This document shows, piece by piece, positions 1 to 64,000 of a stretch of DNA of 64,000 nucleotides. Position numbers and translations under genes: made by a program. The stretch covers positions 95,118 through 159,117 of the forward strand of contig CALWRJ010000016.1 of NCBI GenBank assembly GCA_944383915.1. Reading direction: 5' to 3'. A model generated the notes under the pieces. It saw nothing but the letters and a program-made list of their open reading frames with translations, was not told the DNA's origin and searched no databases. This DNA is from an uncultured Clostridia bacterium. Lineage in GTDB: Bacteria > Bacillota > Clostridia > Christensenellales > UBA1242. The stretch's first letter is position 1. Each line of letters starts with the position of its first letter.

Positions 1-585
1 CTTATTTTTATTGCCTATGCCAGCACCTGGTGAAATACCTGTATCGCTAAATTGAAAACTGCATCCTAATCTCTCGGGGGTATTCGCTGTAAGAGCATCT
101 ATTAAAATCACAGTTTTTGGTTTTATTGAATGAACAACACCACTAACAATATCCGCAGTTGAAAAGCCGTTTATGCCACTTACTCCTGGTATTAAAGCAG
201 ACAAATCACCTAAATCAGCACGAACATCAGCAGGCATATAATGTGTAGCAAAAAGATTTTTTACCACCTGTGCACCAAGACTATCCGCTACTAAAAATGC
301 GTTTCCAAGACCAACGACTAAAATAGTACCCTTTTGCTCGCCTAAATACTCTTTTAAAATTTCTACAAGCTTTTTTATTAAAAATTTCCGCGCTGGCTCG
401 GACATATGAAATTCTCGAGAACAATTAAGTGTAGTGTACTTACCTTTTTGCTTATGATAAAATTGGGCGAGTTTTTCAGTATTGATATCTAGGAAAAATT
501 TTTTAGTATCATACTTTCCGCTGTAAATTTGCTCCCCTAGCACACCGGAATCGCGCATTAATTTACTGTTAAAATTATTCTGCAT
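1..585 (-). CDS. gpr: GPR germination protease (partial, C-terminus outside window)
   Basis: GPR is the aspartic-like protease that degrades small acid-soluble spore proteins at germination. The reading frame is open from an ATG at 585 to the window edge, giving 195 residues, a little over half the usual length. A GGGGAG ribosome site precedes the ATG. Visible family motifs in order are VVGLGN (about 93-98), ADSLGA, PGVSGINGFST, LIDALTAN and DTGISPGAGIGNK at the edge. The two conserved aspartates (ADSLG and IDAL) are kept. The N-terminus lacks the TDLAVE-like motif at which Bacillus GPR is processed. It diverges from rpsT, a neighbour relationship known in Bacillus. Family assignment is firm; the C-terminal half cannot be judged. 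Confidence 0.93.
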   Translation of the reverse strand, partial: MQNNFNSKLMRDSGVLGEQIYSGKYDTKKFFLDINTEKLAQFYHKQKGKYTTLNCSREFHMSEPARKFLIKKLVEILKEYLGEQKGTILVVGLGNAFLVADSLGAQVVKNLFATHYMPADVRADLGDLSALIPGVSGINGFSTADIVSGVVHSIKPKTVILIDALTANTPERLGCSFQFSDTGISPGAGIGNKNK

Positions 586-637
586 CTCTATCTCCCCTGT
601 TTTACTTAATTATTTACAAAAAATTAGTTTATAACTC

Positions 638-666
638 TTGCAAAAAACATTTTTTTATGATAATAT
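638..666 (+). promoter_or_regulatory. SigA promoter of rpsT
   Basis: A -35 box TTGCAA (638-643) and a -10 box TAATAT (661-666) are separated by 17 bases, 33 bases upstream of the rpsT start. Confidence 0.7.
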
Positions 667-698
667 TAATAAGTATTAAAAATTTTTAGGAGAAAAAA

Positions 699-974
699 GT
701 GGCAAACATAAAATCACAGAAAAAGAGAATTATCACTAACGAACAAGCAAGAATTGCCAACAAATCAAAGAAATCTCGTATTGCTACCGAAATTCGCAAA
801 TTCCGCGAAAGTATCGCAGCAAAAGATTTTGATAAAGCTGAAGCAATTCTTAAAGATGTGGTAAGTTTAATCGACCGCGCACGCTTGGACAATGTTTATC
901 AAGCAAACACAGCGAATAGAAAAAAAGCTAACCTTGCTCGTGAATTGTACAATGCTAAAAATGCGGAAAAATAA
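699..974 (+). CDS. rpsT: 30S ribosomal protein S20
   Basis: This is a primary 16S rRNA-binding protein of the small subunit, 91 residues and of normal family length. It is Lys/Arg-rich, begins MANIKSQKKR and carries the conserved NKSKKSRIATEIRKF and ANTANRKKANLAREL segments. The start is GTG at 699, with AGGAG at 688-692 supporting it. It has its own promoter upstream and a strong terminator downstream, so it appears monocistronic. It lies divergently beside gpr. Confidence 0.97.
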   Translation: MANIKSQKKRIITNEQARIANKSKKSRIATEIRKFRESIAAKDFDKAEAILKDVVSLIDRARLDNVYQANTANRKKANLARELYNAKNAEK

Positions 975-983
975 AATCGTACA

Positions 984-1007
984 GCCTCCTTTTTAGGAGG
1001 TTTTTTT
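984..1007 (+). terminator. Rho-independent terminator of rpsT
   Basis: A six-base-pair stem (CCTCCT with AGGAGG, 985-990 and 995-1000) with a TTTT loop is followed by seven T residues. Confidence 0.85.
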
Positions 1008-1025
1008 AAATAAAAAGGAGAAAAT

Positions 1026-1766
1026 ATGAAACTAATTTTAAATGCTGATGACTTTGGACTTAGCCCTAGTATAAATCAAGGTATTATAGATTGCTTTAAT
1101 GAGGGGCTAATTAGTAGTACTACAATGATGATGAATACCCCCTACACTGACGAGGCTATTCGCCTTGCAAAAGAACATAATCTTAAAAATGTTGGTATTC
1201 ACTTAAACCTTACCTATGGGAAATCCGTGCTACCTGCAAATGAAGTAAGTAGTCTTGTCGATGAAAATGGAATTTTTCATTATGTCTGTATGCTTGGATA
1301 TTATACTCAATATCTTGACGCCAAAAAAGAATTGCGCGCACAAATTGAAAAATTTTTAGCAAGCGGATTAACACCAACTCATATCGATCATCATCATTAT
1401 TTTAACGAAGTACCTAATATTTTAAAGGCATATTTAGAACTCGCGAAGGAATATAATTTACCCATTCGTGCTATGGATGAAAATGTTCGCAAGCTTGCTC
1501 GTGATATGAATATAAAAACTACTGATGAATTTTCTTTTGCCTTTCATGGTAATGGTGTAGATATAGATACTTTTAGAATTTTAAAAAGTCTTTACTGGAA
1601 ACGCAATATATCACTAGAAATTTTAACACATGTTGGCTATGTTGATGAATACACGAGCAGACAAACAAATTATCTTATTCGCGAGGACGAAATTAATGTT
1701 TTACGCGAGGCTAAAAAACAGGGCTATTTTGACGATGTGGAATTAATAGGTTTTGGCAACTTATAA
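1026..1766 (+). CDS. ChbG/YdjC-family carbohydrate deacetylase
   Basis: A 246-residue protein of the YdjC/ChbG family, metal-dependent deacetylases acting on N-acetylated (chito-)oligosaccharides. The metal and catalytic motifs are visible: NADDFG (D8, D9), GIHLNLT (H59) and THIDHHH (H119, D121, H122-124). The family's usual length is about 240-300 residues. There is no signal peptide, so it is cytosolic. The start ATG at 1026 has AAGGAG just upstream. It follows the rpsT terminator and is transcribed alone. No transport or glycosidase gene is adjacent, so the natural substrate cannot be inferred. Confidence 0.88.
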   Translation: MKLILNADDFGLSPSINQGIIDCFNEGLISSTTMMMNTPYTDEAIRLAKEHNLKNVGIHLNLTYGKSVLPANEVSSLVDENGIFHYVCMLGYYTQYLDAKKELRAQIEKFLASGLTPTHIDHHHYFNEVPNILKAYLELAKEYNLPIRAMDENVRKLARDMNIKTTDEFSFAFHGNGVDIDTFRILKSLYWKRNISLEILTHVGYVDEYTSRQTNYLIREDEINVLREAKKQGYFDDVELIGFGNL

Positions 1767-1885
1767 TTTAAAATTTAGTCTGATATGCTATTGATACTAT
1801 TTAACTTTGATTCCAAGCATAAAAGTATGCATAAAATTTACTGCATAGTATTGAGCATAGTACTAAAGGAAATATAAAAATATAA

Positions 1886-1916
1886 AAAATGATGCCTAAT
1901 TTTATGGCATCATTTT
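1886..1916. terminator. Bidirectional terminator downstream of the YdjC gene
   Basis: An 11-bp perfect stem (AAAATGATGCC, 1886-1896, with GGCATCATTTT, 1906-1916) has a nine-base loop. Its A/T flanks allow termination in both directions. Confidence 0.75.
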
Positions 1917-1930
1917 AATATTATAATTCT

Positions 1931-1949
1931 AAAATACTTCGTTTGAAGT
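1931..1949 (-). terminator. Weak terminator of the frameshifted surface-protein gene
   Basis: A short stem ACTTC/GAAGT with loop GTTT, followed on the minus strand by TATTTTA. The core closely resembles the terminator at 12119-12144 behind the paralogous gene, so the 3' flank appears to be shared within the family. Confidence 0.5.
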
Positions 1950-1988
1950 GATTTATGTTCCTATTGAATTTAATATAATTGAAATTTA

Positions 1989-2033
1989 TTATAAAATTTC
2001 GCTGTCACTTAAATTTGTTTGGTCATTGGTGGT
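1989..2033 (-). pseudogene. Relic of a surface-protein C-terminal tail
   Basis: On the minus strand these bases read TTNDQTNLSDSEIL followed by TAA, with an in-frame TAA immediately upstream. The peptide matches the C-terminal tails of the three InlB-repeat paralogs in this window ([35 protein letters not shown]). It lies 43 bases beyond the stop of the gene at 2077 and is most simply the leftover 3' end of another family member. Confidence 0.75.
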
Positions 2034-2076
2034 TTAGTTGTTTGTTTTAGATTTTTGTTTTATTAAAATTATTATA

Positions 2077-4189
2077 TTACATCACATCGCCATTGCTGGT
2101 GTTTGTTTGGTCGTTGGCATTAAGTTCTGCGGTTGAAGTGAATACTGCTATTACTTGTTTTCCATCTATTACAGATAAAGGTATGCTAGCGCTAATGTAG
2201 TTGTAACCTTGGAGAGTTATTTTTTCTCCGCCTTCGTCTTGGTATGTTATATACTCACCGTCTACTTGCCAACCTAAGAATGTGTAACCTGTGTATTCCT
2301 GGGCTATTACATTAACTGTTTCCAGTCCGTTTGTAGTTGTGTATTCTAGTATTTTAGCACTGCCTGCTACGGCTAGGTCTGTTTCACTACCTTGATATTG
2401 TACCGATACTGCTATTCCTTCTATTGAACCACTGGCTTTAAAGTTTTGGGGGTTTTTGTACAAAGTTTAGGTATATTATGAAAGGCTCGTTTGCGTTGTA
2501 TATTTCAATAATTAGTTCCGTGCCTGTGGTGTTGGTTATGTAATGTATTGCGGTGCTATAATCGTTTAGTAAATAGCCATCTATTGATTTGATTTTTGTA
2601 AAGTCGTCTGTTGTTGGCGCTGTTGTTGTGTTTGTGGCATATATTCCGTTGATATAGTATCCGCTGTTCATTTGTATAACATAACTATGTACTACATTGT
2701 CTACACTTTCACGAGTTATGGAAAACTCGCTTCCGCTGTTTAATGAAGTGAGTGTTACAATAGGTTCAAATACCGCGGTGTATGTAGCGTCTTGTGTTAC
2801 GGTGATTGTATATTCAGTTTTGCCAAGGCTATCACTCAATAATGTTTGCCCACCGTCTAGCGACCAGCCGATAAGAGTATATCCAGCATTAGGAGTAGCG
2901 ATAATTTTAGTTACATTACCGATTACATAAACTCCATTACCATAAACAGTTCCCATGCTAGAATCGTTGGTATTTATAGTTATATTTATTGGAATAGAAG
3001 ATACCAACTTTGACAAAGAAATAATACACGCTGGTCTAACTCCCCTACTTCCAAATACAGAATACGCATCTATTGTTCCAGACGAATAAAGTCTTGTAGC
3101 ATATGCAGCATTGCTATTACTTCCTGAACGCAACCAACAAATATAAGGATATCTGTTATAATAACCATTATACACAGATTCATCATAACAATAAGTTGAA
3201 TTAGTAGTCGAGGTACTATCTTGTCCATCACCGAAAGTTAAATCTTGCACATCCAACCCCCACAACCCTGTTTCCACACTTTCGCCTGTTGATTGTGATG
3301 TAAAAACTTCATTATAACTAGGTATCCAAAAACTATCAGAATATGGGCTATCCGTTACATTCCATGTCCAATTATATGGATTTGTATCTGTTATATCACT
3401 TGTTCCATTATCGTTACCTGAACTGTTACTCTGCAAACCACTTGTAATAGTCCAGTTGTTAGAATTATAGTATAAATTTTCTTGTGTTGCTTGCCATGTC
3501 GCATTTGCGTCTTGTGGAGAAACAATAAATCCATTATCACCACCGAAATTAGTTAGGTTATTATTTAACAAATTAAAGATATTTTTTGTTACATCGCGTA
3601 TAGTTGAATACGAATAATTCCCATTATAAGCGTGTGTTTCAGGACGAGTATCGTAAGTTGCAAAAGGACTTGTGTTAGCGTTTATATAGCCATAAGTTGA
3701 ACCACTACTAGATTGACTTGAATTAAATAATGAAACTGTATAACATTTATCAAGCCAAATTGTCAAATAACCATTGCGTAAATACACTATTTGCCAATAT
3801 AATGGTATATCAGTATGAAGTTCTCCATTTTTATCAACAAAATACCCCATTGCAAACTTGATTGTGTTGTCGTTTGTACCACCGTTACGAGATATTATGT
3901 CGTGTGCTGTATAACTTGTATCACTTGCAGTGTAAGTGCTATAATTAATTGCGTTTAATAATTCTGCAACAGCAGAGGAATTTACGATTAGTTTCCTATC
4001 GCTACCCGTTTCAGTACTGTATAAATTTTGTGTTAATGTAGTTATATTTGTTGCATCATCTTTTAAAGCCTTACCTTTATCTATCACATTCAAGACATAT
4101 GCTATTATTCCACCAGCCACTAGGACAAGAGTAATTACACAAAGAACGATATAGAGTCTGTACTTTGTAAAAAATTCTTTTACTGCCAT
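2077..4189 (-). pseudogene. Frameshifted surface protein: N-terminal anchor, DUF6273-like domain, InlB-type repeats
   Basis: The first frame (4189-2438) encodes 583 residues. It has a membrane anchor at about 13-33, then a DUF6273-like domain to about residue 390 containing WLRSG...AYATRLYSSG and ending GVRPACIISL, then two divergent InlB-type repeats ending in AVFEP-like strands. The frame stops soon after a run of five C on the coding strand (2448-2452). The +1 frame continues without interruption for about 120 residues, adding another repeat and the family tail NDQTNTSNGDVM. Removing one C joins the frames. The start ATG at 4189 has AGGAG upstream. It could be phase-variable, a recent pseudogene or a sequencing error. 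Confidence 0.8.
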
Positions 4190-4478
4190 TGGGCTTTTCT
4201 CCTATTTTTAAATTTGGCTAGTTTTTATCAAATATTTTTAGTTTGTTTAAAATTATTATAACTTAAAATTAGACAAAATACTAATGTTTTATAAAATTGC
4301 AATGGATTTTTTATAAGTTTTTTAAAATTTTGTAATTTTTGATATGATTTTGTATCAATTTTTGGCTCTTAAACTTTGTTACATAAAGATTTACAAAAAA
4401 ATTTTTAAATCATACTATATTATCCCCCATCTATTTTAAAAAATATTTAATATTTTTAATATTATATTCTATAATTTA
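4190..4478. other. AT-rich intergenic region upstream of the surface-protein gene
   Basis: About 290 very AT-rich bases containing the AGGAG ribosome site for the minus-strand gene at 4189 and several TATAAT-like strings, but no well-spaced promoter pair that I can defend. No gene is seen. Confidence 0.5.
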
Positions 4479-4673
4479 TTTGGAGAAAGGCTGAGAGAAA
4501 TCAGGCTTGAAAACAATTTATCTCAAAGAATGCTAGGAGAAAAACTTGGAGTAAGCAACCAAACAATTAGTTTTTGGGAAATTGGCAGTCGCGAACCTGA
4601 TTTAGATATGCTTGTTAAATTAGCCAACTTTTTTAATGTTTCTATTGAATATTTCTTGTTGGAGAATTTTTAA
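4479..4673 (+). pseudogene. Xre/Cro-type HTH regulator lacking a start codon
   Basis: Sixty-four codons encode a typical HTH_3 protein: FGERLREIRLENNLSQ, then LGEKLGVSNQTISFWEIG as the helix-turn-helix, then REPDLDMLVKLANFFNVSIEYF. Family members start one to three residues before this FGERL. Here the frame is open back to a TAA at 4437 but contains no ATG, GTG or TTG and no ribosome site, only ATT and ATA codons. The next in-frame ATG lies inside the HTH. The gene is therefore probably a 5'-damaged relic, or uses a non-canonical start. A hairpin and T tract at 4721-4751 follow it. It may be the remnant of a mobile element repressor; see the duplicated rpsI end nearby. Confidence 0.72.
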
Positions 4674-4720
4674 AATCAATTAATTAAGCCTTTTATTTTC
4701 TCTATTTATAAAAAATACAA

Positions 4721-4751
4721 GACACAAAATAATTTGTGCCTTTTATTTTTT
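4721..4751. terminator. Hairpin terminator after the HTH relic
   Basis: An eight-bp stem (GACACAAA with TTTGTGCC, one G-U pair) is followed on the plus strand by TTTTATTTTTT. The minus side also carries a T-rich tail, so it may act in both directions. Confidence 0.65.
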
Positions 4752-4820
4752 AGTATATTGATTTAACACAAGGCGCTCTACATTACCTTTTAATATTACT
4801 TCTCTTTCTCCTAAAACACT

Positions 4821-4855
4821 CAAAAGAAAAACACAAAGCAATTTGTGCCTTGTGT
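4821..4855 (-). terminator. Terminator downstream of the rpsI tail duplicate
   Basis: ACACAA (4831-4836) pairs with TTGTGT (4850-4855) around a further GCA/TGC pairing, and the minus strand then runs into TTTTTCTTTT. The core resembles the hairpin at 4721-4740, about 110 bases away. Confidence 0.6.
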
Positions 4856-4875
4856 CTTGCTCTTGCCACGCAAAA

Positions 4876-4950
4876 TTAACGCTTACTAAATTGTACTGCC
4901 TTGCGGGCTTTGTGCCCACTTCGGCTTAACTGCTCTTTCATTCGTGGGTT
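4876..4950 (-). pseudogene. Duplicated 3' end of rpsI
   Basis: The minus strand encodes [20 protein letters not shown] then FSKR and a stop, an in-frame copy of the S9 C-terminus. Its terminal 40 bases match the true rpsI end (4996-5035) at 39 of 40 positions, exactly 120 bases away. The preceding part diverges: six codons differ from the ERKKYGL motif while the length is kept. There is no start and no upstream part of the gene. A tail duplicate of this kind is what integration of an element at the 3' end of rpsI leaves behind. Confidence 0.8.
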
Positions 4951-4985
4951 TAAAAAGTAAGGTATGGTGTCATACACCATACCTT
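4951..4985 (-). terminator. Terminator of rplM-rpsI
   Basis: A 12-bp perfect stem (4959-4970 with 4974-4985) and a three-base loop, followed on the minus strand by ACTTTTTAAA, 10 bases after the rpsI stop. Confidence 0.85.
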
Positions 4986-4995
4986 GCTCGCGATA

Positions 4996-5403
4996 TTAAC
5001 GCTTGCTAAATTGTACTGCCTTGCGGGCTTTGTGCAAACCATATTTTTTACGTTCTTTCATACGTGGGTCGCGAGTTAACAAACCAGCAGTTTTAAGAGT
5101 TGGTTTTAATTCGGCATTAATTTTAATCAATGCTCTAGCGATACCGTGACGAATTGCGCCTGCTTGTCCGCCAAAACCGCCACCATTTACTGTTACATAT
5201 ACATCATATTTTTCTTGTGTGTTAGTAAGCACTAGTGGTTGACGAACGATTTGCTTTAATGTAGCTAAACCGAAGTATTCGTCAATGTCTCTTTTGTTAA
5301 TTGTAATTTTACCTTTACCAGCAATCAAACGCACACGGGCGATAGAAGATTTACGACGGCCTGTTGCATTTGTGTAAGGATTAGGAATTGATTTTTGAGC
5401 CAT
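4996..5403 (-). CDS. rpsI: 30S ribosomal protein S9
   Basis: A small-subunit protein whose C-terminal tail reaches the P-site tRNA. The 135 residues match the family: [13 protein letters not shown] near the N-terminus, the [19 protein letters not shown] core, the [17 protein letters not shown] segment and the canonical SKR end. Its ATG overlaps the rplM stop by one base, so the two are translationally coupled and driven by the rplM promoter. A 75-base copy of its 3' end lies immediately beyond its terminator. Confidence 0.97.
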
Positions 5404-5846
5404 TATTTTCTACCTCCTTTGATAGCGTATGGTTGTGGATTTTGTGCTTGGTGCTCGTGGTTTTCGCCCTTGTATGTGCGAAGTTTTTTGAGCATTTGCT
5501 TACCCAAAGCATTCTTTGGCATCATACCTTTAACGGCACGGAATACAGCAAAATCGCTACGGTCTTTAAGTAAGTCACTATAAGCAATTTCACGGTCGCC
5601 ACCTGGATAAAGTGTGTGGTAGCGGTACATTTTTTGGTTAATTTTGTTACCAGTAAGGGCTACTTTGTCGCAATTAATTACGATAACATAGTCGCCCATA
5701 TCAGCGTGCGGTGTGTAAGTGGGGTTATTTTTTCCACGCAAGATTGCAGCAACTTGGCTTGCAAGACGTCCCAAAGGAACATCTGTTGCGTCAACTACCC
5801 ACCATTTTGCTTCCGCTCTCGCAGTTGATGGCATATAAGTCTTCAT
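5403..5846 (-). CDS. rplM: 50S ribosomal protein L13
   Basis: An early-assembling large-subunit protein of 147 residues, normal length. It carries the [20 protein letters not shown]-terminal segment, [16 protein letters not shown] and [21 protein letters not shown]. The ATG at 5846 is preceded by a GGAGG site. It is the first gene of the rplM-rpsI operon, with a consensus promoter and a leader of about 80 bases that could carry the L13-type autoregulatory structure. Confidence 0.97.
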
Positions 5847-5929
5847 AATGAGTTTTCCTCCGAAAAAATCAATAAAAATAATCTACCAATCATTTAGAGA
5901 GGGGCTAATTCACTAAGTTTTCAATAGAT
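5847..5929 (-). promoter_or_regulatory. rplM: Possible L13 leader (rplM 5' UTR)
   Basis: The untranslated leader between the inferred transcription start (about 5929) and the rplM ribosome site can close through AATCTA and TAGATT into a long stem-loop. Bacillota rplM mRNAs often carry an autoregulatory L13 leader. The structural match here is my inference and has not been tested against a covariance model. Confidence 0.4.
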
Positions 5930-5935
5930 TTATTT

Positions 5936-5964
5936 ATTATAGCGAAAACACGAGAGTTTGTCAA
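5936..5964 (-). promoter_or_regulatory. Consensus SigA promoter of rplM-rpsI
   Basis: A perfect TTGACA (5964-5959) and a perfect TATAAT (5941-5936) are separated by 17 bases. It is the best-looking promoter in the window. Confidence 0.9.
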
Positions 5965-6086
5965 GGGTAAAAAGCGGTTATTTTGTTAATTTGTCAAACT
6001 TTTTGCTCTGCTGCTCATTTTGAAGTATAAAATTTTAGATTTTAATTTGCCCTTTACCCGCTATTTGTTAAAATTGATAAATTAAA

Positions 6087-6794
6087 TTAATCACCAATAT
6101 AATGATTATGCCTATCAGGATATTGTTCATCAAGTAATTTTTCTTTTTCTAAATCACTTTTATATTTATTTTCTAAATCGTTGCATATTAGTTTTTCTTG
6201 TTTAAATGTATCTTCATCGCTTATGCACTGTGCATACAATTTTAATATCTCAATGTTTGCAATTTTATCGCGCGTTAGAGGAATTTTGCATTCTGCTGAA
6301 ATACATCTAACTAATGTTGCCCTTTCTGCTAATTCGTTATTCTCAACTTTTTGCCTTTCTTGTAAATATTCGAAAACTTTTTCAATTTGTGGTATTTGCC
6401 AAATTTTATAGTAAAAAAAATCTTTCCTTCCTTTATCGGCATAACCTTGCAAAAAACAATCTATTATTAAATCGTTAATGCGTTTATTATTTCTATTATG
6501 CGCTGCAATTTTTATATTTGCCGCTTCGCGTGCTGATTCAATACTCAAATTACTTAAAACACCACTTTTATTTAAATCTGGAATAGTCTTTTCCATAATT
6601 TGCAAATTACTATTTGCGATTTCATAAAGACTGTTTGCATTTTTTGATATGTCTTTAAACATATACTCATAATACTTTGACACTTCCACAGCCTTGATAT
6701 CTATTAGACTTACTCTTTCACTTTTTAAAAATCTAGTCCTAGCCTCGCGAATTATATCTGCTTCTAAACTTTTTACAAAATTTTGATTGTCCAT
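6087..6794 (-). CDS. Conserved-looking hypothetical protein, mostly helical
   Basis: A 235-residue charged protein that I do not recognise. It is rich in Lys, Glu, Asn and Ile, predicted mainly helical, with no signal peptide or membrane span, so probably cytosolic. The start ATG at 6794 is chosen because AAGGTGA lies five bases upstream; the GTG at 6803 is inside that ribosome site. It has its own promoter (6826-6854), is transcribed away from truA, and ends just upstream of the rplM promoter. There is no catalytic motif I can name. Confidence 0.7.
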   Translation of the reverse strand: MDNQNFVKSLEADIIREARTRFLKSERVSLIDIKAVEVSKYYEYMFKDISKNANSLYEIANSNLQIMEKTIPDLNKSGVLSNLSIESAREAANIKIAAHNRNNKRINDLIIDCFLQGYADKGRKDFFYYKIWQIPQIEKVFEYLQERQKVENNELAERATLVRCISAECKIPLTRDKIANIEILKLYAQCISDEDTFKQEKLICNDLENKYKSDLEKEKLLDEQYPDRHNHYIGD

Positions 6795-6825
6795 ATAAAT
6801 CACCTTAATAATATTATTTAAAGTG

Positions 6826-6854
6826 ATTATAGCATAAATTTTATTTTATTTCAA
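6826..6854 (-). promoter_or_regulatory. SigA promoter of the hypothetical gene at 6087-6794
   Basis: TTGAAA (6854-6849), 17-base spacer and TATAAT (6831-6826) preceded by TGC, an extended -10. Confidence 0.75.
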
Positions 6855-6895
6855 TATGGCAATAAAAATTTGATTTGATAATTGTTACAATTTTA

Positions 6896-7633
6896 CTATT
6901 GGTTTTCGAGCCATTTGATAAAATCGAAAACATTTAAGTTTGAAAGTAGTGGTCTAAACTGTTCATATTTATTTATATCATATTCAAAACCTGTGTATTT
7001 TTTATCGAGTAAAATTGCGCGCTTATTTCTATTAATAAATAGATTCCAAAATGGATAGATTTGTTTTTGAGTTTCATCCGCCCCCAAAGTGTAGTATTGA
7101 TAAGATTTATTAAGGTGGCGGGCAAGTTCGATAAAAGTTATATTTTTTATTAAGGCTAATGTGGTTTTATTTTTCTTAAAAAAAGAGTAGAGCATTAAAA
7201 AAACAATATTTACGACATCAAAATTCGGGTCGCCCACTCCCCTTTGATTACCATATAAAATTTTACCTGGTTTAAAAGTTTCGCCTAGATTAAGATTTGG
7301 GGCTAGTATAAAAATTGTATATTTAGGCAAGCGCAAATTTGTGTTTGTTATATCGTTTAGAAATTTATTTAGCCCTTTTTCTTTCTTTTTAAAGTATTTT
7401 TTTATCCTTTCACAATTTTCGCAACTTAACATATATTGCGTGTTAAAAAAGGGTTGTTTAATCACATCAAGCAAAATATCATCTGTTATATTTGCGCTTA
7501 TATCATTTTTTAATAAGGAATAATCAAGATATTTTTTGCTCAATTTTTCGCAATAATCGCAAGGAAGTTTATTTTTGTAAATAATTGCACGCGCTAAAAC
7601 TTTTTTATCTACCACAAACTCTACACTAACCAC
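6896..7633 (-). CDS. Hypothetical protein with two CxxC motifs
   Basis: A 245-residue protein that I do not recognise. Two cysteine pairs, CDYC (25-28) and CENC (71-74), could together bind one zinc or iron. The central part carries a GNQRGVGDPNFDVVNIVFLMLYSFF stretch (split here: GNQRGVGDP, then a hydrophobic segment too short to be a confident membrane span). The start is GTG at 7633 with AGGGG eight to twelve bases upstream. It begins 10 bases after the truA stop and is probably cotranscribed with truA. Confidence 0.65.
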   Translation of the reverse strand: MVSVEFVVDKKVLARAIIYKNKLPCDYCEKLSKKYLDYSLLKNDISANITDDILLDVIKQPFFNTQYMLSCENCERIKKYFKKKEKGLNKFLNDITNTNLRLPKYTIFILAPNLNLGETFKPGKILYGNQRGVGDPNFDVVNIVFLMLYSFFKKNKTTLALIKNITFIELARHLNKSYQYYTLGADETQKQIYPFWNLFINRNKRAILLDKKYTGFEYDINKYEQFRPLLSNLNVFDFIKWLENQ

Positions 7634-7643
7634 AATTTTTCCC

Positions 7644-8381
7644 CTAGTACTTTACATTTTTTAAAACAAGTCCTACAGCCGAAGCGGTATCCCCTGCTCT
7701 TTTCCTATCTTTGCTTTCTACAATGCTTTTTATCTCATTAGGCGCAATTTTGCCATTGCCGACAGAAATTATCGTGCCAGCGATAATTCGCACCATATTA
7801 TATAGAAAGCCATCTCCCGTAACAGACAAAACAAAATGGTCTTTTGATGTTTTTGAAAGAGAAATTTTTTTAATGGTTCGAATTGTAGAAGTAACTTCCG
7901 TCCTAGCACTCGCAAAGCCGACAAAATCATGTGTGCCTAAAAATTCGTTTAAAATACTTTTCGCAAGGTCGAAATTAAATGGCGGTGTTATCCACGCTTC
8001 TGTTGTGCTAAAATATGGCAGTGGCTGTGGGCTTACATAAAAGTGGTACTCGTAGGTTTTTTCTTTTACATCAAAGCGCGCGTGAAAATGCTCGTCAACC
8101 TGGCAACTTGAAAGCACTCTAATATCATCGGGCAAATGAGTATTAAGAGCCTTATAAATATTCTCTGGCTGAATACGAGTATCGGTATCAAAATGCGCAG
8201 GCATTGCCATAGCGTGCACCCCCGCGTCCGTCCTTCCGCTACTATGTATTTTTACGCGCTCGCCTGTTGTTTCGTAAATAGCGCGCTCAATTTCGCCTTG
8301 AACGGTAACTTGCCCTGGTTGGACTTGCCACCCCGAATAGCGAGTCCCTAAAAACTGAATAATCAACAAAATTCTTTTCAT
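7644..8381 (-). CDS. truA: tRNA pseudouridine synthase A
   Basis: TruA converts uridines 38-40 of the tRNA anticodon arm to pseudouridine. The 245 residues from ATG 8381 fit the family length. The catalytic motif SSGRTDAGVHA gives D52, and RYSGWQ, DDIRVL, ARFDVKEKTYEY and FLYNMVRIIAGT follow. A TTG at 8417 would add 12 unrelated residues and has no ribosome site. The -10 box of the promoter ends only six bases before the ATG, so the mRNA is probably leaderless or nearly so. Confidence 0.93.
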   Translation of the reverse strand: MKRILLIIQFLGTRYSGWQVQPGQVTVQGEIERAIYETTGERVKIHSSGRTDAGVHAMAMPAHFDTDTRIQPENIYKALNTHLPDDIRVLSSCQVDEHFHARFDVKEKTYEYHFYVSPQPLPYFSTTEAWITPPFNFDLAKSILNEFLGTHDFVGFASARTEVTSTIRTIKKISLSKTSKDHFVLSVTGDGFLYNMVRIIAGTIISVGNGKIAPNEIKSIVESKDRKRAGDTASAVGLVLKNVKY

Positions 8382-8387
8382 ATTTTT

Positions 8388-8417
8388 ATTATAACATATT
8401 AAAATACTCAAAAGCAA
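8388..8417 (-). promoter_or_regulatory. truA: Promoter of truA, predicting a leaderless mRNA
   Basis: TTGCTT (8417-8412), an 18-base spacer and TATAAT (8393-8388) placed six bases before the truA ATG. Transcription would start at or within a base or two of the start codon. Confidence 0.6.
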
Positions 8418-8432
8418 ATTGTATTAAAATAT

Positions 8433-8461
8433 TTGTTTATATTTTTTTTAAGTGGTATAAT
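8433..8461 (+). promoter_or_regulatory. nifJ: Promoter of nifJ
   Basis: TTGTTT (8433-8438), 17-base spacer and TATAAT (8456-8461) with an extended -10 TGG. It diverges from the truA promoter. Confidence 0.75.
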
Positions 8462-8520
8462 TATAATTAGGACAATGCAAAATGCCTTTTCCAAAAGAAA
8501 TAAAAAGATGAGGAAGTATT

Positions 8521-11500
8521 ATGAAAACAATTACTCTTGACGGTAACACTGCCTGCGCTATGGCTAATTATGCAACAAACGAAACTGCCATTATTTACCC
8601 TATCACTCCTAGTTCGCCTATGGCGGAAGCGTGCGATGAATGGGCTAGCGCTGGCAAAAAAAATATTTATGGCACTACGATGCAAGTAGTTGAAATGCAA
8701 AGTGAAGGTGGCGCTGCTGGCGCGGTTCACGGAAGTTTGCTGTGCGGAAGTCTAACTACAACTTTTACCGCGAGCCAGGGCTTGCTTTTAATGATTCCTA
8801 ATATGTATAAAATCGCTGGTGAATTGTTACCCTGCGTATTTAATGTAGCAGCGCGCACCGTTGCAACGCACGCGCTCTCTATTTTTGGTGACCACAGCGA
8901 TGTAATGGCTTGCAGACAAACAGGTTTTAGTATGGTTTGCTCGCGAAATGTGCAAGAATGTTACGATTTAAGCATAATTTCTATGATGACGGCATTAAAT
9001 AGTAGTTTGCCTGTACTTCACTTTTTTGACGGTTTCCGCACATCACACGAAATAAATAAAATCGAAGTGCTTGACGATGACGAAATCGCGACTTTAATTC
9101 CGCGCGATAAAATTGCACAATTTAAGGCGCGTTCTCTCAACCCAAACACACCGAAGCAATACGGAACTTCTCAAAATCCTGATGTTTTTTTCCAAAATAG
9201 AGAAGCAAGCGAGAGTTATTTCCAAAGCGTAGGTGTACATTTTAAAAAGGCTTGTTTTGATTATGAAAAAAAGACGGGCAGGCATTATGCACCATTCTCC
9301 TATTATGGCGCACCTGACGCACAACGAATAATTGTTTCAATGGCGAGTAGTACAGAAACGCTTGAGCGCGTAATAGACGAATACAACCGCGACCACAACG
9401 ACAAAGCGGGCGTTATAATTGTTAGGCTATATCGTCCTTTTTACGCAGACGAATTTTTAAGTGTTTTACCAAAATCCACACGAACGATTACCGTATTAGA
9501 CCGCACAAAAGAAGGCGGAAGCGCTGGTGAACCTTTGTATCTTGATGTTTGCGCAGTTTTAAGCGAACACGGAATTAAACTCCCTGTTTTAAGTGGCAGA
9601 TACGGGCTTGGTGGAAAAGATTTCACCCCAGCCTGCGCTATGGCGGTTATCTTAAATTGCATACCAAACGGCAAAAATCACTTTACCGTAGGCATAAATG
9701 ACGATATGAATGGAAGCAGTTTAGCATTGCTTGAATTTTCTCTAAAAGACTCGTCCACGCAATGTATGTTTTATGGTCTTGGTAGTGACGGCACGGTTAG
9801 TGCAAACAAAAATAGTATCAAAATTATAGGTGAACTAACACCTCTCTACGCGCAAGGTTTCTTTGTGTATGATAGTAAAAAAAGTGGGAGCGTAACAATT
9901 TCGCACTTGCGTTTTGGCAAAAACCCTATCACCGCCCCTTATGAGATTGAAAAGGCTGATTTTATTGCATGTCATAACGAAAGATACATCGGCAAGTACG
10001 ATTTTCTCCCAAAACTTAAAAATAACGGTACTTTACTTCTAAACTGCTCTTGGACGCCTGATGAAATTGAGCAAAAACTTCCCGCAAACTTTAAGCGCGA
10101 ACTTGCAAGGCGCGGTATTCACCTATTTATAATAAATGCCGAAGGTTTGGCGGAAAAAATTGGTTTGCGTGGTAGGATTAATACGATAATGCAAAGCGCA
10201 TTTTTTAGACTAACTAATATTATTCCTTATGAAAAGGCTGTTGTTGCTATGAAAAACGCGGCAAAAAAATCATATGGAAAGGCTGGCGATGCAGTAGTTG
10301 AGCAAAACTATCAAGCAATTGATTTAGGCGGACAGCAAATTGTTGAAATCAAAATTCCGTCTTCTTGGCAAAATGAAAAGAATGAAATTACCACCACCTA
10401 TTCGCCTAACAAAAATAGTTTTGCAAAAAATATTATGGCGCCGATTGAAAAACTTCAAGGTGATACTCTCCCCGTTAGCGCGTTTAATGCGGACGGACAC
10501 ATTCCCACTGATACCGCACGCTATGAAAAACGCGGAATTGCGCAACAAATTCCCTGCTGGTTAAAAGAAAACTGTATTCAATGCAATATGTGTAGTTTTG
10601 TTTGCCCACACGGTGCGATTAAACCTATCCTTGTTGATGAAAATGAAAATGTACCAGATTCTTTTGAGTGTATTAAAGCCACTGCGATTGAAGGTAAGAA
10701 ATTCCGTATTCAAATTAGTCCGCTAGATTGTACGGGTTGTGGAAGTTGTGCGAATGTTTGCCCTGCGCGCGAAAAAGCACTTGTTATGAAAGACGGTGAC
10801 GAGCAGACTAAAAAGGAGGTTGAAAATTATCAATTTGCCGAAAACATCGAGAACCCGCAAGTTTTCAACAAATATACAATAAAAGGCAGTCAGTTTGCCC
10901 CGCAACACTTTCAATTTAGCGGTGCGTGTGCTGGATGTGGTGAAACACCTTATATTAAACTTGCCACACAACTTTATGGTGATAAAATGGTGATTGCCAA
11001 CGCAACAGGTTGTAGTAGTATCTATGGTGGAAGTTTCCCTAGTTGTCCATATACAATCGACTCACGCGGTCACGGTCCTGCCTGGGCTAACTCGCTATTT
11101 GAGGATAACGCGGAATTTGGACTTGGAATGCGTCTTGCGTTAGATGCTAAAAAAGAGCGAATTAGGCAAATGCTCCTTGATTTATCGGTGCAAGCACCAT
11201 ATCTTGCTGGTTTTATCGATGAATGGAATTCGGCAAGCACGCTAGACGATAGCGAGCGCGCGAGCATTGAATTAGTTGATGCGATTGAGCAAAACTACAA
11301 TACCGCAAGCGAAAAGGCTCAAAGCATTATGAAAGAAATTCTAAATCAAAAAGCCGATTTAAACGATAAAACTGTTTGGATAATCGGTGGCGATGGCTGG
11401 GCTTATGATATAGGTTATGGCGGACTAGACCACATACTAGCAAGTGGCAAGAATGTTAATATTTTAGTGCTAGATAGCCAGGTATATAGTAACACAGGCG

Positions 11501-11994
11501 GTCAAGCGAGCAAAGCCACCCCTGCTGGTGCAGTGGCGAAATTTGCGGATTCGGGCAAAAAGACGAGCAAGAAAAATTTAGGGCTTATGGCTATGTCGTA
11601 CCCTGATGTTTACGTTGCGCAAATTGCAATGGGCGCTAATATGAATCAAGCGCTTGTGGCAATTAAGGAAGCCTGCGAATATGACGGCGTGTCACTAATT
11701 ATTGCTTACTCAACTTGTATTAATCACGGAATAGATATGTCGCAAGGTATGCTTGTAATGCGTGAAGCGGTAAATTGCGGATACTGGCATTTATTCCGTT
11801 ACAGCCCTATCACTCGCAAACTTATTTTAGACTCCCCTAAACCAATGGGCGATTTTATCGAATTTGCTAAAAAAGAGCGCAGATTTGCAAATCTATTTAA
11901 AAAGAATCCCGAACACGCAAACGCACTTCTTGAAAAGGCAAAAGAAGATAGCGAATTACTTCGTGCAAAACTAGAAAAACTCGCAGAAAATTAG
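8521..11994 (+). CDS. nifJ: Pyruvate:ferredoxin (flavodoxin) oxidoreductase
   Basis: A single-chain PFOR of 1157 residues, normal length. It oxidises pyruvate to acetyl-CoA and CO2 and passes electrons to ferredoxin, the central step of strict anaerobic fermentation. The N-terminal pyruvate domain shows YPITPSSPMAE. The ferredoxin domain has two 4Fe-4S motifs, C685-C688-C691-C695 and C737-C740-C743-C747. The proximal cluster and thiamine diphosphate domain follow with CAGCGET (C803, C806) and a GGDGWAYDIGYGG motif near 955-967. The ATG at 8521 has GAGGAAG upstream. It has its own promoter and ends at a bidirectional terminator. Confidence 0.97.
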   Translation: MKTITLDGNTACAMANYATNETAIIYPITPSSPMAEACDEWASAGKKNIYGTTMQVVEMQSEGGAAGAVHGSLLCGSLTTTFTASQGLLLMIPNMYKIAGELLPCVFNVAARTVATHALSIFGDHSDVMACRQTGFSMVCSRNVQECYDLSIISMMTALNSSLPVLHFFDGFRTSHEINKIEVLDDDEIATLIPRDKIAQFKARSLNPNTPKQYGTSQNPDVFFQNREASESYFQSVGVHFKKACFDYEKKTGRHYAPFSYYGAPDAQRIIVSMASSTETLERVIDEYNRDHNDKAGVIIVRLYRPFYADEFLSVLPKSTRTITVLDRTKEGGSAGEPLYLDVCAVLSEHGIKLPVLSGRYGLGGKDFTPACAMAVILNCIPNGKNHFTVGINDDMNGSSLALLEFSLKDSSTQCMFYGLGSDGTVSANKNSIKIIGELTPLYAQGFFVYDSKKSGSVTISHLRFGKNPITAPYEIEKADFIACHNERYIGKYDFLPKLKNNGTLLLNCSWTPDEIEQKLPANFKRELARRGIHLFIINAEGLAEKIGLRGRINTIMQSAFFRLTNIIPYEKAVVAMKNAAKKSYGKAGDAVVEQNYQAIDLGGQQIVEIKIPSSWQNEKNEITTTYSPNKNSFAKNIMAPIEKLQGDTLPVSAFNADGHIPTDTARYEKRGIAQQIPCWLKENCIQCNMCSFVCPHGAIKPILVDENENVPDSFECIKATAIEGKKFRIQISPLDCTGCGSCANVCPAREKALVMKDGDEQTKKEVENYQFAENIENPQVFNKYTIKGSQFAPQHFQFSGACAGCGETPYIKLATQLYGDKMVIANATGCSSIYGGSFPSCPYTIDSRGHGPAWANSLFEDNAEFGLGMRLALDAKKERIRQMLLDLSVQAPYLAGFIDEWNSASTLDDSERASIELVDAIEQNYNTASEKAQSIMKEILNQKADLNDKTVWIIGGDGWAYDIGYGGLDHILASGKNVNILVLDSQVYSNTGGQASKATPAGAVAKFADSGKKTSKKNLGLMAMSYPDVYVAQIAMGANMNQALVAIKEACEYDGVSLIIAYSTCINHGIDMSQGMLVMREAVNCGYWHLFRYSPITRKLILDSPKPMGDFIEFAKKERRFANLFKKNPEHANALLEKAKEDSELLRAKLEKLAEN

Positions 11995-12224
11995 CGCTGT
12001 GCTCTTCAGCTTCGCTCGAATTTTTAATTAGAAATTTTGAATTTTGAATTATTGCTGGGTATATTAATAATTTTATATAATACCTTCCGCAATTTCTAAT
12101 TACTAATTTATTAAAAAACTCACTTCGTTTGAAGTGAGATTTTTAATTAAATAGAAGTTTTTATTAATTAAAATAATTTAAATTAATTGTTGTGGCGATA
12201 TAAGTGGTTTTAAATTAACATATT
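11995..12224. other. Intergenic region with AT-rich inverted repeats
   Basis: Contains AATTAGAAATT and, about 55 bases later, its inverse AATTTCTAATT, plus short AATTTTGAATT repeats, then the terminator at 12119-12144. No gene is seen. Confidence 0.5.
12119..12144. terminator. Bidirectional terminator between nifJ and the LRR protein gene
   Basis: An eight-bp stem CTCACTTC/GAAGTGAG with loop GTTT; plus-side tail ATTTTTAA and minus-side tail TTTTTTAA. The core recurs at 1936-1949 and, rearranged, at 63164-63195, both behind paralogous genes. Confidence 0.8.
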
Positions 12225-14147
12225 CTATAATATATCAATATTACCACTGTCTGTTTGGTCGTTGTTATTTGAGTTTATCGGTTCAAAGCGGGCGATTATT
12301 ATTTTATTTTGAATGGTGGAAAGGTTTAGGCGAATACTTAAATCTGTGCCGAGTAGGTTTTCGCCGTCATACCAACCAATGAAGCGGTAGCCTTCGTTTG
12401 CTTTGGCTATTAGGGTAGCTTGGGTGTTTGTACTGTCTAGCCCTACCATTCTTGCCTCACCGCCTATTGTGGAATTAACTGCGGTTGTATTCTCTAAGGT
12501 TGTGTTTAAAGTTGGGGTGTTGTTTGGGTTGGTGCTAAATACTGGCACTACCCACGCGCCTTGAGCTTGGGCTTGTGTTAGGGTTATTGTTTTATCTAGG
12601 ACTGTGTTTCCGTTTTGAGTATACAATACCCCGTCTATAAACCAGCCGATTAGGTAATAGTTAGTATATGATATTGCGGTGTATGTTACGCTTTCACTCG
12701 TGTGTTCTGCGCCTAGGTTATTTCCTGATACTCGTACTTCCCCACCACTTGTTGCGCTAGTATGAGCATATGCTCGTTTAAAATATGCTACAATTGTTAT
12801 GTTTTGGGTTATATTTGTGATAGTGTATGGGTTGGTATTTATGGGGTTATTTGTATCGTTGTTTAGGATGAAGTAATCAAACATATACCCTGTATTTGCT
12901 GTGGAGGTTACTGTAAAATTTTCTCCATTATTTACTGTTCCACTTGCTGTTATTGTACCGTTTCCGTCTGTGCTGGTAGTGATTGTGTATGAATCAATTT
13001 CAAATATTGCAGTACAATCTAAATCTTGCGATACATTAAAAGTCCAAGGGTTTGTAGTATTGTCCGCTTGCCCGTCTCCATTAGTGTCCCAACCAACAAA
13101 ACGATAACCACTATTAGCGGTGGCTTGTAAGGTACAACTTGAACCACTACTATTATACCAGTTATCACCTATATTTGTAGCTGTACCGTAACTTGAATTA
13201 TTTACCGCTACTGTAATTATATATTGTCTTGAACCAGAATAAGTAAAATTTGTGTTTGTAAATTTAGAACTATGATAATTAAGGGCATAATAATAACTTT
13301 TATAATCCTTAAAATGATATTTTACATTAGAGTTACCGTTTTTAAAAGCAGATGAACCTATGGATGATATTCTCGAGGTAATATCGTTGTAAAAGTATAC
13401 CGAGGTTAAACCGTCACAATATCGAAACGCACTACTTCCTATGCTGGTGACACTAGAAGGGATTGTTATTGAGGTTAAATCATCACAAGCATAAAACACA
13501 TTACTTCCTATGCTGGTGACACTATCGGGTATTGTTACTGAGGTTAAATTGGTACAATATCGAAACGCATAATTTCCTATGCTGGTGACACTATCGGGGA
13601 TTTCTACCGAGGTTAAACTGGAACAAACATAAAACGCATAATTTCCTATGCTGGTGACACTATCAGGGATTGTTATCGAGGTTAAACGGGTACAACCATA
13701 AAACGCATAATCTCCTATGCTGGTGACACTAGAAGGGATTGTTATTGAGGTTAAATCACCACAATAATAAAACGCATTATTTCCTATGCTGGTAACACTG
13801 TCGGGAATTGTTACCGACTCTAAACTGGCACAATCACGAAACGCACTATCTCCTATACTGGTGACACTGTAAGTAACACCGCCATATCTAACTGAACTAG
13901 GTATAGATGCTCTTGTTATGGTTGTGCTTGTTGTGTCGTCTACTTCTACTTCCCTAGGTGATTCTGATGTTATACTATATATTAAATTATCTACAGTAAA
14001 CTCATCACCTACTGCTGCTCCGGCGGGCTGTCTGGTATCTTTTGATAGTGAAACGCCTAAAATTACACCACCTGTTATTAAAACCAGAGTAATTATACAA
14101 AGCATTGTGTAGAATTTATATTTTGAAAATAGTCCTTTTATTGGCAC
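12225..14147 (-). CDS. Surface protein: N-terminal anchor, BspA-type leucine-rich repeats, InlB-type repeats
   Basis: A 640-residue exported protein. The N-terminus ([20 protein letters not shown] onward) is a membrane anchor nearly identical in pattern to that of the gene at 2077-4189. Residues 94-254 are seven 23-residue BspA/LRR_5 repeats of the form SVTSIGxxAFxxCxxLTSxxIPx. Four divergent InlB-type repeats follow (about 300-630), with signatures such as [17 protein letters not shown]. The C-terminus is [12 protein letters not shown]. Such proteins usually mediate adhesion. The start is GTG at 14147, with GGAGG nine bases upstream. A C11 tract lies about 245 bases upstream. Its function is inferred from domains only. 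Confidence 0.88.
13386..13868 (-). repeat. Seven tandem 69-bp repeats encoding the leucine-rich repeats
   Basis: Seven units of 69 bases, each starting at the codons for SVTSIG, with the string CCTATGCTGGTGACACTA repeated on the plus strand at 69-base steps. High DNA identity between units means that copy number could change by slippage or recombination without breaking the frame. Confidence 0.9.
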
Positions 14148-14819
14148 CTAGATGCACCTCCTTTGGAAACGCAAAAAGGCGCAAGGGGTTGCGCTGAAAG
14201 TTTTTATTAAATTTTTGTTATGTTGGGGTGAGAAAAACTCTACATTTGAGGTGATGTATGGGAGTGGTAGATACTTTGCTTTTACGGGGGTGTTTTGCGT
14301 AGAGACGTACACCTTGCTTACACCTATATTTTGCGTTTTAAAATAGCCTTTAAAATGCCTTAAAGCAAGTATTTTTGGGCTATTTAAGCGCCCCCCCCCC
14401 CATCGAGTTTTGGGAAGGGGAAATTTGCAATTTTAACATATTTTGTTCCCCTTTTGCTTTACTATTTTATAGGAATAGTATACTCGAAAACACTAAAATT
14501 ACAAAACGAATTGACAGTATTTTATAAAAAAATGAAAAAATTTTATACTTTTTATCAATATTGCTTAAAAAGTTGTGTCTTTTTGAAAAGTTTAAATCTA
14601 AAAATAAAATAAATTCTGCCCCGCTACAATTCACAATGCCTAATTAGAGCGAAGCCAAAAGTGCCTACAAAAAGTCTTATATTAAATTACATAAAATTTT
14701 TAAGTTTAATAAATTTTTTTAAAAATATTAAAACTAGCCTATTATCTTGACTATTCTACAAAAATTATGATAACATTTTTACAACTTAGAAGTTTTGCTT
14801 GATAAAAATTGGAGGAATA
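14148..14819. other. Long intergenic region with a C11 tract and hairpins
   Basis: About 670 bases without a credible gene. It holds a GCGCAA-GGGG-TTGCGC hairpin (14176-14193), a long-range stem AAATAGCC (14341-14348) with GGCTATTT (14378-14385), an 11-C tract and further AT-rich sequence. The leader and promoter of the LRR-protein gene must lie in the first part. A TTGACT at about 14748 may serve the kinase gene, but its -10 is poor. Confidence 0.55.
14391..14401. repeat. Poly-C tract (11 C)
   Basis: Eleven consecutive C in an AT-rich intergenic region, about 245 bases upstream of the LRR surface-protein start (G11 when read in that gene's direction). Such tracts are prone to slippage. Confidence 0.95.
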
Positions 14820-15734
14820 ATGGATAATATCGAAAATTTTTTAAAAAACAAGTATGGTTTTGATATAATCTCAATTACCGAAGCGCCTAGAGGGTTTTAT
14901 GGGGAAACTTATATACTCAAAACGCGCGATAATACATATTTTGTAAAAATTGACTACACCCCTTGGCATAAAAATAAATACAAAAATAGTTTTAAGACGG
15001 TAGAGTTTTTTAATAAACTTAACTTTGACTTTGTTCCTAAAATTATTTTTACAATTGACAATAAAAGTTATACTAAATACAACAATGGCATTTTAGGTGT
15101 TTTTGAGTACATAGAAGGCAAACATACAGATAATTATAAAATCGAATCGCTTTTTAGCAAATTAGTTGAAATATACAAATTAGATGCTAATAAATTAAAA
15201 ATAGAGAAAGAATATGTATCTCTCGCCACTCTTTATGAGTATGAAAAATTAAAAAACAATTTGAAAGAAACCACTCAAAGCGATATTTTATCTATACTTA
15301 ATAAAAATGAAAACTTTATTTCTCATAACAAAGAAAAGTTGTTACATTTTTACGACATTAACAAAAAAGAAAACAAAAACCTTTTCATAACGCATGGAGA
15401 TGCTGGTGGCAATTGTATAATAAACGATGATAAATTTTATATAATTGACTGGGACGAAGTGAGTATTGCGCCTATTGAACGAGACTTATGGTTTTTTATG
15501 CATAAAAAAGAACAAATAAAGGAAATTTTACAAACCTTTAAAAAGCATAATTTTTCTATACCATTAGATTATAATATGTTCGCCTATTACTGCTATAAAT
15601 CATTTTTTAAATATATGTGTGAACATATAAACAACTGTATCTATGCAAAAGATATGACTAAGGCAAAAATTGAGTTTAGTAAATATTTTAATTCGTGGAT
15701 TATAGAGCAAATTAAATTTGCAGACACCTTATAA
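14820..15734 (+). CDS. Aminoglycoside phosphotransferase-fold kinase
   Basis: A 304-residue protein of the APH/choline-kinase fold. It keeps the Brenner-type catalytic motif HGDAGGNCII (HGDxxxxN) and the metal-binding IIDWDEVSIAPIERDLWFF (DWD...RDL). The arrangement resembles spectinomycin-type and homoserine kinase-like small-molecule kinases, so the substrate may be an antibiotic or a metabolite; the sequence does not decide. The ATG at 14820 follows GGAGG at 14811-14815; the TTG at 14799 lies before that site and is rejected. It is AT-rich even for this genome and transcribed alone. Confidence 0.82.
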   Translation: MDNIENFLKNKYGFDIISITEAPRGFYGETYILKTRDNTYFVKIDYTPWHKNKYKNSFKTVEFFNKLNFDFVPKIIFTIDNKSYTKYNNGILGVFEYIEGKHTDNYKIESLFSKLVEIYKLDANKLKIEKEYVSLATLYEYEKLKNNLKETTQSDILSILNKNENFISHNKEKLLHFYDINKKENKNLFITHGDAGGNCIINDDKFYIIDWDEVSIAPIERDLWFFMHKKEQIKEILQTFKKHNFSIPLDYNMFAYYCYKSFFKYMCEHINNCIYAKDMTKAKIEFSKYFNSWIIEQIKFADTL

Positions 15735-15768
15735 AAAATCTCGCCTTATAGTTAAAGCGAGATTTTTT
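15733..15768. terminator. Bidirectional terminator
   Basis: A 12-bp perfect stem (15733-15744 with 15757-15768) with A6 and T6 on its two flanks separates the kinase gene from the convergent membrane-protein gene. Confidence 0.85.
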
Positions 15769-15771
15769 AAA

Positions 15772-16107
15772 TTACATAACGAGTGGTACAATGATACCTG
15801 CAAGAATTACAAGAAGTAATACAAAGTACAATACTTTCCAAACTGTTTGTTTAGGACGCACATACTTCCATGCAAGATATGCTGAAATACCAACCATTAT
15901 TGCAGTACCAATATTTTGCAATACCATAACAGCGGTAACTGATACACCGCACGCAGATAGAATCAAACCGACAAGGTAAAGAATTGCAACTGCTGCAATT
16001 GTGTAGAAAGCGATTTTATTTAGTCCCCACATTGAAGACTTTTTGCTACTACTGCTGCTACTGCTACTTGAAGACTTTGAACTTGAGCTCTTTTTTGATT
16101 CAGCCAT
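15772..16107 (-). CDS. Small membrane protein with Ser/Lys-rich N-terminus
   Basis: A 111-residue protein. Residues 1-25 are nearly all Ser and Lys (14 of positions 7-21 are Ser). Three hydrophobic segments follow at about 32-52, 58-78 and 90-110, with WKYVRPKQ between the last two. The family is not one I can name. The ATG at 16107 has AAAGGAGAAG upstream and a promoter at 16139-16167. By the positive-inside rule the Ser/Lys tail is probably cytoplasmic. Confidence 0.75.
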   Translation of the reverse strand: MAESKKSSSSKSSSSSSSSSSKKSSMWGLNKIAFYTIAAVAILYLVGLILSACGVSVTAVMVLQNIGTAIMVGISAYLAWKYVRPKQTVWKVLYFVLLLVILAGIIVPLVM

Positions 16108-16138
16108 TTTGCTTCTCCTTTCATATTATTATAATTAT

Positions 16139-16167
16139 ATTGTACAACAATCGATAAAAAATGTAAA
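16139..16167 (-). promoter_or_regulatory. Promoter of the Ser/Lys membrane-protein gene
   Basis: TTTACA (16167-16162), 17-base spacer, TACAAT (16144-16139). Confidence 0.55.
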
Positions 16168-16229
16168 TTGATTTAGTGTAAAATTAAGGTAATTTTTAAA
16201 AAATTGACTTAAATTAACAATAAATAAAA

Positions 16230-16934
16230 CTAGGTGAAAATTTTTTTAAGTCTAACTTGCTCGCGAACGGTTTCGAGTGCTTTTTTCTCTAGCCTACTTA
16301 TATAACTTCTTGAAATTCCCATTTTTTTAGCGACTTCGCGTTGCGTATATGCGATTTTACCACCTATTCCATAACGCAAGCACAAAATTTTATATTCGCG
16401 ATCAGACAAAGAATCGCGAATAATATTTATAAGTTTTTCGGTCAAAATGTTGTTTTCTACTAATTCCATAACATCGTGGTCTATATCGCAAACAACATCC
16501 GCAAGCATAATTTCATTACCATCTTTTTCTGTGCCTATAGTTTCCTCCAAAGAAATATTACTTTGATGTTTTTTATTTGCTCTAAAAAGCATTAGTATTT
16601 CGTTTTCGATACAACGAGCGGCATAAGTTGAAAGTTGTGCGCCTTTTTCTGGAGAATAACTATTAATTGCTTTGATTAGTCCAATCGCGCCGACAGAAAT
16701 TAAGTCATCTGCTTCTTTTGCGCTATTGCTGTACTTTTTCACTATATGAGCAACTAGTCTTAAATTATGCGATACAAGTATGCTTTTTGCCTCTTGATCT
16801 CCTTCCTTTAATCTTTTGATATAAATTTTTTCCTCTTCAGGAGATAAAGTCTTTGGAAAACTAGATGCGTGGTCGACATAAGACGAGAATAACATTATCT
16901 TATTCATAAAAGTAACAAAAGTTTCTATAATCAA
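16230..16934 (-). CDS. sigK: Sporulation sigma factor SigK
   Basis: The late mother-cell sigma factor directing coat and maturation genes. The 234 residues include the SigK-type hydrophobic pro-sequence (about 1-20, ending LFSSYV), then FPKTLSPEEE. Core-binding and -10 recognition region 2 lies at 57-120 (HNLRLVAHIVKKY, ADDLISVGAIGLIKAI, STYAARCIENEIL). The C-terminal region 4 HTH is TQREVAKKMGISRSYISRLE. The start is TTG at 16934, nine bases after GGAGG. The gene is intact and not split by a skin-type element. A CATATATT at 16970-16963 could be a SigE-like -10, which is weak evidence. Confidence 0.92.
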   Translation of the reverse strand: MIIETFVTFMNKIMLFSSYVDHASSFPKTLSPEEEKIYIKRLKEGDQEAKSILVSHNLRLVAHIVKKYSNSAKEADDLISVGAIGLIKAINSYSPEKGAQLSTYAARCIENEILMLFRANKKHQSNISLEETIGTEKDGNEIMLADVVCDIDHDVMELVENNILTEKLINIIRDSLSDREYKILCLRYGIGGKIAYTQREVAKKMGISRSYISRLEKKALETVREQVRLKKIFT

Positions 16935-16999
16935 AAGCGCACACCTCCATACTTAATAAATAAATATATGAACGCGCGCGCGTAAGATTGCTTGTCCAA

Positions 17000-17437
17000 T
17001 TAAAAATCTTTATTCCTTGGCGGATATAAATTGTGCTTTATAATCGGCTTGTTTATTTTCTTTTTATTATTTATACTTGTGTGAATGGCTTGGTACAATT
17101 CAAATAAGCCTATTAAAATTAAGAATATACCAAAAAGCAATGCAAGAGTTTCGCTTTTAATCCTTCCCACCAACAAAGCCGCTCCTACAGCGGTTGCAAT
17201 TGCTGGTAAAATTATTATGCCGAAAACTTTGTAGTCTAACAATTTATTTTTAGCGTGAATGAAAACAGCAATTAGTCCTGTTGGAATAAAGACAAGCAAG
17301 TTAAGCGCTTGTGCGGAATGTTGGTCCACGCCTAAAAACATTGTTAAAATTGGTATTAAAAGTGTACCACCACCCATTCCCATACCACCGACTAGCCCGC
17401 CAAAAAGACCTGCAAGTGCAAGCAAATACCACGCCAT
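17000..17437 (-). CDS. TauE/SafE (TSUP) family half-transporter, second gene
   Basis: A 145-residue membrane protein of the TSUP family, which exports or imports sulfite, sulfoacetate and similar anions. It has the GLVGGMGMGGGTLLIPILTMF glycine-rich first helix signature (in two parts: GLVGGMGMGGG and LLIPILT) and four hydrophobic segments. It is half the usual TSUP length (about 250). The preceding gene encodes the other half type, only 10 bases upstream. Together they probably form the pseudo-symmetric transporter as a heterodimer. Confidence 0.82.
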   Translation of the reverse strand: MAWYLLALAGLFGGLVGGMGMGGGTLLIPILTMFLGVDQHSAQALNLLVFIPTGLIAVFIHAKNKLLDYKVFGIIILPAIATAVGAALLVGRIKSETLALLFGIFLILIGLFELYQAIHTSINNKKKINKPIIKHNLYPPRNKDF

Positions 17438-17447
17438 AATAACCTCC

Positions 17448-17804
17448 TTAAATTAACATTTTTATTCCTGCTGCAATTACAACTAGCGCAAAAATATATT
17501 GAAGCACATTATTAGATAATTTTTTAAGTAAATACGCGCCAACAATCCCACCAATTACAGAGCCGATAGCAACATTTAGCACCATATCCCATTCGACAAA
17601 ACCACTTGAATAATATACTATTGCGCTGGCAATACTTATAGGGAGCATAATGAGTATGGCTGTTGCTTGCGCATTTTTGTTTTTTAAACCTAGCAATAAA
17701 AGTGCCGTCACGCAAATCATTCCACCCCCACCACCAAAAAATCCATTAATAACACCTATAAAGACTCCAGCAAGCACTAGACCGCATACTTTCTTTGCTG
17801 TCAT
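17448..17804 (-). CDS. TauE/SafE (TSUP) family half-transporter, first gene
   Basis: A 118-residue membrane protein beginning MTAKKVCGLVLAGVFIGVIN, followed by the glycine-rich TSUP signature FFGGGGGMICV. Four hydrophobic helices are evident. I chose ATG 17804 because GGTGA lies seven bases upstream; ATG 17810 is too close to it. It forms a two-gene operon with 17000-17437. The substrate is unknown, and no sulfur metabolism genes are adjacent. Confidence 0.82.
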   Translation of the reverse strand: MTAKKVCGLVLAGVFIGVINGFFGGGGGMICVTALLLLGLKNKNAQATAILIMLPISIASAIVYYSSGFVEWDMVLNVAIGSVIGGIVGAYLLKKLSNNVLQYIFALVVIAAGIKMLI

Positions 17805-17868
17805 AATCATTTCACCCCAAAACTTTACAATTATCGCATTTTATATGCTAAAAAATGCGCTGAAAAAC

Positions 17869-17897
17869 TTGCTTTTATTTAAGTAATGATATATAAT
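17869..17897 (+). promoter_or_regulatory. Promoter of the 1080-residue surface-protein gene
   Basis: TTGCTT (17869-17874), 17-base spacer, TATAAT (17892-17897). Two ATTATGCGC copies lie between it and the start codon. Confidence 0.75.
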
Positions 17898-17955
17898 AGG
17901 TTGTATATTATGCGCTAAAATTATGCGCGCTAATTCTATCTAAAAGGTAATAATC

Positions 17956-20900
17956 ATGACTAAACATTTTTCAATTAAAAGTATTTTATTAGCAGTTATC
18001 TTGATTTTGAGTTTTTGTTTCTTGCAAAATGCTTGGTTGTTTGCGGGAATTATAGGTCAAAATCACACGAACGCTGTTGTAAATGACACGACACAAGACG
18101 CAATTAATAGCATTGATGCAACTAGTAATTTAAGCAATAATAATTTTGCATCATCTACTGGTAGCACCTCTTACCCACGCACCCCATCGAGTTGGAGCGT
18201 TTGGGACGAGGATACGCTTATAACCCCTGAAACAAGTGGTTTAATAGACATTACAAGCGCTACTTACCAACTTTACAAAGATGATTATGGATTAAACAAC
18301 TTCGCTCAACAACCACCTATTAGACAAGGTGTTAGTGAGCAAATGGTTTTGTTAATAAATAGTGGTAATAGCGGAAATGAATCAACATCATTAAACTACG
18401 GATATAAAAATGATTCTGATATAACTTTGGAAGCAAATAGTTTCTATTCTATCAGCCTATATGTTTATACTTCAAGCAATGCTCACGCAAGCGTGTATTT
18501 GACAGGCGATGATGTTGAGAGTTTAGACAGCGCTAAAATCGTAGGTATTAACACTCTTGACACTTGGCAACAAGTTACTTTCTATATTGAGACAGGCACA
18601 GATGCATCGTCATCAGTTGGACTTGAATTATTCCTTGGAGAAAAAGGTTCACAAGGCGGTAGTGCTGGATTTGTACTATTTGACAATGTAAGCATTACTC
18701 GTTACTCAGGTGATTCTTTTGAAAAAGTAAAAGATACAGGCAGGTACTTCTCATCTGTTTCTCTTGCTCCAAGTTACATTACAGAGCGTGATGGTTTCGT
18801 TACAAATGGTAATTTTGTTGAAAGCCTTACAAATGGCTGGAACCAGGAAACTTCTCAAAACTCTGTTACTCAATATGTAGCAGACTTTAACCGAACATTT
18901 ACAATTAATGACGACCAAGTTATAATTGGTACTAACCAACGCGGTGATACAACAGGAGTTCTCCTTACCACTGAAAATGGTTATAACGCAATAAAATCAG
19001 ACGATATTGAAATAAAAAGACACGGACTTTACCGCATAACTTTCTGGGCTAAAGGCGAACTTGAAAGCGGAAATATAAACTTTGTTATGTCGGGCAACCT
19101 TCCAGACGAAACAGTTTTAGAGGAAACCGAACAAAGTCAAACTATTTCGACAATTGCTACAAATACCCAAGCAATAAACAACAATTGGGCAATGTACACT
19201 TTTTATGTTGAAGGTAACCCATTATTTGATTGCACAGTAAATTTAACATTAGGAATTGGTACTGAATCAGCATCTGCAACTGGTTACATCGCTATTGCAG
19301 GCATTCAAAGTGAAAAAGTTACAACTGCTCAAAAAGACGATGCAACAAGCACAAATGGCAACACTGCAACTTTAAGTATGTACAACACTGCAACTCTAAC
19401 CTTTGCTAATGGTACTTTTAACTTAATTAATGTTGACGAAAGTATGCGTGCCCCCTATGCCCCACAAAACTGGACTGCATTAAATGAAAATAACACGACA
19501 AGTGGTGTTGTAAACATTAGTTCGGTAAACTGGGCTCAAACAGGTTTAGGATTCGCCCGCCCTGCAAAGCCTAATGGCGATTATTCGGACAATGTTTTAA
19601 TGATTAGAAATGAAACTTTGTCATATCAAGGTTATGACAGCGAAAGCGTAAGTTTGGATGCAGATGGATATGCTGAAATCACTTTCCAGGCATACACAAC
19701 AAACTTAAATGCAAGCGGTAGAGCGTATGTAACAATTAAAAATACCGATGGCATTATTTTACACCAAGTTGAGATTAATAACACAAATACTTGGAATGAT
19801 TACACAATTTATTTACACAATTATTATGTGGCACAAGACATCGTAGCCGAACTTTCTCTTGGTACTGAAGACCAAAATGCAAGCGGACGAGCATACTTTG
19901 ATAATGTTATTGTAAATACAAGTCTTACGGAAGATGCTTTTAATTCGGCAAATGAAAATTCTACCACTTTTGTAGTAGATTTGAGTTCTAACTCTTTAAC
20001 AGCAAGCACAAATGGTACTCCTACCTATTGGACCTCAAATAGTACAGTTGACCCAAGCATTGCAAGCAGTGGTATTATGGATGTACGCGATTACGAAAAT
20101 TACTTTATGGGACAACCTCTTGCACCAAGCGATGAGCAATACGATGTACTCTATATTGCAGCAACAGAACCAACTTATTACTATTTAAACAGCAACCTTG
20201 TATACAACTTTACTTCTGGCACATATTACAAAGTTAGCGTGCTTGTAAGAACTGTAGACATTACTCCTGATGTCGATGGTGAGTATGATGAAAGTGGCAA
20301 CCAAATCATTCACGGCGCTTCAATAGGTATAGATGGCATAGACAGTAGTTTTAGCGGAATCAACACAGCAAAAGAAATTGAATACTCTGCTAGCACTCCC
20401 CTAGCGCAAAAATTTGAAGATGATAAAAATGCTTGGGTTGAATACACAATGTATATCAACACTACAAGCGATGTAGAAGGAATTATTCGTTTAGGACTTG
20501 GCTCATCTACAATGCCAACGACTGGTTATGTATTTTTTGCAAACTTAACAGTTGAAAGTATGACGGAGGATGAATACAATAGTGCTACTTCGACTCTCGA
20601 TACCGAAAACTTGCCGAACAATATTGTTCTTGCAACAAATACAATCACAGATGAAGAAACAGACAGCACAGGCACTTACAACCCTATGGACTGGTTCGCT
20701 ATCCCAACAATTATTATTGCTGTGGCTGTAATCGTTGCTGTAGTTGGTTTCTACATTAAGAAATTCTATCAATCTCGCCCCGCAAAGAAAACTATTGTTA
20801 ATACAGATTATGATAGACTTCAAACTTTGTTAAAAGATGTGGACCGTAGAGAACGCAAATCAGCAATTAAGCACAAACTTGATTTGCTTCACCAAGAATT

Positions 20901-21198
20901 AAAGCAATCGCAAGAATTCTTGCAACAAGAACTTGCCGAGCTTGAAAAACAAAAAGAAGCGTTTAATACTGCAAAAGAAATTGCTCATGATAGCCCTAGC
21001 GTAGAACTTGAATTACCTGATATAAAACAAATTGAGAAAGAAATCAAAACTCAACAAGAGAAAATTGAGCAAATCGAGGGCGATATTCGCATTTTGGAAA
21101 GTGAACGCGATAGAATGATGGAACAAGTTAAGAAAGAAACTGAAAAAGCAGAACAGAAAAAAGCAAAGAAAGAACAAAACATCAAAAAGCGTAAATAA
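17956..21198 (+). CDS. Bitopic surface protein with four beta-sandwich-like repeats and cytoplasmic coiled coil
   Basis: A 1080-residue protein. An N-terminal signal or anchor spans about 8-30. The ectodomain has four repeats of about 180 residues resembling carbohydrate-binding (galactose-binding-like) modules. Each has a 'W..YT.Y' strand and ends with a G(F/Y)xxFxNxxV-type strand, for example GFVLFDNVSITRY, GRAYFDNVIVNTS and GYVFFANLTVESM. One strong membrane helix lies at about 914-936 (WFAIPTIIIAVAVIVAVVGF). About 145 charged residues follow, with heptad-like coiled coil and a Lys-rich end. There is no LPXTG. The ATG at 17956 has AAAGG upstream. Binding function is inferred. Confidence 0.8.
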   Translation: MTKHFSIKSILLAVILILSFCFLQNAWLFAGIIGQNHTNAVVNDTTQDAINSIDATSNLSNNNFASSTGSTSYPRTPSSWSVWDEDTLITPETSGLIDITSATYQLYKDDYGLNNFAQQPPIRQGVSEQMVLLINSGNSGNESTSLNYGYKNDSDITLEANSFYSISLYVYTSSNAHASVYLTGDDVESLDSAKIVGINTLDTWQQVTFYIETGTDASSSVGLELFLGEKGSQGGSAGFVLFDNVSITRYSGDSFEKVKDTGRYFSSVSLAPSYITERDGFVTNGNFVESLTNGWNQETSQNSVTQYVADFNRTFTINDDQVIIGTNQRGDTTGVLLTTENGYNAIKSDDIEIKRHGLYRITFWAKGELESGNINFVMSGNLPDETVLEETEQSQTISTIATNTQAINNNWAMYTFYVEGNPLFDCTVNLTLGIGTESASATGYIAIAGIQSEKVTTAQKDDATSTNGNTATLSMYNTATLTFANGTFNLINVDESMRAPYAPQNWTALNENNTTSGVVNISSVNWAQTGLGFARPAKPNGDYSDNVLMIRNETLSYQGYDSESVSLDADGYAEITFQAYTTNLNASGRAYVTIKNTDGIILHQVEINNTNTWNDYTIYLHNYYVAQDIVAELSLGTEDQNASGRAYFDNVIVNTSLTEDAFNSANENSTTFVVDLSSNSLTASTNGTPTYWTSNSTVDPSIASSGIMDVRDYENYFMGQPLAPSDEQYDVLYIAATEPTYYYLNSNLVYNFTSGTYYKVSVLVRTVDITPDVDGEYDESGNQIIHGASIGIDGIDSSFSGINTAKEIEYSASTPLAQKFEDDKNAWVEYTMYINTTSDVEGIIRLGLGSSTMPTTGYVFFANLTVESMTEDEYNSATSTLDTENLPNNIVLATNTITDEETDSTGTYNPMDWFAIPTIIIAVAVIVAVVGFYIKKFYQSRPAKKTIVNTDYDRLQTLLKDVDRRERKSAIKHKLDLLHQELKQSQEFLQQELAELEKQKEAFNTAKEIAHDSPSVELELPDIKQIEKEIKTQQEKIEQIEGDIRILESERDRMMEQVKKETEKAEQKKAKKEQNIKKRK

Positions 21199-21200
21199 GT

Positions 21201-21231
21201 AAAAAATCATGGTTAACCCCATGATTTTTTT
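21201..21231 (+). terminator. Terminator of the 1080-residue protein gene
   Basis: A 12-bp stem (21201-21212 with 21219-21230), six-base loop and T7 tail. Confidence 0.85.
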
Positions 21232-21386
21232 GTAATCTAGTGACAACATAACAAAAAAATATAAGTTACACTTTATTTGCAATATTTTTAATTGAACTGT
21301 CCTGTTTTTAAACGCAATGATTTAGAATATATAAAATAACATATTAATTTAGAATATTTAAAATAAAATTTAAAAATAGAAAAAAG

Positions 21387-21422
21387 AAAAGAAGTACCGA
21401 GTAAAAAATCGATACTTCTTTT
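21387..21422 (-). terminator. Terminator of uvrBA
   Basis: AAAAGAAGTA (21387-21396) pairs with TACTTCTTTT (21413-21422). The minus side continues as CTTTTTTC. Confidence 0.75.
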
Positions 21423-21495
21423 ATTATGTGATTTGTATTATTTCTTTTTATTTGAATATTTAAAATTGTTTACTTTTATTTATATTTTAAAATGT

Positions 21496-24321
21496 TTACT
21501 TTTTATTTAAAATACGATTTAAGAACTTACCAGTATAACTAATTTTAGATTTTGCAATATCCTCAGGAGTGCCTTTTGCGATTACTTCGCCACCGCCTAC
21601 ACCACCTTCTGGACCGATATCAATTATAAAATCGGCAACTTTAATTACATCAAGGTTATGCTCAATTACAATTACTGTATTTCCATTTTCGACTAACCTA
21701 TCCATAATTTTAATTAACTTATCGACATCGTAAATATGCAAACCTGTAGTTGGTTCGTCTAAAATGTAGACAGTTTTACCTGTGCTTTTCTTTGATAACT
21801 CGGTTGCTAACTTTACTCTTTGTGCTTCACCGCCACTTAATGTGGTTGCAGATTGTCCTAATTTAATATATCCCAAACCAACATCGTATAACGCTTGTAT
21901 CTTTGATTTAATTTGAGATTGATTCTCAAAAAATTTCAATGCTTCCTCAACTGTCATTTCAAGGACATCGTAAATACTTTTACCCTTGTATTTTACTTCC
22001 AAAGTTTCTCGATTATAGCGCTTTCCCTTACAAACTTCACAAGGAACATAGATATCTGGCAAGAAATACATTTCAATTTTCTTAATACCATCACCGCAAC
22101 AAGCCTCACAACGACCACCTGACACATTAAAACTAAATCTACCTGGCAAATAACCGCGTTCTTGTGCGTCTGGGGTGGCAGCAAAAAGTTCTCGAATTTG
22201 TGTAAATACGCCTGTGTATGTGGCTGGATTTGACCTAGGAGTACGACCTATTGGGCTTTGGTCAATAGCAATTACTTTGTCGACATTTTCGAGCCCTTCA
22301 ATTTTATCATATCTACCTTCTGCCATGGTACTATTATTTAATCTATTTGATAGCGCTGGATATAGAATATCTGTCACTAAACTACTCTTACCACTACCGC
22401 TTACCCCTGTTACACAAGTAAATACACCAAGAGGAAATTCTACATCGATATTTTTTAAATTATTTTCTCGCGCCCCGCGAACAATAATATTTTTGCCTGT
22501 CCCTTTTCGGCGAGTTTGTGGAACTTCAATTTTCCATTCACCACTTAAATATTTACCTGTAATTGAGAGCGGGCTTGCGATAACTTCGGGTAAAGTACCA
22601 CAAGCAACTAATTCACCACCATTTTTACCAGCATATGGACCAATATCGACTAAATAATCGGCAGCGCGCATTGTATCCTCATCGTGTTCAACAACGATTA
22701 AGGTATTTCCTAAATCGCGCAAATGCTTTAAAGTTGCAATAAGTTTATCGTTATCGCGCTGATGCAAACCAATACTTGGCTCGTCTAGAATATAGATAAC
22801 GCCTGTTAAACCGCTCCCTATTTGTGTTGCAAGTCTTATTCTTTGCGATTCACCACCACTTAGGCTACCTGCACTTCGAGATAGCGTTAAATAATTAAGC
22901 CCAACATCGCGCAAGAAATCAAGACGCGCCAACACTTCTTTTACAATAGGTTCTGCAATATAGCTTTGACTTTCGCTAAATTTGTGTTTTGTAAAAAAGT
23001 CGTGCAATTCGTCTATACTCATATTACAAAGTTTTGTTATATTTTTACCAAATATAGTTACAGCAAGAGCAATATCACGAAGCCTTTCGCCATTACATAC
23101 TTTACATGGTTTATCGCGCATATATTTAGCTATTTCGCCTTTTATATATTCGCTAGTTGTTTCTCGATAACGGCGTTGTAAGTTGTTTACTATACCTTCA
23201 AAAGAACCACGAGTATTGCCAGAAAAACGGCGAGTATTCCACGAAATATCGAGCTCCTCACCACAGTTTCCGTACATTAAAATATCTTTAATATCGCTAG
23301 GCAAATCTTTATATGGCACATCAAGGCTAAAATGATATTTATCACTTAATGCTTTAAAATAACTTTGAGAAAAAAGGCTTGTATCAAGTCCCCAGCCAGA
23401 AACATTTATTGCGCCTTCATTTATTGATTTATTTGGGTCTTTAACTATTAATTCAGGGTCGATTTCACTTGTAAAACCTAAACCGTGACATTCTGGGCAC
23501 GCACCAAAAGGATTATTAAAACTAAACAACCTAGGCGTAATTTCATCAAAACTAATTCCGCAATGTGAGCAAGCAAATTGTGTGCTAAATACAAATTGAT
23601 TGTTTGGAGTAACGACTACAACCAAACCATTCGCCGTTTTTAATGCCGTTTCAACACTTTCAGTTAAGCGCTTTTCAATATCAGGCTTCATTATAATTCT
23701 ATCAACAACTACGGAAATTGTGTGCTTTTTATTTTTATCAAGTTGAATGTCTTCATCAAAAGTATAAATATTTCCATCAATGTCGACACGAGAAAAACCA
23801 CTTTTGCGTACACTATCTAATACTTTAGTATGTTCGCCCTTCTGTCCACGGACAATAGGCGCAAGAATCATAATTTTTTCGCCTTCTTTGATTTCCGCTT
23901 GCACACGGTCTACTATTTGGTCTACACTCTGCTTTTCAATTTCGCGACCACACTTTGGGCAATGTGGAACTCCTACGCGCGCAAATAACAAGCGCAAGTA
24001 GTCATAAATTTCAGTTACTGTACCAACTGTTGAACGCGGGTTGTTACTTGTTGTCTTTTGGTCAATACTGATAGCAGGACTTAAACCGTCTATGCTGTCT
24101 ACATCAGGCTTTTGCATTTGCCCCAAAAACTGACGCGCATAACTCGACAATGATTCTACATAACGGCGTTGACCTTCCGCATAGATTGTATCAAAAGCAA
24201 GAGTTGATTTACCACTTCCACTAACTCCCGTAAAAACAATTAATTTATTGCGTGGTATCTCTAAATCTATATTTTTTAAATTATTTTCTCTTGCACCTTT
24301 AATTACTATGTTTTTTTGCAT
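21496..24321 (-). CDS. uvrA: Excinuclease ABC subunit A
   Basis: The damage-sensing ATPase of nucleotide excision repair, 941 residues, normal length. It has two ABC-type nucleotide-binding modules: Walker [10 protein letters not shown] (32-40) and a second GVSGSGKSS, each with LSGGE signatures. Zinc-binding cysteine clusters are CPKC and CPEC in the first half and CEAC...CEVC in the second. The ATG is directly adjacent to the uvrB stop, so the two are translated from one message. Confidence 0.98.
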
Positions 24322-26301
24322 TTATTTACCTTCTTTCTCTTCTCTTAATAACTTTCTTAAATAATTTAATTGCTCGCGCAACTCAATCGCCTTTTCAAAT
24401 TCAAGATTGCGACTAGCAACTTGCATAAGACCTTTTACTCTATCTATTTCTGCGCGCAAATCTTTATCGGCGAGTTTTTCCTTTGTTGTATCGACTTTTT
24501 TAGTAATTTCAATTGTATTTTTAATATCTTTCACAATTGTTTTTGGCGTAATATTGTGCTCTTTGTTGTATTCTTTTTGAATTTTGCGCCTACGCTCTGT
24601 TTCGTCAATGGCGCGTTTCATACTATCCGTAACAGTATCAGCGTACATAATTACGCGCGCTTCTGCATTTCGAGCAGCACGGCCGACAATCTGAATAAGT
24701 GAAGTATCACTACGCAAAAAGCCTTCTTTGTCTGCATCTAAAATAGCAACAAGTTTAACTTCTGGCAAATCAAGCCCTTCACGCAAAAGATTTATACCTA
24801 CTATTACATCAAATTCACCGGCACGCAAGCCATTTAAAATTTCAATACGCTCTAGAGTATCAATCTCGCTATGCAAGTATTTAACCTTAATGCCGTGCTC
24901 CATAAAAAAAGTTGTTAAGTCCTCTGCCATTCGTTTTGTTAGTGTAGTAACAAGAACTCTGCCACAACTTTCAACCGTTTTAAATATTTCACCCATTAAG
25001 TCGTCAATTTGTCCTTTTGTTTTGCGGACTTCGATTTCTGGGTCAACTAGTCCAGTTGGTCTAATAATTTGCTCTACAACTTGTCCTGCGTGTTCAAGTT
25101 CATATGGAGCGGGGGTTGCTGAAACGCACACCATTTGCCCTACTCTTGCGTCAAACTCTTCAAAAGTTAACGGACGGTTGTCATATGCTGCAGGCAACCT
25201 AAATCCATAATCGACTAGATTTTTTTTGCGCGCTTTGTCACCATTATACATACCGCGAATTTGAGGTATAGTCATATGTGACTCGTCAATAAAAGTAATG
25301 AAATCATCAGGGAAATAATCAAGCAATACATACGGCGCTTCGCCTGGTTGTCTACCGTCAAAATAACGCGAATAATTTTCTATGCCGTTACAATATCCCA
25401 TTTCTTGAATCATCTCAACATCGTGAGCAACTCTTTCCTTAATTCTTTGTGCTTCAATTAATTTACCTTGTGCAGTAAACTGTTCCTCCGCAATAACAGC
25501 ATCATCATTAATTTGCTGAAGCGCAGTTGCTTGATTTTCTGGGCTAACACCAAAGTGAGTCGCTGGGAATAGTAGAAAATGTTCTAAAGTGTTAATTTTT
25601 TTACTGGTAATAGGGTCAAATTCAAAAATTCCTTCAATTGTATCACCAAAGAACTCAACACGAATAGCTACTTCGCTACTATATGAAGGAAAAATATCAA
25701 GTGTATCTCCCTTTAACCTAAAACAAGAACGAGCAAAATCAACATCATTTCTAGCATAATGCATCGAAATTAAACGCTGAATAACTTTTCGCATATCTAT
25801 CTCTTGATTAACGCGTAAACTTAACCCCATATTGTAATAAGTTTCTGGGTTACCTAAACCATAAATACACGAAACAGAAGCCACAACTATTGTATCTCTG
25901 CGCTCAAGTAACGAACATGTTGCGCTATGACGAAGTTTATCTATTTCGTCATTTATGGCTAAGTCTTTTTCAATATAAGTATCACTGCTTGGGATATAGG
26001 CTTCTGGTTGATAGTAATCATAATAGGAGACAAAATATTCAACACGGTTGTGAGGAAAAAACTCGCGAAACTCGTTACAAAGTTGCGCGGCTAAAGTTTT
26101 GTTATGCGCTAAAACTAGCGCAGGTCTATTTAATCTTGCAATGACATTAGCCATTGTAAAAGTTTTACCACTGCCCGTTACACCCAGCAAAACTTGCTCT
26201 CTAAGTCCGTCTTTAAAACCTTCTACTAGTTTATCAATGGCTTGTGGTTGGTCGCCTGTCGGCTTATATGGTGAAACTAACTCAAAATCTTTATATTCCA
26301 T
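24322..26301 (-). CDS. uvrB: Excinuclease ABC subunit B
   Basis: The helicase-like subunit that verifies damage and loads UvrC. Of its 659 residues, Walker A is GVTGSGKT (40-47), the beta-hairpin region is [12 protein letters not shown] and the DEAD-like box is DESH. A UVR motif sits at the C-terminus ([19 protein letters not shown]) for UvrC contact. The ATG at 26301 has GGGGAT upstream. It is first in the uvrB-uvrA operon, with a good promoter. No clear LexA box was identified. Confidence 0.98.
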
Positions 26302-26337
26302 ACCTATCCCCTATTATTCCCAAATTTTAGTATAGTC

Positions 26338-26366
26338 ATTATAGCACATTTTTCGAACATTTGCAA
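26338..26366 (-). promoter_or_regulatory. uvrB: Promoter of uvrBA
   Basis: TTGCAA (26366-26361), 17-base spacer, TATAAT (26343-26338) with an extended -10 TGC. Confidence 0.8.
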
Positions 26367-26415
26367 TACAAAAGTTAAAAGTGTTTAATTGTAAATTATT
26401 GTGTATATACAAAAT

Positions 26416-26439
26416 AAAAAAGAGCCAGCGCTCTTTTTT
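26416..26439 (-). terminator. Terminator of the 1146-residue surface-protein gene
   Basis: A ten-bp stem AAAAAAGAGC/GCTCTTTTTT with loop CAGC, about 20 bases past the stop. It separates this gene from the uvrBA promoter. Confidence 0.85.
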
Positions 26440-26457
26440 ATTAGAAATTATTTGACA

Positions 26458-29400
26458 TTATTTTGTGCTTTCATCTTTTTTGGTTTCTTTGCCTTTGTTG
26501 TCATCCTTCTTAATTTTTATGTTAGCAGATGTTTTAGTCTTTGAAGGTTTTACAAAGAAGAATACTACTACACCAAGAACAATCAAAGCAACGATAATCA
26601 ATACAGTGCCCCAAATTGTAGTTGTGGTGGTTGAACTACCCGGTTCAGCGGCTACTGTAAATGTCCTAACTACTTGAGTTGCATCATTACCTGCAGTGTC
26701 TGTTACATCAAATGTAACTACATAAGTTCCAGCAGTGTCAAGTGTAATTTCAATTATATTATCGTTTGTTTCACTTCTTGAATACTCAATCGCAGTACCA
26801 TCACGAGTGATTGAAATTTCAATATCGTCAGTGTTTATGTCGGTATCATTTCCAATTGTAACTTTACTTAAATCAATTGTAAGAGTTCCGTTTATTTCAC
26901 TATCACAAGTTACAGCGTCATCAGCGAGAACAATTTCAGGTGGTGTAACATCACCAATGTTCAATACGAATGTACGACTGTAGGTGTTACCCATATTGTC
27001 AGAAACTGAGTAAACTGCATTTATCTTACCTTGTTTTGAAGCAGAAAATTCAAGTCTGTCTTCATCGTTTAAGTCCTCAATAGTGAATGTTTCAAAAGCA
27101 TCAGTTTCGTCAGCATAGGTGAGTTCTACTTGCATAGAATCAAAGTTTATACCACTACCTGTGTCTGATGTTGTAGAGAACCAAGGCAATTCATAAGTGT
27201 TGTTTGCTGGAGTTGTGTCGTCCCAACTAAAGTTTCTACCGTCAAGGTCCTCTTCTGCGATTGTAAACGCAGGATTCGTTGAATCTTCAGAAGTAAAGCT
27301 TACTCTAGCTGAACCATTTTGAACGAAATCACAAATGCCTGCATCATCTTTAGCCCAAGCACGAACCGTAATGTCACCTTCTAGTGTTACAATTTCACCT
27401 TCTAGACGGTCACTTGCTGGCAATGTGTAAGCGCCTAATACCTCAATCAAAAGTTGATTATTTGTAAGACCCGTGAAAATTTCACTATCTTCAGTTACTT
27501 CTTTGTTAGTAATTACAACATCAAGAGATTGCATTTCAATATTACGTCCAGCATCTGTTACTTGAATGTAGTCAAGCAAGTTTATAACTGTGCCATATTC
27601 TTGAGCGCTAATTCCCGAAATAGTTACCGAGTAACCATTGTTGAAGTCTACGCTGTATTTAATACTAATCGTTGAAGTGTTGTTATTTTGGTCGGTTGCT
27701 ACAAATGTAATAATGTATTCGCCTTCTTCAGTTGGTGTGTAAGATTCGGCGGTAATTGTTGCTGTTGTACCTGTTGTAGCATTAATTACATTAACAACCT
27801 TATTGTTCTTAATAACATATGCAACAAGCCTAAGGTCAGTTTGGTCTGTAAATGTTACAGTTGGTAAACTGATTTCACCATTTTCATTAGCGCCATCGAA
27901 AGTCATTGCGCTAAGTGCAGGTGCTACTATATCGCTAGAAAAGTCAACAATAGTAACATCTGCTGTTGCTGTTGCAGTAGTTGATTGAGGGTCGCGACCT
28001 GGAATTGAGTCATTTGTAGCCTTGAAAGTAATTGTTAAACCTGCAACAGTTTCCCAAACACCGTCATCCATACCCTCTGGCTCGTCAAGAGTAATACTAT
28101 AAGTGTTGTTTTCCAAAACTGCAGTTAATTCAGGACCTACAAGTCCGCTTGCTGCTCTGTATTGGTAAACAACTTCGATTTTTAAGTTAGAGTCAACGAC
28201 TGTTGTTGTGTCAACCTTATAATCAGTTGCAACAGGTGCGTTGAATGTAATTGTGCTACCCTTTCTTGCTGATTTAGCAACAGTAGGAGCAGTAACAGTT
28301 AAAGTTGTTTCCATTTCGCTTGTGCTGTTTACTTCCTCAATAACGAAAGTATAACTTGGCAATTGCTTAGTAGTACCATTAATTTCGCTACCATCATCTT
28401 TTACATAGTGAGCCTCGTATCTAATTGTGTAAGTACCAGCATTTTCAAAAGTGTAACTTGCTACTTCATTAGGTAAAAAGTTTCTTTGTGGGTCAACTGA
28501 AGTATTTGTGCGGTTTTCCAAAGTCGCAAGTAAACTGTTGTTGCGGTAGATTGTACGAGTGAGTTTTAAGTTGTCATAGTCACCCCAACCGCCTTTTGCA
28601 AAGATTGCAGGGAAATTAACAGTTACATCTTGATTTGTAAGTTTAAATACTGTACTTGGAATATCATAATCAGCATTAACCATTTCGTCAATATCAAGAT
28701 TTTCAACATTTTCTACACTATATGGCTCTACTACTTTTACAGTAATAGAATTACCTGTGAGTCTTACATAGTTTTTGTGAATAGTAAAGTGAGTTGTTGC
28801 GCCTGTAAAATCTCTAATGTTGTACTCAATCGTGTAGTTACCTGCTTCTGGTGGTGTAAATGTATAGTTTGTAATAGGTCCGTAAGTTTGGTTTGTAGTG
28901 TTGTTTGTAATAGTAATTTCGGTGTATACACCACTAACAGTTGCGTTGTTAGCCAAAGTATTAACTATTGTTGGAGTTGGTAAAGTAGCTTCTTGCCCAA
29001 CAGACAATGATAAATTCTCAACACCGCTGCCACTCCAACCATTGATTGCTAGAGCAACCTCAGGTCTACTAGATACGACATTAAATGTGTATCTTTGGTA
29101 AATCATACTACCAGCGTTGTTGTAACTGTAACGAACAGTGAATGTTCCATTATCAGTGTTAATGTCTTGAACAGTATAAGTTTTGTAACTTACGCCATTG
29201 ATTGTTTCATCTTGCAAAGTGCGGTATTCACCGTCAGCACCTTCAAGAGTAATTGTAACATCGTTGTTTGCACTAAATGGCTCGTCATCACCTAGTTTGA
29301 TTTGAGGCCAAGGGAATACAATCTTATCCTCTGCTTGCACAACAGTAGGAATAATTTGTGCACTATTTGTGTCAAATTCCATTACAGCATCTTTTGTAGT

Positions 29401-29898
29401 AATATTTATTTGAATATCACGAGTTGCAGTGCTGATGTCGTTAGTATTTGAAGTTGCTGTATAAGTAATATAATAAGTGTCCGATTGGCTAACACTTATA
29501 ATTTGCGTGTCGCTTTCATCAACTTGACTTACAGGAACTTCAACACCAGATGAATTACGAACAGTCGTTGTCAAAGTATAGTCACCGTCTGCACCTTCTG
29601 TCCCTGGTGAAACGCCTGCTACATTACTAGAACTTGAAAGTTTTACAGTTGCGGTTGGAAGTACAAAACCTCTTACGCTTTGTCCGTCAACTGTGTAATT
29701 AGTTAAATCATCGTAATCGTAGCTAGACTTGTAATTTGTCAATTCAATAATATAATAACCGTCTTGACTTTGCCCGCCAGTAATTGTTGTAACACCACTA
29801 GCGAGTGTAAGTAGCATAGGACTTAATAAACCAAATGATAATGTTACCATTAGCACAAAGGCTAATAAAGTCATTCTGCCAAATAATTTCGTTTTCAT
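26458..29898 (-). CDS. Bitopic surface protein with Ig-like repeats and a Lys-rich cytoplasmic tail
   Basis: A 1146-residue protein. The N-terminal signal peptide spans about 1-35 (TLLAFVLMVTLSFGLLSPML). The ectodomain is made of roughly eight to ten Ig-like, PKD or cadherin-type beta modules. Typical endings are YTFTPPEAGNYTIEYNIRD, YTPTEEGEYIITFVATD and YVVTFDVTDTAGNDA. One membrane helix lies at about 1093-1115 (IWGTVLIIVALIVLGVVVFF). A tail of about 30 residues is rich in Lys and Asp/Glu. There is no sortase motif. The ATG at 29898 follows AAGGAG. The role is probably structural or adhesive, by inference. Confidence 0.82.
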   Translation of the reverse strand: MKTKLFGRMTLLAFVLMVTLSFGLLSPMLLTLASGVTTITGGQSQDGYYIIELTNYKSSYDYDDLTNYTVDGQSVRGFVLPTATVKLSSSSNVAGVSPGTEGADGDYTLTTTVRNSSGVEVPVSQVDESDTQIISVSQSDTYYITYTATSNTNDISTATRDIQINITTKDAVMEFDTNSAQIIPTVVQAEDKIVFPWPQIKLGDDEPFSANNDVTITLEGADGEYRTLQDETINGVSYKTYTVQDINTDNGTFTVRYSYNNAGSMIYQRYTFNVVSSRPEVALAINGWSGSGVENLSLSVGQEATLPTPTIVNTLANNATVSGVYTEITITNNTTNQTYGPITNYTFTPPEAGNYTIEYNIRDFTGATTHFTIHKNYVRLTGNSITVKVVEPYSVENVENLDIDEMVNADYDIPSTVFKLTNQDVTVNFPAIFAKGGWGDYDNLKLTRTIYRNNSLLATLENRTNTSVDPQRNFLPNEVASYTFENAGTYTIRYEAHYVKDDGSEINGTTKQLPSYTFVIEEVNSTSEMETTLTVTAPTVAKSARKGSTITFNAPVATDYKVDTTTVVDSNLKIEVVYQYRAASGLVGPELTAVLENNTYSITLDEPEGMDDGVWETVAGLTITFKATNDSIPGRDPQSTTATATADVTIVDFSSDIVAPALSAMTFDGANENGEISLPTVTFTDQTDLRLVAYVIKNNKVVNVINATTGTTATITAESYTPTEEGEYIITFVATDQNNNTSTISIKYSVDFNNGYSVTISGISAQEYGTVINLLDYIQVTDAGRNIEMQSLDVVITNKEVTEDSEIFTGLTNNQLLIEVLGAYTLPASDRLEGEIVTLEGDITVRAWAKDDAGICDFVQNGSARVSFTSEDSTNPAFTIAEEDLDGRNFSWDDTTPANNTYELPWFSTTSDTGSGINFDSMQVELTYADETDAFETFTIEDLNDEDRLEFSASKQGKINAVYSVSDNMGNTYSRTFVLNIGDVTPPEIVLADDAVTCDSEINGTLTIDLSKVTIGNDTDINTDDIEISITRDGTAIEYSRSETNDNIIEITLDTAGTYVVTFDVTDTAGNDATQVVRTFTVAAEPGSSTTTTTIWGTVLIIVALIVLGVVVFFFVKPSKTKTSANIKIKKDDNKGKETKKDESTK

Positions 29899-29931
29899 TT
29901 AAGGTCTCCTTGTAAATTTAGTAACATTGTG

Positions 29932-29960
29932 ATTTTATAACATTAGCGAGATTTTGTCAA
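29932..29960 (-). promoter_or_regulatory. Promoter of the 1146-residue surface-protein gene
   Basis: Perfect TTGACA (29960-29955), 17-base spacer, TAAAAT (29937-29932). Confidence 0.75.
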
Positions 29961-30068
29961 CAAATTACGCTATAATTTTCTAAACAATTCGCGCTTTTTT
30001 TACATTTCTAGTTTGTTATATAGCCTTTCTTTTATTCTGTAAATAAAAGACTTATTTTGTCGAAACCT

Positions 30069-30102
30069 TAAAAACGAAAAACAACCCTATTAATTAGGGT
30101 TG
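30069..30102 (-). terminator. Terminator of the Cys-rich small gene
   Basis: An eight-bp stem CAACCCTA/TAGGGTTG (30082-30089 with 30095-30102), then GTTTTTCGTTTTT on the minus strand. Confidence 0.85.
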
Positions 30103-30108
30103 CTTAAA

Positions 30109-30324
30109 TTAGTTGCAGCAGAATGAGTCGTTACCGCAATTTTTCTTTTTGAAACAGCAGCAGAAGAAAAGTAACAAGATTAAAATGGTACACCAATCTA
30201 ATCCGCAGTTAAAAATACCGCAATTCATTAGTACATATAAAATAACTAACCATGTAAGTACATCACAACTGGTATTTTTCCCTGCGTTACAACCACAGCC
30301 ATTACCGAAAAGTTTGCTAAACAT
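30109..30324 (-). CDS. Cysteine-rich small membrane protein
   Basis: A 71-residue protein with 12 cysteines, including CGC (10-12), CCC (55-57), a CC pair (69-70) and C63. A long hydrophobic centre (about 21-58) could make one or two membrane spans. The ATG at 30324 is preceded by GGAGG eight bases upstream; an in-frame ATG at 30339 overlaps that site and is less likely. It is monocistronic with its own terminator. I do not recognise the family; metal binding or disulfide crosslinking are possible. Confidence 0.75.
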   Translation of the reverse strand: MFSKLFGNGCGCNAGKNTSCDVLTWLVILYVLMNCGIFNCGLDWCTILILLLFFCCCFKKKNCGNDSFCCN

Positions 30325-30458
30325 CTTTTGGACCTCCATATCTATTGTTTATTAGGGAATTTTGTCATTATGTAAATTCTTTCGTACTTAAATACTTTTG
30401 TATTTCTTTGTAAGACTTATCTCTACATTGTCAGTATATAATAGTTTAGGTCAAAATG

Positions 30459-31136
30459 TTACAATTTTGAAGCCATTATTTCACCACTTGCGGTATCAAT
30501 AACCAAACAAATTTCTTTTCCGTCAGTATTTATAAAACGGATGTACCAGAAATAAACTCCAATATTTCGGTCTGTTGTAATAATACGAACATAACCTTCA
30601 ATAGATTTATTATCGTCTGTTAGAGCAAGAATCTGCTCCCCAACATTTTCAATAGCAATATCAAGTGCTTGTGTACTATTTACTGTAAAATTACATGACA
30701 CACAAGAAAGTTTTCCCGTTTCTGTAATTCCGTCATGTATTATGTCTGCAAAAATTGTATCAGAATCCGTCACTAGAAAATCAAGTGCAGCAGCAAAACT
30801 ATTATCAAACGGGCTTTTTTGAAATTCTCCTGAATATGGTTTATCATTTATTTCTAGATTATAATTAAGCCCAAATGTACCTACATTTCCAACTGGCACA
30901 ACGCTTAAGATACAAAAATCTAGCATTTGACCACGGATACCATCAGGCTCAAAAGGCTCTTCCCTTACCCCGCTCCAAAGTGAAATTTGAAAATTTTCCG
31001 TTGAGCCGATAAAATAATGATTATGCATTTCTGCTATATTGTTTTTTGCTAAATCCTCAATTGTAGTACCACATCCTGTAAATAAAAATGTAATCATAAA
31101 AATAGGCAATATAGAAAAAAGGTAACGAAATTTCAT
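30459..31136 (-). CDS. Lipoprotein of unknown function
   Basis: A 225-residue secreted lipoprotein. The signal peptide ends in the lipobox FTGC (C22), so it is anchored to the outer face of the membrane. The C-terminal segment (ICLVIDTASGEIMASK) resembles the end strand of PepSY-like domains, a weak similarity. The ATG at 31136 follows AAGGAG. It stands alone between rpiB and the Cys-rich gene. Confidence 0.8.
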   Translation of the reverse strand: MKFRYLFSILPIFMITFLFTGCGTTIEDLAKNNIAEMHNHYFIGSTENFQISLWSGVREEPFEPDGIRGQMLDFCILSVVPVGNVGTFGLNYNLEINDKPYSGEFQKSPFDNSFAAALDFLVTDSDTIFADIIHDGITETGKLSCVSCNFTVNSTQALDIAIENVGEQILALTDDNKSIEGYVRIITTDRNIGVYFWYIRFINTDGKEICLVIDTASGEIMASKL

Positions 31137-31219
31137 TTTTTCAAAACTCCTTTACCTTAATTATATTATATTATTTTCCTAAAAATTATAAAAATATTAG
31201 CGAAAAAAGAATTTACTGA

Positions 31220-31648
31220 CTATTTTTGGTCGATTTGAGCCATTCTTTCTGCATAAACACCACCTAGGGCTTCTGTGTTTAAAAAAACATTAACAATTTT
31301 TTTTGCAATAAAGCCACAAGTGCTACGACCAGCAAGTACTAAAACATTAATATCGTTGTGTTGACGCGCCAAACGAGCGGTTTTAATATTCGTGCAAAGC
31401 CCAGCACGAATAAGTGGATTTCTATTTGCGGCTATGCTCATTCCGATACCAGTTCCGCATATTAAAATACCTTTATCATCTTTTGAACTTGATACTTTAT
31501 CTGTTAAAAATTTAGCATATTTAGGAAAATCTGTTCTTTCGCTAGAAAAAGTACCCAAATCGGTTAGGTCTATATTCTTATTTTTTAAATAACTAATTAA
31601 TTTTTGTTTCAACGCATAACCAGCGTGATCACTTGCTAAATATAACAT
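31220..31648 (-). CDS. rpiB: Ribose-5-phosphate isomerase B / sugar-phosphate isomerase, RpiB/LacAB family
   Basis: It interconverts ribose 5-phosphate and ribulose 5-phosphate, or a related sugar phosphate, in the cytosol. The 142 residues fit the family. ASDHAGYALK is at the N-terminus, CGTGIGMSIAANR carries the catalytic Cys, and ARQHND follows. I chose ATG 31648; the upstream GTG (31660) lies inside the GGTGG ribosome site. The gene is on the minus strand downstream of the surface-protein operon terminator. Confidence 0.9.
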   Translation of the reverse strand: MLYLASDHAGYALKQKLISYLKNKNIDLTDLGTFSSERTDFPKYAKFLTDKVSSSKDDKGILICGTGIGMSIAANRNPLIRAGLCTNIKTARLARQHNDINVLVLAGRSTCGFIAKKIVNVFLNTEALGGVYAERMAQIDQK

Positions 31649-31709
31649 AATTTCAACCACCTTCCATTATTATAAATAATTTTTTAAAAAATATCAATTA
31701 AAAAACGAT

Positions 31710-31734
31710 AAAAGACTGCTTTTTGCAGCCTTTT
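31710..31734 (-). terminator. Terminator of the giant surface-protein operon
   Basis: CTGC/GCAG stem extended by AAAAG/CTTTT with one mismatch and a T5 loop, just after the stop at 31740. Confidence 0.6.
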
Positions 31735-31739
31735 AATCA

Positions 31740-34700
31740 TTATTTTTTATTAGGTTTTGTTTTTGTTGCAGTTTTCGGTTTTTGAGACTTTTCATTTTTA
31801 GTAGTTTTACCTTGTGTTTTTTCTGATTTGGTGGTTTCCTTTTCAGATTTTTTCACTTTTTCAACTTCACTTTTAGAATCGTCTGTTTTTAAAACAGGTT
31901 CTGCAATTTTTGCCGTTTTATTATTTTTCACAGGTTCGCCCTTGTGATTTATAGGAGCAACTGTAATTTTCCTTACAGGTATTGGTGAAATATTTGCTTT
32001 TGTATTTTTCCTTGTAGGTATAGGCTCAATAGTGTCGCGATAGTTATTTCTACGAGTTGATTTTTGCAATACTTCCTTATCGTCTTTACTGTTAAGCAAT
32101 ACGCGAACAGGCATAGGCTCTGCTTCTTTCATCTTAATATAAGCAATAGAACCAGCAATTAAAACTATTGCAAATAGAGCACACCCAGCAAGAATAATTA
32201 CAATATTCCAATCAAAATTTTTCCTAAATAGAGCACGGACTTCAAGGTCACCATTAACATTCAAATTTAACTGTTCATCGGTGCTTACTATAACATCATT
32301 AACTAACCAACCTACAAAAGTGCAATTATTTTCTGTAACTGCTTGAAGTGTTAGGGTATCGTGATATTTACCAGTACCGCTTCCAATTACTTTTCCATAC
32401 TCATCGTTACTTGATTCAAATGAAATAGTAAATAATGGCTCAAAAATTGCTTCGACTATTTCATCATTATCACCTACTACAAAAGTAAGTTCAGGATTTT
32501 GTGTTTCTTGACCATTGTGAATCCATTTTGTAAATATATAGCCGTCATTTGCTTTTGCTGTTAGCGTTACCAAAGTTCCTTCAATGTAATCACCTAAGCC
32601 TGTAACATATCCAGCTTTATTGTCTGAAACTTGAGCAGAAACTTTTGAAATAGGCTCGAAGTTAGCATAAATACGACTTGCTCTATCTACAAATATTGAA
32701 AGTGTGTTTTCGTTACTTACATAAGCGCCTTGTACCGATTGGCTATTAGTTGTCCAAATAAACCAGCCAACAAAACGGTAGCCGTCATTTGTTGTTTCAG
32801 TCAAAACTATTTGTTCACCATATCTATAAGAGTTAGCATAAGCGCCTTCAACGCCACCTGCTTGAGAATACTCTAAATATTGTCCACTATCACTGTCCCA
32901 CCTTACCACATCAACGCTTATTGTATAATTAACAGGCTCAAACACTGCTACCACACTCATTTGTCCAAGTCCAACAATAAATGAATATGTGATATTTGTT
33001 GAAACAGGTGCACCATTAATCAACCAGTGGCTAAAAGCGTAACGTTTAGCATTATCGCTTGTTAGGTTTACACTAACTACAACATTAGCCATATATGCTT
33101 TTTCAAGAGTTGTATTAGAATCTATTATAACATTATCAACCATTAATAGATTATTAGCTGTAAAGCCTTGAGTCGTAAATGATACTTCAGTATTTTTAGG
33201 TGCAAACACAGCTGTTAAATAAATGTTATCAGTTATGCTTGAGCAAGTAAATCCTATCGTACCGTCATCATTAAATACTACATTATCTAACTGAGATGGC
33301 TCCCATCTAACAAATGAAAACATTTGTGGTACATTTATACTTACGACAACATTTTGTCCATATGTATAACTTCCCGTTCCTATAATGCAATCATTACTAA
33401 TATTGAACGCTGATTGTCCTTCTATAACCGTTGATACAAATACAGTATATAAAATTTGTTCAACTGTTATAGTAATATTTTTTGTTCCTTTTATTGAAAC
33501 AATATTACCTGAGATGTAATTAGTATTAGATTCATCAACAATACTAACAACATTATAACCAGGATTTGCAACTACATTTAAAATTATATTAGTATTGTAG
33601 TCAAATTCATTTGTCCCTAACAAACTTGTGCCACCTGTGCCATTAGTTACGCTAACAACATCGCTAACTGGCTCACCACTTGTATCTAAAACATTAACTG
33701 TCAAATTATAACTGAGAATTGTAAATATAGGTGTAATAACATAGTTTCCTGAAACACCATTAAAAGTCAAAGTCGCTTCAGTTCCATTATAAGAAACTTC
33801 GTCATTAGAACCAACTGTAAACGGTTCATCATTTAGAGTTACAGTAAAGCCTTCAAACTCATACCCTTCTGAAACTATTGCTGTAACTACTACAGTATCA
33901 TCAAAGTAGAATTTACCAGAAATTAATTCACCTTCAGTATATTCCATCCTACCGCCAGTTGTCTGATTTAAAGTAATTAAGTAACTTTGTTTATCAAAAT
34001 TAGGTAGAATTGTAATTGGTCCTTCTTTATCTACTGTAAATCTAAATATATAAACATTGTCTTGAAAATCAGTATAGATTTGAGTAACAGGGTTTTGATT
34101 TGCGTAAGTTATTGTCCAAGATTTAAATGCAAATCTTTCGTTATCGCTAAGAGAAACTCTTAATTCTATATTATCTCCATAGTGAACTACAGTATTTTCA
34201 TCAAGTGTTGTTTCTTGATTATTTACAAGTGCAGTAATTGTTGCTGTTACACTAGTATCATACTCACCTAAGTTTAAACTATAGTCTGTCAATGCCATAG
34301 AAATACCAATTTGGATAGTGGAAGGTATTTGGTCACTATTTGAAGTCATATAACCGTCAATATAATCTTTTACAATTAATTGATATGTTCCTTCATTTGT
34401 AGTAACTTCTCCATATGAACTTTCTACATTAGTAACTTTGTATCCTGTATTACCTACGATATCCATTGTAATTACATCATTATATCTTACATAAACAGGG
34501 TCTCTTGAATTTATTTCATCAAAACTATATTCATTTTCGTTAACTGTAAATTTAGTATCACTAGAAATATTGTTTAGTTGTAGACTTGTCACATTGATAG
34601 CATAAGTTGCAAAATCTTCAACAGCAACGATTTCACGGTCATAACCTGTAAATAATAGGTACGCACCATCATCACCACTTGAACTTTCTTGCACATTTAT

Positions 34701-36299
34701 TCTTTGTTCTGTCGGATTAGGAATAATTGAGTTTGGTAAATTTCTAATTAGCCAAGTATTGTCGAAAACATATTGCTCATCTGCAATTATGTTTAGACGC
34801 ACACCCATTTCAAAACCTACTTCATATAAAGTAAAGTTTGCATTAGCTGGTGTAATTCCGCTTGAAGTAGACCCAACAGGTCCAACATCTACTAAAGATT
34901 CGTCTATTACATTACCATCAACATCTTCTGCAGTGAAAGTAAATTTAACAAGTTGTGGAACATTTGCAAGTACTGGTATACCATTATTTACTTGGTTACC
35001 ACTTACCCAAACAGTTGAAACATTATTAGCCCAACCAGAATCAATTCGTGTTAAATTAAGACCATTTTCGCCATTATACATATCTCTCAATGTAGTTAAA
35101 GCATATCCACTGCCATAATCTCTAGTAAAAGTATAATCACCTGTTAAATATGTAGCGGCATTATTGTAAAGAGTTGACGAATCCACAGGTTTTTTACCCA
35201 ATATATAACCAATATCGGTTGAATCATTAGATACATTTAGTTTAGCAACTTGAGCGGTATTAATTGTTGCATAAACAACAGCTGCTGAACGATACTCGGT
35301 ATAACCAACTATACCACCTACACAACCATTCTCAAGCGTTGAATAAACATCGTAATTTTGATTGTAATCATTCGTTGATGAAGGCGCGTTGTAGCAGTTA
35401 AATACCACAGCACCACCTTCTAGTTCACCAACCAAACCACCTACAATTGCTCCACCAGAAATGAATCCTGTATTATAACAATCCTCTATAGCAAGTGCTG
35501 CATTAATATTTGAATATTGTCTTTGGACACCACTATCACTTTCTGTTGTGTATGCACTAGAACCATAAGTAGGAGTTATAATCCTTTCAGATGGTACGGT
35601 ATTTACATCTTGCCCCATAGCAAAAGCAACAATTGACCCCGAATATTCGCGATTTGTTTGGATAAGCGTATCTTTTAAGCCAAGTCTTTGGATAACAGGT
35701 TTATATTCTACATCACCTGCTAAATTATAAGCAACATATCCAAACAATCCAGCATAACTATCTTCCGTTGCAACTGAATCGTCTAAAATGGTAAGTCCAT
35801 ATATAGAATGCCCATTACCATTAAAATTTCCATAGAATGGTGAAACATCAGTCCCGATCGGCACCCACTGATTCCACATAGAAATATCTATATGATTTTC
35901 CATTCTATAAGAGGCAGTAGCATACTTATTACGGAGAGTAGCAGAAACTTCCGAGCCCGTTGTCCCACCATTAACAAGGTAAGCAAGAGTACGCAAATCA
36001 TCACTAGTACTTATTAAATAAGGATTAGTTATAGAATTTGCGCTTCCTGGACTAGCCAAGTTAAAGTATTCGGCTGAATCTCCTTCACCACTCAAGATTG
36101 TCGGCGTAAAATCATCAAAAGAAGTAACCACTTGAGTAGTTTCGGTAGACTCATCACCATCTACAGCACTCAAATACTCATTTTTCGCCCCAAGCCCTGC
36201 TGTAATTACAAATACAGCAGATATTACTACCAAACACAATATTGCAAAAAGCATAAAAATTGTGTGTGTATTTTGCTTAAAGCCCTTTTTCAAACTCAT
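31740..36299 (-). CDS. Giant bitopic surface protein with GLUG-like and InlB-type repeats
   Basis: A 1519-residue protein. An N-terminal signal or anchor spans about 14-35. A GLUG-type beta-helical region follows at about 80-430 (YGNFNGNGHSIYGL, AIVGGLVGEL, VGGIVGYTE). Eight or more divergent InlB-type repeats come next, each ending xVAVFEP or xANFEP and carrying GYRFVGW or GYIFTKW. One membrane helix lies at about 1364-1386 (IVIILAGCALFAIVLIAGSI). A basic tail of about 130 residues is rich in Lys, Thr and Ser. The ATG at 36299 follows GGAGG; an earlier in-frame start (36338) lacks one. It lies 44 bases downstream of the PHP gene. Confidence 0.85.
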   Translation of the reverse strand: MSLKKGFKQNTHTIFMLFAILCLVVISAVFVITAGLGAKNEYLSAVDGDESTETTQVVTSFDDFTPTILSGEGDSAEYFNLASPGSANSITNPYLISTSDDLRTLAYLVNGGTTGSEVSATLRNKYATASYRMENHIDISMWNQWVPIGTDVSPFYGNFNGNGHSIYGLTILDDSVATEDSYAGLFGYVAYNLAGDVEYKPVIQRLGLKDTLIQTNREYSGSIVAFAMGQDVNTVPSERIITPTYGSSAYTTESDSGVQRQYSNINAALAIEDCYNTGFISGGAIVGGLVGELEGGAVVFNCYNAPSSTNDYNQNYDVYSTLENGCVGGIVGYTEYRSAAVVYATINTAQVAKLNVSNDSTDIGYILGKKPVDSSTLYNNAATYLTGDYTFTRDYGSGYALTTLRDMYNGENGLNLTRIDSGWANNVSTVWVSGNQVNNGIPVLANVPQLVKFTFTAEDVDGNVIDESLVDVGPVGSTSSGITPANANFTLYEVGFEMGVRLNIIADEQYVFDNTWLIRNLPNSIIPNPTEQRINVQESSSGDDGAYLLFTGYDREIVAVEDFATYAINVTSLQLNNISSDTKFTVNENEYSFDEINSRDPVYVRYNDVITMDIVGNTGYKVTNVESSYGEVTTNEGTYQLIVKDYIDGYMTSNSDQIPSTIQIGISMALTDYSLNLGEYDTSVTATITALVNNQETTLDENTVVHYGDNIELRVSLSDNERFAFKSWTITYANQNPVTQIYTDFQDNVYIFRFTVDKEGPITILPNFDKQSYLITLNQTTGGRMEYTEGELISGKFYFDDTVVVTAIVSEGYEFEGFTVTLNDEPFTVGSNDEVSYNGTEATLTFNGVSGNYVITPIFTILSYNLTVNVLDTSGEPVSDVVSVTNGTGGTSLLGTNEFDYNTNIILNVVANPGYNVVSIVDESNTNYISGNIVSIKGTKNITITVEQILYTVFVSTVIEGQSAFNISNDCIIGTGSYTYGQNVVVSINVPQMFSFVRWEPSQLDNVVFNDDGTIGFTCSSITDNIYLTAVFAPKNTEVSFTTQGFTANNLLMVDNVIIDSNTTLEKAYMANVVVSVNLTSDNAKRYAFSHWLINGAPVSTNITYSFIVGLGQMSVVAVFEPVNYTISVDVVRWDSDSGQYLEYSQAGGVEGAYANSYRYGEQIVLTETTNDGYRFVGWFIWTTNSQSVQGAYVSNENTLSIFVDRASRIYANFEPISKVSAQVSDNKAGYVTGLGDYIEGTLVTLTAKANDGYIFTKWIHNGQETQNPELTFVVGDNDEIVEAIFEPLFTISFESSNDEYGKVIGSGTGKYHDTLTLQAVTENNCTFVGWLVNDVIVSTDEQLNLNVNGDLEVRALFRKNFDWNIVIILAGCALFAIVLIAGSIAYIKMKEAEPMPVRVLLNSKDDKEVLQKSTRRNNYRDTIEPIPTRKNTKANISPIPVRKITVAPINHKGEPVKNNKTAKIAEPVLKTDDSKSEVEKVKKSEKETTKSEKTQGKTTKNEKSQKPKTATKTKPNKK

Positions 36300-36343
36300 A
36301 TTTTTCCTCCGTTGTAAAAGCATTACTATGCCATACAATATTT

Positions 36344-37258
36344 TTATTTTTTAATAGGAAATTTAATTTCCAAGTCAGAATTTTGCACATATCCTAAATA
36401 TTCGGGAGCAAAACGCTTACCATCTATCTTAAAACCATCACCATGGAAGTCCGAACCACCAGTTTTTATCAAATGTTGCTCATCACAATAATTAGACAAC
36501 CACTGGCATTCGGCTAAACTAAATTTTTTATGTATACATTCAAATCCATCTAGTATATCTAGTGCAGTTAAATCTTTTATCAACTTTTTAGGATTTGCTT
36601 CACCATATACCTTAAATGCATGAGCAAAAATTGCATATCCACCCGCCTCGTGTATACGATTGCAAACTTCCTCAATAGTTGGTGTATCTTTTATCAATTC
36701 ATAACAGTGGAAAATTGCACCTGGCTTTGCCACATGATCACGGTAGAAGTTATCCGATTTCTCAATACCATACTTTAAGTATAAACGCTGATTTTCGGGA
36801 TAATTTGCTAAATCGTGAAAGAATGTTTTATGAGCAGTACGATAAATTGGATCAAACTGTAGCCCTTCTGTAAATTTAAATCCTAGACGAGCACCTATCT
36901 CTTTTAAAGACTCTAACCTCTTTTCCTCAAGCATAAATTGATAATCATAATTTAATACTGGAAATTTTGCCAAAGTATCAAGGTCAAAGTCGTATGCCAA
37001 AACCTCATACTTGTGCCCGTTATATGTAACAGCAATTTCACAGCCATTCACAATTCTACCACAAAAGCCACCATTGCTTTTCATCTCGCGTACTTCGTAA
37101 TTCGCTTCCAAATTATCATGGTCAGTAAAAGCCATAACATCTAGTCCACGATTTTCCGCAAAACGCAATAATTCAGGCACGGAATACATTCCGTCTGAGT
37201 ATTGCGTGTGAATATGCATATCAATCAACTGCCCATTTCTATATAGTTTATTGAACAC
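36344..37258 (-). CDS. PHP-domain phosphoesterase
   Basis: A 304-residue protein of the PHP superfamily (COG0613-like), metal-dependent phosphoesterases that hydrolyse nucleotide or oligonucleotide phosphates. Metal ligands are visible as DMHIH (H15, H17), FTDHDN (H47), GCEI (E74), a FAHAF histidine near 219 and GGSDFHG near the end. There is no signal peptide, so it is cytosolic. The start is GTG at 37258 with GGGGAT seven bases upstream. It lies between two giant surface-protein genes with gaps of 20 and 44 bases, so all three are probably one operon. Confidence 0.85.
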   Translation of the reverse strand: MFNKLYRNGQLIDMHIHTQYSDGMYSVPELLRFAENRGLDVMAFTDHDNLEANYEVREMKSNGGFCGRIVNGCEIAVTYNGHKYEVLAYDFDLDTLAKFPVLNYDYQFMLEEKRLESLKEIGARLGFKFTEGLQFDPIYRTAHKTFFHDLANYPENQRLYLKYGIEKSDNFYRDHVAKPGAIFHCYELIKDTPTIEEVCNRIHEAGGYAIFAHAFKVYGEANPKKLIKDLTALDILDGFECIHKKFSLAECQWLSNYCDEQHLIKTGGSDFHGDGFKIDGKRFAPEYLGYVQNSDLEIKFPIKK

Positions 37259-37278
37259 TGATTTTATCCCCTTTTTTA

Positions 37279-40200
37279 TTAAATAGTACCCGAACCGAAT
37301 ACACTACCATTACCATTAATTATCTCTGATATTGCTATACTTACATCTGCCGACTGACCATTTGCAATTGAGACTGTGTAAGTATTATCGCTACCATCAC
37401 TTGCATCACCTGATACGGTTGTTCTAATGAATATTGAAACACTCATTGTCATTGTGTATGTACCGACTTGCACTTCTGGAGTCGCTGAATCACCCTCACC
37501 TAAAATCAATACGATACGGTCAGATGGATCTTCGTCATTTTGTAACACTACGAGAACGGCTGATTCACCGCCTACTTGGGTACCAGAATCATTTGTAAAT
37601 TGAATATTTAATGCTTGTAATTTTATATATTTAAATATTACATTTAGCCCAGTAATACTTTCATTTAGGTATGTATTATTAAGGCTGAAATTAATTGAAT
37701 TTTCTACACCATATCTAATAATAACATTACCAGCTTGGTCAACAATATAAATTTCGTCAAGCAAAACTCTTTGATTGCTTACTGATGTATTTGCTGATAC
37801 ATTATACCCAGAAATAACAACAGTATCATTAAATTTCACATTAAGAGGAGTTGCTGGCGATACAGATGAACTATTTACACTTGCTGAGTATGAGTTAGCA
37901 ACCCCTGTAGCATCAATACTATCAATTGAAACTCCACTAACAGTAATGTCAGAATTTAAGTTATCATAAATAGTCATTGTGTATGGATGCGAAGTATAGT
38001 AAACATTAACTGTTGCATCCGTTGAAAGTACAAATGATGCAGTTGCCGAGTTATTATATGTTGTGTTGTTAGGAGTATATGTTGGGCCATCACTAAATCC
38101 AGTTACACCTGAAATTGTGATATTATCTACCCTATATCCAAAACCTCTTTGGTTAATCGAAATAGTAATTGTATCGTTGCGAAGGTATTTGCCATTTATC
38201 GAACCCCCACCTAGTACACCTGATGTTATTGAATATAAAGATGTATCTAATGATTGTTGTACCTTGTCTAGATATTGAACAATAGTAACTGATTGTGTAA
38301 CACTAATATAATTTACAGTTACTGAAATTGCTGTGTTGTTTAATCCAGCAGCAACACCCATTTGCGTATAAATTCCTGCTATTGTTTGAGTAGTTAATCC
38401 CCTAAATATTTGTTGCGCTTGATTTGTTCCAACATAAGCACCATTATTAGGAGCATAATTAAGAGTTATTGGCTGTCCGCCAACACTTATTACAACATTA
38501 TCCATGTAGTATGCTTGATAATTAGCGCCTGTTACTTGAGTTGTATACCCTGTTAATGATGCATTTATTCCTAAACCGCTTGTTGGGCTTGCTGTAAGAG
38601 TAATCAAGCCAGCAGTTGGAGCACTACCATCTAACAATACATTAAATGATAATGAATAATCATCACGAGTCTCGTATACGACTTTATATGTGGGACTTGC
38701 TGTTGTATCAGTCACAGCAAAACTACCACAATATACCCCATTACCATCGGCTGTCAAACCACCCGGTATTTTAGTACTTGAGAAACCATAACCAGCGGTA
38801 TAATCAGGTAAAACATATACATAAACTGTAGAGCCGTACTGTGCATTTACTTGTAAATTTTGAGCCATACCAGCAATAGTTGATGTATCAGTAATACGAC
38901 TATTACTTAAAACAACTTTACCTGGAGCATCGTTTAATGCAGAGTCAAGATACTCGTTAATTATTACAGTTTTGCTGGCACGGTCAAACGAAGCAACAAC
39001 ACTCAAAACTACAACATCATCAGCAGGTTGATTTGAAGTTAAAACTGAACTTAAATTGAATGTAGGACTGGCTGTTTGATTTGATTGTGCCGCTAATACA
39101 GTCGCACCATTTCTTAAAGACCATTGTGAAAATGTAAGTCTACCATTTAATGCTGAAGTATTTTTAACACTAGCATTTAAAACCGTATTATTGTAGCGAG
39201 AATACTCAGTTGAAGTGGCTGTACTTGTCACAGTAGCACTGCTACCACTTGCGTTTGTGAATGTTACACTAGTTTCTGGAGTAACGCCTGCTGTTGTTGT
39301 ATCCGTGCTTGGATCGATAGATGTTGTTATTTGATACAATCTATCAAAGCGTGGTTGCAATGTGTAATAATCACTTGATGCATATGTATTATAGTCATTA
39401 TTAATAGTTATTGTATATACGCCACCACTTGCTGTACCGATAAATTGGTCACCTTCTGGAACTACTGTTGTAGGTGTTGCTTTATTTGTACCATAATACA
39501 AACTTGTAAATATACGGTTTGTTGCACTACCTAAATCAACATGCACAACAGAATCTTCTCTAAACCATTTATCTCCGTTACCTGTAGACCAAGCATCAAG
39601 ATTTGAATTTAAAGGTTCAGAACCAACTTCATATGTCATAGTAAAGTCACTTGCTTCATATTGCTCAGAGAAACCATTATAAAGCGCATCTGCTTCAAAA
39701 TTGTAAAGGCGAATAAATCTTGCTTCTAGGTTGTAGTAATCATCAATATTATTGAATGTGTAAGTATAATTGAAACCGCCTGTTGTGGCTGATTTAGTTG
39801 TAGAACTAGCACTTATTACTCTATCACTTTCATCATATATTACATTGCCATTTTGGTCAAGATTTTCAATTTTATTACCTGCACTGTCAATATCGTATTT
39901 GTACCAACCATCAAACACATAGTGGCCTGTGCTATCACTGAATGCTGCAGTAGCAGTTATAGTAACTGACGAATTTATCGCAAGATTTGTACCACCACCG
40001 GAAACGCTACAAGCACTATTACTAGAAAGCAGGTTGACATCAACATTTTTTAAGAAAATGTAAAGCATTGGCAAACGGTCATTTGCCACATTTGATATAA
40101 ACCAAACATCTTTACTAAATGTCCAACCTGAATATGTACTTTTGCTACGCAAAGAATCATATGATGTAACTAAAGTCGTACCATTTACAGAATCGTCAGC

Positions 40201-41880
40201 ATTATTATAAAATACTACATTTTGCGCTGTACCACTGAACGCGCCAGCCACACCACCTGTAGCACCACTAACTGCTTGCGCAATACCAATATTATAGCAG
40301 TTTGCGATAGTAGAACTTGAAACGCTACCAACCAAACCACCAACATTGCCGTAACCAGACACACCACTCAAATTGTATGAATTTACTAAACCAGCTGTAG
40401 CATTGTCAGCGCTAACACTAAATGTACTTGTACTACTTACAAGCGAACCAACAAGACCACCAACATTATTGTAACCCGATACACCACTATTACTAAAACA
40501 TTGAGAAATCAAACTTTTTATAGCAGTACCAGCAATTGCACCAACATTAGAGTTTGAAGTGTACCAACTAGAATCGATAACACCTACTCTTTGAACAACG
40601 GCATTTTCAATATTACCAAACAATCCAACTAGACCAGAACCAGCGGTCGCAAGATTGCTTATTACATATCCATCACCGTCAAAATTGCCTCTAAATGGGA
40701 AATTTGCTCTACCAATAGGGTCCCAAACAGTAACATCACTCATATCGATGTCGTTAGTCATACGGAAATACACGCCAGATAAATCTTGACCAGCCATTAC
40801 AGCATCAGAAATAAGGACTAACATTCTAGAATTTGAAACTGTGAAAGGACTTTTAGACGAGCCATCACCAGCCGCAGCACCACCGCCATTTTCAAGCGAA
40901 TCAGTAAACATACCTTTGTAGTCAGGAGCTACTAATAAAGTCGAACTACTTGATACCGCCTCGCCTGCGCTTACACTAACCACTTCGTTACTACTATATT
41001 GTGGCAAAGCAAGGTTGATACAAGGACGCACTGAAAGTATCTGCCCTTCGTCAGCAGATTTAATCACACCATTTTGAATGATTGCTTGGTCATTATTTAT
41101 ATTAGAACGCAACCAAGCATTATTTACTGCAAGGCGCATTTCGTTTGAAGTATTCCAAAGACCAGAATTTACTTCAAAACCGTCTTGGTCAATTGTTTTA
41201 AATGAATTTACACGCGCTTTTGGCGATGTGTCGGTATTTGCAAAACCACCTACTTCATAAGCACTAGGCAACCAAACTTTATCACCAACCACTCCGTCAT
41301 TATCAACAATATCATCATTGTTTAATGTGCTAATTTGGACAGCCTGTGCACCATCTGCTTGATAATAAATAGATTTATCTCCATATGGCACAATTAAACT
41401 TGCATTTTGCTCACCTATTGCACTTAACAATTCGGGATAAAATTCATTTAATAAATAGTCACGAACATCACTTTCTTTATAGTTTTCACCACCAAAAGCG
41501 AGTTCTGCAACAGACTCGTTAGCAAGTAGTGTCACAATGCCATTTTGACTGTAAACTACTGTCCACGAAATTCCACCAAGCTTAACAACAGGTGACGAAA
41601 CAACCCCACCGCTATTACCAAGCGCGATGTTGTCCCCATGACTATTTACACTATTAACGAGTGTGTAAGCGAGGTCGCTCCAACCAGCAGAAGTCAACAA
41701 TGCCTCACTATCTAGATTTTCAACATTATTCCCCGGTTCTGGAGTTACGCTATAATCTTTTCTCTCGGAAAATAATATACCTAGAGTAATAGCAGTTGCG
41801 CAAACAAGCGCTAAAACGGTAATTAGCACCGTTTTAAGCCATTTTTTAGACAAATTTACGCCCCTGATAAAAGTACTCAT
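37279..41880 (-). CDS. Giant surface protein with DUF6273-like, GLUG and beta-repeat regions
   Basis: A 1533-residue protein. The N-terminal anchor is at about 15-37 (WLKTVLITVLALVCATAITL). A DUF6273-like domain covers about 50-300, ending in AWLRSN...ILSVRPCINLALPQ. GLUG repeats cover about 310-610 (GNFDGDGYVISNLA, VGGLVGSL, VGGLVGSV). Then come about 900 residues of Ser/Thr/Asn-rich divergent InlB-type repeats. There is no C-terminal membrane helix, unlike the protein at 31740. The ATG at 41880 is preceded by GGAGG at seven bases; the longer frame to 41949 has no ribosome site. It is first in a putative operon with the PHP gene. Confidence 0.85.
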   Translation of the reverse strand: MSTFIRGVNLSKKWLKTVLITVLALVCATAITLGILFSERKDYSVTPEPGNNVENLDSEALLTSAGWSDLAYTLVNSVNSHGDNIALGNSGGVVSSPVVKLGGISWTVVYSQNGIVTLLANESVAELAFGGENYKESDVRDYLLNEFYPELLSAIGEQNASLIVPYGDKSIYYQADGAQAVQISTLNNDDIVDNDGVVGDKVWLPSAYEVGGFANTDTSPKARVNSFKTIDQDGFEVNSGLWNTSNEMRLAVNNAWLRSNINNDQAIIQNGVIKSADEGQILSVRPCINLALPQYSSNEVVSVSAGEAVSSSSTLLVAPDYKGMFTDSLENGGGAAAGDGSSKSPFTVSNSRMLVLISDAVMAGQDLSGVYFRMTNDIDMSDVTVWDPIGRANFPFRGNFDGDGYVISNLATAGSGLVGLFGNIENAVVQRVGVIDSSWYTSNSNVGAIAGTAIKSLISQCFSNSGVSGYNNVGGLVGSLVSSTSTFSVSADNATAGLVNSYNLSGVSGYGNVGGLVGSVSSSTIANCYNIGIAQAVSGATGGVAGAFSGTAQNVVFYNNADDSVNGTTLVTSYDSLRSKSTYSGWTFSKDVWFISNVANDRLPMLYIFLKNVDVNLLSSNSACSVSGGGTNLAINSSVTITATAAFSDSTGHYVFDGWYKYDIDSAGNKIENLDQNGNVIYDESDRVISASSTTKSATTGGFNYTYTFNNIDDYYNLEARFIRLYNFEADALYNGFSEQYEASDFTMTYEVGSEPLNSNLDAWSTGNGDKWFREDSVVHVDLGSATNRIFTSLYYGTNKATPTTVVPEGDQFIGTASGGVYTITINNDYNTYASSDYYTLQPRFDRLYQITTSIDPSTDTTTAGVTPETSVTFTNASGSSATVTSTATSTEYSRYNNTVLNASVKNTSALNGRLTFSQWSLRNGATVLAAQSNQTASPTFNLSSVLTSNQPADDVVVLSVVASFDRASKTVIINEYLDSALNDAPGKVVLSNSRITDTSTIAGMAQNLQVNAQYGSTVYVYVLPDYTAGYGFSSTKIPGGLTADGNGVYCGSFAVTDTTASPTYKVVYETRDDYSLSFNVLLDGSAPTAGLITLTASPTSGLGINASLTGYTTQVTGANYQAYYMDNVVISVGGQPITLNYAPNNGAYVGTNQAQQIFRGLTTQTIAGIYTQMGVAAGLNNTAISVTVNYISVTQSVTIVQYLDKVQQSLDTSLYSITSGVLGGGSINGKYLRNDTITISINQRGFGYRVDNITISGVTGFSDGPTYTPNNTTYNNSATASFVLSTDATVNVYYTSHPYTMTIYDNLNSDITVSGVSIDSIDATGVANSYSASVNSSSVSPATPLNVKFNDTVVISGYNVSANTSVSNQRVLLDEIYIVDQAGNVIIRYGVENSINFSLNNTYLNESITGLNVIFKYIKLQALNIQFTNDSGTQVGGESAVLVVLQNDEDPSDRIVLILGEGDSATPEVQVGTYTMTMSVSIFIRTTVSGDASDGSDNTYTVSIANGQSADVSIAISEIINGNGSVFGSGTI

Positions 41881-41953
41881 AATCAATCCTCCAAATAAAA
41901 ATCTATTGAATTTTAGTAAAAAAAGATTTTTTGTCGCGCATTTATTCAAATTT

Positions 41954-41983
41954 ATTTTACCATATTAGACAAAAAACTTACAA
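41954..41983 (-). promoter_or_regulatory. Possible promoter of the giant surface-protein operon
   Basis: TTGTAA (41983-41978), 18-base spacer, TAAAAT (41959-41954). Confidence 0.45.
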
Positions 41984-42073
41984 ACAAAAAACGACATATT
42001 TTAAAAATATTTCATTTTTTATTTTTATTTTCTCTAATAATCTCGAATAAATACATAAAAATTACAATTTTTG

Positions 42074-42658
42074 TTATCGAGTTTCGTCAAGATATGTTGA
42101 CATAAAGTCAGCCATATGGAACAAAACGCAAATTGGATATTTGTAAAAAGCATCAGTTAATGAATAAGAGCCACCTTTTACTCGCATATCAAAACCACCC
42201 ATATGCCAATTTATCGCCATCGCTTCCTCACGAGTGAGTCTAACAAAGCCATTAATGATATATACAGATTTTTCGCCATGTCCATAAGGTAAGGAATCAT
42301 CGACTGTATAATATGGCTGCTGAACCCAATTGCCGTCTATCTTTACATTTTTATAATCAACTTTATAAGTATTTACTTTGCAAATATCGTGTAGCAACGC
42401 AATAAGCGTAATACTTTCATTTGAGATATGCGAAGTATAATCATCACCGTATTCGTTTTTTATTAATTCATTAAATCTTTTGTAAACATTAAGACTGTGA
42501 GCACATAAGCCACCCTCTACAGCCGAATGGAATTTAGTGCTAGCAGGCGCTGTAAAAAAATCTGTTGTTTCTAGCCAATCTATTAATTTTTCTATACCTT
42601 CCCTTTTAACATTTTCGCGTAATAGCGAAATAAATTTTTCCTTATTTTCTGCTATCAT
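42074..42658 (-). CDS. HD-domain hydrolase
   Basis: A 194-residue HD-superfamily protein, metal-dependent phosphohydrolase fold. It has GLCAHSLNV (H54), ALLHDICK (H90, D91), YGHGEKS, NWHMGGF and a distal MADFMSTYLDE aspartate, the usual HD ligand order. Nucleotides are likely substrates; proteins of this size also occur in phages. It is cytosolic. The ATG at 42658 follows AAAGGA. Confidence 0.85.
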   Translation of the reverse strand: MIAENKEKFISLLRENVKREGIEKLIDWLETTDFFTAPASTKFHSAVEGGLCAHSLNVYKRFNELIKNEYGDDYTSHISNESITLIALLHDICKVNTYKVDYKNVKIDGNWVQQPYYTVDDSLPYGHGEKSVYIINGFVRLTREEAMAINWHMGGFDMRVKGGSYSLTDAFYKYPICVLFHMADFMSTYLDETR

Positions 42659-42740
42659 ATTTTTATCCTTTGTTTTTATTAATATTGAAATTGTATTAAA
42701 TATTTAATATTAAGTCAAATAAATTTAGATATAAAATAAC

Positions 42741-42769
42741 AAAAAAAGCCCTGCAATATAATTGCAGAA
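42741..42769 (-). terminator. Terminator of the hypothetical gene at 42791
   Basis: CTGCAAT/ATTGCAG stem, three-base loop, then GGGCTTTTTTTG on the minus strand. Confidence 0.85.
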
Positions 42770-42790
42770 CTTATGTTTATAATTTTTTCT

Positions 42791-43099
42791 TTAACGCGAC
42801 ATCTCGCTTTCTTGAGTATAAGTTGTTTCTGTTTGTTGAGAAATTTCCTTATTTTCTTGTTCTTGATTTGTTTCGATTGTTCTTTTGCCTTCGACTGCAC
42901 ATCCCATTTTGTATTGAGCCATTATTGTTTGCGCATCAGCACCTAAGAATGTCCTATATAAAGGATAATAAGTTTTATCCAATACATGAAGTGATGAAAC
43001 CTTTTCGTTTGTTTGGCTCGCTTCTACTTTTTTGCTATCTACTTTTTGTGAACCATTTTCATCTTTACCAAACGCACATTTCGCACCTATAATACTCAT
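42791..43099 (-). CDS. Small hypothetical protein with charged tail
   Basis: A 102-residue protein that I do not recognise. The N-terminal half contains MSIIGAKCAFGKDENG and a central YYPLYRTFLGADAQTIMAQY stretch; the last 30 residues are Glu/Gln/Thr-rich and probably disordered. There is no signal peptide. The ATG at 43099 follows GAGG. It is monocistronic with its own terminator. Confidence 0.65.
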   Translation of the reverse strand: MSIIGAKCAFGKDENGSQKVDSKKVEASQTNEKVSSLHVLDKTYYPLYRTFLGADAQTIMAQYKMGCAVEGKRTIETNQEQENKEISQQTETTYTQESEMSR

Positions 43100-43255
43100 A
43101 ACTTTTCCTCTCTTTCATATTATATTATATATAAATATATAACACATATTTAAATATTATTCAAGCGGTTATACAAAAATTTGTTTTAAAATTTTTAAAA
43201 AAACGGTTTTAACTTGCACAAATTTATAAATTAAAATGTTTTATTGAAAAACTAT

Positions 43256-43284
43256 TTGTAAGTAATTTAATATTATGTTATAAT
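43256..43284 (+). promoter_or_regulatory. Promoter of the aldehyde dehydrogenase gene
   Basis: TTGTAA (43256-43261), 17-base spacer, TATAAT (43279-43284). Confidence 0.8.
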
Positions 43285-43312
43285 AAGCTTATGCAAAATT
43301 TTAGGAGTGACT

Positions 43313-44698
43313 ATGGAAACAAAACAAATATTAGATAATCAACATGAATTATTTTTAACAGGCAAAACATTAAGTTATAATTTTAGAATAAAACAATTAA
43401 ACTTGTTAGAGCAATCTATAAAAAATCATATACCTGCTTTGTTAGAAGCGTTTAAAAAAGATTTAAACAAATGCGAATTTGATGCTGTTACAACAGAAAT
43501 AAGTCTTGCTTTGCAAGAATTGCGACATCAAAAAAAGCATTTGCGAAAATTTATGCGTCCACAAAGCGTTCACACAACTCTTTTAAACTTCCCTGCTAAA
43601 GGGAGAATTATTCATGAGCCTTATGGAAATACGCTTATTATGTCGCCGTGGAATTATCCTTTTCAATTGACAATAAATCCACTAGTTGCCGCTATTGCTG
43701 GTGGCAATACTGCAATAGTAAAACCGAGCGCATATACCCCAAATGTAGCACAAGTGATTAAAGACATTCTCGATGTTTTTGACCCTGCATATATAGCCAC
43801 CGTTATGGGCGGACGCGCGCAAAATCAAGAGTTGCTTGACCAAAAATTTGATTTAATTTTCTTTACAGGAAGCAAAGAAGTTGGCAAAGTTGTACAAGAA
43901 AAAGCATCGCAACACCTTACCCCTGTAATTTTGGAGTTAGGCGGAAAATCACCTTGTATAGTTGATAAATCTGCAAATTTGAAAACAGCCACACGCCGTA
44001 TTGTTTGGGGTAAATTTTTAAATGCCGGACAAACTTGTATCGCACCAGATTATATTTTTGTGCATGAAAGCGTATATGACAAATTTATAGAATTAGCAAT
44101 TTCTCAAATTAAACAATTCTACTATAAAGATGACAAGTTAAACGAAAACTTTATGTATATCGTTAACGAAAAGCATGTTGAGCGCTTAAAAGGACTTATA
44201 AATAAAGATAAACTTGTTTTTGGTGGTAATGTAAATGGCAGACAAATGGAGCCAACAGTCTTAAAAGATGTCGAATTTAATGATGCTGTTATGCAAGAGG
44301 AAATTTTTGGTCCTATTATGCCTATAATAAAATTTAGTGACTATGATGAAGTTATTAAATATATAAACACACATGACAAGCCACTTGCATTATACTTATT
44401 TGCAAGGGATAAAAATGTTATACAAAATATAACATATAACACAAGTTCGGGAGGTATGTGTATTAATGAAGTTATTATGCACTTCACAGAGCATAGGCTA
44501 CCTTTCGGTGGTGTCGGAGCAAGCGGTATGGGAAATTATCACGGAAAATACTCATTTCTTGCATTTACACACGCAAAATGTATATTGAGGAAAAACCCAA
44601 ACATTGAACTTATGGTTAAATATCCCCCATACACAGACGGAAAATCAAAATTTGTGTATATGTATCTAGGACACAAACACAAAAACAACGGAAGGTAA
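43313..44698 (+). CDS. Aldehyde dehydrogenase, class 3-like
   Basis: It oxidises aldehydes to acids with NAD(P). The 461 residues match the short class 3 (fatty/aromatic aldehyde) form. Visible motifs are SPWNYPF (N114), LELGGKSP (E208), NAGQTC (C242, the nucleophile), EEIFGPI and a YPPY motif near the C-terminus. There is no signal peptide. I chose ATG 43313 because the GTG at 43307 is part of the AGGAG ribosome site (43303-43307). It is transcribed alone from a good SigA promoter. Confidence 0.93.
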   Translation: METKQILDNQHELFLTGKTLSYNFRIKQLNLLEQSIKNHIPALLEAFKKDLNKCEFDAVTTEISLALQELRHQKKHLRKFMRPQSVHTTLLNFPAKGRIIHEPYGNTLIMSPWNYPFQLTINPLVAAIAGGNTAIVKPSAYTPNVAQVIKDILDVFDPAYIATVMGGRAQNQELLDQKFDLIFFTGSKEVGKVVQEKASQHLTPVILELGGKSPCIVDKSANLKTATRRIVWGKFLNAGQTCIAPDYIFVHESVYDKFIELAISQIKQFYYKDDKLNENFMYIVNEKHVERLKGLINKDKLVFGGNVNGRQMEPTVLKDVEFNDAVMQEEIFGPIMPIIKFSDYDEVIKYINTHDKPLALYLFARDKNVIQNITYNTSSGGMCINEVIMHFTEHRLPFGGVGASGMGNYHGKYSFLAFTHAKCILRKNPNIELMVKYPPYTDGKSKFVYMYLGHKHKNNGR

Positions 44699-44889
44699 GG
44701 CAAAAGTATTCGCAAAAACATTAAAATACCCCATTTTTGAACGAACAAATACTCATCTAAATAAAAAATCTCGGCTCTCAGCGCGTTTTAAATTAAATTT
44801 TTTGTTAAACTTAATTGCATTTAATAATTTCTATAAAAAAACAATTTGCAAAAAAGATTATTAATTATAAAATTAAAAAATATAACTGA

Positions 44890-44918
44890 AAAGGAGACTT
44901 TTAATAGTCTCCCTTTTT
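44890..44918. terminator. Hairpin terminator between the ALDH gene and the basic-protein gene
   Basis: GGAGACT (44893-44899) pairs with AGTCTCC (44906-44912). T6 follows on the plus strand and CCTTTTC on the minus strand. Confidence 0.75.
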
Positions 44919-44942
44919 TAACGCTTGATTAATCTCGCAAAA

Positions 44943-45182
44943 TTATTTTGCACGAGATTTTGTAGCGCTACTACGAGTTCTGGTCGAGTTAGAGTTTTTA
45001 GTTGCCTTAGAACAAGTACGAGTTGTTCTATTGCGTGAACTCATTTCCGCACCACTTTCGATAGACTTATTCGCGCGTTTTTTAGCGCATCCGCCATCAT
45101 AATTGCAACCGCAATTTTTCTTATTAGCGGTAGTCTTTGTTGTAGCACGGCCGGCAGAATTCGTTGATGACCTAGTAGCCAT
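44943..45182 (-). CDS. Small very basic Ser/Thr/Lys/Arg-rich protein with four Cys
   Basis: A 79-residue protein made mainly of Thr, Ser, Lys, Arg, Ala and Asn, with a central NCGC...GGC cluster. The ATG at 45182 is supported by GGAGGTGA at a good distance. Composition suggests a nucleic-acid-binding, histone-like or spore-core protein, but no family motif is visible and it is not an alpha/beta SASP. It has a hairpin terminator. Confidence 0.65.
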   Translation of the reverse strand: MATRSSTNSAGRATTKTTANKKNCGCNYDGGCAKKRANKSIESGAEMSSRNRTTRTCSKATKNSNSTRTRSSATKSRAK

Positions 45183-45330
45183 TAATTTCACCTCCGCGTT
45201 TTTGCAAGTTCGCTTGCGATAGTATTTTGTGATAAATTATAAATTTCATTCGTAATAGTTTATGTAAAAGTTTGTAAACATAATCTAATTTATATTTAAA
45301 AATAATTTAGATAATAACAACAAAAAAACA

Positions 45331-45386
45331 GTATTATGCAACATATTTTAATGCATAATACCCTGCATAGTACTTATGCATAATAC
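45331..45386. repeat. Phased TGCATARTAC repeats
   Basis: TGCATAATAC at 45352-45361, TGCATAGTAC at 45364-45373, TGCATAATAC at 45377-45386, and the exact inverse GTATTATGCA at 45331-45340. The direct copies recur every 12-13 bases, close to one helical turn. Related copies lie at 1842-1851 and 1853-1862. Confidence 0.85.
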
Positions 45387-45548
45387 CTATTTTATTATGT
45401 AAATTTTCAATTTATAAAATTTAAACAAAATTTTATACGCTTTTGATTATAAATTGTAGTTAATCCTCAAACATAACTATTTAAAATTACAATAATTAAT
45501 TTTATTACTCTTACACAATTTTATAATCACCTAAATTTTGCGCAAAAA

Positions 45549-45583
45549 AATAAAAAGCCAAAATTTTCGGCTTATTATTTTAT
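45549..45583 (-). terminator. Terminator of asp23-fakA-like operon
   Basis: AATAAAAAGCC/GGCTTATTATT stem with loop AAAATTTTC, 25-50 bases after the stop. Confidence 0.65.
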
Positions 45584-45603
45584 ATTAAATTTTCTTATTT
45601 GTT

Positions 45604-47244
45604 TTATTCTACGCTTATAAGATAGTAGTATACAGGCTGACCACCTTCTATTGCAGAAACTTCACAATCAGGATACTTTTCTTGCAAACGATTACAAAGT
45701 TCATTTGCATCTTCCTCATTTACACCTTCACCATAAAATAAAGTGATATTAACCTTATCATCGTGCATCATTTTTTCTACAAGTTTAATTGTGGCATCAT
45801 TTACTAATTTATCTTTTGATTTTATTGAACCACCTTCAATTCCTATTATGTCGCCCTCATTCAAATCAAACCCATCAATATGAGTTTTACGAACCGCATA
45901 AGTAACAGCACCACTTGTAATACTATTGCGCGCTGTGTTCATTGCTTCAATGTTTTCATCAACTGTGCCGTCCATATTAAACGCAAGACACGCAGAAATC
46001 CCTTCTGGTATAGATATTGTAGGGATAACATGTATAATTTTCTTTGTTAGGCTTTTCGCTTGTTCTGCCGCAAGCACAATGTTTTTATTGTTTGGGAATA
46101 CAAATACATTGTCGCTTGGTGTCTTTTCTACAGCCTTAGCAATATCATCAGCGCTTGGATTCATAGTTTGACCACCTTCTACTATATGATCAACGCCTAA
46201 ATCTTTAAATACAGCACTAATACCATTACCTGTTGCAACTGCTACCATACCAAAAGGTTTTGAAGGTTGAACCGCTCGTGCACGAGCCGCTTTTAGTTCG
46301 CGATTTTGTTGCACCATATTTTCTATTTTAATATTGTGAATTTCACCTAATTCAAGAGCATAACCTAATGCTCTATTTGGTTCGTTAGTATGAACATGGA
46401 CTTTGATTAATGTTAAATCACCGATACAAATTACAGAATCACCTATCGCCATTAACTTTTCACGAAGTTTGTCTATATCCGATTCAGTTGTCTTTTTATT
46501 TAGTTCAATTACCATAAATTCAGTACAATAAGCAAATTCTATATCTGCTAAATTTTCATAATTAATAATAGCGGTATTGTCTTCAATTGGCTTAGACTCT
46601 TCGGCTTCTTTTAAAGTCAAATCCTCGTCTTCATTAATTAGTCCTTTATAAAATCCGATAAAAATAACTAAAAGCGCCTTACCGCCAGCGTCAACTACGC
46701 CTGCCTGCTTCAAAACAGGCAGAAGTTCTTGAGTTTGTTCAAGAATTTCCTCTCCTGTTTTTAAAACTTGGTCAAAAAACCCTTCAAAATCAGCATGCTT
46801 TTTTGCTGCTGCTTCTGCAGAATCAGCCATAACTCGAATTACAGTAAGAATTGTGCCCTCTTTGGGAATAGACACAGCCTTGTATGCATATTCAGCACCA
46901 CTACGCATAGCCTTTGCAAAGGCTTTAGTAGATAGTTCTGTGTTTTTCATAATTTCAATTGACATACCGCGTAAAATCTGCGACAAAATAACACCAGAAT
47001 TTCCCCTTGCACCACGAAGCGCACCTTTTCCTAATGCTTCACCAATTCCATCAAGATTGTTAGTAGGACAATCATTTACTTCTTTAGTTGCTGATTTAAG
47101 TGTCATTGAAGTGTTACCGCCAGTATCGCCATCAGGCACAGGGAATACATTAAGACTATCAATATACTTTCTATTACTTTCTAGATAAACATTCGCTGCA
47201 TTAATCATTCTGCGTAATGTTGCACCATTTATACTTTTCTCCAT
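45604..47244 (-). CDS. fakA: DhaL/DAK2-domain protein, fatty acid kinase FakA-like (YloV)
   Basis: A 546-residue protein. The N-terminal DhaL nucleotide-binding domain shows NVFPVPDGDTGGNTS (D38, D40), GARGNSGVILSQ and GVVDAGGKALL. The C-terminal part matches the YloV/DegV-associated region. FakA phosphorylates fatty acids bound to a DegV-type FakB, feeding exogenous fatty acids into phospholipid synthesis. No fakB is in the window. It is 54 bases downstream of the Asp23 gene, the usual yloU-yloV pair. Confidence 0.9.
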   Translation of the reverse strand: MEKSINGATLRRMINAANVYLESNRKYIDSLNVFPVPDGDTGGNTSMTLKSATKEVNDCPTNNLDGIGEALGKGALRGARGNSGVILSQILRGMSIEIMKNTELSTKAFAKAMRSGAEYAYKAVSIPKEGTILTVIRVMADSAEAAAKKHADFEGFFDQVLKTGEEILEQTQELLPVLKQAGVVDAGGKALLVIFIGFYKGLINEDEDLTLKEAEESKPIEDNTAIINYENLADIEFAYCTEFMVIELNKKTTESDIDKLREKLMAIGDSVICIGDLTLIKVHVHTNEPNRALGYALELGEIHNIKIENMVQQNRELKAARARAVQPSKPFGMVAVATGNGISAVFKDLGVDHIVEGGQTMNPSADDIAKAVEKTPSDNVFVFPNNKNIVLAAEQAKSLTKKIIHVIPTISIPEGISACLAFNMDGTVDENIEAMNTARNSITSGAVTYAVRKTHIDGFDLNEGDIIGIEGGSIKSKDKLVNDATIKLVEKMMHDDKVNITLFYGEGVNEEDANELCNRLQEKYPDCEVSAIEGGQPVYYYLISVE

Positions 47245-47298
47245 ACAATAAAACCTCTGATAATAAAAACAAATAAGAATAGGAAAAGAATGTAAAAG

Positions 47299-47649
47299 TT
47301 ACACCCTTACACCTATGACATTAATATTTACGGTATCTACAATCATACCTGAAAATTCCTCTACACGATACTTAACAGCTTTCTTTAAGGAATCTGCCAC
47401 GGCACTAATAGAAACACCATATTTTAAAATTACATATAAATCAATATAAATTCTATTTTCATTTGTAATAACTTTTACGCCCTTTCCTAATTGCTGTTTT
47501 TTAAACAAGTCGGCAAAGTTATCACTTAACTTTTTAGAAACAAGGTCAACAACACCATAACAATCAAGAGCAGCGCTTGCTGCAATCGCTGCTATAGCAT
47601 CATCGCTAATATATATCTTGCCATAAAAATTAGTTGTGGTTACAGACAT
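47299..47649 (-). CDS. Asp23/Gls24 family envelope stress protein (YloU)
   Basis: A 116-residue protein of the Asp23/Gls24 family. It has YGKIYISDDAIAAIAASAALDCYGVVDL at the N-terminus (in the family the ISDxVIxxIAxxAxxxxxGV motif), IYIDLYVILKYGVSI and a VDTVNINVIGVRV end. It probably acts in cell-envelope homeostasis. The ATG at 47649 follows GAGGGG. It is first in the operon with the fakA-like gene. Confidence 0.93.
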   Translation of the reverse strand: MSVTTTNFYGKIYISDDAIAAIAASAALDCYGVVDLVSKKLSDNFADLFKKQQLGKGVKVITNENRIYIDLYVILKYGVSISAVADSLKKAVKYRVEEFSGMIVDTVNINVIGVRV

Positions 47650-47691
47650 ACAACCCCTCTAGATTAGATGTACAATAATAGTACAAGATTT

Positions 47692-47720
47692 ATTTTACTA
47701 CTAATTTGTTATTTTATCAA
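47692..47720 (-). promoter_or_regulatory. Promoter of asp23-fakA-like operon
   Basis: TTGATA (47720-47715), 17-base spacer, TAAAAT (47697-47692). Confidence 0.65.
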
Positions 47721-47780
47721 GCGTTTTTATTAAAAAAGTTAATAAATCTATAAACTTTAAAAAAATATATGCAAATAGGA

Positions 47781-47809
47781 TTGCAAAAATTAAAAAAATA
47801 TGTTATCAT
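47781..47809 (+). promoter_or_regulatory. rpmB: Promoter of rpmB
   Basis: TTGCAA (47781-47786), 17-base spacer, TATCAT (47804-47809) with an extended -10 TGT. Confidence 0.65.
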
Positions 47810-47890
47810 ATCTTATCAATTTCCAAAAATACGACTTAAGTAAGTCATTTTTGAGTATAGAAACTAGATACACTTTAAGGGGGTGTCAAA

Positions 47891-48088
47891 ATGAGCAGAG
47901 TATGTGATAATTGCGGTAAGAAGCAAATGGTAGCAAATCAAGTACACCGTCAAAGTCAATGGGTACAACGCCGTACTTCTTCTCCAAAGCAAGTAAACTT
48001 GCAAAATGTAACTATTACAGATGAAAATGGCAACACTTGCAAAATGAAACTTTGCACTCGTTGCATAAAGAAAATGAAGTCTGAATAA
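47891..48088 (+). CDS. rpmB: 50S ribosomal protein L28
   Basis: A large-subunit protein of 65 residues. It begins MSRVCDNCGKK and has two CxxC pairs (C5/C8 and C55/C58), so it is the zinc-binding form. The ATG follows AAGGGGG. It diverges from the asp23 gene and converges on spoVM, each side with its own terminator, so it is monocistronic. Confidence 0.95.
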   Translation: MSRVCDNCGKKQMVANQVHRQSQWVQRRTSSPKQVNLQNVTITDENGNTCKMKLCTRCIKKMKSE

Positions 48089-48092
48089 TTTT

Positions 48093-48115
48093 ACCGTCCT
48101 TTGAGGCGGTTTTTT
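48093..48115 (+). terminator. Terminator of rpmB
   Basis: ACCGTC/GGCGGT stem (one G-T pair) and a T tract, five bases past the stop. Confidence 0.8.
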
Positions 48116-48121
48116 GTTTAT

Positions 48122-48154
48122 AAAAAAGATGTGACCCAAAAAAGCCACATCTTT
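48122..48154 (-). terminator. Terminator of spoVM
   Basis: AAAGATGTG (48125-48133) pairs with CACATCTTT (48146-48154), with six T on the minus side, 12 bases after the spoVM stop. Confidence 0.85.
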
Positions 48155-48166
48155 AAAAGTCATAAA

Positions 48167-48247
48167 CTAAGTAGAAATTTGTTTACGAAAAATAAGTTTA
48201 AACAATCCTCTTAAAAATTTTGGTGCTTTTATAACAATTATCTTCAA
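48167..48247 (-). CDS. spoVM: SpoVM, stage V sporulation peptide
   Basis: A 26-codon gene that standard length cut-offs miss. It reads MKIIVIKAPKFLRGLF and then KLIFRKQIST. SpoVM of Bacillus is also 26 residues, and K2, I6, K7, P9, K10, F11, L12 and G14 agree. Pro9 is the residue that shapes its curvature-sensing amphipathic helix. SpoVM marks the forespore outer membrane and recruits the coat ATPase SpoIVA. The start is TTG at 48247, with AAGGGGG eight bases upstream. It sits between rpe and rpmB, the same place as in Bacillus, and has its own terminator. Sequence, length, ribosome site and synteny agree. Confidence 0.92.
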   Translation of the reverse strand: MKIIVIKAPKFLRGLFKLIFRKQIST

Positions 48248-48359
48248 AAAGTATTCCCCCTTAATTTTAAGTACAATATGATTTTAAAAAATTTTTTGTG
48301 TACAAAGGTAAAAATATTTATTTCTTTTATTTGATAATTGCTATAAAAAAGTTTACTTA

Positions 48360-49031
48360 TTAGTTATTTATATTCTTTAATTGACGAATAAGAGAGCCAC
48401 GATTTTTTGAGTTAAATATTGCGCTACCAACAACCAAAATATCTGCTCCTAGTGAGACAACTGCGCCCGCGGTTTGCTCGTTTATTCCGCCGTCTACTTC
48501 AATTTGAAATTCGTACTCATTCATTTCTCGTAGTTGAGAAAGTTCCGCTATTTTTGATAAACTTTCTTGCATAAAAGGTTGCCCGCTTTCCCCTGGTTCT
48601 ACGCTCATAACAAGCACCAAATCGACAAAAGGAAGGTAGTTTTCAATCGCGCTAACAGGAGTTTGAGGCTTAATTGAAAGCCCTGCTTTACACCCTAATT
48701 CGTGAATTTTATTTATTGCATTTATAGTAGAAATTGTGCCACCTAACGCTTCATAATGCACGGTAATTATATTTGCCCCAGCTTGTGCATAAGTTTGCAA
48801 CTTGTCTATTGGATTTTCTATCATTAAATGCACATCAATAATTGAATTTACACGCTTGCTTAAAAGACTTAAAACTATTTCATCAAATGTTTTTCTTTCT
48901 ACAAATTTGCCGTCCATAATATCACAATGTATCCAGTCAGCGCCATCACGCAATACTTCCTTTGCGTACTCTATTAAATCTGCTAGCGGACAAGGGTCAG
49001 TACTAGGGGCTATTATTAAATTTTTATCCAT
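48360..49031 (-). CDS. rpe: Ribulose-phosphate 3-epimerase
   Basis: A pentose-phosphate pathway enzyme with a TIM barrel, 223 residues. The N-terminal IAPS, DWIHCDIMDGKFV (metal His and catalytic Asp), DVHLMIENP, VMSVEPGESGQ and EVDGGINEQT motifs are present. Its start overlaps the rsgA end by eight bases, the usual rsgA-rpe coupling. Confidence 0.94.
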   Translation of the reverse strand: MDKNLIIAPSTDPCPLADLIEYAKEVLRDGADWIHCDIMDGKFVERKTFDEIVLSLLSKRVNSIIDVHLMIENPIDKLQTYAQAGANIITVHYEALGGTISTINAINKIHELGCKAGLSIKPQTPVSAIENYLPFVDLVLVMSVEPGESGQPFMQESLSKIAELSQLREMNEYEFQIEVDGGINEQTAGAVVSLGADILVVGSAIFNSKNRGSLIRQLKNINN

Positions 49032-49896
49032 ATTTTTTACTCTCCTTAACTTTTGCGATATTATATAAAGTTACATAACGGTTATATCGCTCACCGTTAA
49101 TTAATTTATTTTCAACAGCGCGTTTTACCGCACAATCATCAAGCGTTTCGTGAATATGATTACAATTATTATATCTACAATCTTGCTTTAATTTATCGAA
49201 TTCGGGATAATTGTCTATTATATCCTCAGGGGTAAATTCGTCTAATTCAAGCGCATTAAATCCTGGTGTATCCGCAAGCATTGCCCCGTTTTCAAGTACA
49301 TAAATTTCACTATGTCTAGTTGTGTTTTTCCCCCTGCCTATACGGCTTAATTCTCCGACTTCTTGGCTAATTTCTGGTTTTAAAGCATTTAAAATACTCG
49401 TTTTACCTACCGCCGATTGCCCTGTAAGAATAGAAAATTTACCACTTAATATAGGATTTAAGATTGTCGAAGTTTGATTAAAATCGAGCGCTGATATCAT
49501 TTGAATATTGTACACATTTTTATATTGAGAGCATATCTCGTTAACAAGTTCAGTGGCACATAAATCAATCTTGTTTATTATAATTACAGGCTTTATTTTT
49601 AATGAAAAAAACTTAATTAACAACTTATCAATCAGCAAAAAATCAGGTTTAGGTAAAGGCGCAACTACAATTAATGCTTGTTCAATGTTTGCTAATGGTG
49701 GGCGTATGAGTTTGTTTTTTCGTGGATATAACGCTTCAATGACTTTGTTTTTCTCATCAACTTCAACGAAATCACCAACCAATAATTTATCATCTTTTAA
49801 TTTCTTACGTCCTTTTACGACTAAAATTTGCTCGTCAATTTTTACCGTAAAGTCTCCGCCGACTGATTTAATAATTTGCGCTCTAATAATAACCAT
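49024..49896 (-). CDS. rsgA: Ribosome small-subunit GTPase RsgA
   Basis: A circularly permuted GTPase that proofreads late 30S assembly. Of 290 residues, an OB domain is at the N-terminus, NKID lies at 108-111, the P-loop GQSAVGKTS at 159-167, DTPGF follows, and a zinc knuckle CRYNNCNHIHETLDDC closes. The ATG at 49896 touches its GGAG site directly, an unworkable spacing. The ATT at codon 3 sits six bases after GGAG and would give the N-terminal length seen in relatives, so the true start is uncertain. Confidence 0.92.
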   Translation of the reverse strand: MVIIRAQIIKSVGGDFTVKIDEQILVVKGRKKLKDDKLLVGDFVEVDEKNKVIEALYPRKNKLIRPPLANIEQALIVVAPLPKPDFLLIDKLLIKFFSLKIKPVIIINKIDLCATELVNEICSQYKNVYNIQMISALDFNQTSTILNPILSGKFSILTGQSAVGKTSILNALKPEISQEVGELSRIGRGKNTTRHSEIYVLENGAMLADTPGFNALELDEFTPEDIIDNYPEFDKLKQDCRYNNCNHIHETLDDCAVKRAVENKLINGERYNRYVTLYNIAKVKESKKYG

Positions 49897-49926
49897 CTCC
49901 TTTTTTTATGTATAATTATTCAAATT

Positions 49927-52122
49927 TTAAGACATATTGCTAGGATTAACTTCGACAAAAACAAGTGATTTTGGGTGCTTATCGTTGCTGACAGTATCAA
50001 ATATAAAGTTAGTTATTTCGGGCTCGGTATTGAGTAGAAATCTACAAAGTATTTGAAATCTATATTTTTTCTCAATTCTAGTTACAGGCGAAGCCATTGC
50101 TGAACATAATAAAAACTCATCGCGATGAATACTAAAATAATCTTGAATTTTAGAATAAATTCGGGCTGTCGTTGCGCGCGCCTCGTCCTTATTTTCGGCT
50201 GTTACCAATACCCTAATAATTTTAGAAAAAGGCGGAAAATGTGTTACTTCACGCAAATTTATCTCTTTTTTATAAAAACCTAGATAATCATAATTTGAAG
50301 CAAATCTATAAATATAATGCCTTGGCGTATAGGTTTGCAGTATTACTATTCCTTCCTTATCAGCGCGCCCTGCCCTACCTGCAACTTGAGTTATTAATTG
50401 ATAAGTACGCTCTGGTGCTCGATAGTCACTAAAATGTAAACTCATATCAGCATTTATAATTCCTACAAGTGTTACAGCAGGAAAATCATGCCCTTTTGCA
50501 ATCATTTGAGTACCAACCAAAATGCAGGGCTTGGTTTGACCGAATTTGGATAATAATTCATTTAATGAATTTTTATTCTTTGTGGTATCAAAATCCATTC
50601 GCAAAATTTCCACATTTGGAAATCGTTCTCGTAATTCCTCAACAACGCGTTGTGTGCCTATTGCGCCCATTCGAATATAACTACTGCCACAATTTGGGCA
50701 ATTCGTCAAAGCCTTATAACGCCTATTACAATAGTGACATTTTAGCAAATTATCCTCTTTATGATAAACAAGTGAAACATCGCAATCTTCACATTTTGCC
50801 ACATATCCACATTCTCGGCAAATCATATAACTACTAAAGCCACGGCGATTGATAAACAGCATTGCCTGGTTTTTATCTCGAACAACTTTTTCTAATTCAT
50901 CAAGCAAGCGTTTACTAAACATACTAGTATTCCCTGCTCGCATTTCGTCACACATATTGACAATTTCAATATTCGGCATTGGTTTTTGATTTGCTCGATT
51001 TGGTAGAGTGTGGAGCAAAATTTCCCCTTGCTGTGCTTGATAAAAAGAATCTAAACTTGGTGTTGCACTTCCAAATATAACTGGGCATTTGTTATATTCG
51101 CCACGCATTTTTGCAACTTCATGAGTGTCATAACGCGGATTAGTTTCAGATTTATAACTAGGGTCGTGTTCCTCATCTAGAATTATAACTCCTAGATTTT
51201 GCATTGGTGAAAAGATTGCACTGCGCGCACCTATTGCAATTTTTGCTTGACCTGTGCGCATTCTCTGCCACTCGTCAAAGCGTTCGCCGTCACTTAAACC
51301 GCTATGTAGTATAGCCACACTTTCACCAAAGCGTGCGGTAAAAGTGGCTAGTACTTGCGGGGTTAAAGATATTTCTGGCACAAGCAAAATTGCAGTCTTG
51401 CCTTCGCTTAACACTTGAGCGATAATTCGCATATAGACTTCGGTTTTCCCTGAGCCTGTCACCCCAAATAGTAAATGCACTTTTTGGCGGTTTTTTAAGA
51501 TAGAATTGACAACTTTTTCTTGGTCGTTAGTCAATATAACTTGTTTATCCTCGCGCTTTATAAACTGTGGCGCACGATGAATAGCAGTTGTAACTTGGCA
51601 CACAACTCCCAACTCTAAAAGTTTTGTTACATTCTGCGAACCAAATTTTTTATTAAGTTCAGTTTTAGCATACAAATTATCGGGTCTTAAATACTTGATT
51701 AATTCAATTTGCTTTGTTGCATTTTTTCGTGTATTTTTTAAAAGTTCTTGATCGTCAAAAGATTCAGTTAGTTCTATAAAATGGCTATAAAGTGGCTTTG
51801 CTTTTCCGTTACGCAATTGTGTAGGAATAAAGAGTCGCATACAATCGACATTGCGCAAATGAAAAAGCGCACGCATTTTGTCATTTAATGCCAAAAACTC
51901 GGGCAACAGCACGGGATAATCATCCTTTGGTTGTCCGAGTGGTTTAAGTAAAGTCAGTGATAACTCACTTTTTTCTTTTAGTCGTAACACATAGCCTTCT
52001 ATAAAGCGTTTTCCAAAAGGCACGGTTACGCGTTCACCAACAACTGTATCAGGTCTTGCTATATAGTCAAATACTTTGTCCACTTGGTCGTTGGTGATGT
52101 CGACAATTACCTCGGCAATCAT
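49927..52122 (-). CDS. priA: Primosomal replication restart helicase PriA
   Basis: A 731-residue superfamily 2 helicase that reloads the replisome at stalled forks. The N-terminal 3'-binding domain is followed by Walker [12 protein letters not shown] (220-230), DEEH, a zinc region with eight Cys (CRECGYVAKCEDC ... CHYCNRRYKALTNCPNC) and helicase motifs QVAGRAGR. The ATG follows AGGAG. It starts 10 bases after rpoZ. Confidence 0.96.
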   Translation of the reverse strand: MIAEVIVDITNDQVDKVFDYIARPDTVVGERVTVPFGKRFIEGYVLRLKEKSELSLTLLKPLGQPKDDYPVLLPEFLALNDKMRALFHLRNVDCMRLFIPTQLRNGKAKPLYSHFIELTESFDDQELLKNTRKNATKQIELIKYLRPDNLYAKTELNKKFGSQNVTKLLELGVVCQVTTAIHRAPQFIKREDKQVILTNDQEKVVNSILKNRQKVHLLFGVTGSGKTEVYMRIIAQVLSEGKTAILLVPEISLTPQVLATFTARFGESVAILHSGLSDGERFDEWQRMRTGQAKIAIGARSAIFSPMQNLGVIILDEEHDPSYKSETNPRYDTHEVAKMRGEYNKCPVIFGSATPSLDSFYQAQQGEILLHTLPNRANQKPMPNIEIVNMCDEMRAGNTSMFSKRLLDELEKVVRDKNQAMLFINRRGFSSYMICRECGYVAKCEDCDVSLVYHKEDNLLKCHYCNRRYKALTNCPNCGSSYIRMGAIGTQRVVEELRERFPNVEILRMDFDTTKNKNSLNELLSKFGQTKPCILVGTQMIAKGHDFPAVTLVGIINADMSLHFSDYRAPERTYQLITQVAGRAGRADKEGIVILQTYTPRHYIYRFASNYDYLGFYKKEINLREVTHFPPFSKIIRVLVTAENKDEARATTARIYSKIQDYFSIHRDEFLLCSAMASPVTRIEKKYRFQILCRFLLNTEPEITNFIFDTVSNDKHPKSLVFVEVNPSNMS

Positions 52123-52132
52123 TTACCACTCC

Positions 52133-52354
52133 TTATGGATTTGTACCTGCTACAACCTTGCCTTCGTATACTTCATCAGCGGCGATAGAAATAACTTTTG
52201 GGTCTTTATCTCTTGGCTCGCCTAATAGATATTCACTGTTTAGTTCCTTTGCTCTTTTTGCCACTAAGCAAGTAAGTAAAAACTTGTTACCAACCTTAGC
52301 AGTTAGTTCGTCTATAGGTGGCTCCATCATTACATATTCTTTTTCTTTTTTCAT
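52133..52354 (-). CDS. rpoZ: RNA polymerase omega subunit
   Basis: A 73-residue subunit that helps beta' assembly. The family core is ELTAKVGNKFLLTCLVAKRAKEL. The ATG at 52354 follows AGGAG at seven bases; an upstream TTG/ATG-type start at 52360 is not needed. It lies between gatB and priA on the same strand, and rpoZ-priA is a common Bacillota pair. Confidence 0.93.
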   Translation of the reverse strand: MKKEKEYVMMEPPIDELTAKVGNKFLLTCLVAKRAKELNSEYLLGEPRDKDPKVISIAADEVYEGKVVAGTNP

Positions 52355-52364
52355 AAACAAACTC

Positions 52365-53783
52365 CTATTTTATCAATTCTCTTACAATTTCGTTTACAAG
52401 TTTCGGGTTCGCTTTACCTTGAGTCGCTTTCATCGCTTGTCCTACAAAGAACGCCATCGTCTTTTCGTTTCCGCCCTTTAATTCTGCAACAGCCTTAGGA
52501 TTATCGTTAACAATTTTCTCTAATACTGCACGCAAAGCGCCTGTATCGTTCATTTGTTTTAAGCCTAATTTTTCTACCAACTCGTTTGGGTCGGCATCAC
52601 CATTTTCCCATAAAATATCAAAAATTTTCCTAGCGCCTGCTTGATTAATTTCCCCATCTTTATATAGTTTTAGCATTTGTGCAAGGCTTTCTGGGTTAAG
52701 ATTAATTTTTCGGTCATCCTCCTCTAAAGCATTTAACTTTTTAAATACTTCAGCAGTTATCCAATTGCAAACAAATTTGGGCTCGTTAAAGTAAGATAGT
52801 ACTTTTTCAAAGAAATCCGCATATTCGCGTTCGTTTGTAATAAGAGTAGCATCTTGTTCGGTAAGCCCCATTTCCATATATTCTTTTTTGCGTTGTGGAG
52901 CGAGTTTTGGTAGTTTTGCTCTAATTGAATCAATATATTCGTTAGTTACATTTAAAGGTATTAAGTCAGGGTCAGGGAAATATCGATAATCTTGGCTATC
53001 CTCTTTTGAGCGCATCGCATAAGTTTTGCCCTTTTCATCGTCCCAACGGCGTGTTTCTTGAATTATTGGGCGTCCTGCTTCTAACTCCTCAATTTGTCTA
53101 GTTGATTCATATTTAATAGCACGCATAACGGCTTTAAAGGAGTTTAGGTTTTTTAATTCTGTTCGAGTACCCAAAGGCTCGCCTTCGCGATTTACCGATA
53201 TATTCACATCAAAACGAATACTGCCTTCTTGCATCTTGCAATCACTGACCCCAACATACAAAAGAGTACTGCGCAATTTTTCAAGATATGCAACGGCTTC
53301 CTCGGCGCTATTCATATCAGGTTTGGACACAATTTCTATTAATGGCACACCACCACGATTGTAATCAACAAGTGTACCGTGTGGAGTATGAATTAATTTA
53401 CCTGCATCTTCCTCTAGGTGAATTCGGTCTAGTCTAATAAACTTTTTCACACCGTCAACTTCAATTTCTAGTCCACCGCCTAAGCATAGTGGGTATTCAA
53501 GTTGCGAGATTTGATATGCTTTTGATAAATCTGGATAAAAGTAATTTTTACGCTCAAAAACGGAGTAATTATTTATTTTACAACCTACTGCAAGCCCCAT
53601 TAAAATTGCGCGTTCTACAGCATCACGATTTAATACAGGAAGTGCGCCTGGCATAGCCGTACACACAGGGCAACAATTAGTATTTGGCTTATCACCGAAC
53701 TCATTTTTACAGCCACAAAAACATTTTGTGTTAGTGTTAAGTTCACTGTGAACTTCAAGCCCTATTACAGTTTTCCAACTCAT
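52365..53783 (-). CDS. gatB: Aspartyl/glutamyl-tRNA amidotransferase subunit B
   Basis: The kinase-type subunit of GatCAB that phosphorylates and amidates mischarged Glu-tRNA(Gln) or Asp-tRNA(Asn). Of 472 residues, GLEVHSELNT is near the N-terminus, a zinc site CFCGC...CCPVC follows, then PLIEIVSKPDM, YRYFPDPDL and a YqeY-like C-terminal tRNA-binding domain. It overlaps the gatA end by one base. Confidence 0.97.
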   Translation of the reverse strand: MSWKTVIGLEVHSELNTNTKCFCGCKNEFGDKPNTNCCPVCTAMPGALPVLNRDAVERAILMGLAVGCKINNYSVFERKNYFYPDLSKAYQISQLEYPLCLGGGLEIEVDGVKKFIRLDRIHLEEDAGKLIHTPHGTLVDYNRGGVPLIEIVSKPDMNSAEEAVAYLEKLRSTLLYVGVSDCKMQEGSIRFDVNISVNREGEPLGTRTELKNLNSFKAVMRAIKYESTRQIEELEAGRPIIQETRRWDDEKGKTYAMRSKEDSQDYRYFPDPDLIPLNVTNEYIDSIRAKLPKLAPQRKKEYMEMGLTEQDATLITNEREYADFFEKVLSYFNEPKFVCNWITAEVFKKLNALEEDDRKINLNPESLAQMLKLYKDGEINQAGARKIFDILWENGDADPNELVEKLGLKQMNDTGALRAVLEKIVNDNPKAVAELKGGNEKTMAFFVGQAMKATQGKANPKLVNEIVRELIK

Positions 53784-55225
53784 TATTTCTCCTCCTTGTG
53801 TGCTGTTTCAAAAGCATTGGCTACTTGATAAATAGTTGCTTCATTAAAATGTTTTGCTATGATTTGCATACCTATTGGCAAGCCTTTTGAGTCTTTTCCA
53901 CAAGGCATACTTAACGCTGGCACGCCAGCAATATTAATTGGCACAGTAAATATATCTGTTAAATACATCGCTACACAATCATTTGATTTCTCGCCTAATT
54001 TAAAGGCAGTCGTTGCGGTTGTAGGACTAATTAATACATCACAAGATTCAAATGCTTTATTAAATTCATTTCGAATAACTTTTTGCACGCGTTTTGCCTT
54101 ACGGTAAAAAGCATCGTAATAACCACTACTTAACACATAGTTTCCTAACATAATGCGGCGTTTAACTTCGGCGCCGAAGCCTTGCGTACGCGATTTGAAA
54201 TATAAATCTACAACATCTTTGTAAACAGGCGCGCGGCGTCCGTATTTTACACCATCAAAGCGCGCAAGATTACTTGCTGCTTCTGCACTTGAAATGACAT
54301 AGTAAACTGCAAGTGCTGTATCTAGGCTTGGTAAATCGACTTCAACAATTTCCGCCCCCGCTTGTCTATACCACTCAATAGCATTTTTTAATGTTGTAGA
54401 GACTTCACTAGATAGTTGGTCGGTAAAAAATTGTTTTGCAACGCCGATTTTTATTCCTTTTACGCCTTTATCAAGATTTGCTGTAAAGTCAGGAACGGCA
54501 GTATTACTTGTAGTCATATCTGCTTCGTCTTTTCCTGAAATAATGTTTAGCATTGTTGCATTATCTCTTACCGTACGAGTAAGTGGACCTACTTGGTCAA
54601 GTGAACTAGCAAATGCAACCACTCCATAACGAGACACACGACCATATGTTGGTTTTATTCCTACAACACCACAAAAACTACTTGGCTCACGAATTGAACC
54701 ACCTGTATCAGTACCCAACGCAGCAAAACATTGTTTTGCAGCAACAGAGCAAGCACTTCCACCACTACTACCGCCCGGTACGCAAGTATTATCAACAGGA
54801 TTTTTTACAGCACCGAAAGCAGAATTTTCATTACTACTTCCCATCGCAAATTCGTCCATATTAGCCTTGCCTATAATTATTGCCCCAGCATCATATAATT
54901 TTTTTGCACAAGTTGCCGTGTATGGTGAAACGAAATTTTCTAAAAATTTACTAGCACAAGATGTCTTAGTACCGAGAAAGTTGATATTGTCTTTTAATAC
55001 TATTGGGACACCAGCAAGCGCACCAACTTTTTCTCCCCTAGTGCGCGCTTCATCAATTTCTTTTGCACGCGCAAGCGCCATCTCTTTATATGTCGAATTT
55101 AAAGCATTTAAATCGGCGGTTGCTTCGATTTGCTCAAAACAAGAATTTACTAATTCAACAGCAGTTACTTTTTTAGAATTTAACAAATCTAAAATTTCGC
55201 TTAAACTATAATCAATATACTTCAT
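53783..55225 (-). CDS. gatA: Aspartyl/glutamyl-tRNA amidotransferase subunit A
   Basis: The amidase subunit that frees ammonia from glutamine for the GatB site. Of 480 residues, the amidase signature Ser-cisSer-Lys triad is visible as K78 (LKDN), S153 (GGSSGG) and S177 (GGSIREP). The order gatC-gatA-gatB is standard. Confidence 0.97.
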   Translation of the reverse strand: MKYIDYSLSEILDLLNSKKVTAVELVNSCFEQIEATADLNALNSTYKEMALARAKEIDEARTRGEKVGALAGVPIVLKDNINFLGTKTSCASKFLENFVSPYTATCAKKLYDAGAIIIGKANMDEFAMGSSNENSAFGAVKNPVDNTCVPGGSSGGSACSVAAKQCFAALGTDTGGSIREPSSFCGVVGIKPTYGRVSRYGVVAFASSLDQVGPLTRTVRDNATMLNIISGKDEADMTTSNTAVPDFTANLDKGVKGIKIGVAKQFFTDQLSSEVSTTLKNAIEWYRQAGAEIVEVDLPSLDTALAVYYVISSAEAASNLARFDGVKYGRRAPVYKDVVDLYFKSRTQGFGAEVKRRIMLGNYVLSSGYYDAFYRKAKRVQKVIRNEFNKAFESCDVLISPTTATTAFKLGEKSNDCVAMYLTDIFTVPINIAGVPALSMPCGKDSKGLPIGMQIIAKHFNEATIYQVANAFETAHKEEK

Positions 55226-55228
55226 TCA

Positions 55229-55522
55229 TTAGTCCTCCACCACTGTAACAGGCACCAAAAAGGCTCCGTCTTCTTTTTCTGGCGCATTTGAAACTATTTC
55301 GCTCGCTTTTAAACTTGGGATTACTACATCACGCCTTAAATCTGTATCGGCATCAATTGTATCCTCTATTAAATCAACATTTGAAACATCGACCTTGTTA
55401 ATTGCTTCGACTTGTTTTAAAGTTGCTTCTAAATCGCTAACGAATTTTTTAATTTCGTCATCAGTAAATTCAAGTCGAGATAGAATTGCTAATTTTTTTA
55501 CATCATCAATTGTAATACTCAT
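55229..55522 (-). CDS. gatC: Aspartyl/glutamyl-tRNA amidotransferase subunit C
   Basis: A 97-residue linker subunit that wraps around GatA and GatB. It shows VKKLAILSRLEFTDDEIKKF near the N-terminus and the LRRDVV and PEKEDGAFLVPVTVV end. ATG 55522 is chosen because AAGGA lies eight bases upstream; the ATG at 55531 overlaps it. It begins the gatCAB genes, just after ligA. Confidence 0.94.
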   Translation of the reverse strand: MSITIDDVKKLAILSRLEFTDDEIKKFVSDLEATLKQVEAINKVDVSNVDLIEDTIDADTDLRRDVVIPSLKASEIVSNAPEKEDGAFLVPVTVVED

Positions 55523-55581
55523 ACCTAACATCCTTAATTTATTAATATATTCACTATACCACTACAAGACATTTCTGTCAA

Positions 55582-57537
55582 TTATTTTAGCATAGCCAAA
55601 AACTCGTTTTCATCAATTATTTCAACACCAAGCATTTTGGCTTTTTCATACTTACTTCCTGTACTTTCTCCGGCTAATACAAAACTTGTTTGTTTGCTTA
55701 CACTGCTTGAAACTGTTCCGCCGTTATTTTCTATCATTTTTGTAGCCTCTGCTCTCGTTAGATTTGGTAGTGTACCTGTCAAAACAAAAGTCTTGCCAAC
55801 AAGTTTGCCATTGCTAGTGTTTTGGTTATACTTAATATTTACACCATACTTAAATAGATTGTCTATTATTTCTATATTTCTAGTATAAGAGAAATAGTCC
55901 ACAATTGACCGTGCAACAATTTCCCCTATATCACGAATCGAGCTTAAATCATCAATAGTCGCATTTTTTAAATCGTCAAAAGTCTTATACTTTCTAGCCA
56001 AATCTTTTGCTGTCTTTATACCAACATTCCCTATTCCTAAGGCGTAAATAAAGTTTGGAAAATCTATATTTTTACTCTTTTCTATGCTATTAATAAGATT
56101 GCTTATTTTTTTATCTTTATATTTGTCTAACCCAGATAAATCTTTAGGGGTAAGAGTGTAGAGTTGGTCGACTGTTCTAATTTTTAAGACATCATAAAAT
56201 AAATCTATTGTCTTATCGCGAATGCCTTCTATATTCATAGCATCACGAGAGCAAAAATGAATAATTCTTTCTTTTAGTTGGTCTGGACAATTATCTTTAT
56301 TAGGACAGTACAAGTTTACGCCATTGTTTACAAGTTTCGTTTTGCACGATGGACAAGTATCTATCTTTTTAATTTCAACAGAGTCAGGGAAATCTTGAGC
56401 AAGTCCTAAAATTTCAGGAATAACTTCGTTACTGCGCCTAATAAAAACTAGACTATTTATTTTTACTTTTTTGCGCAGAATATCATCGTAATTATTTAGT
56501 GTAGCACGCGATATTGTAGCGCCCGCTATGTCAACGGGGTCAAGAATCGCAAGAGGCGTAAGTTTACCCGTTCTCCCTACTTGCCAAATAACTTTACGAA
56601 TATAAGTCGTCACTTCTAAGGCTTCAAATTTGTAAGCAAGCGCCCATTTTGGAAATCGAATTGTATAACCTAATTTTTCGCGAGTTGAAATTTCGTTAAC
56701 TTTTATAACGACTCCGTCTATTAAAATATCTATAACATCTCGCTGTTTATCAATTTGATTTATTACTTCCATAATTTCAGCAGTGTTTTTGCGTACTTCA
56801 AAAAAATCACCAACTAAAAAATGGTTATCTATTAAAAATTGTCTTAATTCTTGTTGCGTCTTGAAAGTTTTATTTTTAATAACTGGTATTCCATAAGCAA
56901 AAAAATCTAGATTTCGGCTTGCTGTAACTTTTGGGTCAAGATTACGAATTGCACCCGCCACGGCATTGCGCGCATTTTTTAGCGGTCCATCGGTGTGTTT
57001 GTTGTATTTTTCAAGTTCGCTAAGAAGCATTATACCTTCGCCTTCAACCACAATATGCTCTTTAAAAGGAATTGATAGTGGCACGCTACGAATAGTTTTT
57101 ACCTGTGCGGTAACATCCTCGCCAACAAGTCCGTTGCCACGAGTTGCTGCACTTTTAAGTAAACCATTTTCATAAGTCAAGGCAAGTCGTAAGCCGTCAA
57201 ATTTGTATTCAAGCGTAAACAAAGTATTTGGAAATTGGCTTAAAACTTTATTTACCCAATCAGAAAGTTCGCCTTCCGTCTGTGCCTTATCAAGACTAAA
57301 TAGTTGCGCTTCGTGCCTGTATTTTGTAAAGCCTTCGCCTGTCATATCACCAACGCGTTGTGTTGGGCTGTCTGGCAAAATATACCCTGTTTCTTTTTCC
57401 AAATCTACAAGCGTATAATAAAGTTTATCATATTCTTTATCCGAAATAATTGGCGAATCAAGCACATGGTAATAGTAATTATATTTATTTAAATCAGCAA
57501 CTAACTGCTTGATTCTTTCTTTTACATCTTGCTCCAT
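55582..57537 (-). CDS. ligA: NAD-dependent DNA ligase
   Basis: It seals nicks in replication and repair. Of 651 residues, the adenylation lysine is K112 in the KFDG motif. An OB fold, a four-Cys zinc finger (CPSC...CPNKDNC), helix-hairpin-helix repeats and a C-terminal BRCT domain (GKTFVLTGTLP...AGESTGSKYEKAK) follow. It starts three bases after the pcrA stop, the usual pcrA-ligA pair. Confidence 0.97.
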   Translation of the reverse strand: MEQDVKERIKQLVADLNKYNYYYHVLDSPIISDKEYDKLYYTLVDLEKETGYILPDSPTQRVGDMTGEGFTKYRHEAQLFSLDKAQTEGELSDWVNKVLSQFPNTLFTLEYKFDGLRLALTYENGLLKSAATRGNGLVGEDVTAQVKTIRSVPLSIPFKEHIVVEGEGIMLLSELEKYNKHTDGPLKNARNAVAGAIRNLDPKVTASRNLDFFAYGIPVIKNKTFKTQQELRQFLIDNHFLVGDFFEVRKNTAEIMEVINQIDKQRDVIDILIDGVVIKVNEISTREKLGYTIRFPKWALAYKFEALEVTTYIRKVIWQVGRTGKLTPLAILDPVDIAGATISRATLNNYDDILRKKVKINSLVFIRRSNEVIPEILGLAQDFPDSVEIKKIDTCPSCKTKLVNNGVNLYCPNKDNCPDQLKERIIHFCSRDAMNIEGIRDKTIDLFYDVLKIRTVDQLYTLTPKDLSGLDKYKDKKISNLINSIEKSKNIDFPNFIYALGIGNVGIKTAKDLARKYKTFDDLKNATIDDLSSIRDIGEIVARSIVDYFSYTRNIEIIDNLFKYGVNIKYNQNTSNGKLVGKTFVLTGTLPNLTRAEATKMIENNGGTVSSSVSKQTSFVLAGESTGSKYEKAKMLGVEIIDENEFLAMLK

Positions 57538-57540
57538 TTT

Positions 57541-59721
57541 TTATTTCCTTTTAAGTATTTGAAGTGGCGCATAATCTAGGCTCAAAGTCTTGCGCCCCAT
57601 ATTTCCAAAATCAATTGTTACCATTCTGTTTTTGTGTAAACTCGTGTCGTCTACAATAATTCCAGCACCGAATTTTGGATGTAATACTTGAGTACCAGAA
57701 ATATAGTTTGATATATCCTTTTTCTGCGAATTAAGGCGCGAATTTAAAAGGCTTTGGATATTCGTATTTGTACTTTCCTTAGGTTTTGGCTTTATCGCAT
57801 CGAAGTCGTGTTGAATCAAATTACTTTCTTTTTCAAAGCCCATTTCTTTTAAAAATCGGCTAGGTGTTTGGTATTTAATTTCATTATACAAGTATCGAGA
57901 ACGACTTCTTGTTAAATACAATTCCTCTCGCGCACGAGTTACCGCAACATATGCAAGCCTGCGTTCCTCCTCTATATCGCTTGGCCTTTCGCCACCACGA
58001 TTTATAGGGAAAATACCTTCCTCCATTGCGGACACAAAAACAACTCGAAATTCCAAGCCTTTTACCGCGTGAATTGTACTAATTAAGACATAGTCATCAT
58101 CCTCACCAACTGAATCTATATCACTTACCAAAGTTATACTTTCTAGGTATTCAGCAAGTGTACTTCCAACATTTTCTTGTGAGAACTCTTTAACGGAATT
58201 TACAAACTCCTCAATGTTATGATATTTATTAATATCTTCATCGCTATCATTATCAAAGGCTGTTCGGAAATCAGCGCGCTCGACTAAATACTTGGCAAAC
58301 TCATCGATACTTGTTTCGTCCGCCTTAGTCTTTAAATCAAGATAAATATTTCTAAACAAATCAAGTTTTTTAGCAACAGCGTTTGTAAATGGGTATTTCT
58401 CATAATTTAAAATAACACTTAAAATACTTCCGCCGTTTGCAAATTGTTTTACTTGCTCAATCGTGCTTTCACCAATTCCGCGTTTTGGATAATTTATAAT
58501 TCGCAAAATGCTATCGTTGTCTTTTGGATTAACAATCGAACGAATATATCCAACGACTCCTTTAATTTCGGCACGCTCAAAGAACCTATATCCACCAAGC
58601 ATTTTATATGGTAGGTTGTAGTTAAGCATATACTCTTCAAAAAGTCGAGATGGCGCGTTAAGGCGTAACAATATCGCAAAATCACTGTAACTATAACCTT
58701 CACTCACAAGGTTGCGAATCGTGCGTGCTACAAAATCAGCTTCTTGCTTATCGGTATCTCCAACAAAATAATGTACACTAGTACCTTGCTCGTTTTCTGT
58801 CCAAAGAGTTTTTTTAAGTCGTTGAGTATTTTTATCTATGACTTTATTTGCTACATCTAGTATATTTTTTGTAGAACGATAATTTTGCTCTAACTTAAAT
58901 ATCTTAGCATTTGGGAAATCTTTTTTAAAATTAATAATATTGCCGATATTAGCCCCACGCCAACCATAAATACACTGGTCCTCATCTCCAACAACTAAAA
59001 TATTCCCCCATTTGCCTGCCAGAATACGGACTATATCATACTGAATTGTGTTGGTATCTTGAAATTCATCAACATGAATGTAATGAAATTTATCTTGATA
59101 ATACTCGCGCACATCACTAAAATTTTTTAACAATCTATAAGTAAAAACAAGCAAATCATCAAAATCAAGAGCGTTACTGTCTTTTAATGTTTTTTGGTAC
59201 ATATCGTATACTCGTTGTACTAAATCGCCGAAGCTATCATTACTTAATGCTGAAGTATATTCTAAAACATCAGCATTTGTATTTTTAATATTGCCAATAT
59301 GATAAGTTATACTTTTCTTTTTGTCATCATCGTCAATATTAAGCGACTTAAAAATATCTTTTAGAACTCGGCTTTGCTCTGCATCGGCATAAATTGTAAA
59401 GTTTGTATTAAAACCTTCAAACTTATCTATAAAGCGTCTTAAAATCATAACACATAGGCGGTGGAAAGTCGAAATCCAAACCTGATTTCCGCAATCCACC
59501 ATACTCGTAACTCGCTCTTTCATTTCATTTGCTGCTTTATTTGTAAAAGTTATAGCCAAGATATTATACGGCGGGACATCCTTTTCTTTAATTAAATAAG
59601 CGATTCTGTGAGTAAGTAATCGCGTTTTGCCACTACCAGCACCTGCTGTAACTAGGACTGCTCCCTCGCTAGTTAGTACTGGCAAACGCTGTTCCTCATT
59701 CAAATTGTCAACGATACTCAT
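57541..59721 (-). CDS. pcrA: ATP-dependent DNA helicase PcrA/UvrD
   Basis: A superfamily 1A 3'-5' helicase for repair and for removal of recombination proteins, 726 residues. Walker A is AGAGSGKT (26-33), and DEFQDTN, GDEDQCIYGWRGA and STIHAVKGLEF helicase motifs are visible. The ATG at 59721 has GGGGAAA upstream; the frame extends to 59775 without a ribosome site. The promoter overlaps the terminator of the upstream gene. Confidence 0.96.
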   Translation of the reverse strand: MSIVDNLNEEQRLPVLTSEGAVLVTAGAGSGKTRLLTHRIAYLIKEKDVPPYNILAITFTNKAANEMKERVTSMVDCGNQVWISTFHRLCVMILRRFIDKFEGFNTNFTIYADAEQSRVLKDIFKSLNIDDDDKKKSITYHIGNIKNTNADVLEYTSALSNDSFGDLVQRVYDMYQKTLKDSNALDFDDLLVFTYRLLKNFSDVREYYQDKFHYIHVDEFQDTNTIQYDIVRILAGKWGNILVVGDEDQCIYGWRGANIGNIINFKKDFPNAKIFKLEQNYRSTKNILDVANKVIDKNTQRLKKTLWTENEQGTSVHYFVGDTDKQEADFVARTIRNLVSEGYSYSDFAILLRLNAPSRLFEEYMLNYNLPYKMLGGYRFFERAEIKGVVGYIRSIVNPKDNDSILRIINYPKRGIGESTIEQVKQFANGGSILSVILNYEKYPFTNAVAKKLDLFRNIYLDLKTKADETSIDEFAKYLVERADFRTAFDNDSDEDINKYHNIEEFVNSVKEFSQENVGSTLAEYLESITLVSDIDSVGEDDDYVLISTIHAVKGLEFRVVFVSAMEEGIFPINRGGERPSDIEEERRLAYVAVTRAREELYLTRSRSRYLYNEIKYQTPSRFLKEMGFEKESNLIQHDFDAIKPKPKESTNTNIQSLLNSRLNSQKKDISNYISGTQVLHPKFGAGIIVDDTSLHKNRMVTIDFGNMGRKTLSLDYAPLQILKRK

Positions 59722-59746
59722 TGTTTTCCCCTTTTGTATAAAAAAT

Positions 59747-59775
59747 ATTGTAACAAAAAAAGCCAAATTTGGCAA
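59747..59775 (-). promoter_or_regulatory. pcrA: Promoter of pcrA-ligA
   Basis: TTGCCA (59775-59770), 17-base spacer, TACAAT (59752-59747). The -35 box and spacer lie inside the hairpin and T tract of the upstream terminator. Confidence 0.55.
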
Positions 59776-59788
59776 CCAAATAAGGCTT
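59755..59788 (-). terminator. Terminator of the gene at 59796
   Basis: GCCAAATTTGGC palindrome (59762-59773), with an alternative AAGCC/GGCTT pairing, then seven T on the minus strand. Confidence 0.65.
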
Positions 59789-59795
59789 AATAAAT

Positions 59796-60203
59796 TTAGA
59801 TTGAATGATACATTTTTAATTGTTTTTCTCGTTCATAACGCTCGCGCATTTCGTTATATTTATCGGTTAGTTTAATAATATAAGTTTGTTTTGCTTCGTT
59901 ATCAAGCGAATCATATTCTATATGGTCAATAAGTTGCCCAATAGGATTAAGTGTAAAGGTATTACTGTTTAAAAGTTTGCAAACTTTTCTATACAACTCA
60001 GCATCAGCATTATCCTCATCACTACTATAAATTTCACGCATCAATCTACGAGAATATAATTCTTTAATTTTTTGCTCGTTTTCACCATTGTTATTACGAA
60101 TATATTCATCGCGCTCTCGTCTAATTCTATCCCAATAACCGCTTATCATACGATGTTTCGCTTTTTTAGCGTAACTTTTTATACTAACTGTATTTTGTAA
60201 CAT
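59796..60203 (-). CDS. Hypothetical helical protein
   Basis: A 135-residue, Glu/Lys/Arg/Tyr-rich protein that I do not recognise. It appears all-helical, with MISGYWDRIRRERDEYI near the N-terminus and a charged C-terminal helix. There is no signal peptide. The ATG at 60203 follows TAGGAGGT. It is monocistronic between leuS and pcrA. Confidence 0.7.
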   Translation of the reverse strand: MLQNTVSIKSYAKKAKHRMISGYWDRIRRERDEYIRNNNGENEQKIKELYSRRLMREIYSSDEDNADAELYRKVCKLLNSNTFTLNPIGQLIDHIEYDSLDNEAKQTYIIKLTDKYNEMRERYEREKQLKMYHSI

Positions 60204-60393
60204 TTTTTTACCTCCTAAATTTTACCTAATAATTTTATAACTATTAAAAATAAAAAACAAATTATTATAGCGAATTTTATCAATTCGACAAAGGTTCTAA
60301 AAAATGCACACAAAATAACAATTTTAATAAAAAAGTAACTAAAAAATAGACAATTTTAAACAATTTTAAAAATAATATTTTCTAAAATTAAGT

Positions 60394-60432
60394 AAAAAAA
60401 CAAAGGGCAAAATTTATTACCCTTTTGTTTTT
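60394..60432 (-). terminator. Terminator of leuS
   Basis: AAAACAAAGGG pairs with CCCTTTTGTTTT (one bulge), and T7 follows on the minus strand. Confidence 0.75.
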
Positions 60433-60453
60433 AGTGGAAAATTTTCTATTTCG

Positions 60454-62826
60454 CTATCTTTTTATAAAGTTTACTATTTTGTTTTCGATATAAATTTCCT
60501 TGTCCGCTTCATTTATACCAACTGCTTCGCGAGCCTTATTTAATACGCTTTCGCGATTTTCACCAACACTAATCATAATTCTTGCCTTAATTTTGCTGTT
60601 AATTTGTACAGGGATTTCAATTTCATCATCTTTAGCAAGGTCTACATCAAAAGTAGGCCAAGACTGATAGTCTATTAACGAATTGGCATCAAAAACTTGT
60701 TGCCAAATTTCCGCCGAAATAAAAGGTGCTAACGGGCTTAATAATTTTATAAAGCCACAAGCATATTCGCGCGGGAATACACTTTCCTTTTGCACTGCGT
60801 TTATAAATATCATCATTTGGCTAATAGCAGTGTTGAAACTTAAATTTTCGTAATCTTGAGTAACCTTTGCAACTGTTTTGTGGTATAACTTTTCAAGATT
60901 TTTATTCTCTGCGTCTTGAATTTTGTTATCGTTAATATAAATAGACCAAACTCTATTTATAAAGCGCTTTGAGCCCTCAATATTTTGCGTGTTCCAAGGT
61001 TTTGCCTCGGTAATTGGTCCCATAAACATCTCATATACGCGAAGTACGTCTGCTCCATATTGTGCGATAACATCGTCTGGATTTATAACATTTCCCTTAC
61101 TCTTGCTCATCTTTTCGCCGTTTTCACCTAGCAACATTCCAGGATGCACAAGTTTTTTAAATGGCTCATTAACAGGACTAATGCCTTTATCAAAAAGATA
61201 TTGATTCCAAAATCTAGCATAAAGTAAATGTCCAACGGTATGCTCCGCTCCGCCGATGTACAAATCAACAGGCATCCAGTGTTTTAGTAATTCAGGGTCT
61301 GCAAGCATTTCATCGTTGTGTGGGTCGATAAAACGCATATAGTACCAAGCGGTTGCAGCCGTTCCTGGCATTGTAGAAGTTTCGCGCACACCATGTTTAC
61401 CATTAATCACAACATTTTTCCATTCAGTCGCGTTGTTTAATGGTGGCTCACCATTTTTCGCTTTGTAATCATCCATAACAGGCAAAATTAAAGGCAGATT
61501 TTCATCAAGTACCGTTTCGCCGTCATCTAAAAATACAACTGGAATAGGCTCTCCCCAATAGCGCTGTCTCGAAAATAGCCATTCGCGAAGTTTGTAATTA
61601 ACCTTTTTGCACCCAAGCCCGCGCTTTTGTAGCCAATCAATTATTTTTTCTTTTGCTTCATCATTATTTAAACCATCAAGAATGCCCGAATTTATGTGTT
61701 TGCCGTCACCTGTATATGCTTCTTTCTCTAAATCTCCACCTTCAACCACACGAATTATTGGCAAATTGTGAGCCTTGCTAAATAAGTAGTCGCGCTGGTC
61801 ATGAGCAGGAACTGCCATAACGGCACCCGTTCCATACATTAAAACATAATCACCAATCCAAATAGGAAGGCGCGCATTATTCACAGGATTAATGCAATAT
61901 GCTCCGATAAATACGCCTGTTTTGTTGTCATTTAATTCGGAGCGCTCCATATCAGTCTTTTTAGCACACGCGGAAACATACTCATCAACAGCGTTTTTCT
62001 GTTCTAGTGTAGTAATCTTTTTAACCAAGTCGTGCTCTGGACAAAGTACACAATAAGTCGCACCAAAAAGCGTATCTGCACGAGTGGTGAAAACACGGAA
62101 AGTATAATCGCTATTTTCTACCTTAAATTCAACTTCTGCGCCTATGCTTTTCCCTATCCAATTGCGTTGCCCCTCTTTAGTAGAATTTGGCCATTCGGGA
62201 ATATTATCTAGCCCCGAAAGTAGTTTCTCCGCATAGGCAGGAATATTTAAAGTCCACTGCTTCATAAGGCGCTTTTCAACTGGAAAACCACCCCTTTCGC
62301 TCTTTCCGTCCACTATTTCATCGTTGGCAAGCACCGTGCCAAGACCTTCGCACCAGTTAACATATTTAGGCTTGTGCTCCGCATAACCGTCTTTGTATAA
62401 TTGCTCAAAAATCCATTGTGTCCAATGATAAAATCTGGGGTCGTGAGTCCTAATTTCTTTGGACCAATCATAACTAAACCCCATACTTTTTAATTGGCGA
62501 GTAAATGTTTCAATGTTGTGGTCTGTAAAACTCCCTGGATGATTACCTGTCTTAATAGCATACTGTTCTGCTGGCAAACCAAAACTATCAAAGCCCATAG
62601 GGTGTAGCACATTATACCCTTGCATACGCTTCATACGCGAAACAATATCGTTTGAAATGTAGCCTATTGGATGCCCTACATGAAGCCCTTCGCCAGACGG
62701 ATAAGGAATCATATCCAATGCATAAAATTTAGGCTTAGAAAAGTCGTGCATATCAGTTTTGTATACTTCGTCCTTTTCCCAGCGCTCGCGCCATTTTTGT
62801 TCAATCTCTTTAAAATTAAAGTCCAT
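60454..62826 (-). CDS. leuS: Leucyl-tRNA synthetase
   Basis: It charges tRNA(Leu). The 790 residues fit the bacterial short form. The HIGH motif is HVGH (49-52) within YPSGEGLHVGH, the KMSKS motif lies at about 572-576, and the CP1 editing domain shows TTRADTLFGATYCVL and GTGAVMAVPAHDQRD. The ATG at 62826 follows AAGGAG. No T-box leader is visible in the roughly 50 bases upstream. Confidence 0.97.
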   Translation of the reverse strand: MDFNFKEIEQKWRERWEKDEVYKTDMHDFSKPKFYALDMIPYPSGEGLHVGHPIGYISNDIVSRMKRMQGYNVLHPMGFDSFGLPAEQYAIKTGNHPGSFTDHNIETFTRQLKSMGFSYDWSKEIRTHDPRFYHWTQWIFEQLYKDGYAEHKPKYVNWCEGLGTVLANDEIVDGKSERGGFPVEKRLMKQWTLNIPAYAEKLLSGLDNIPEWPNSTKEGQRNWIGKSIGAEVEFKVENSDYTFRVFTTRADTLFGATYCVLCPEHDLVKKITTLEQKNAVDEYVSACAKKTDMERSELNDNKTGVFIGAYCINPVNNARLPIWIGDYVLMYGTGAVMAVPAHDQRDYLFSKAHNLPIIRVVEGGDLEKEAYTGDGKHINSGILDGLNNDEAKEKIIDWLQKRGLGCKKVNYKLREWLFSRQRYWGEPIPVVFLDDGETVLDENLPLILPVMDDYKAKNGEPPLNNATEWKNVVINGKHGVRETSTMPGTAATAWYYMRFIDPHNDEMLADPELLKHWMPVDLYIGGAEHTVGHLLYARFWNQYLFDKGISPVNEPFKKLVHPGMLLGENGEKMSKSKGNVINPDDVIAQYGADVLRVYEMFMGPITEAKPWNTQNIEGSKRFINRVWSIYINDNKIQDAENKNLEKLYHKTVAKVTQDYENLSFNTAISQMMIFINAVQKESVFPREYACGFIKLLSPLAPFISAEIWQQVFDANSLIDYQSWPTFDVDLAKDDEIEIPVQINSKIKARIMISVGENRESVLNKAREAVGINEADKEIYIENKIVNFIKR

Positions 62827-62899
62827 AAATTACTCCTTAGTTATAGAACTTATTATATTATTTTTGCTAAATAATGTCAATCTATTTGCGAGAATTAAC

Positions 62900-63160
62900 A
62901 ATTAGCAATTAGCAGTTAAGGCTGTGTATAAAATATTAATTTAGATAATTTCAGCCGTAATTCAAAATTCCTAATTCAAAGTTCAGCAGTGAGCCATTCA
63001 CATTGACAATTACTCTAACTATTGTCTGGCTTTCCGTATGCGTTGCATACTCCAAGTCAAAATTCAAATATATAAGGAAGTTTATTTATCTATTAAAAAG
63101 CTTCGCGCGCACGCGCACATTAACTGCTAATTGCTAACTGCTAACTGCTAATTGCTAATT
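62900..63160. repeat. MITE-like element with terminal inverted repeats
   Basis: AATTAGCAATTAGCAGTTA (62900-62918) is the exact inverse of 63142-63160. An 18-base version also pairs 62902-62919 with 63120-63137. The inside is about 220 bases and non-coding. No target duplication is clear, so the call is tentative. Confidence 0.4.
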
Positions 63161-63163
63161 ATT

Positions 63164-63195
63164 AAAAGCCTCACTTAAAGCGAAGTGAGGCTTTT
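63164..63195 (-). terminator. Terminator of the surface-protein gene at the window end
   Basis: A 13-bp perfect stem (63164-63176 with 63183-63195), six-base loop, just past the stop at 63198. Confidence 0.8.
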
Positions 63196-63197
63196 AA

Positions 63198-64000
63198 TTA
63201 AAAATCGTGATTTCCGCTGTCTGTTTGATTGTTTGAATCTGTGGTTATTGGTTCAAAACGGGCAATTATGAGTTTACTTTCGGCGGTAGAAATGTCTAGG
63301 TCAATTGATTTATCCGTACTAAATGGTGTTTCTGCATCGGCATAATACCAACCAGCGAAGGTGTATCCTGTGTAGCAAAATGCACTTAAATGAATGTAAC
63401 TATCACCTTCCGTGTACCCATTAATTCTTGCTTCCCCGCCACCTATTGACGCAACTGCAAAGTTTTCTAACAAACTATTTGCAAATATTGCGGTAATCGT
63501 TGTGTCTGCGGTGATGTTGTCTAAAGTTAAAGGATTAGATGTGCTTGTAGTTATATTACCGTCACCCCTATCAATTTGCCAGTATGCAAAGGCATTGCCA
63601 CCTACGGCTAGCGCCATTATATTTGATACTGCACCACCGATTTGTACTTGAATTGTTGTAGAATTGCCTAGCACATTGTTTGCAAAAATTTGTCCAAGAG
63701 TACTGTCGTTGGTTTGAATTGTAACAGTTGGTACAACTTCAAATATTGCAGTATAATTTAAATCTTGTGTTACATTAAAAGTCCAAGGATTTGAAGTATT
63801 GTCTGCCTGTCTGTCTCCATTTGTGTCCCAACCTACAAAATAATAACCGCTATTTGCAGTTGCTTCCAAAGTGCAACTTGCGCCATTTGTATACCATCCA
63901 CCACCTGTAACTGAACCATAAGTTGAGTCGCAACTAACTATTATATTATAAGAATTCATTACTCTAAAATTAGTAGTTGTAAATCTAGAACTTAAGTTAT
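63198..64000 (-). CDS. Surface protein with InlB-type repeats (partial, N-terminus outside window)
   Basis: The frame is open from the stop at 63198 to the window edge, so the gene starts beyond it; the internal ATG at 63959 is not the start. The visible 267 residues begin with NLSSRFTTTNF, matching the region just after the leucine-rich repeats of the gene at 12225. Three divergent InlB-type repeats follow ([17 protein letters not shown], then others), and the tail NNQTDSGNHDF. It is a close paralog of 12225-14147, with clear DNA similarity in the first repeat, and probably has leucine-rich repeats upstream. Confidence 0.85.
   Translation of the reverse strand, partial: NLSSRFTTTNFRVMNSYNIIVSCDSTYGSVTGGGWYTNGASCTLEATANSGYYFVGWDTNGDRQADNTSNPWTFNVTQDLNYTAIFEVVPTVTIQTNDSTLGQIFANNVLGNSTTIQVQIGGAVSNIMALAVGGNAFAYWQIDRGDGNITTSTSNPLTLDNITADTTITAIFANSLLENFAVASIGGGEARINGYTEGDSYIHLSAFCYTGYTFAGWYYADAETPFSTDKSIDLDISTAESKLIIARFEPITTDSNNQTDSGNHDF

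Follow-up and report, generated by a model that had tools for sequence, protein, structure and literature searches.

Sortase-anchored LPXTG proteins carry a signal peptide, a long repeat ectodomain and a C-terminal hydrophobic segment with basic residues. For the TauE/SafE transporters (TSUP, DUF81) the substrates proposed so far are small anions, and no link to glycans is established. Mycoplasma pneumoniae is, unlike the bacterium studied here, a wall-less host, and we know of no TauE partner for its P1 adhesin. This adhesin is described as a giant transmembrane surface protein belonging to a machinery whose parts lie both on the surface and inside the cell (PMC4923136). TauE domains occur in another pairing, fused with MamE and MamO, two proteases of the magnetosome (PMC4287615). 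For a family that is probably the one studied here, a 2025 survey described a lack of standard transporters and numerous hypothetical proteins of the membrane (PMC12306168).

The window, i.e. the whole stretch of 64,000 nucleotides analysed, stems from an uncultured member of the Christensenellales and encodes three large proteins (P1, P2 and P3) as well as two small genes beside P1:

17000..17437, minus strand: TauE1, 145 aa, matching the N-terminal half of Pfam TauE (1-113 of 237)
17448..17810, minus strand: TauE2, 120 aa, matching the C-terminal half of Pfam TauE (124-237 of 237); first gene 5' of P1, divergent
17811..17955, no strand: intergenic region with a promoter-like pair (TTGC / 17 nt / TATAAT) and a ribosome-binding site towards P1
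17956..21198, plus strand: P1, 1080 aa; signal-like N-terminus, tandem CBM4/16-like beta-sandwich modules, helix at about 914-939, helical tail with the motif YDRLQTLLKD
20770..21195, plus strand: predicted cytoplasmic tail of P1 (residues 939-1080; modelled helices 964-1011 and 1023-1079)
26458..29898, minus strand: P2, 1146 aa; signal-like N-terminus, Ig-like matches below the Pfam cut-offs, helix at about 1098-1116, lysine-rich tail of about 30 aa
31740..36299, minus strand: P3, 1519 aa; N-terminal hydrophobic segment, InlB B-repeats (Flg_new_2), helix at about 1366-1384, tail with three P-x-P-x-R repeats
31743..32141, minus strand: predicted cytoplasmic tail of P3, seen only within the genus

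P1, P2 and P3 are open frames at these coordinates; for P3 the ATG at 36299 was preferred over a longer TTG frame reaching to 36338, because the orthologues begin near 36299. An earlier note on this DNA had ascribed one architecture to all three proteins, and this was borne out. Each combines an N-terminal hydrophobic segment with a single C-terminal membrane helix and an internal tail. The highest 19-residue hydropathy windows lie at residues 5-23 and 914-932 (P1), 11-29 and 1098-1116 (P2) and 14-32 and 1366-1384 (P3), each reaching at least 2.2, while elsewhere no window exceeds 1.2 in P1 and the maxima are 1.22 in P2 and 1.45 in P3. The tails comprise about 141-148, 30 and 130-135 residues, respectively, which fits the lengths given before (about 145, 30 and 130). 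The C-terminal helix, on whose presence the earlier reading had been staked, is the most conserved region of each protein (mean pairwise identity 0.72 for P1, 0.78 for P2 and 0.77 for P3). In all 58 complete P1 homologues examined the helix is retained, and the 15 residues following it contain more lysine and arginine than the 15 preceding it (58/58). This conservation together with the basic flank argues against a chance origin of the helices. We tentatively regard P1, P2 and P3 as type I bitopic surface proteins, whose signals may be cleaved at A-x-A-like sites read by eye.

No LPXTG-type motif was found near the C-terminus of P1, P2 or P3 with a relaxed pattern, in agreement with the earlier note; the pattern matched in P2 at an internal LPASD at position 826 alone. 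No lipobox cysteine is present within the first 60 residues of the three proteins, and the Pfam scan detected no SLH or CW_binding_2 domain in them. Some P1 homologues of other families do contain a lipobox. The genome itself (96.8% complete) encodes a PBP transpeptidase and gave no match to sortase (PF04203), LPXTG, SLH or CW_binding_2. Among the family genomes searched, sortase was matched in one of 24 (G014) and Gram_pos_anchor in none of 24; SLH and CW_binding_2 were each matched in none of 40 genomes searched, with positive controls run. That the C-terminal hydrophobic part is a sorting signal cut by a sortase-like enzyme is therefore very improbable: the segment followed by basic residues resembles such a signal in outline and G014 has a sortase match, but the C-terminal motif is missing, the own genome lacks a match to Gram_pos_anchor as well as to sortase, and P1 and P3 have tails whose length and conservation speak against it.

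Among 16 genomes of other families tested for both, sortase is missing from all seven that have a strong P1 hit and present in eight of the nine that do not, a pattern that may reflect shared ancestry of these families. It fits a plain anchor equally well, as one anchor would be expected to replace the other. On this account the helix and basic tail would be a stop-transfer signal in a sortase-free cell, the tails would do nothing specific and the TauE neighbour would be inherited gene order. The tail of P2, a lysine-rich stub poorly conserved except for its KPSK-like start, fits this, as does the wide variation in tail length and type, and P2 is probably just anchored. For P1 and P3, however, the tails are better conserved than their own ectodomains, and the YDR motif of P1 and the P-x-P-x-R motifs of P3 are kept, the P3 tail being found in the genus only. 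The earlier expectation of conserved tails thus holds for P1 and P3 and fails for P2, and for the set as a whole we consider mere anchoring rather unlikely.

P1 has no match in Pfam or NCBIfam. In its structure model, modules with a CBM4/16-like beta-sandwich fold are followed by the helix and a helical tail. P1 may thus be a glycan-binding-like receptor or a scaffold, a CBM-like fold alone being no proof of sugar binding. The coiled coil formerly predicted for its tail was supported, since the heptad score was equalled by none of 200 shuffles and the model contains the long helices. P1 is distributed across the order, and the tails of its homologues range from 13 to 287 aa. A heptad pattern (at most 10 of 200 shuffles scoring as high) was observed in 23 of the 44 homologue tails of at least 70 aa; within the own family it shows in 22 of these 33 longer tails, and outside it in 1 of 11. 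Judged from these sequences, the coiled coil is not general; the juxtamembrane tyrosine motif (Y-D-R) reaches wider. As the tree of P1 ectodomains was midpoint-rooted for drawing only, has long branches and places rows of other families inside the family, no order of tail gains was drawn.

The earlier note had suggested that a cytoplasmic coiled coil could couple the outside layer to an internal scaffold or signalling partner. Such a scaffold might be a filament in the cytoplasm or a protein of division or cell shape. The predicted helicity of the P1 tail would suit this, and in locus L106 a Ppx/GppA protein, MreB and a MinD-like ATPase are encoded after the TauE genes; L107, L108, L112 and L114 carry genes that resemble these in size and order. 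This gene order was seen in a minority of loci, however, no scaffold or signalling partner was found, and beyond the own family few of the longer tails show the coil. We consider such a coupling unlikely. Of the earlier interpretation, a membrane helix with an internal tail in place of a sortase signal stands, and tail conservation stands for P1 and P3. L106 also contains a gene for an M50-type protease near P1. Regulated cleavage, in which a membrane protease sheds the ectodomain or releases the tail as a signal, would be suited by the single-pass topology and the conserved juxtamembrane motif, but the M50 gene was named in this locus only and does not adjoin P1, making this alternative quite improbable.

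The strongest conserved association of P1, not proposed in the earlier note, is the divergent pair of half-length TauE/SafE genes. TauE1 and TauE2 match Pfam TauE above the cut-off, placing both in the TSUP family, and such a pair lies beside P1 in 54 of 60 loci. TauE2 occupies position -1 of P1 in all 16 genera fetched, a set that covers part of the family and leaves out G012, G015 and G023, while the opposite flank is scrambled; this speaks against a tail-indifferent anchor with merely inherited neighbours. All nine genus members compared retain the promoter-like pair and ribosome-binding site, and inspection by eye shows them in one member of the next genus. P1 occurs without the pair in G012, G015, G023 and G059. 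The tails in G012, G015 and G023 are short (30, 31 and about 51 aa); because these three form one clade in the ectodomain tree, a link between loss of TauE and loss of the long tail was dropped as independent evidence. That half-TauE pairs are tied exclusively to P1 was rejected as well, as G043 and G047 carry the pair with no P1 neighbour. A sigma factor (16230-16934), considered as a partner and rejected, lies close to P1 within the own genus and in 2 of 16 other loci.

Taken as a whole, the explanation we favour, at a little less than an even chance, is that P1, P2 and P3 are bitopic and that P1 works with the TauE pair. The N-terminal signal would direct export, the C-terminal helix would stop it and the tail would be left in the cytoplasm. 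The lineage keeps peptidoglycan enzymes, and bitopic anchoring would stand in for sortase anchoring. P1 would be the core case, a receptor or scaffold present across the order and working with the membrane transporter formed by TauE2 and TauE1. On the outer side, the tandem CBM-like modules of P1 may engage a glycan that belongs to the wall, to a neighbouring cell or to the host; at the membrane P1 may contact or gate the TauE pair, gene pairing not being physical contact; and inside, the Y-D-R motif and, in the own family, the helical tail may dock a cytoplasmic partner. P3 would dock by its P-x-P-x-R motifs. More specifically, P1, TauE2 and TauE1 could constitute one undescribed envelope machine of the Christensenellales, with a membrane-spanning, glycan-reading receptor gating a two-piece TSUP channel and a tail that signals to an internal partner or is held by one; this we regard as doubtful. 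If true, bacteria without sortase and, in the family probably concerned, without the ordinary importers of sugars and peptides would have a device that couples the outside to the inside.

New here are the order-wide occurrence of P1, the helix in all 58 homologues, the TauE pair beside P1, the P1-sortase pattern and a coiled coil mostly restricted to the own family beside a more widespread tyrosine motif. Neither P1 nor a pairing of it with TauE is named in the titles and abstract openings found in the literature, although this does not prove that nothing has been published. The results bear on how uncultured gut Clostridia with reduced genomes grip surfaces and acquire metabolites. P1 with TauE offers a concrete conserved candidate whose short tail motif is testable, and the tested genomes, in which P1 and sortase exclude each other, invite the question of what takes the place of sortase in bacteria with a wall.

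Compared with the known systems, P1, P2 and P3 share with LPXTG proteins a signal-like N-terminus, the long repeat ectodomain and the basic C-terminal hydrophobic segment, but lack the C-terminal motif and a sortase match in the genome, and the tails of P1 and P3 are long and conserved. The likeness to CBM4/CBM16 modules is by modelled fold only, and here the modules stand in tandem on a membrane-spanning protein. The neighbouring genes match both halves of Pfam TauE, as TauE/SafE transporters do, but are split in two and paired with a giant bitopic protein. The M. pneumoniae adhesin is likewise a giant transmembrane surface protein, there within a machinery of surface and internal components (PMC4923136), a comparison of how the two might work with no homology claimed.

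Three giant surface proteins, P1 to P3, are present as open reading frames in the window, and two half-length TauE/SafE (TSUP) genes lie divergently 5' of P1:

P1: 17956-21198, plus strand, giant surface protein
P2: 26458-29898, minus strand, giant surface protein
P3: 31740-36299, minus strand, giant surface protein
TauE2: 17448-17810, minus strand, half-length TauE/SafE gene
TauE1: 17000-17437, minus strand, half-length TauE/SafE gene

Each of P1 to P3 contains one N-terminal hydrophobic segment and one near the C-terminus, both reaching at least 2.2 in 19-residue hydropathy windows, and none of the remaining windows exceeds 1.45. The tails following the C-terminal helix comprise about 141-148 (P1), 30 (P2) and 130-135 residues (P3), in agreement with the about 145, 30 and 130 residues proposed in an earlier note. 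A sequence pattern check revealed no LPXTG-type motif close to the C-terminus of any of the three, as had also been claimed, and no lipobox within their first 60 residues. Because orthologue starts fall near 36299, this coordinate, also given earlier, is most likely the start of P3. The shared architecture is real and was correctly recognized.

Across about 200 kb of the own genome there are 18 frames of at least 350 aa with a hydrophobic segment at the N-terminus and no more than one besides; some of these are probably not surface proteins. Among them, P1 to P3 alone have a C-terminal helix plus tail; others exhibit segments resembling N-terminal anchors, sites resembling lipoboxes, or ordinary signals. 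The giant P4 (37279-41949, about 1530 aa, DUF6273 match) lacks a C-terminal membrane helix though it is close to P3. LRR, DUF6273 or InlB-repeat-like proteins at 2438-4189 and 12225-14147 of the window and in two relatives' loci (L097, 4889-7024; L102, 4634-7105) share a similar KYKLYTML-type N-terminal anchor without a C-terminal helix, and some of them have similar short N-x-G-V/I-like endings.

Within the genus (nine P1, nine P2 and seven P3 sequences), mean pairwise amino-acid identities for ectodomain, helix and tail were 0.48, 0.72 and 0.63 in P1, 0.45, 0.78 and 0.42 in P2, and 0.39, 0.77 and 0.57 in P3. In P1 and P3 the tail is thus under more constraint than the ectodomain, and the synonymous difference was similar in tail and ectodomain but near saturation. 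The expected tail conservation in relatives therefore holds for P1 and P3; for the P2 tail it was not found in the nine genus sequences. P2 was detected in 23/24 family genomes and in none of 16 from other families, the P3 tail in all ten genus genomes and in none of 26 others. The three P-x-P-x-R motifs of the P3 tail are the only ones in 17,575 residues scanned (stop-to-stop frames over 200 aa, six frames, whole window). Among ten P3 sequences, including the window's own and some partial ones, seven have three motifs and three have two, with none outside the tail.

For P1, tails were surveyed in 65 loci, one per genome and only matches with a given locus (ten from the own genus; L123 was left out as a duplicate). 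Seven run off their stretch; all 58 complete homologues possess the C-terminal helix, followed by 13-287 residues. Of the 58, 46 have a Y[DNS][RK] motif within 60 residues past the helix, 45 of them at a distance of 15-21 residues, and 38 match the stricter pattern Y[DN][RK]xx[TS]. An aromatic residue and then acidic ones terminate 16/21 tails outside the own family and 0/37 inside it. The coiled coil predicted earlier for the P1 tail was recovered as a heptad pattern (at most 10/200 shuffles scoring as high) in 22/33 longer family tails, but in only 1/11 outside. By eye, seven other-family homologues (L133, L140, L142, L150, L151, L158, L160) start with a lipobox; both their ends would then be membrane-held and the ectodomain would presumably form a loop. 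A further giant with C-terminal helix and basic tail (L158, 2-5023) is found close to G059's P1 homologue; that genome has no TauE match.

A single-sequence search detected P1 in 42/60 genomes (own family 34/36, outside 8/24), a profile at E 0.001 in 108/151 of the order's genomes, many weaker rows being partial. Among 291 genomes drawn class-wide, some of them from the order, seven outside it matched at E 1e-10 over about 100-140 positions each. Three of these outside-order proteins were scanned: two matched PMT mannosyltransferases, the third CBM_4_9 and GT87, both below cut-off. The P1 module is therefore shared beyond the order; the whole architecture was seen only within it. In other Clostridia the CBM-like module turns up in membrane glycosyltransferases (L165, L171, L173), two of them with PMT and the third with the weak GT87 match.

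The own genome (about 1.18 Mb) yielded no sortase match. Sortase was found in 1/24 family genomes (G014) versus 8/16 from other families of the order, Gram_pos_anchor in 0/24 versus 6/16, SLH and CW_binding_2 in 0/40 each. A PBP transpeptidase is present in 40/40, which makes a cell wall probable. Strong P1 profile matches (E 1e-15 to 1e-86) occur in seven of the 16 other-family genomes (G037, G040, G042, G044, G048, G049, G051), none with sortase, versus 8/9 with sortase among those with weak or no P1; G043 has neither. These genomes (G036-G051) represent 16 possibly related families without species-tree correction, and G041 is only 51% complete. The suggestion that P1 is older than sortase loss was withdrawn because strong P1 and sortase are mutually exclusive in the 16 genomes. 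P1 helix and tail might simply replace sortase anchoring as a passive anchor, which we consider unlikely; the exclusion aids this explanation as much as a receptor or scaffold function and so leaves their relative standing unchanged.

The host appears to fit family UBA1242 of Christensenellales; its named relatives comprise MAGs assigned to Clostridia or Clostridiales, four tied to ruminant rumen, rectum or colon and one labelled Christensenella. UBA1242 is described as missing standard transporters for sugars, amino acids and peptides (PMC12306168), and is reported to rise with age in the caeca of chickens (PMC13155120).

TauE2 and TauE1 correspond to the two halves of Pfam TauE. The search for conserved neighbours proposed earlier was fruitful: among the 60 P1 loci that extend 400 nt or more 5' of the gene, 54 have a divergent TauE match within 900 nt, in 12/13 families. 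The exceptions are L015 (TauE about 1.9 kb off on the P1 contig), L029 (TauE on other contigs), L030, L140, L158 and L162. Beyond these 60, the G031 pair adjoins P1 and G023 lacks a pair. In 20-kb surroundings, some ending at a contig edge, from 16 of the 26 other family genera covered by the single-sequence search (pair-lacking G012, G015 and G023 fall outside this set), neighbour -1 is TauE2 in 16/16 and -2 TauE1 in 14/16; on the +1 side the commonest neighbour reaches 5/16. In L138, L145 and L157, TauE is encoded by one frame of 254-260 aa. Five genomes with TauE match and no clear P1 were inspected for exclusivity: in G034 a diverged P1 adjoins the pair, G043 and G047 have a pair without P1 alongside, G041 has a 271 aa TauE and no P1, and the stretch taken from G046 yielded no recognizable TauE frame. 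The P1-TauE link is strong, not exclusive. Half-length pairs without P1 neighbour (L152, 8102-9066; L154, 7834-8660) follow an approximately 300 aa gene on the same strand. In L106 (2771-7946) TauE genes precede genes for a Ppx/GppA protein, MreB, a MinD-like ATPase and an M50 protease; L107, L108, L112 and L114 resemble it in gene sizes and order, the Pfam names coming from L106 only.

The interval between TauE2 and P1 carries a TTGC / 17 nt / TATAAT pair and, ahead of P1, a ribosome-binding site; 9/9 members of the genus share these elements, as does, judged by eye, one member of the next genus. The pair is absent from the consensus scanner listing, its first hexamer agreeing with the consensus at 3/6 positions.

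Anatomy, conservation and gene pairing are shown by the data. Our best reading, tentative and a little short of even probability, is that P1 may be a receptor or scaffold of bitopic topology, bearing glycan-binding-like modules, which would work together with a two-piece TSUP transporter and whose tail would dock a partner. The coupling of tails to an internal partner suggested earlier thereby persists in changed form, through the conserved tails of P1 and, within the genus, P3; P2 lends it no support. P1's link to a split TauE transporter is new and testable. One source (PMC4287615) describes a TauE protein that one species requires to form magnetosomes, as well as MamE and MamO proteases with fused TauE domains; this indicates only that a TauE domain can serve with extracytoplasmic partners.
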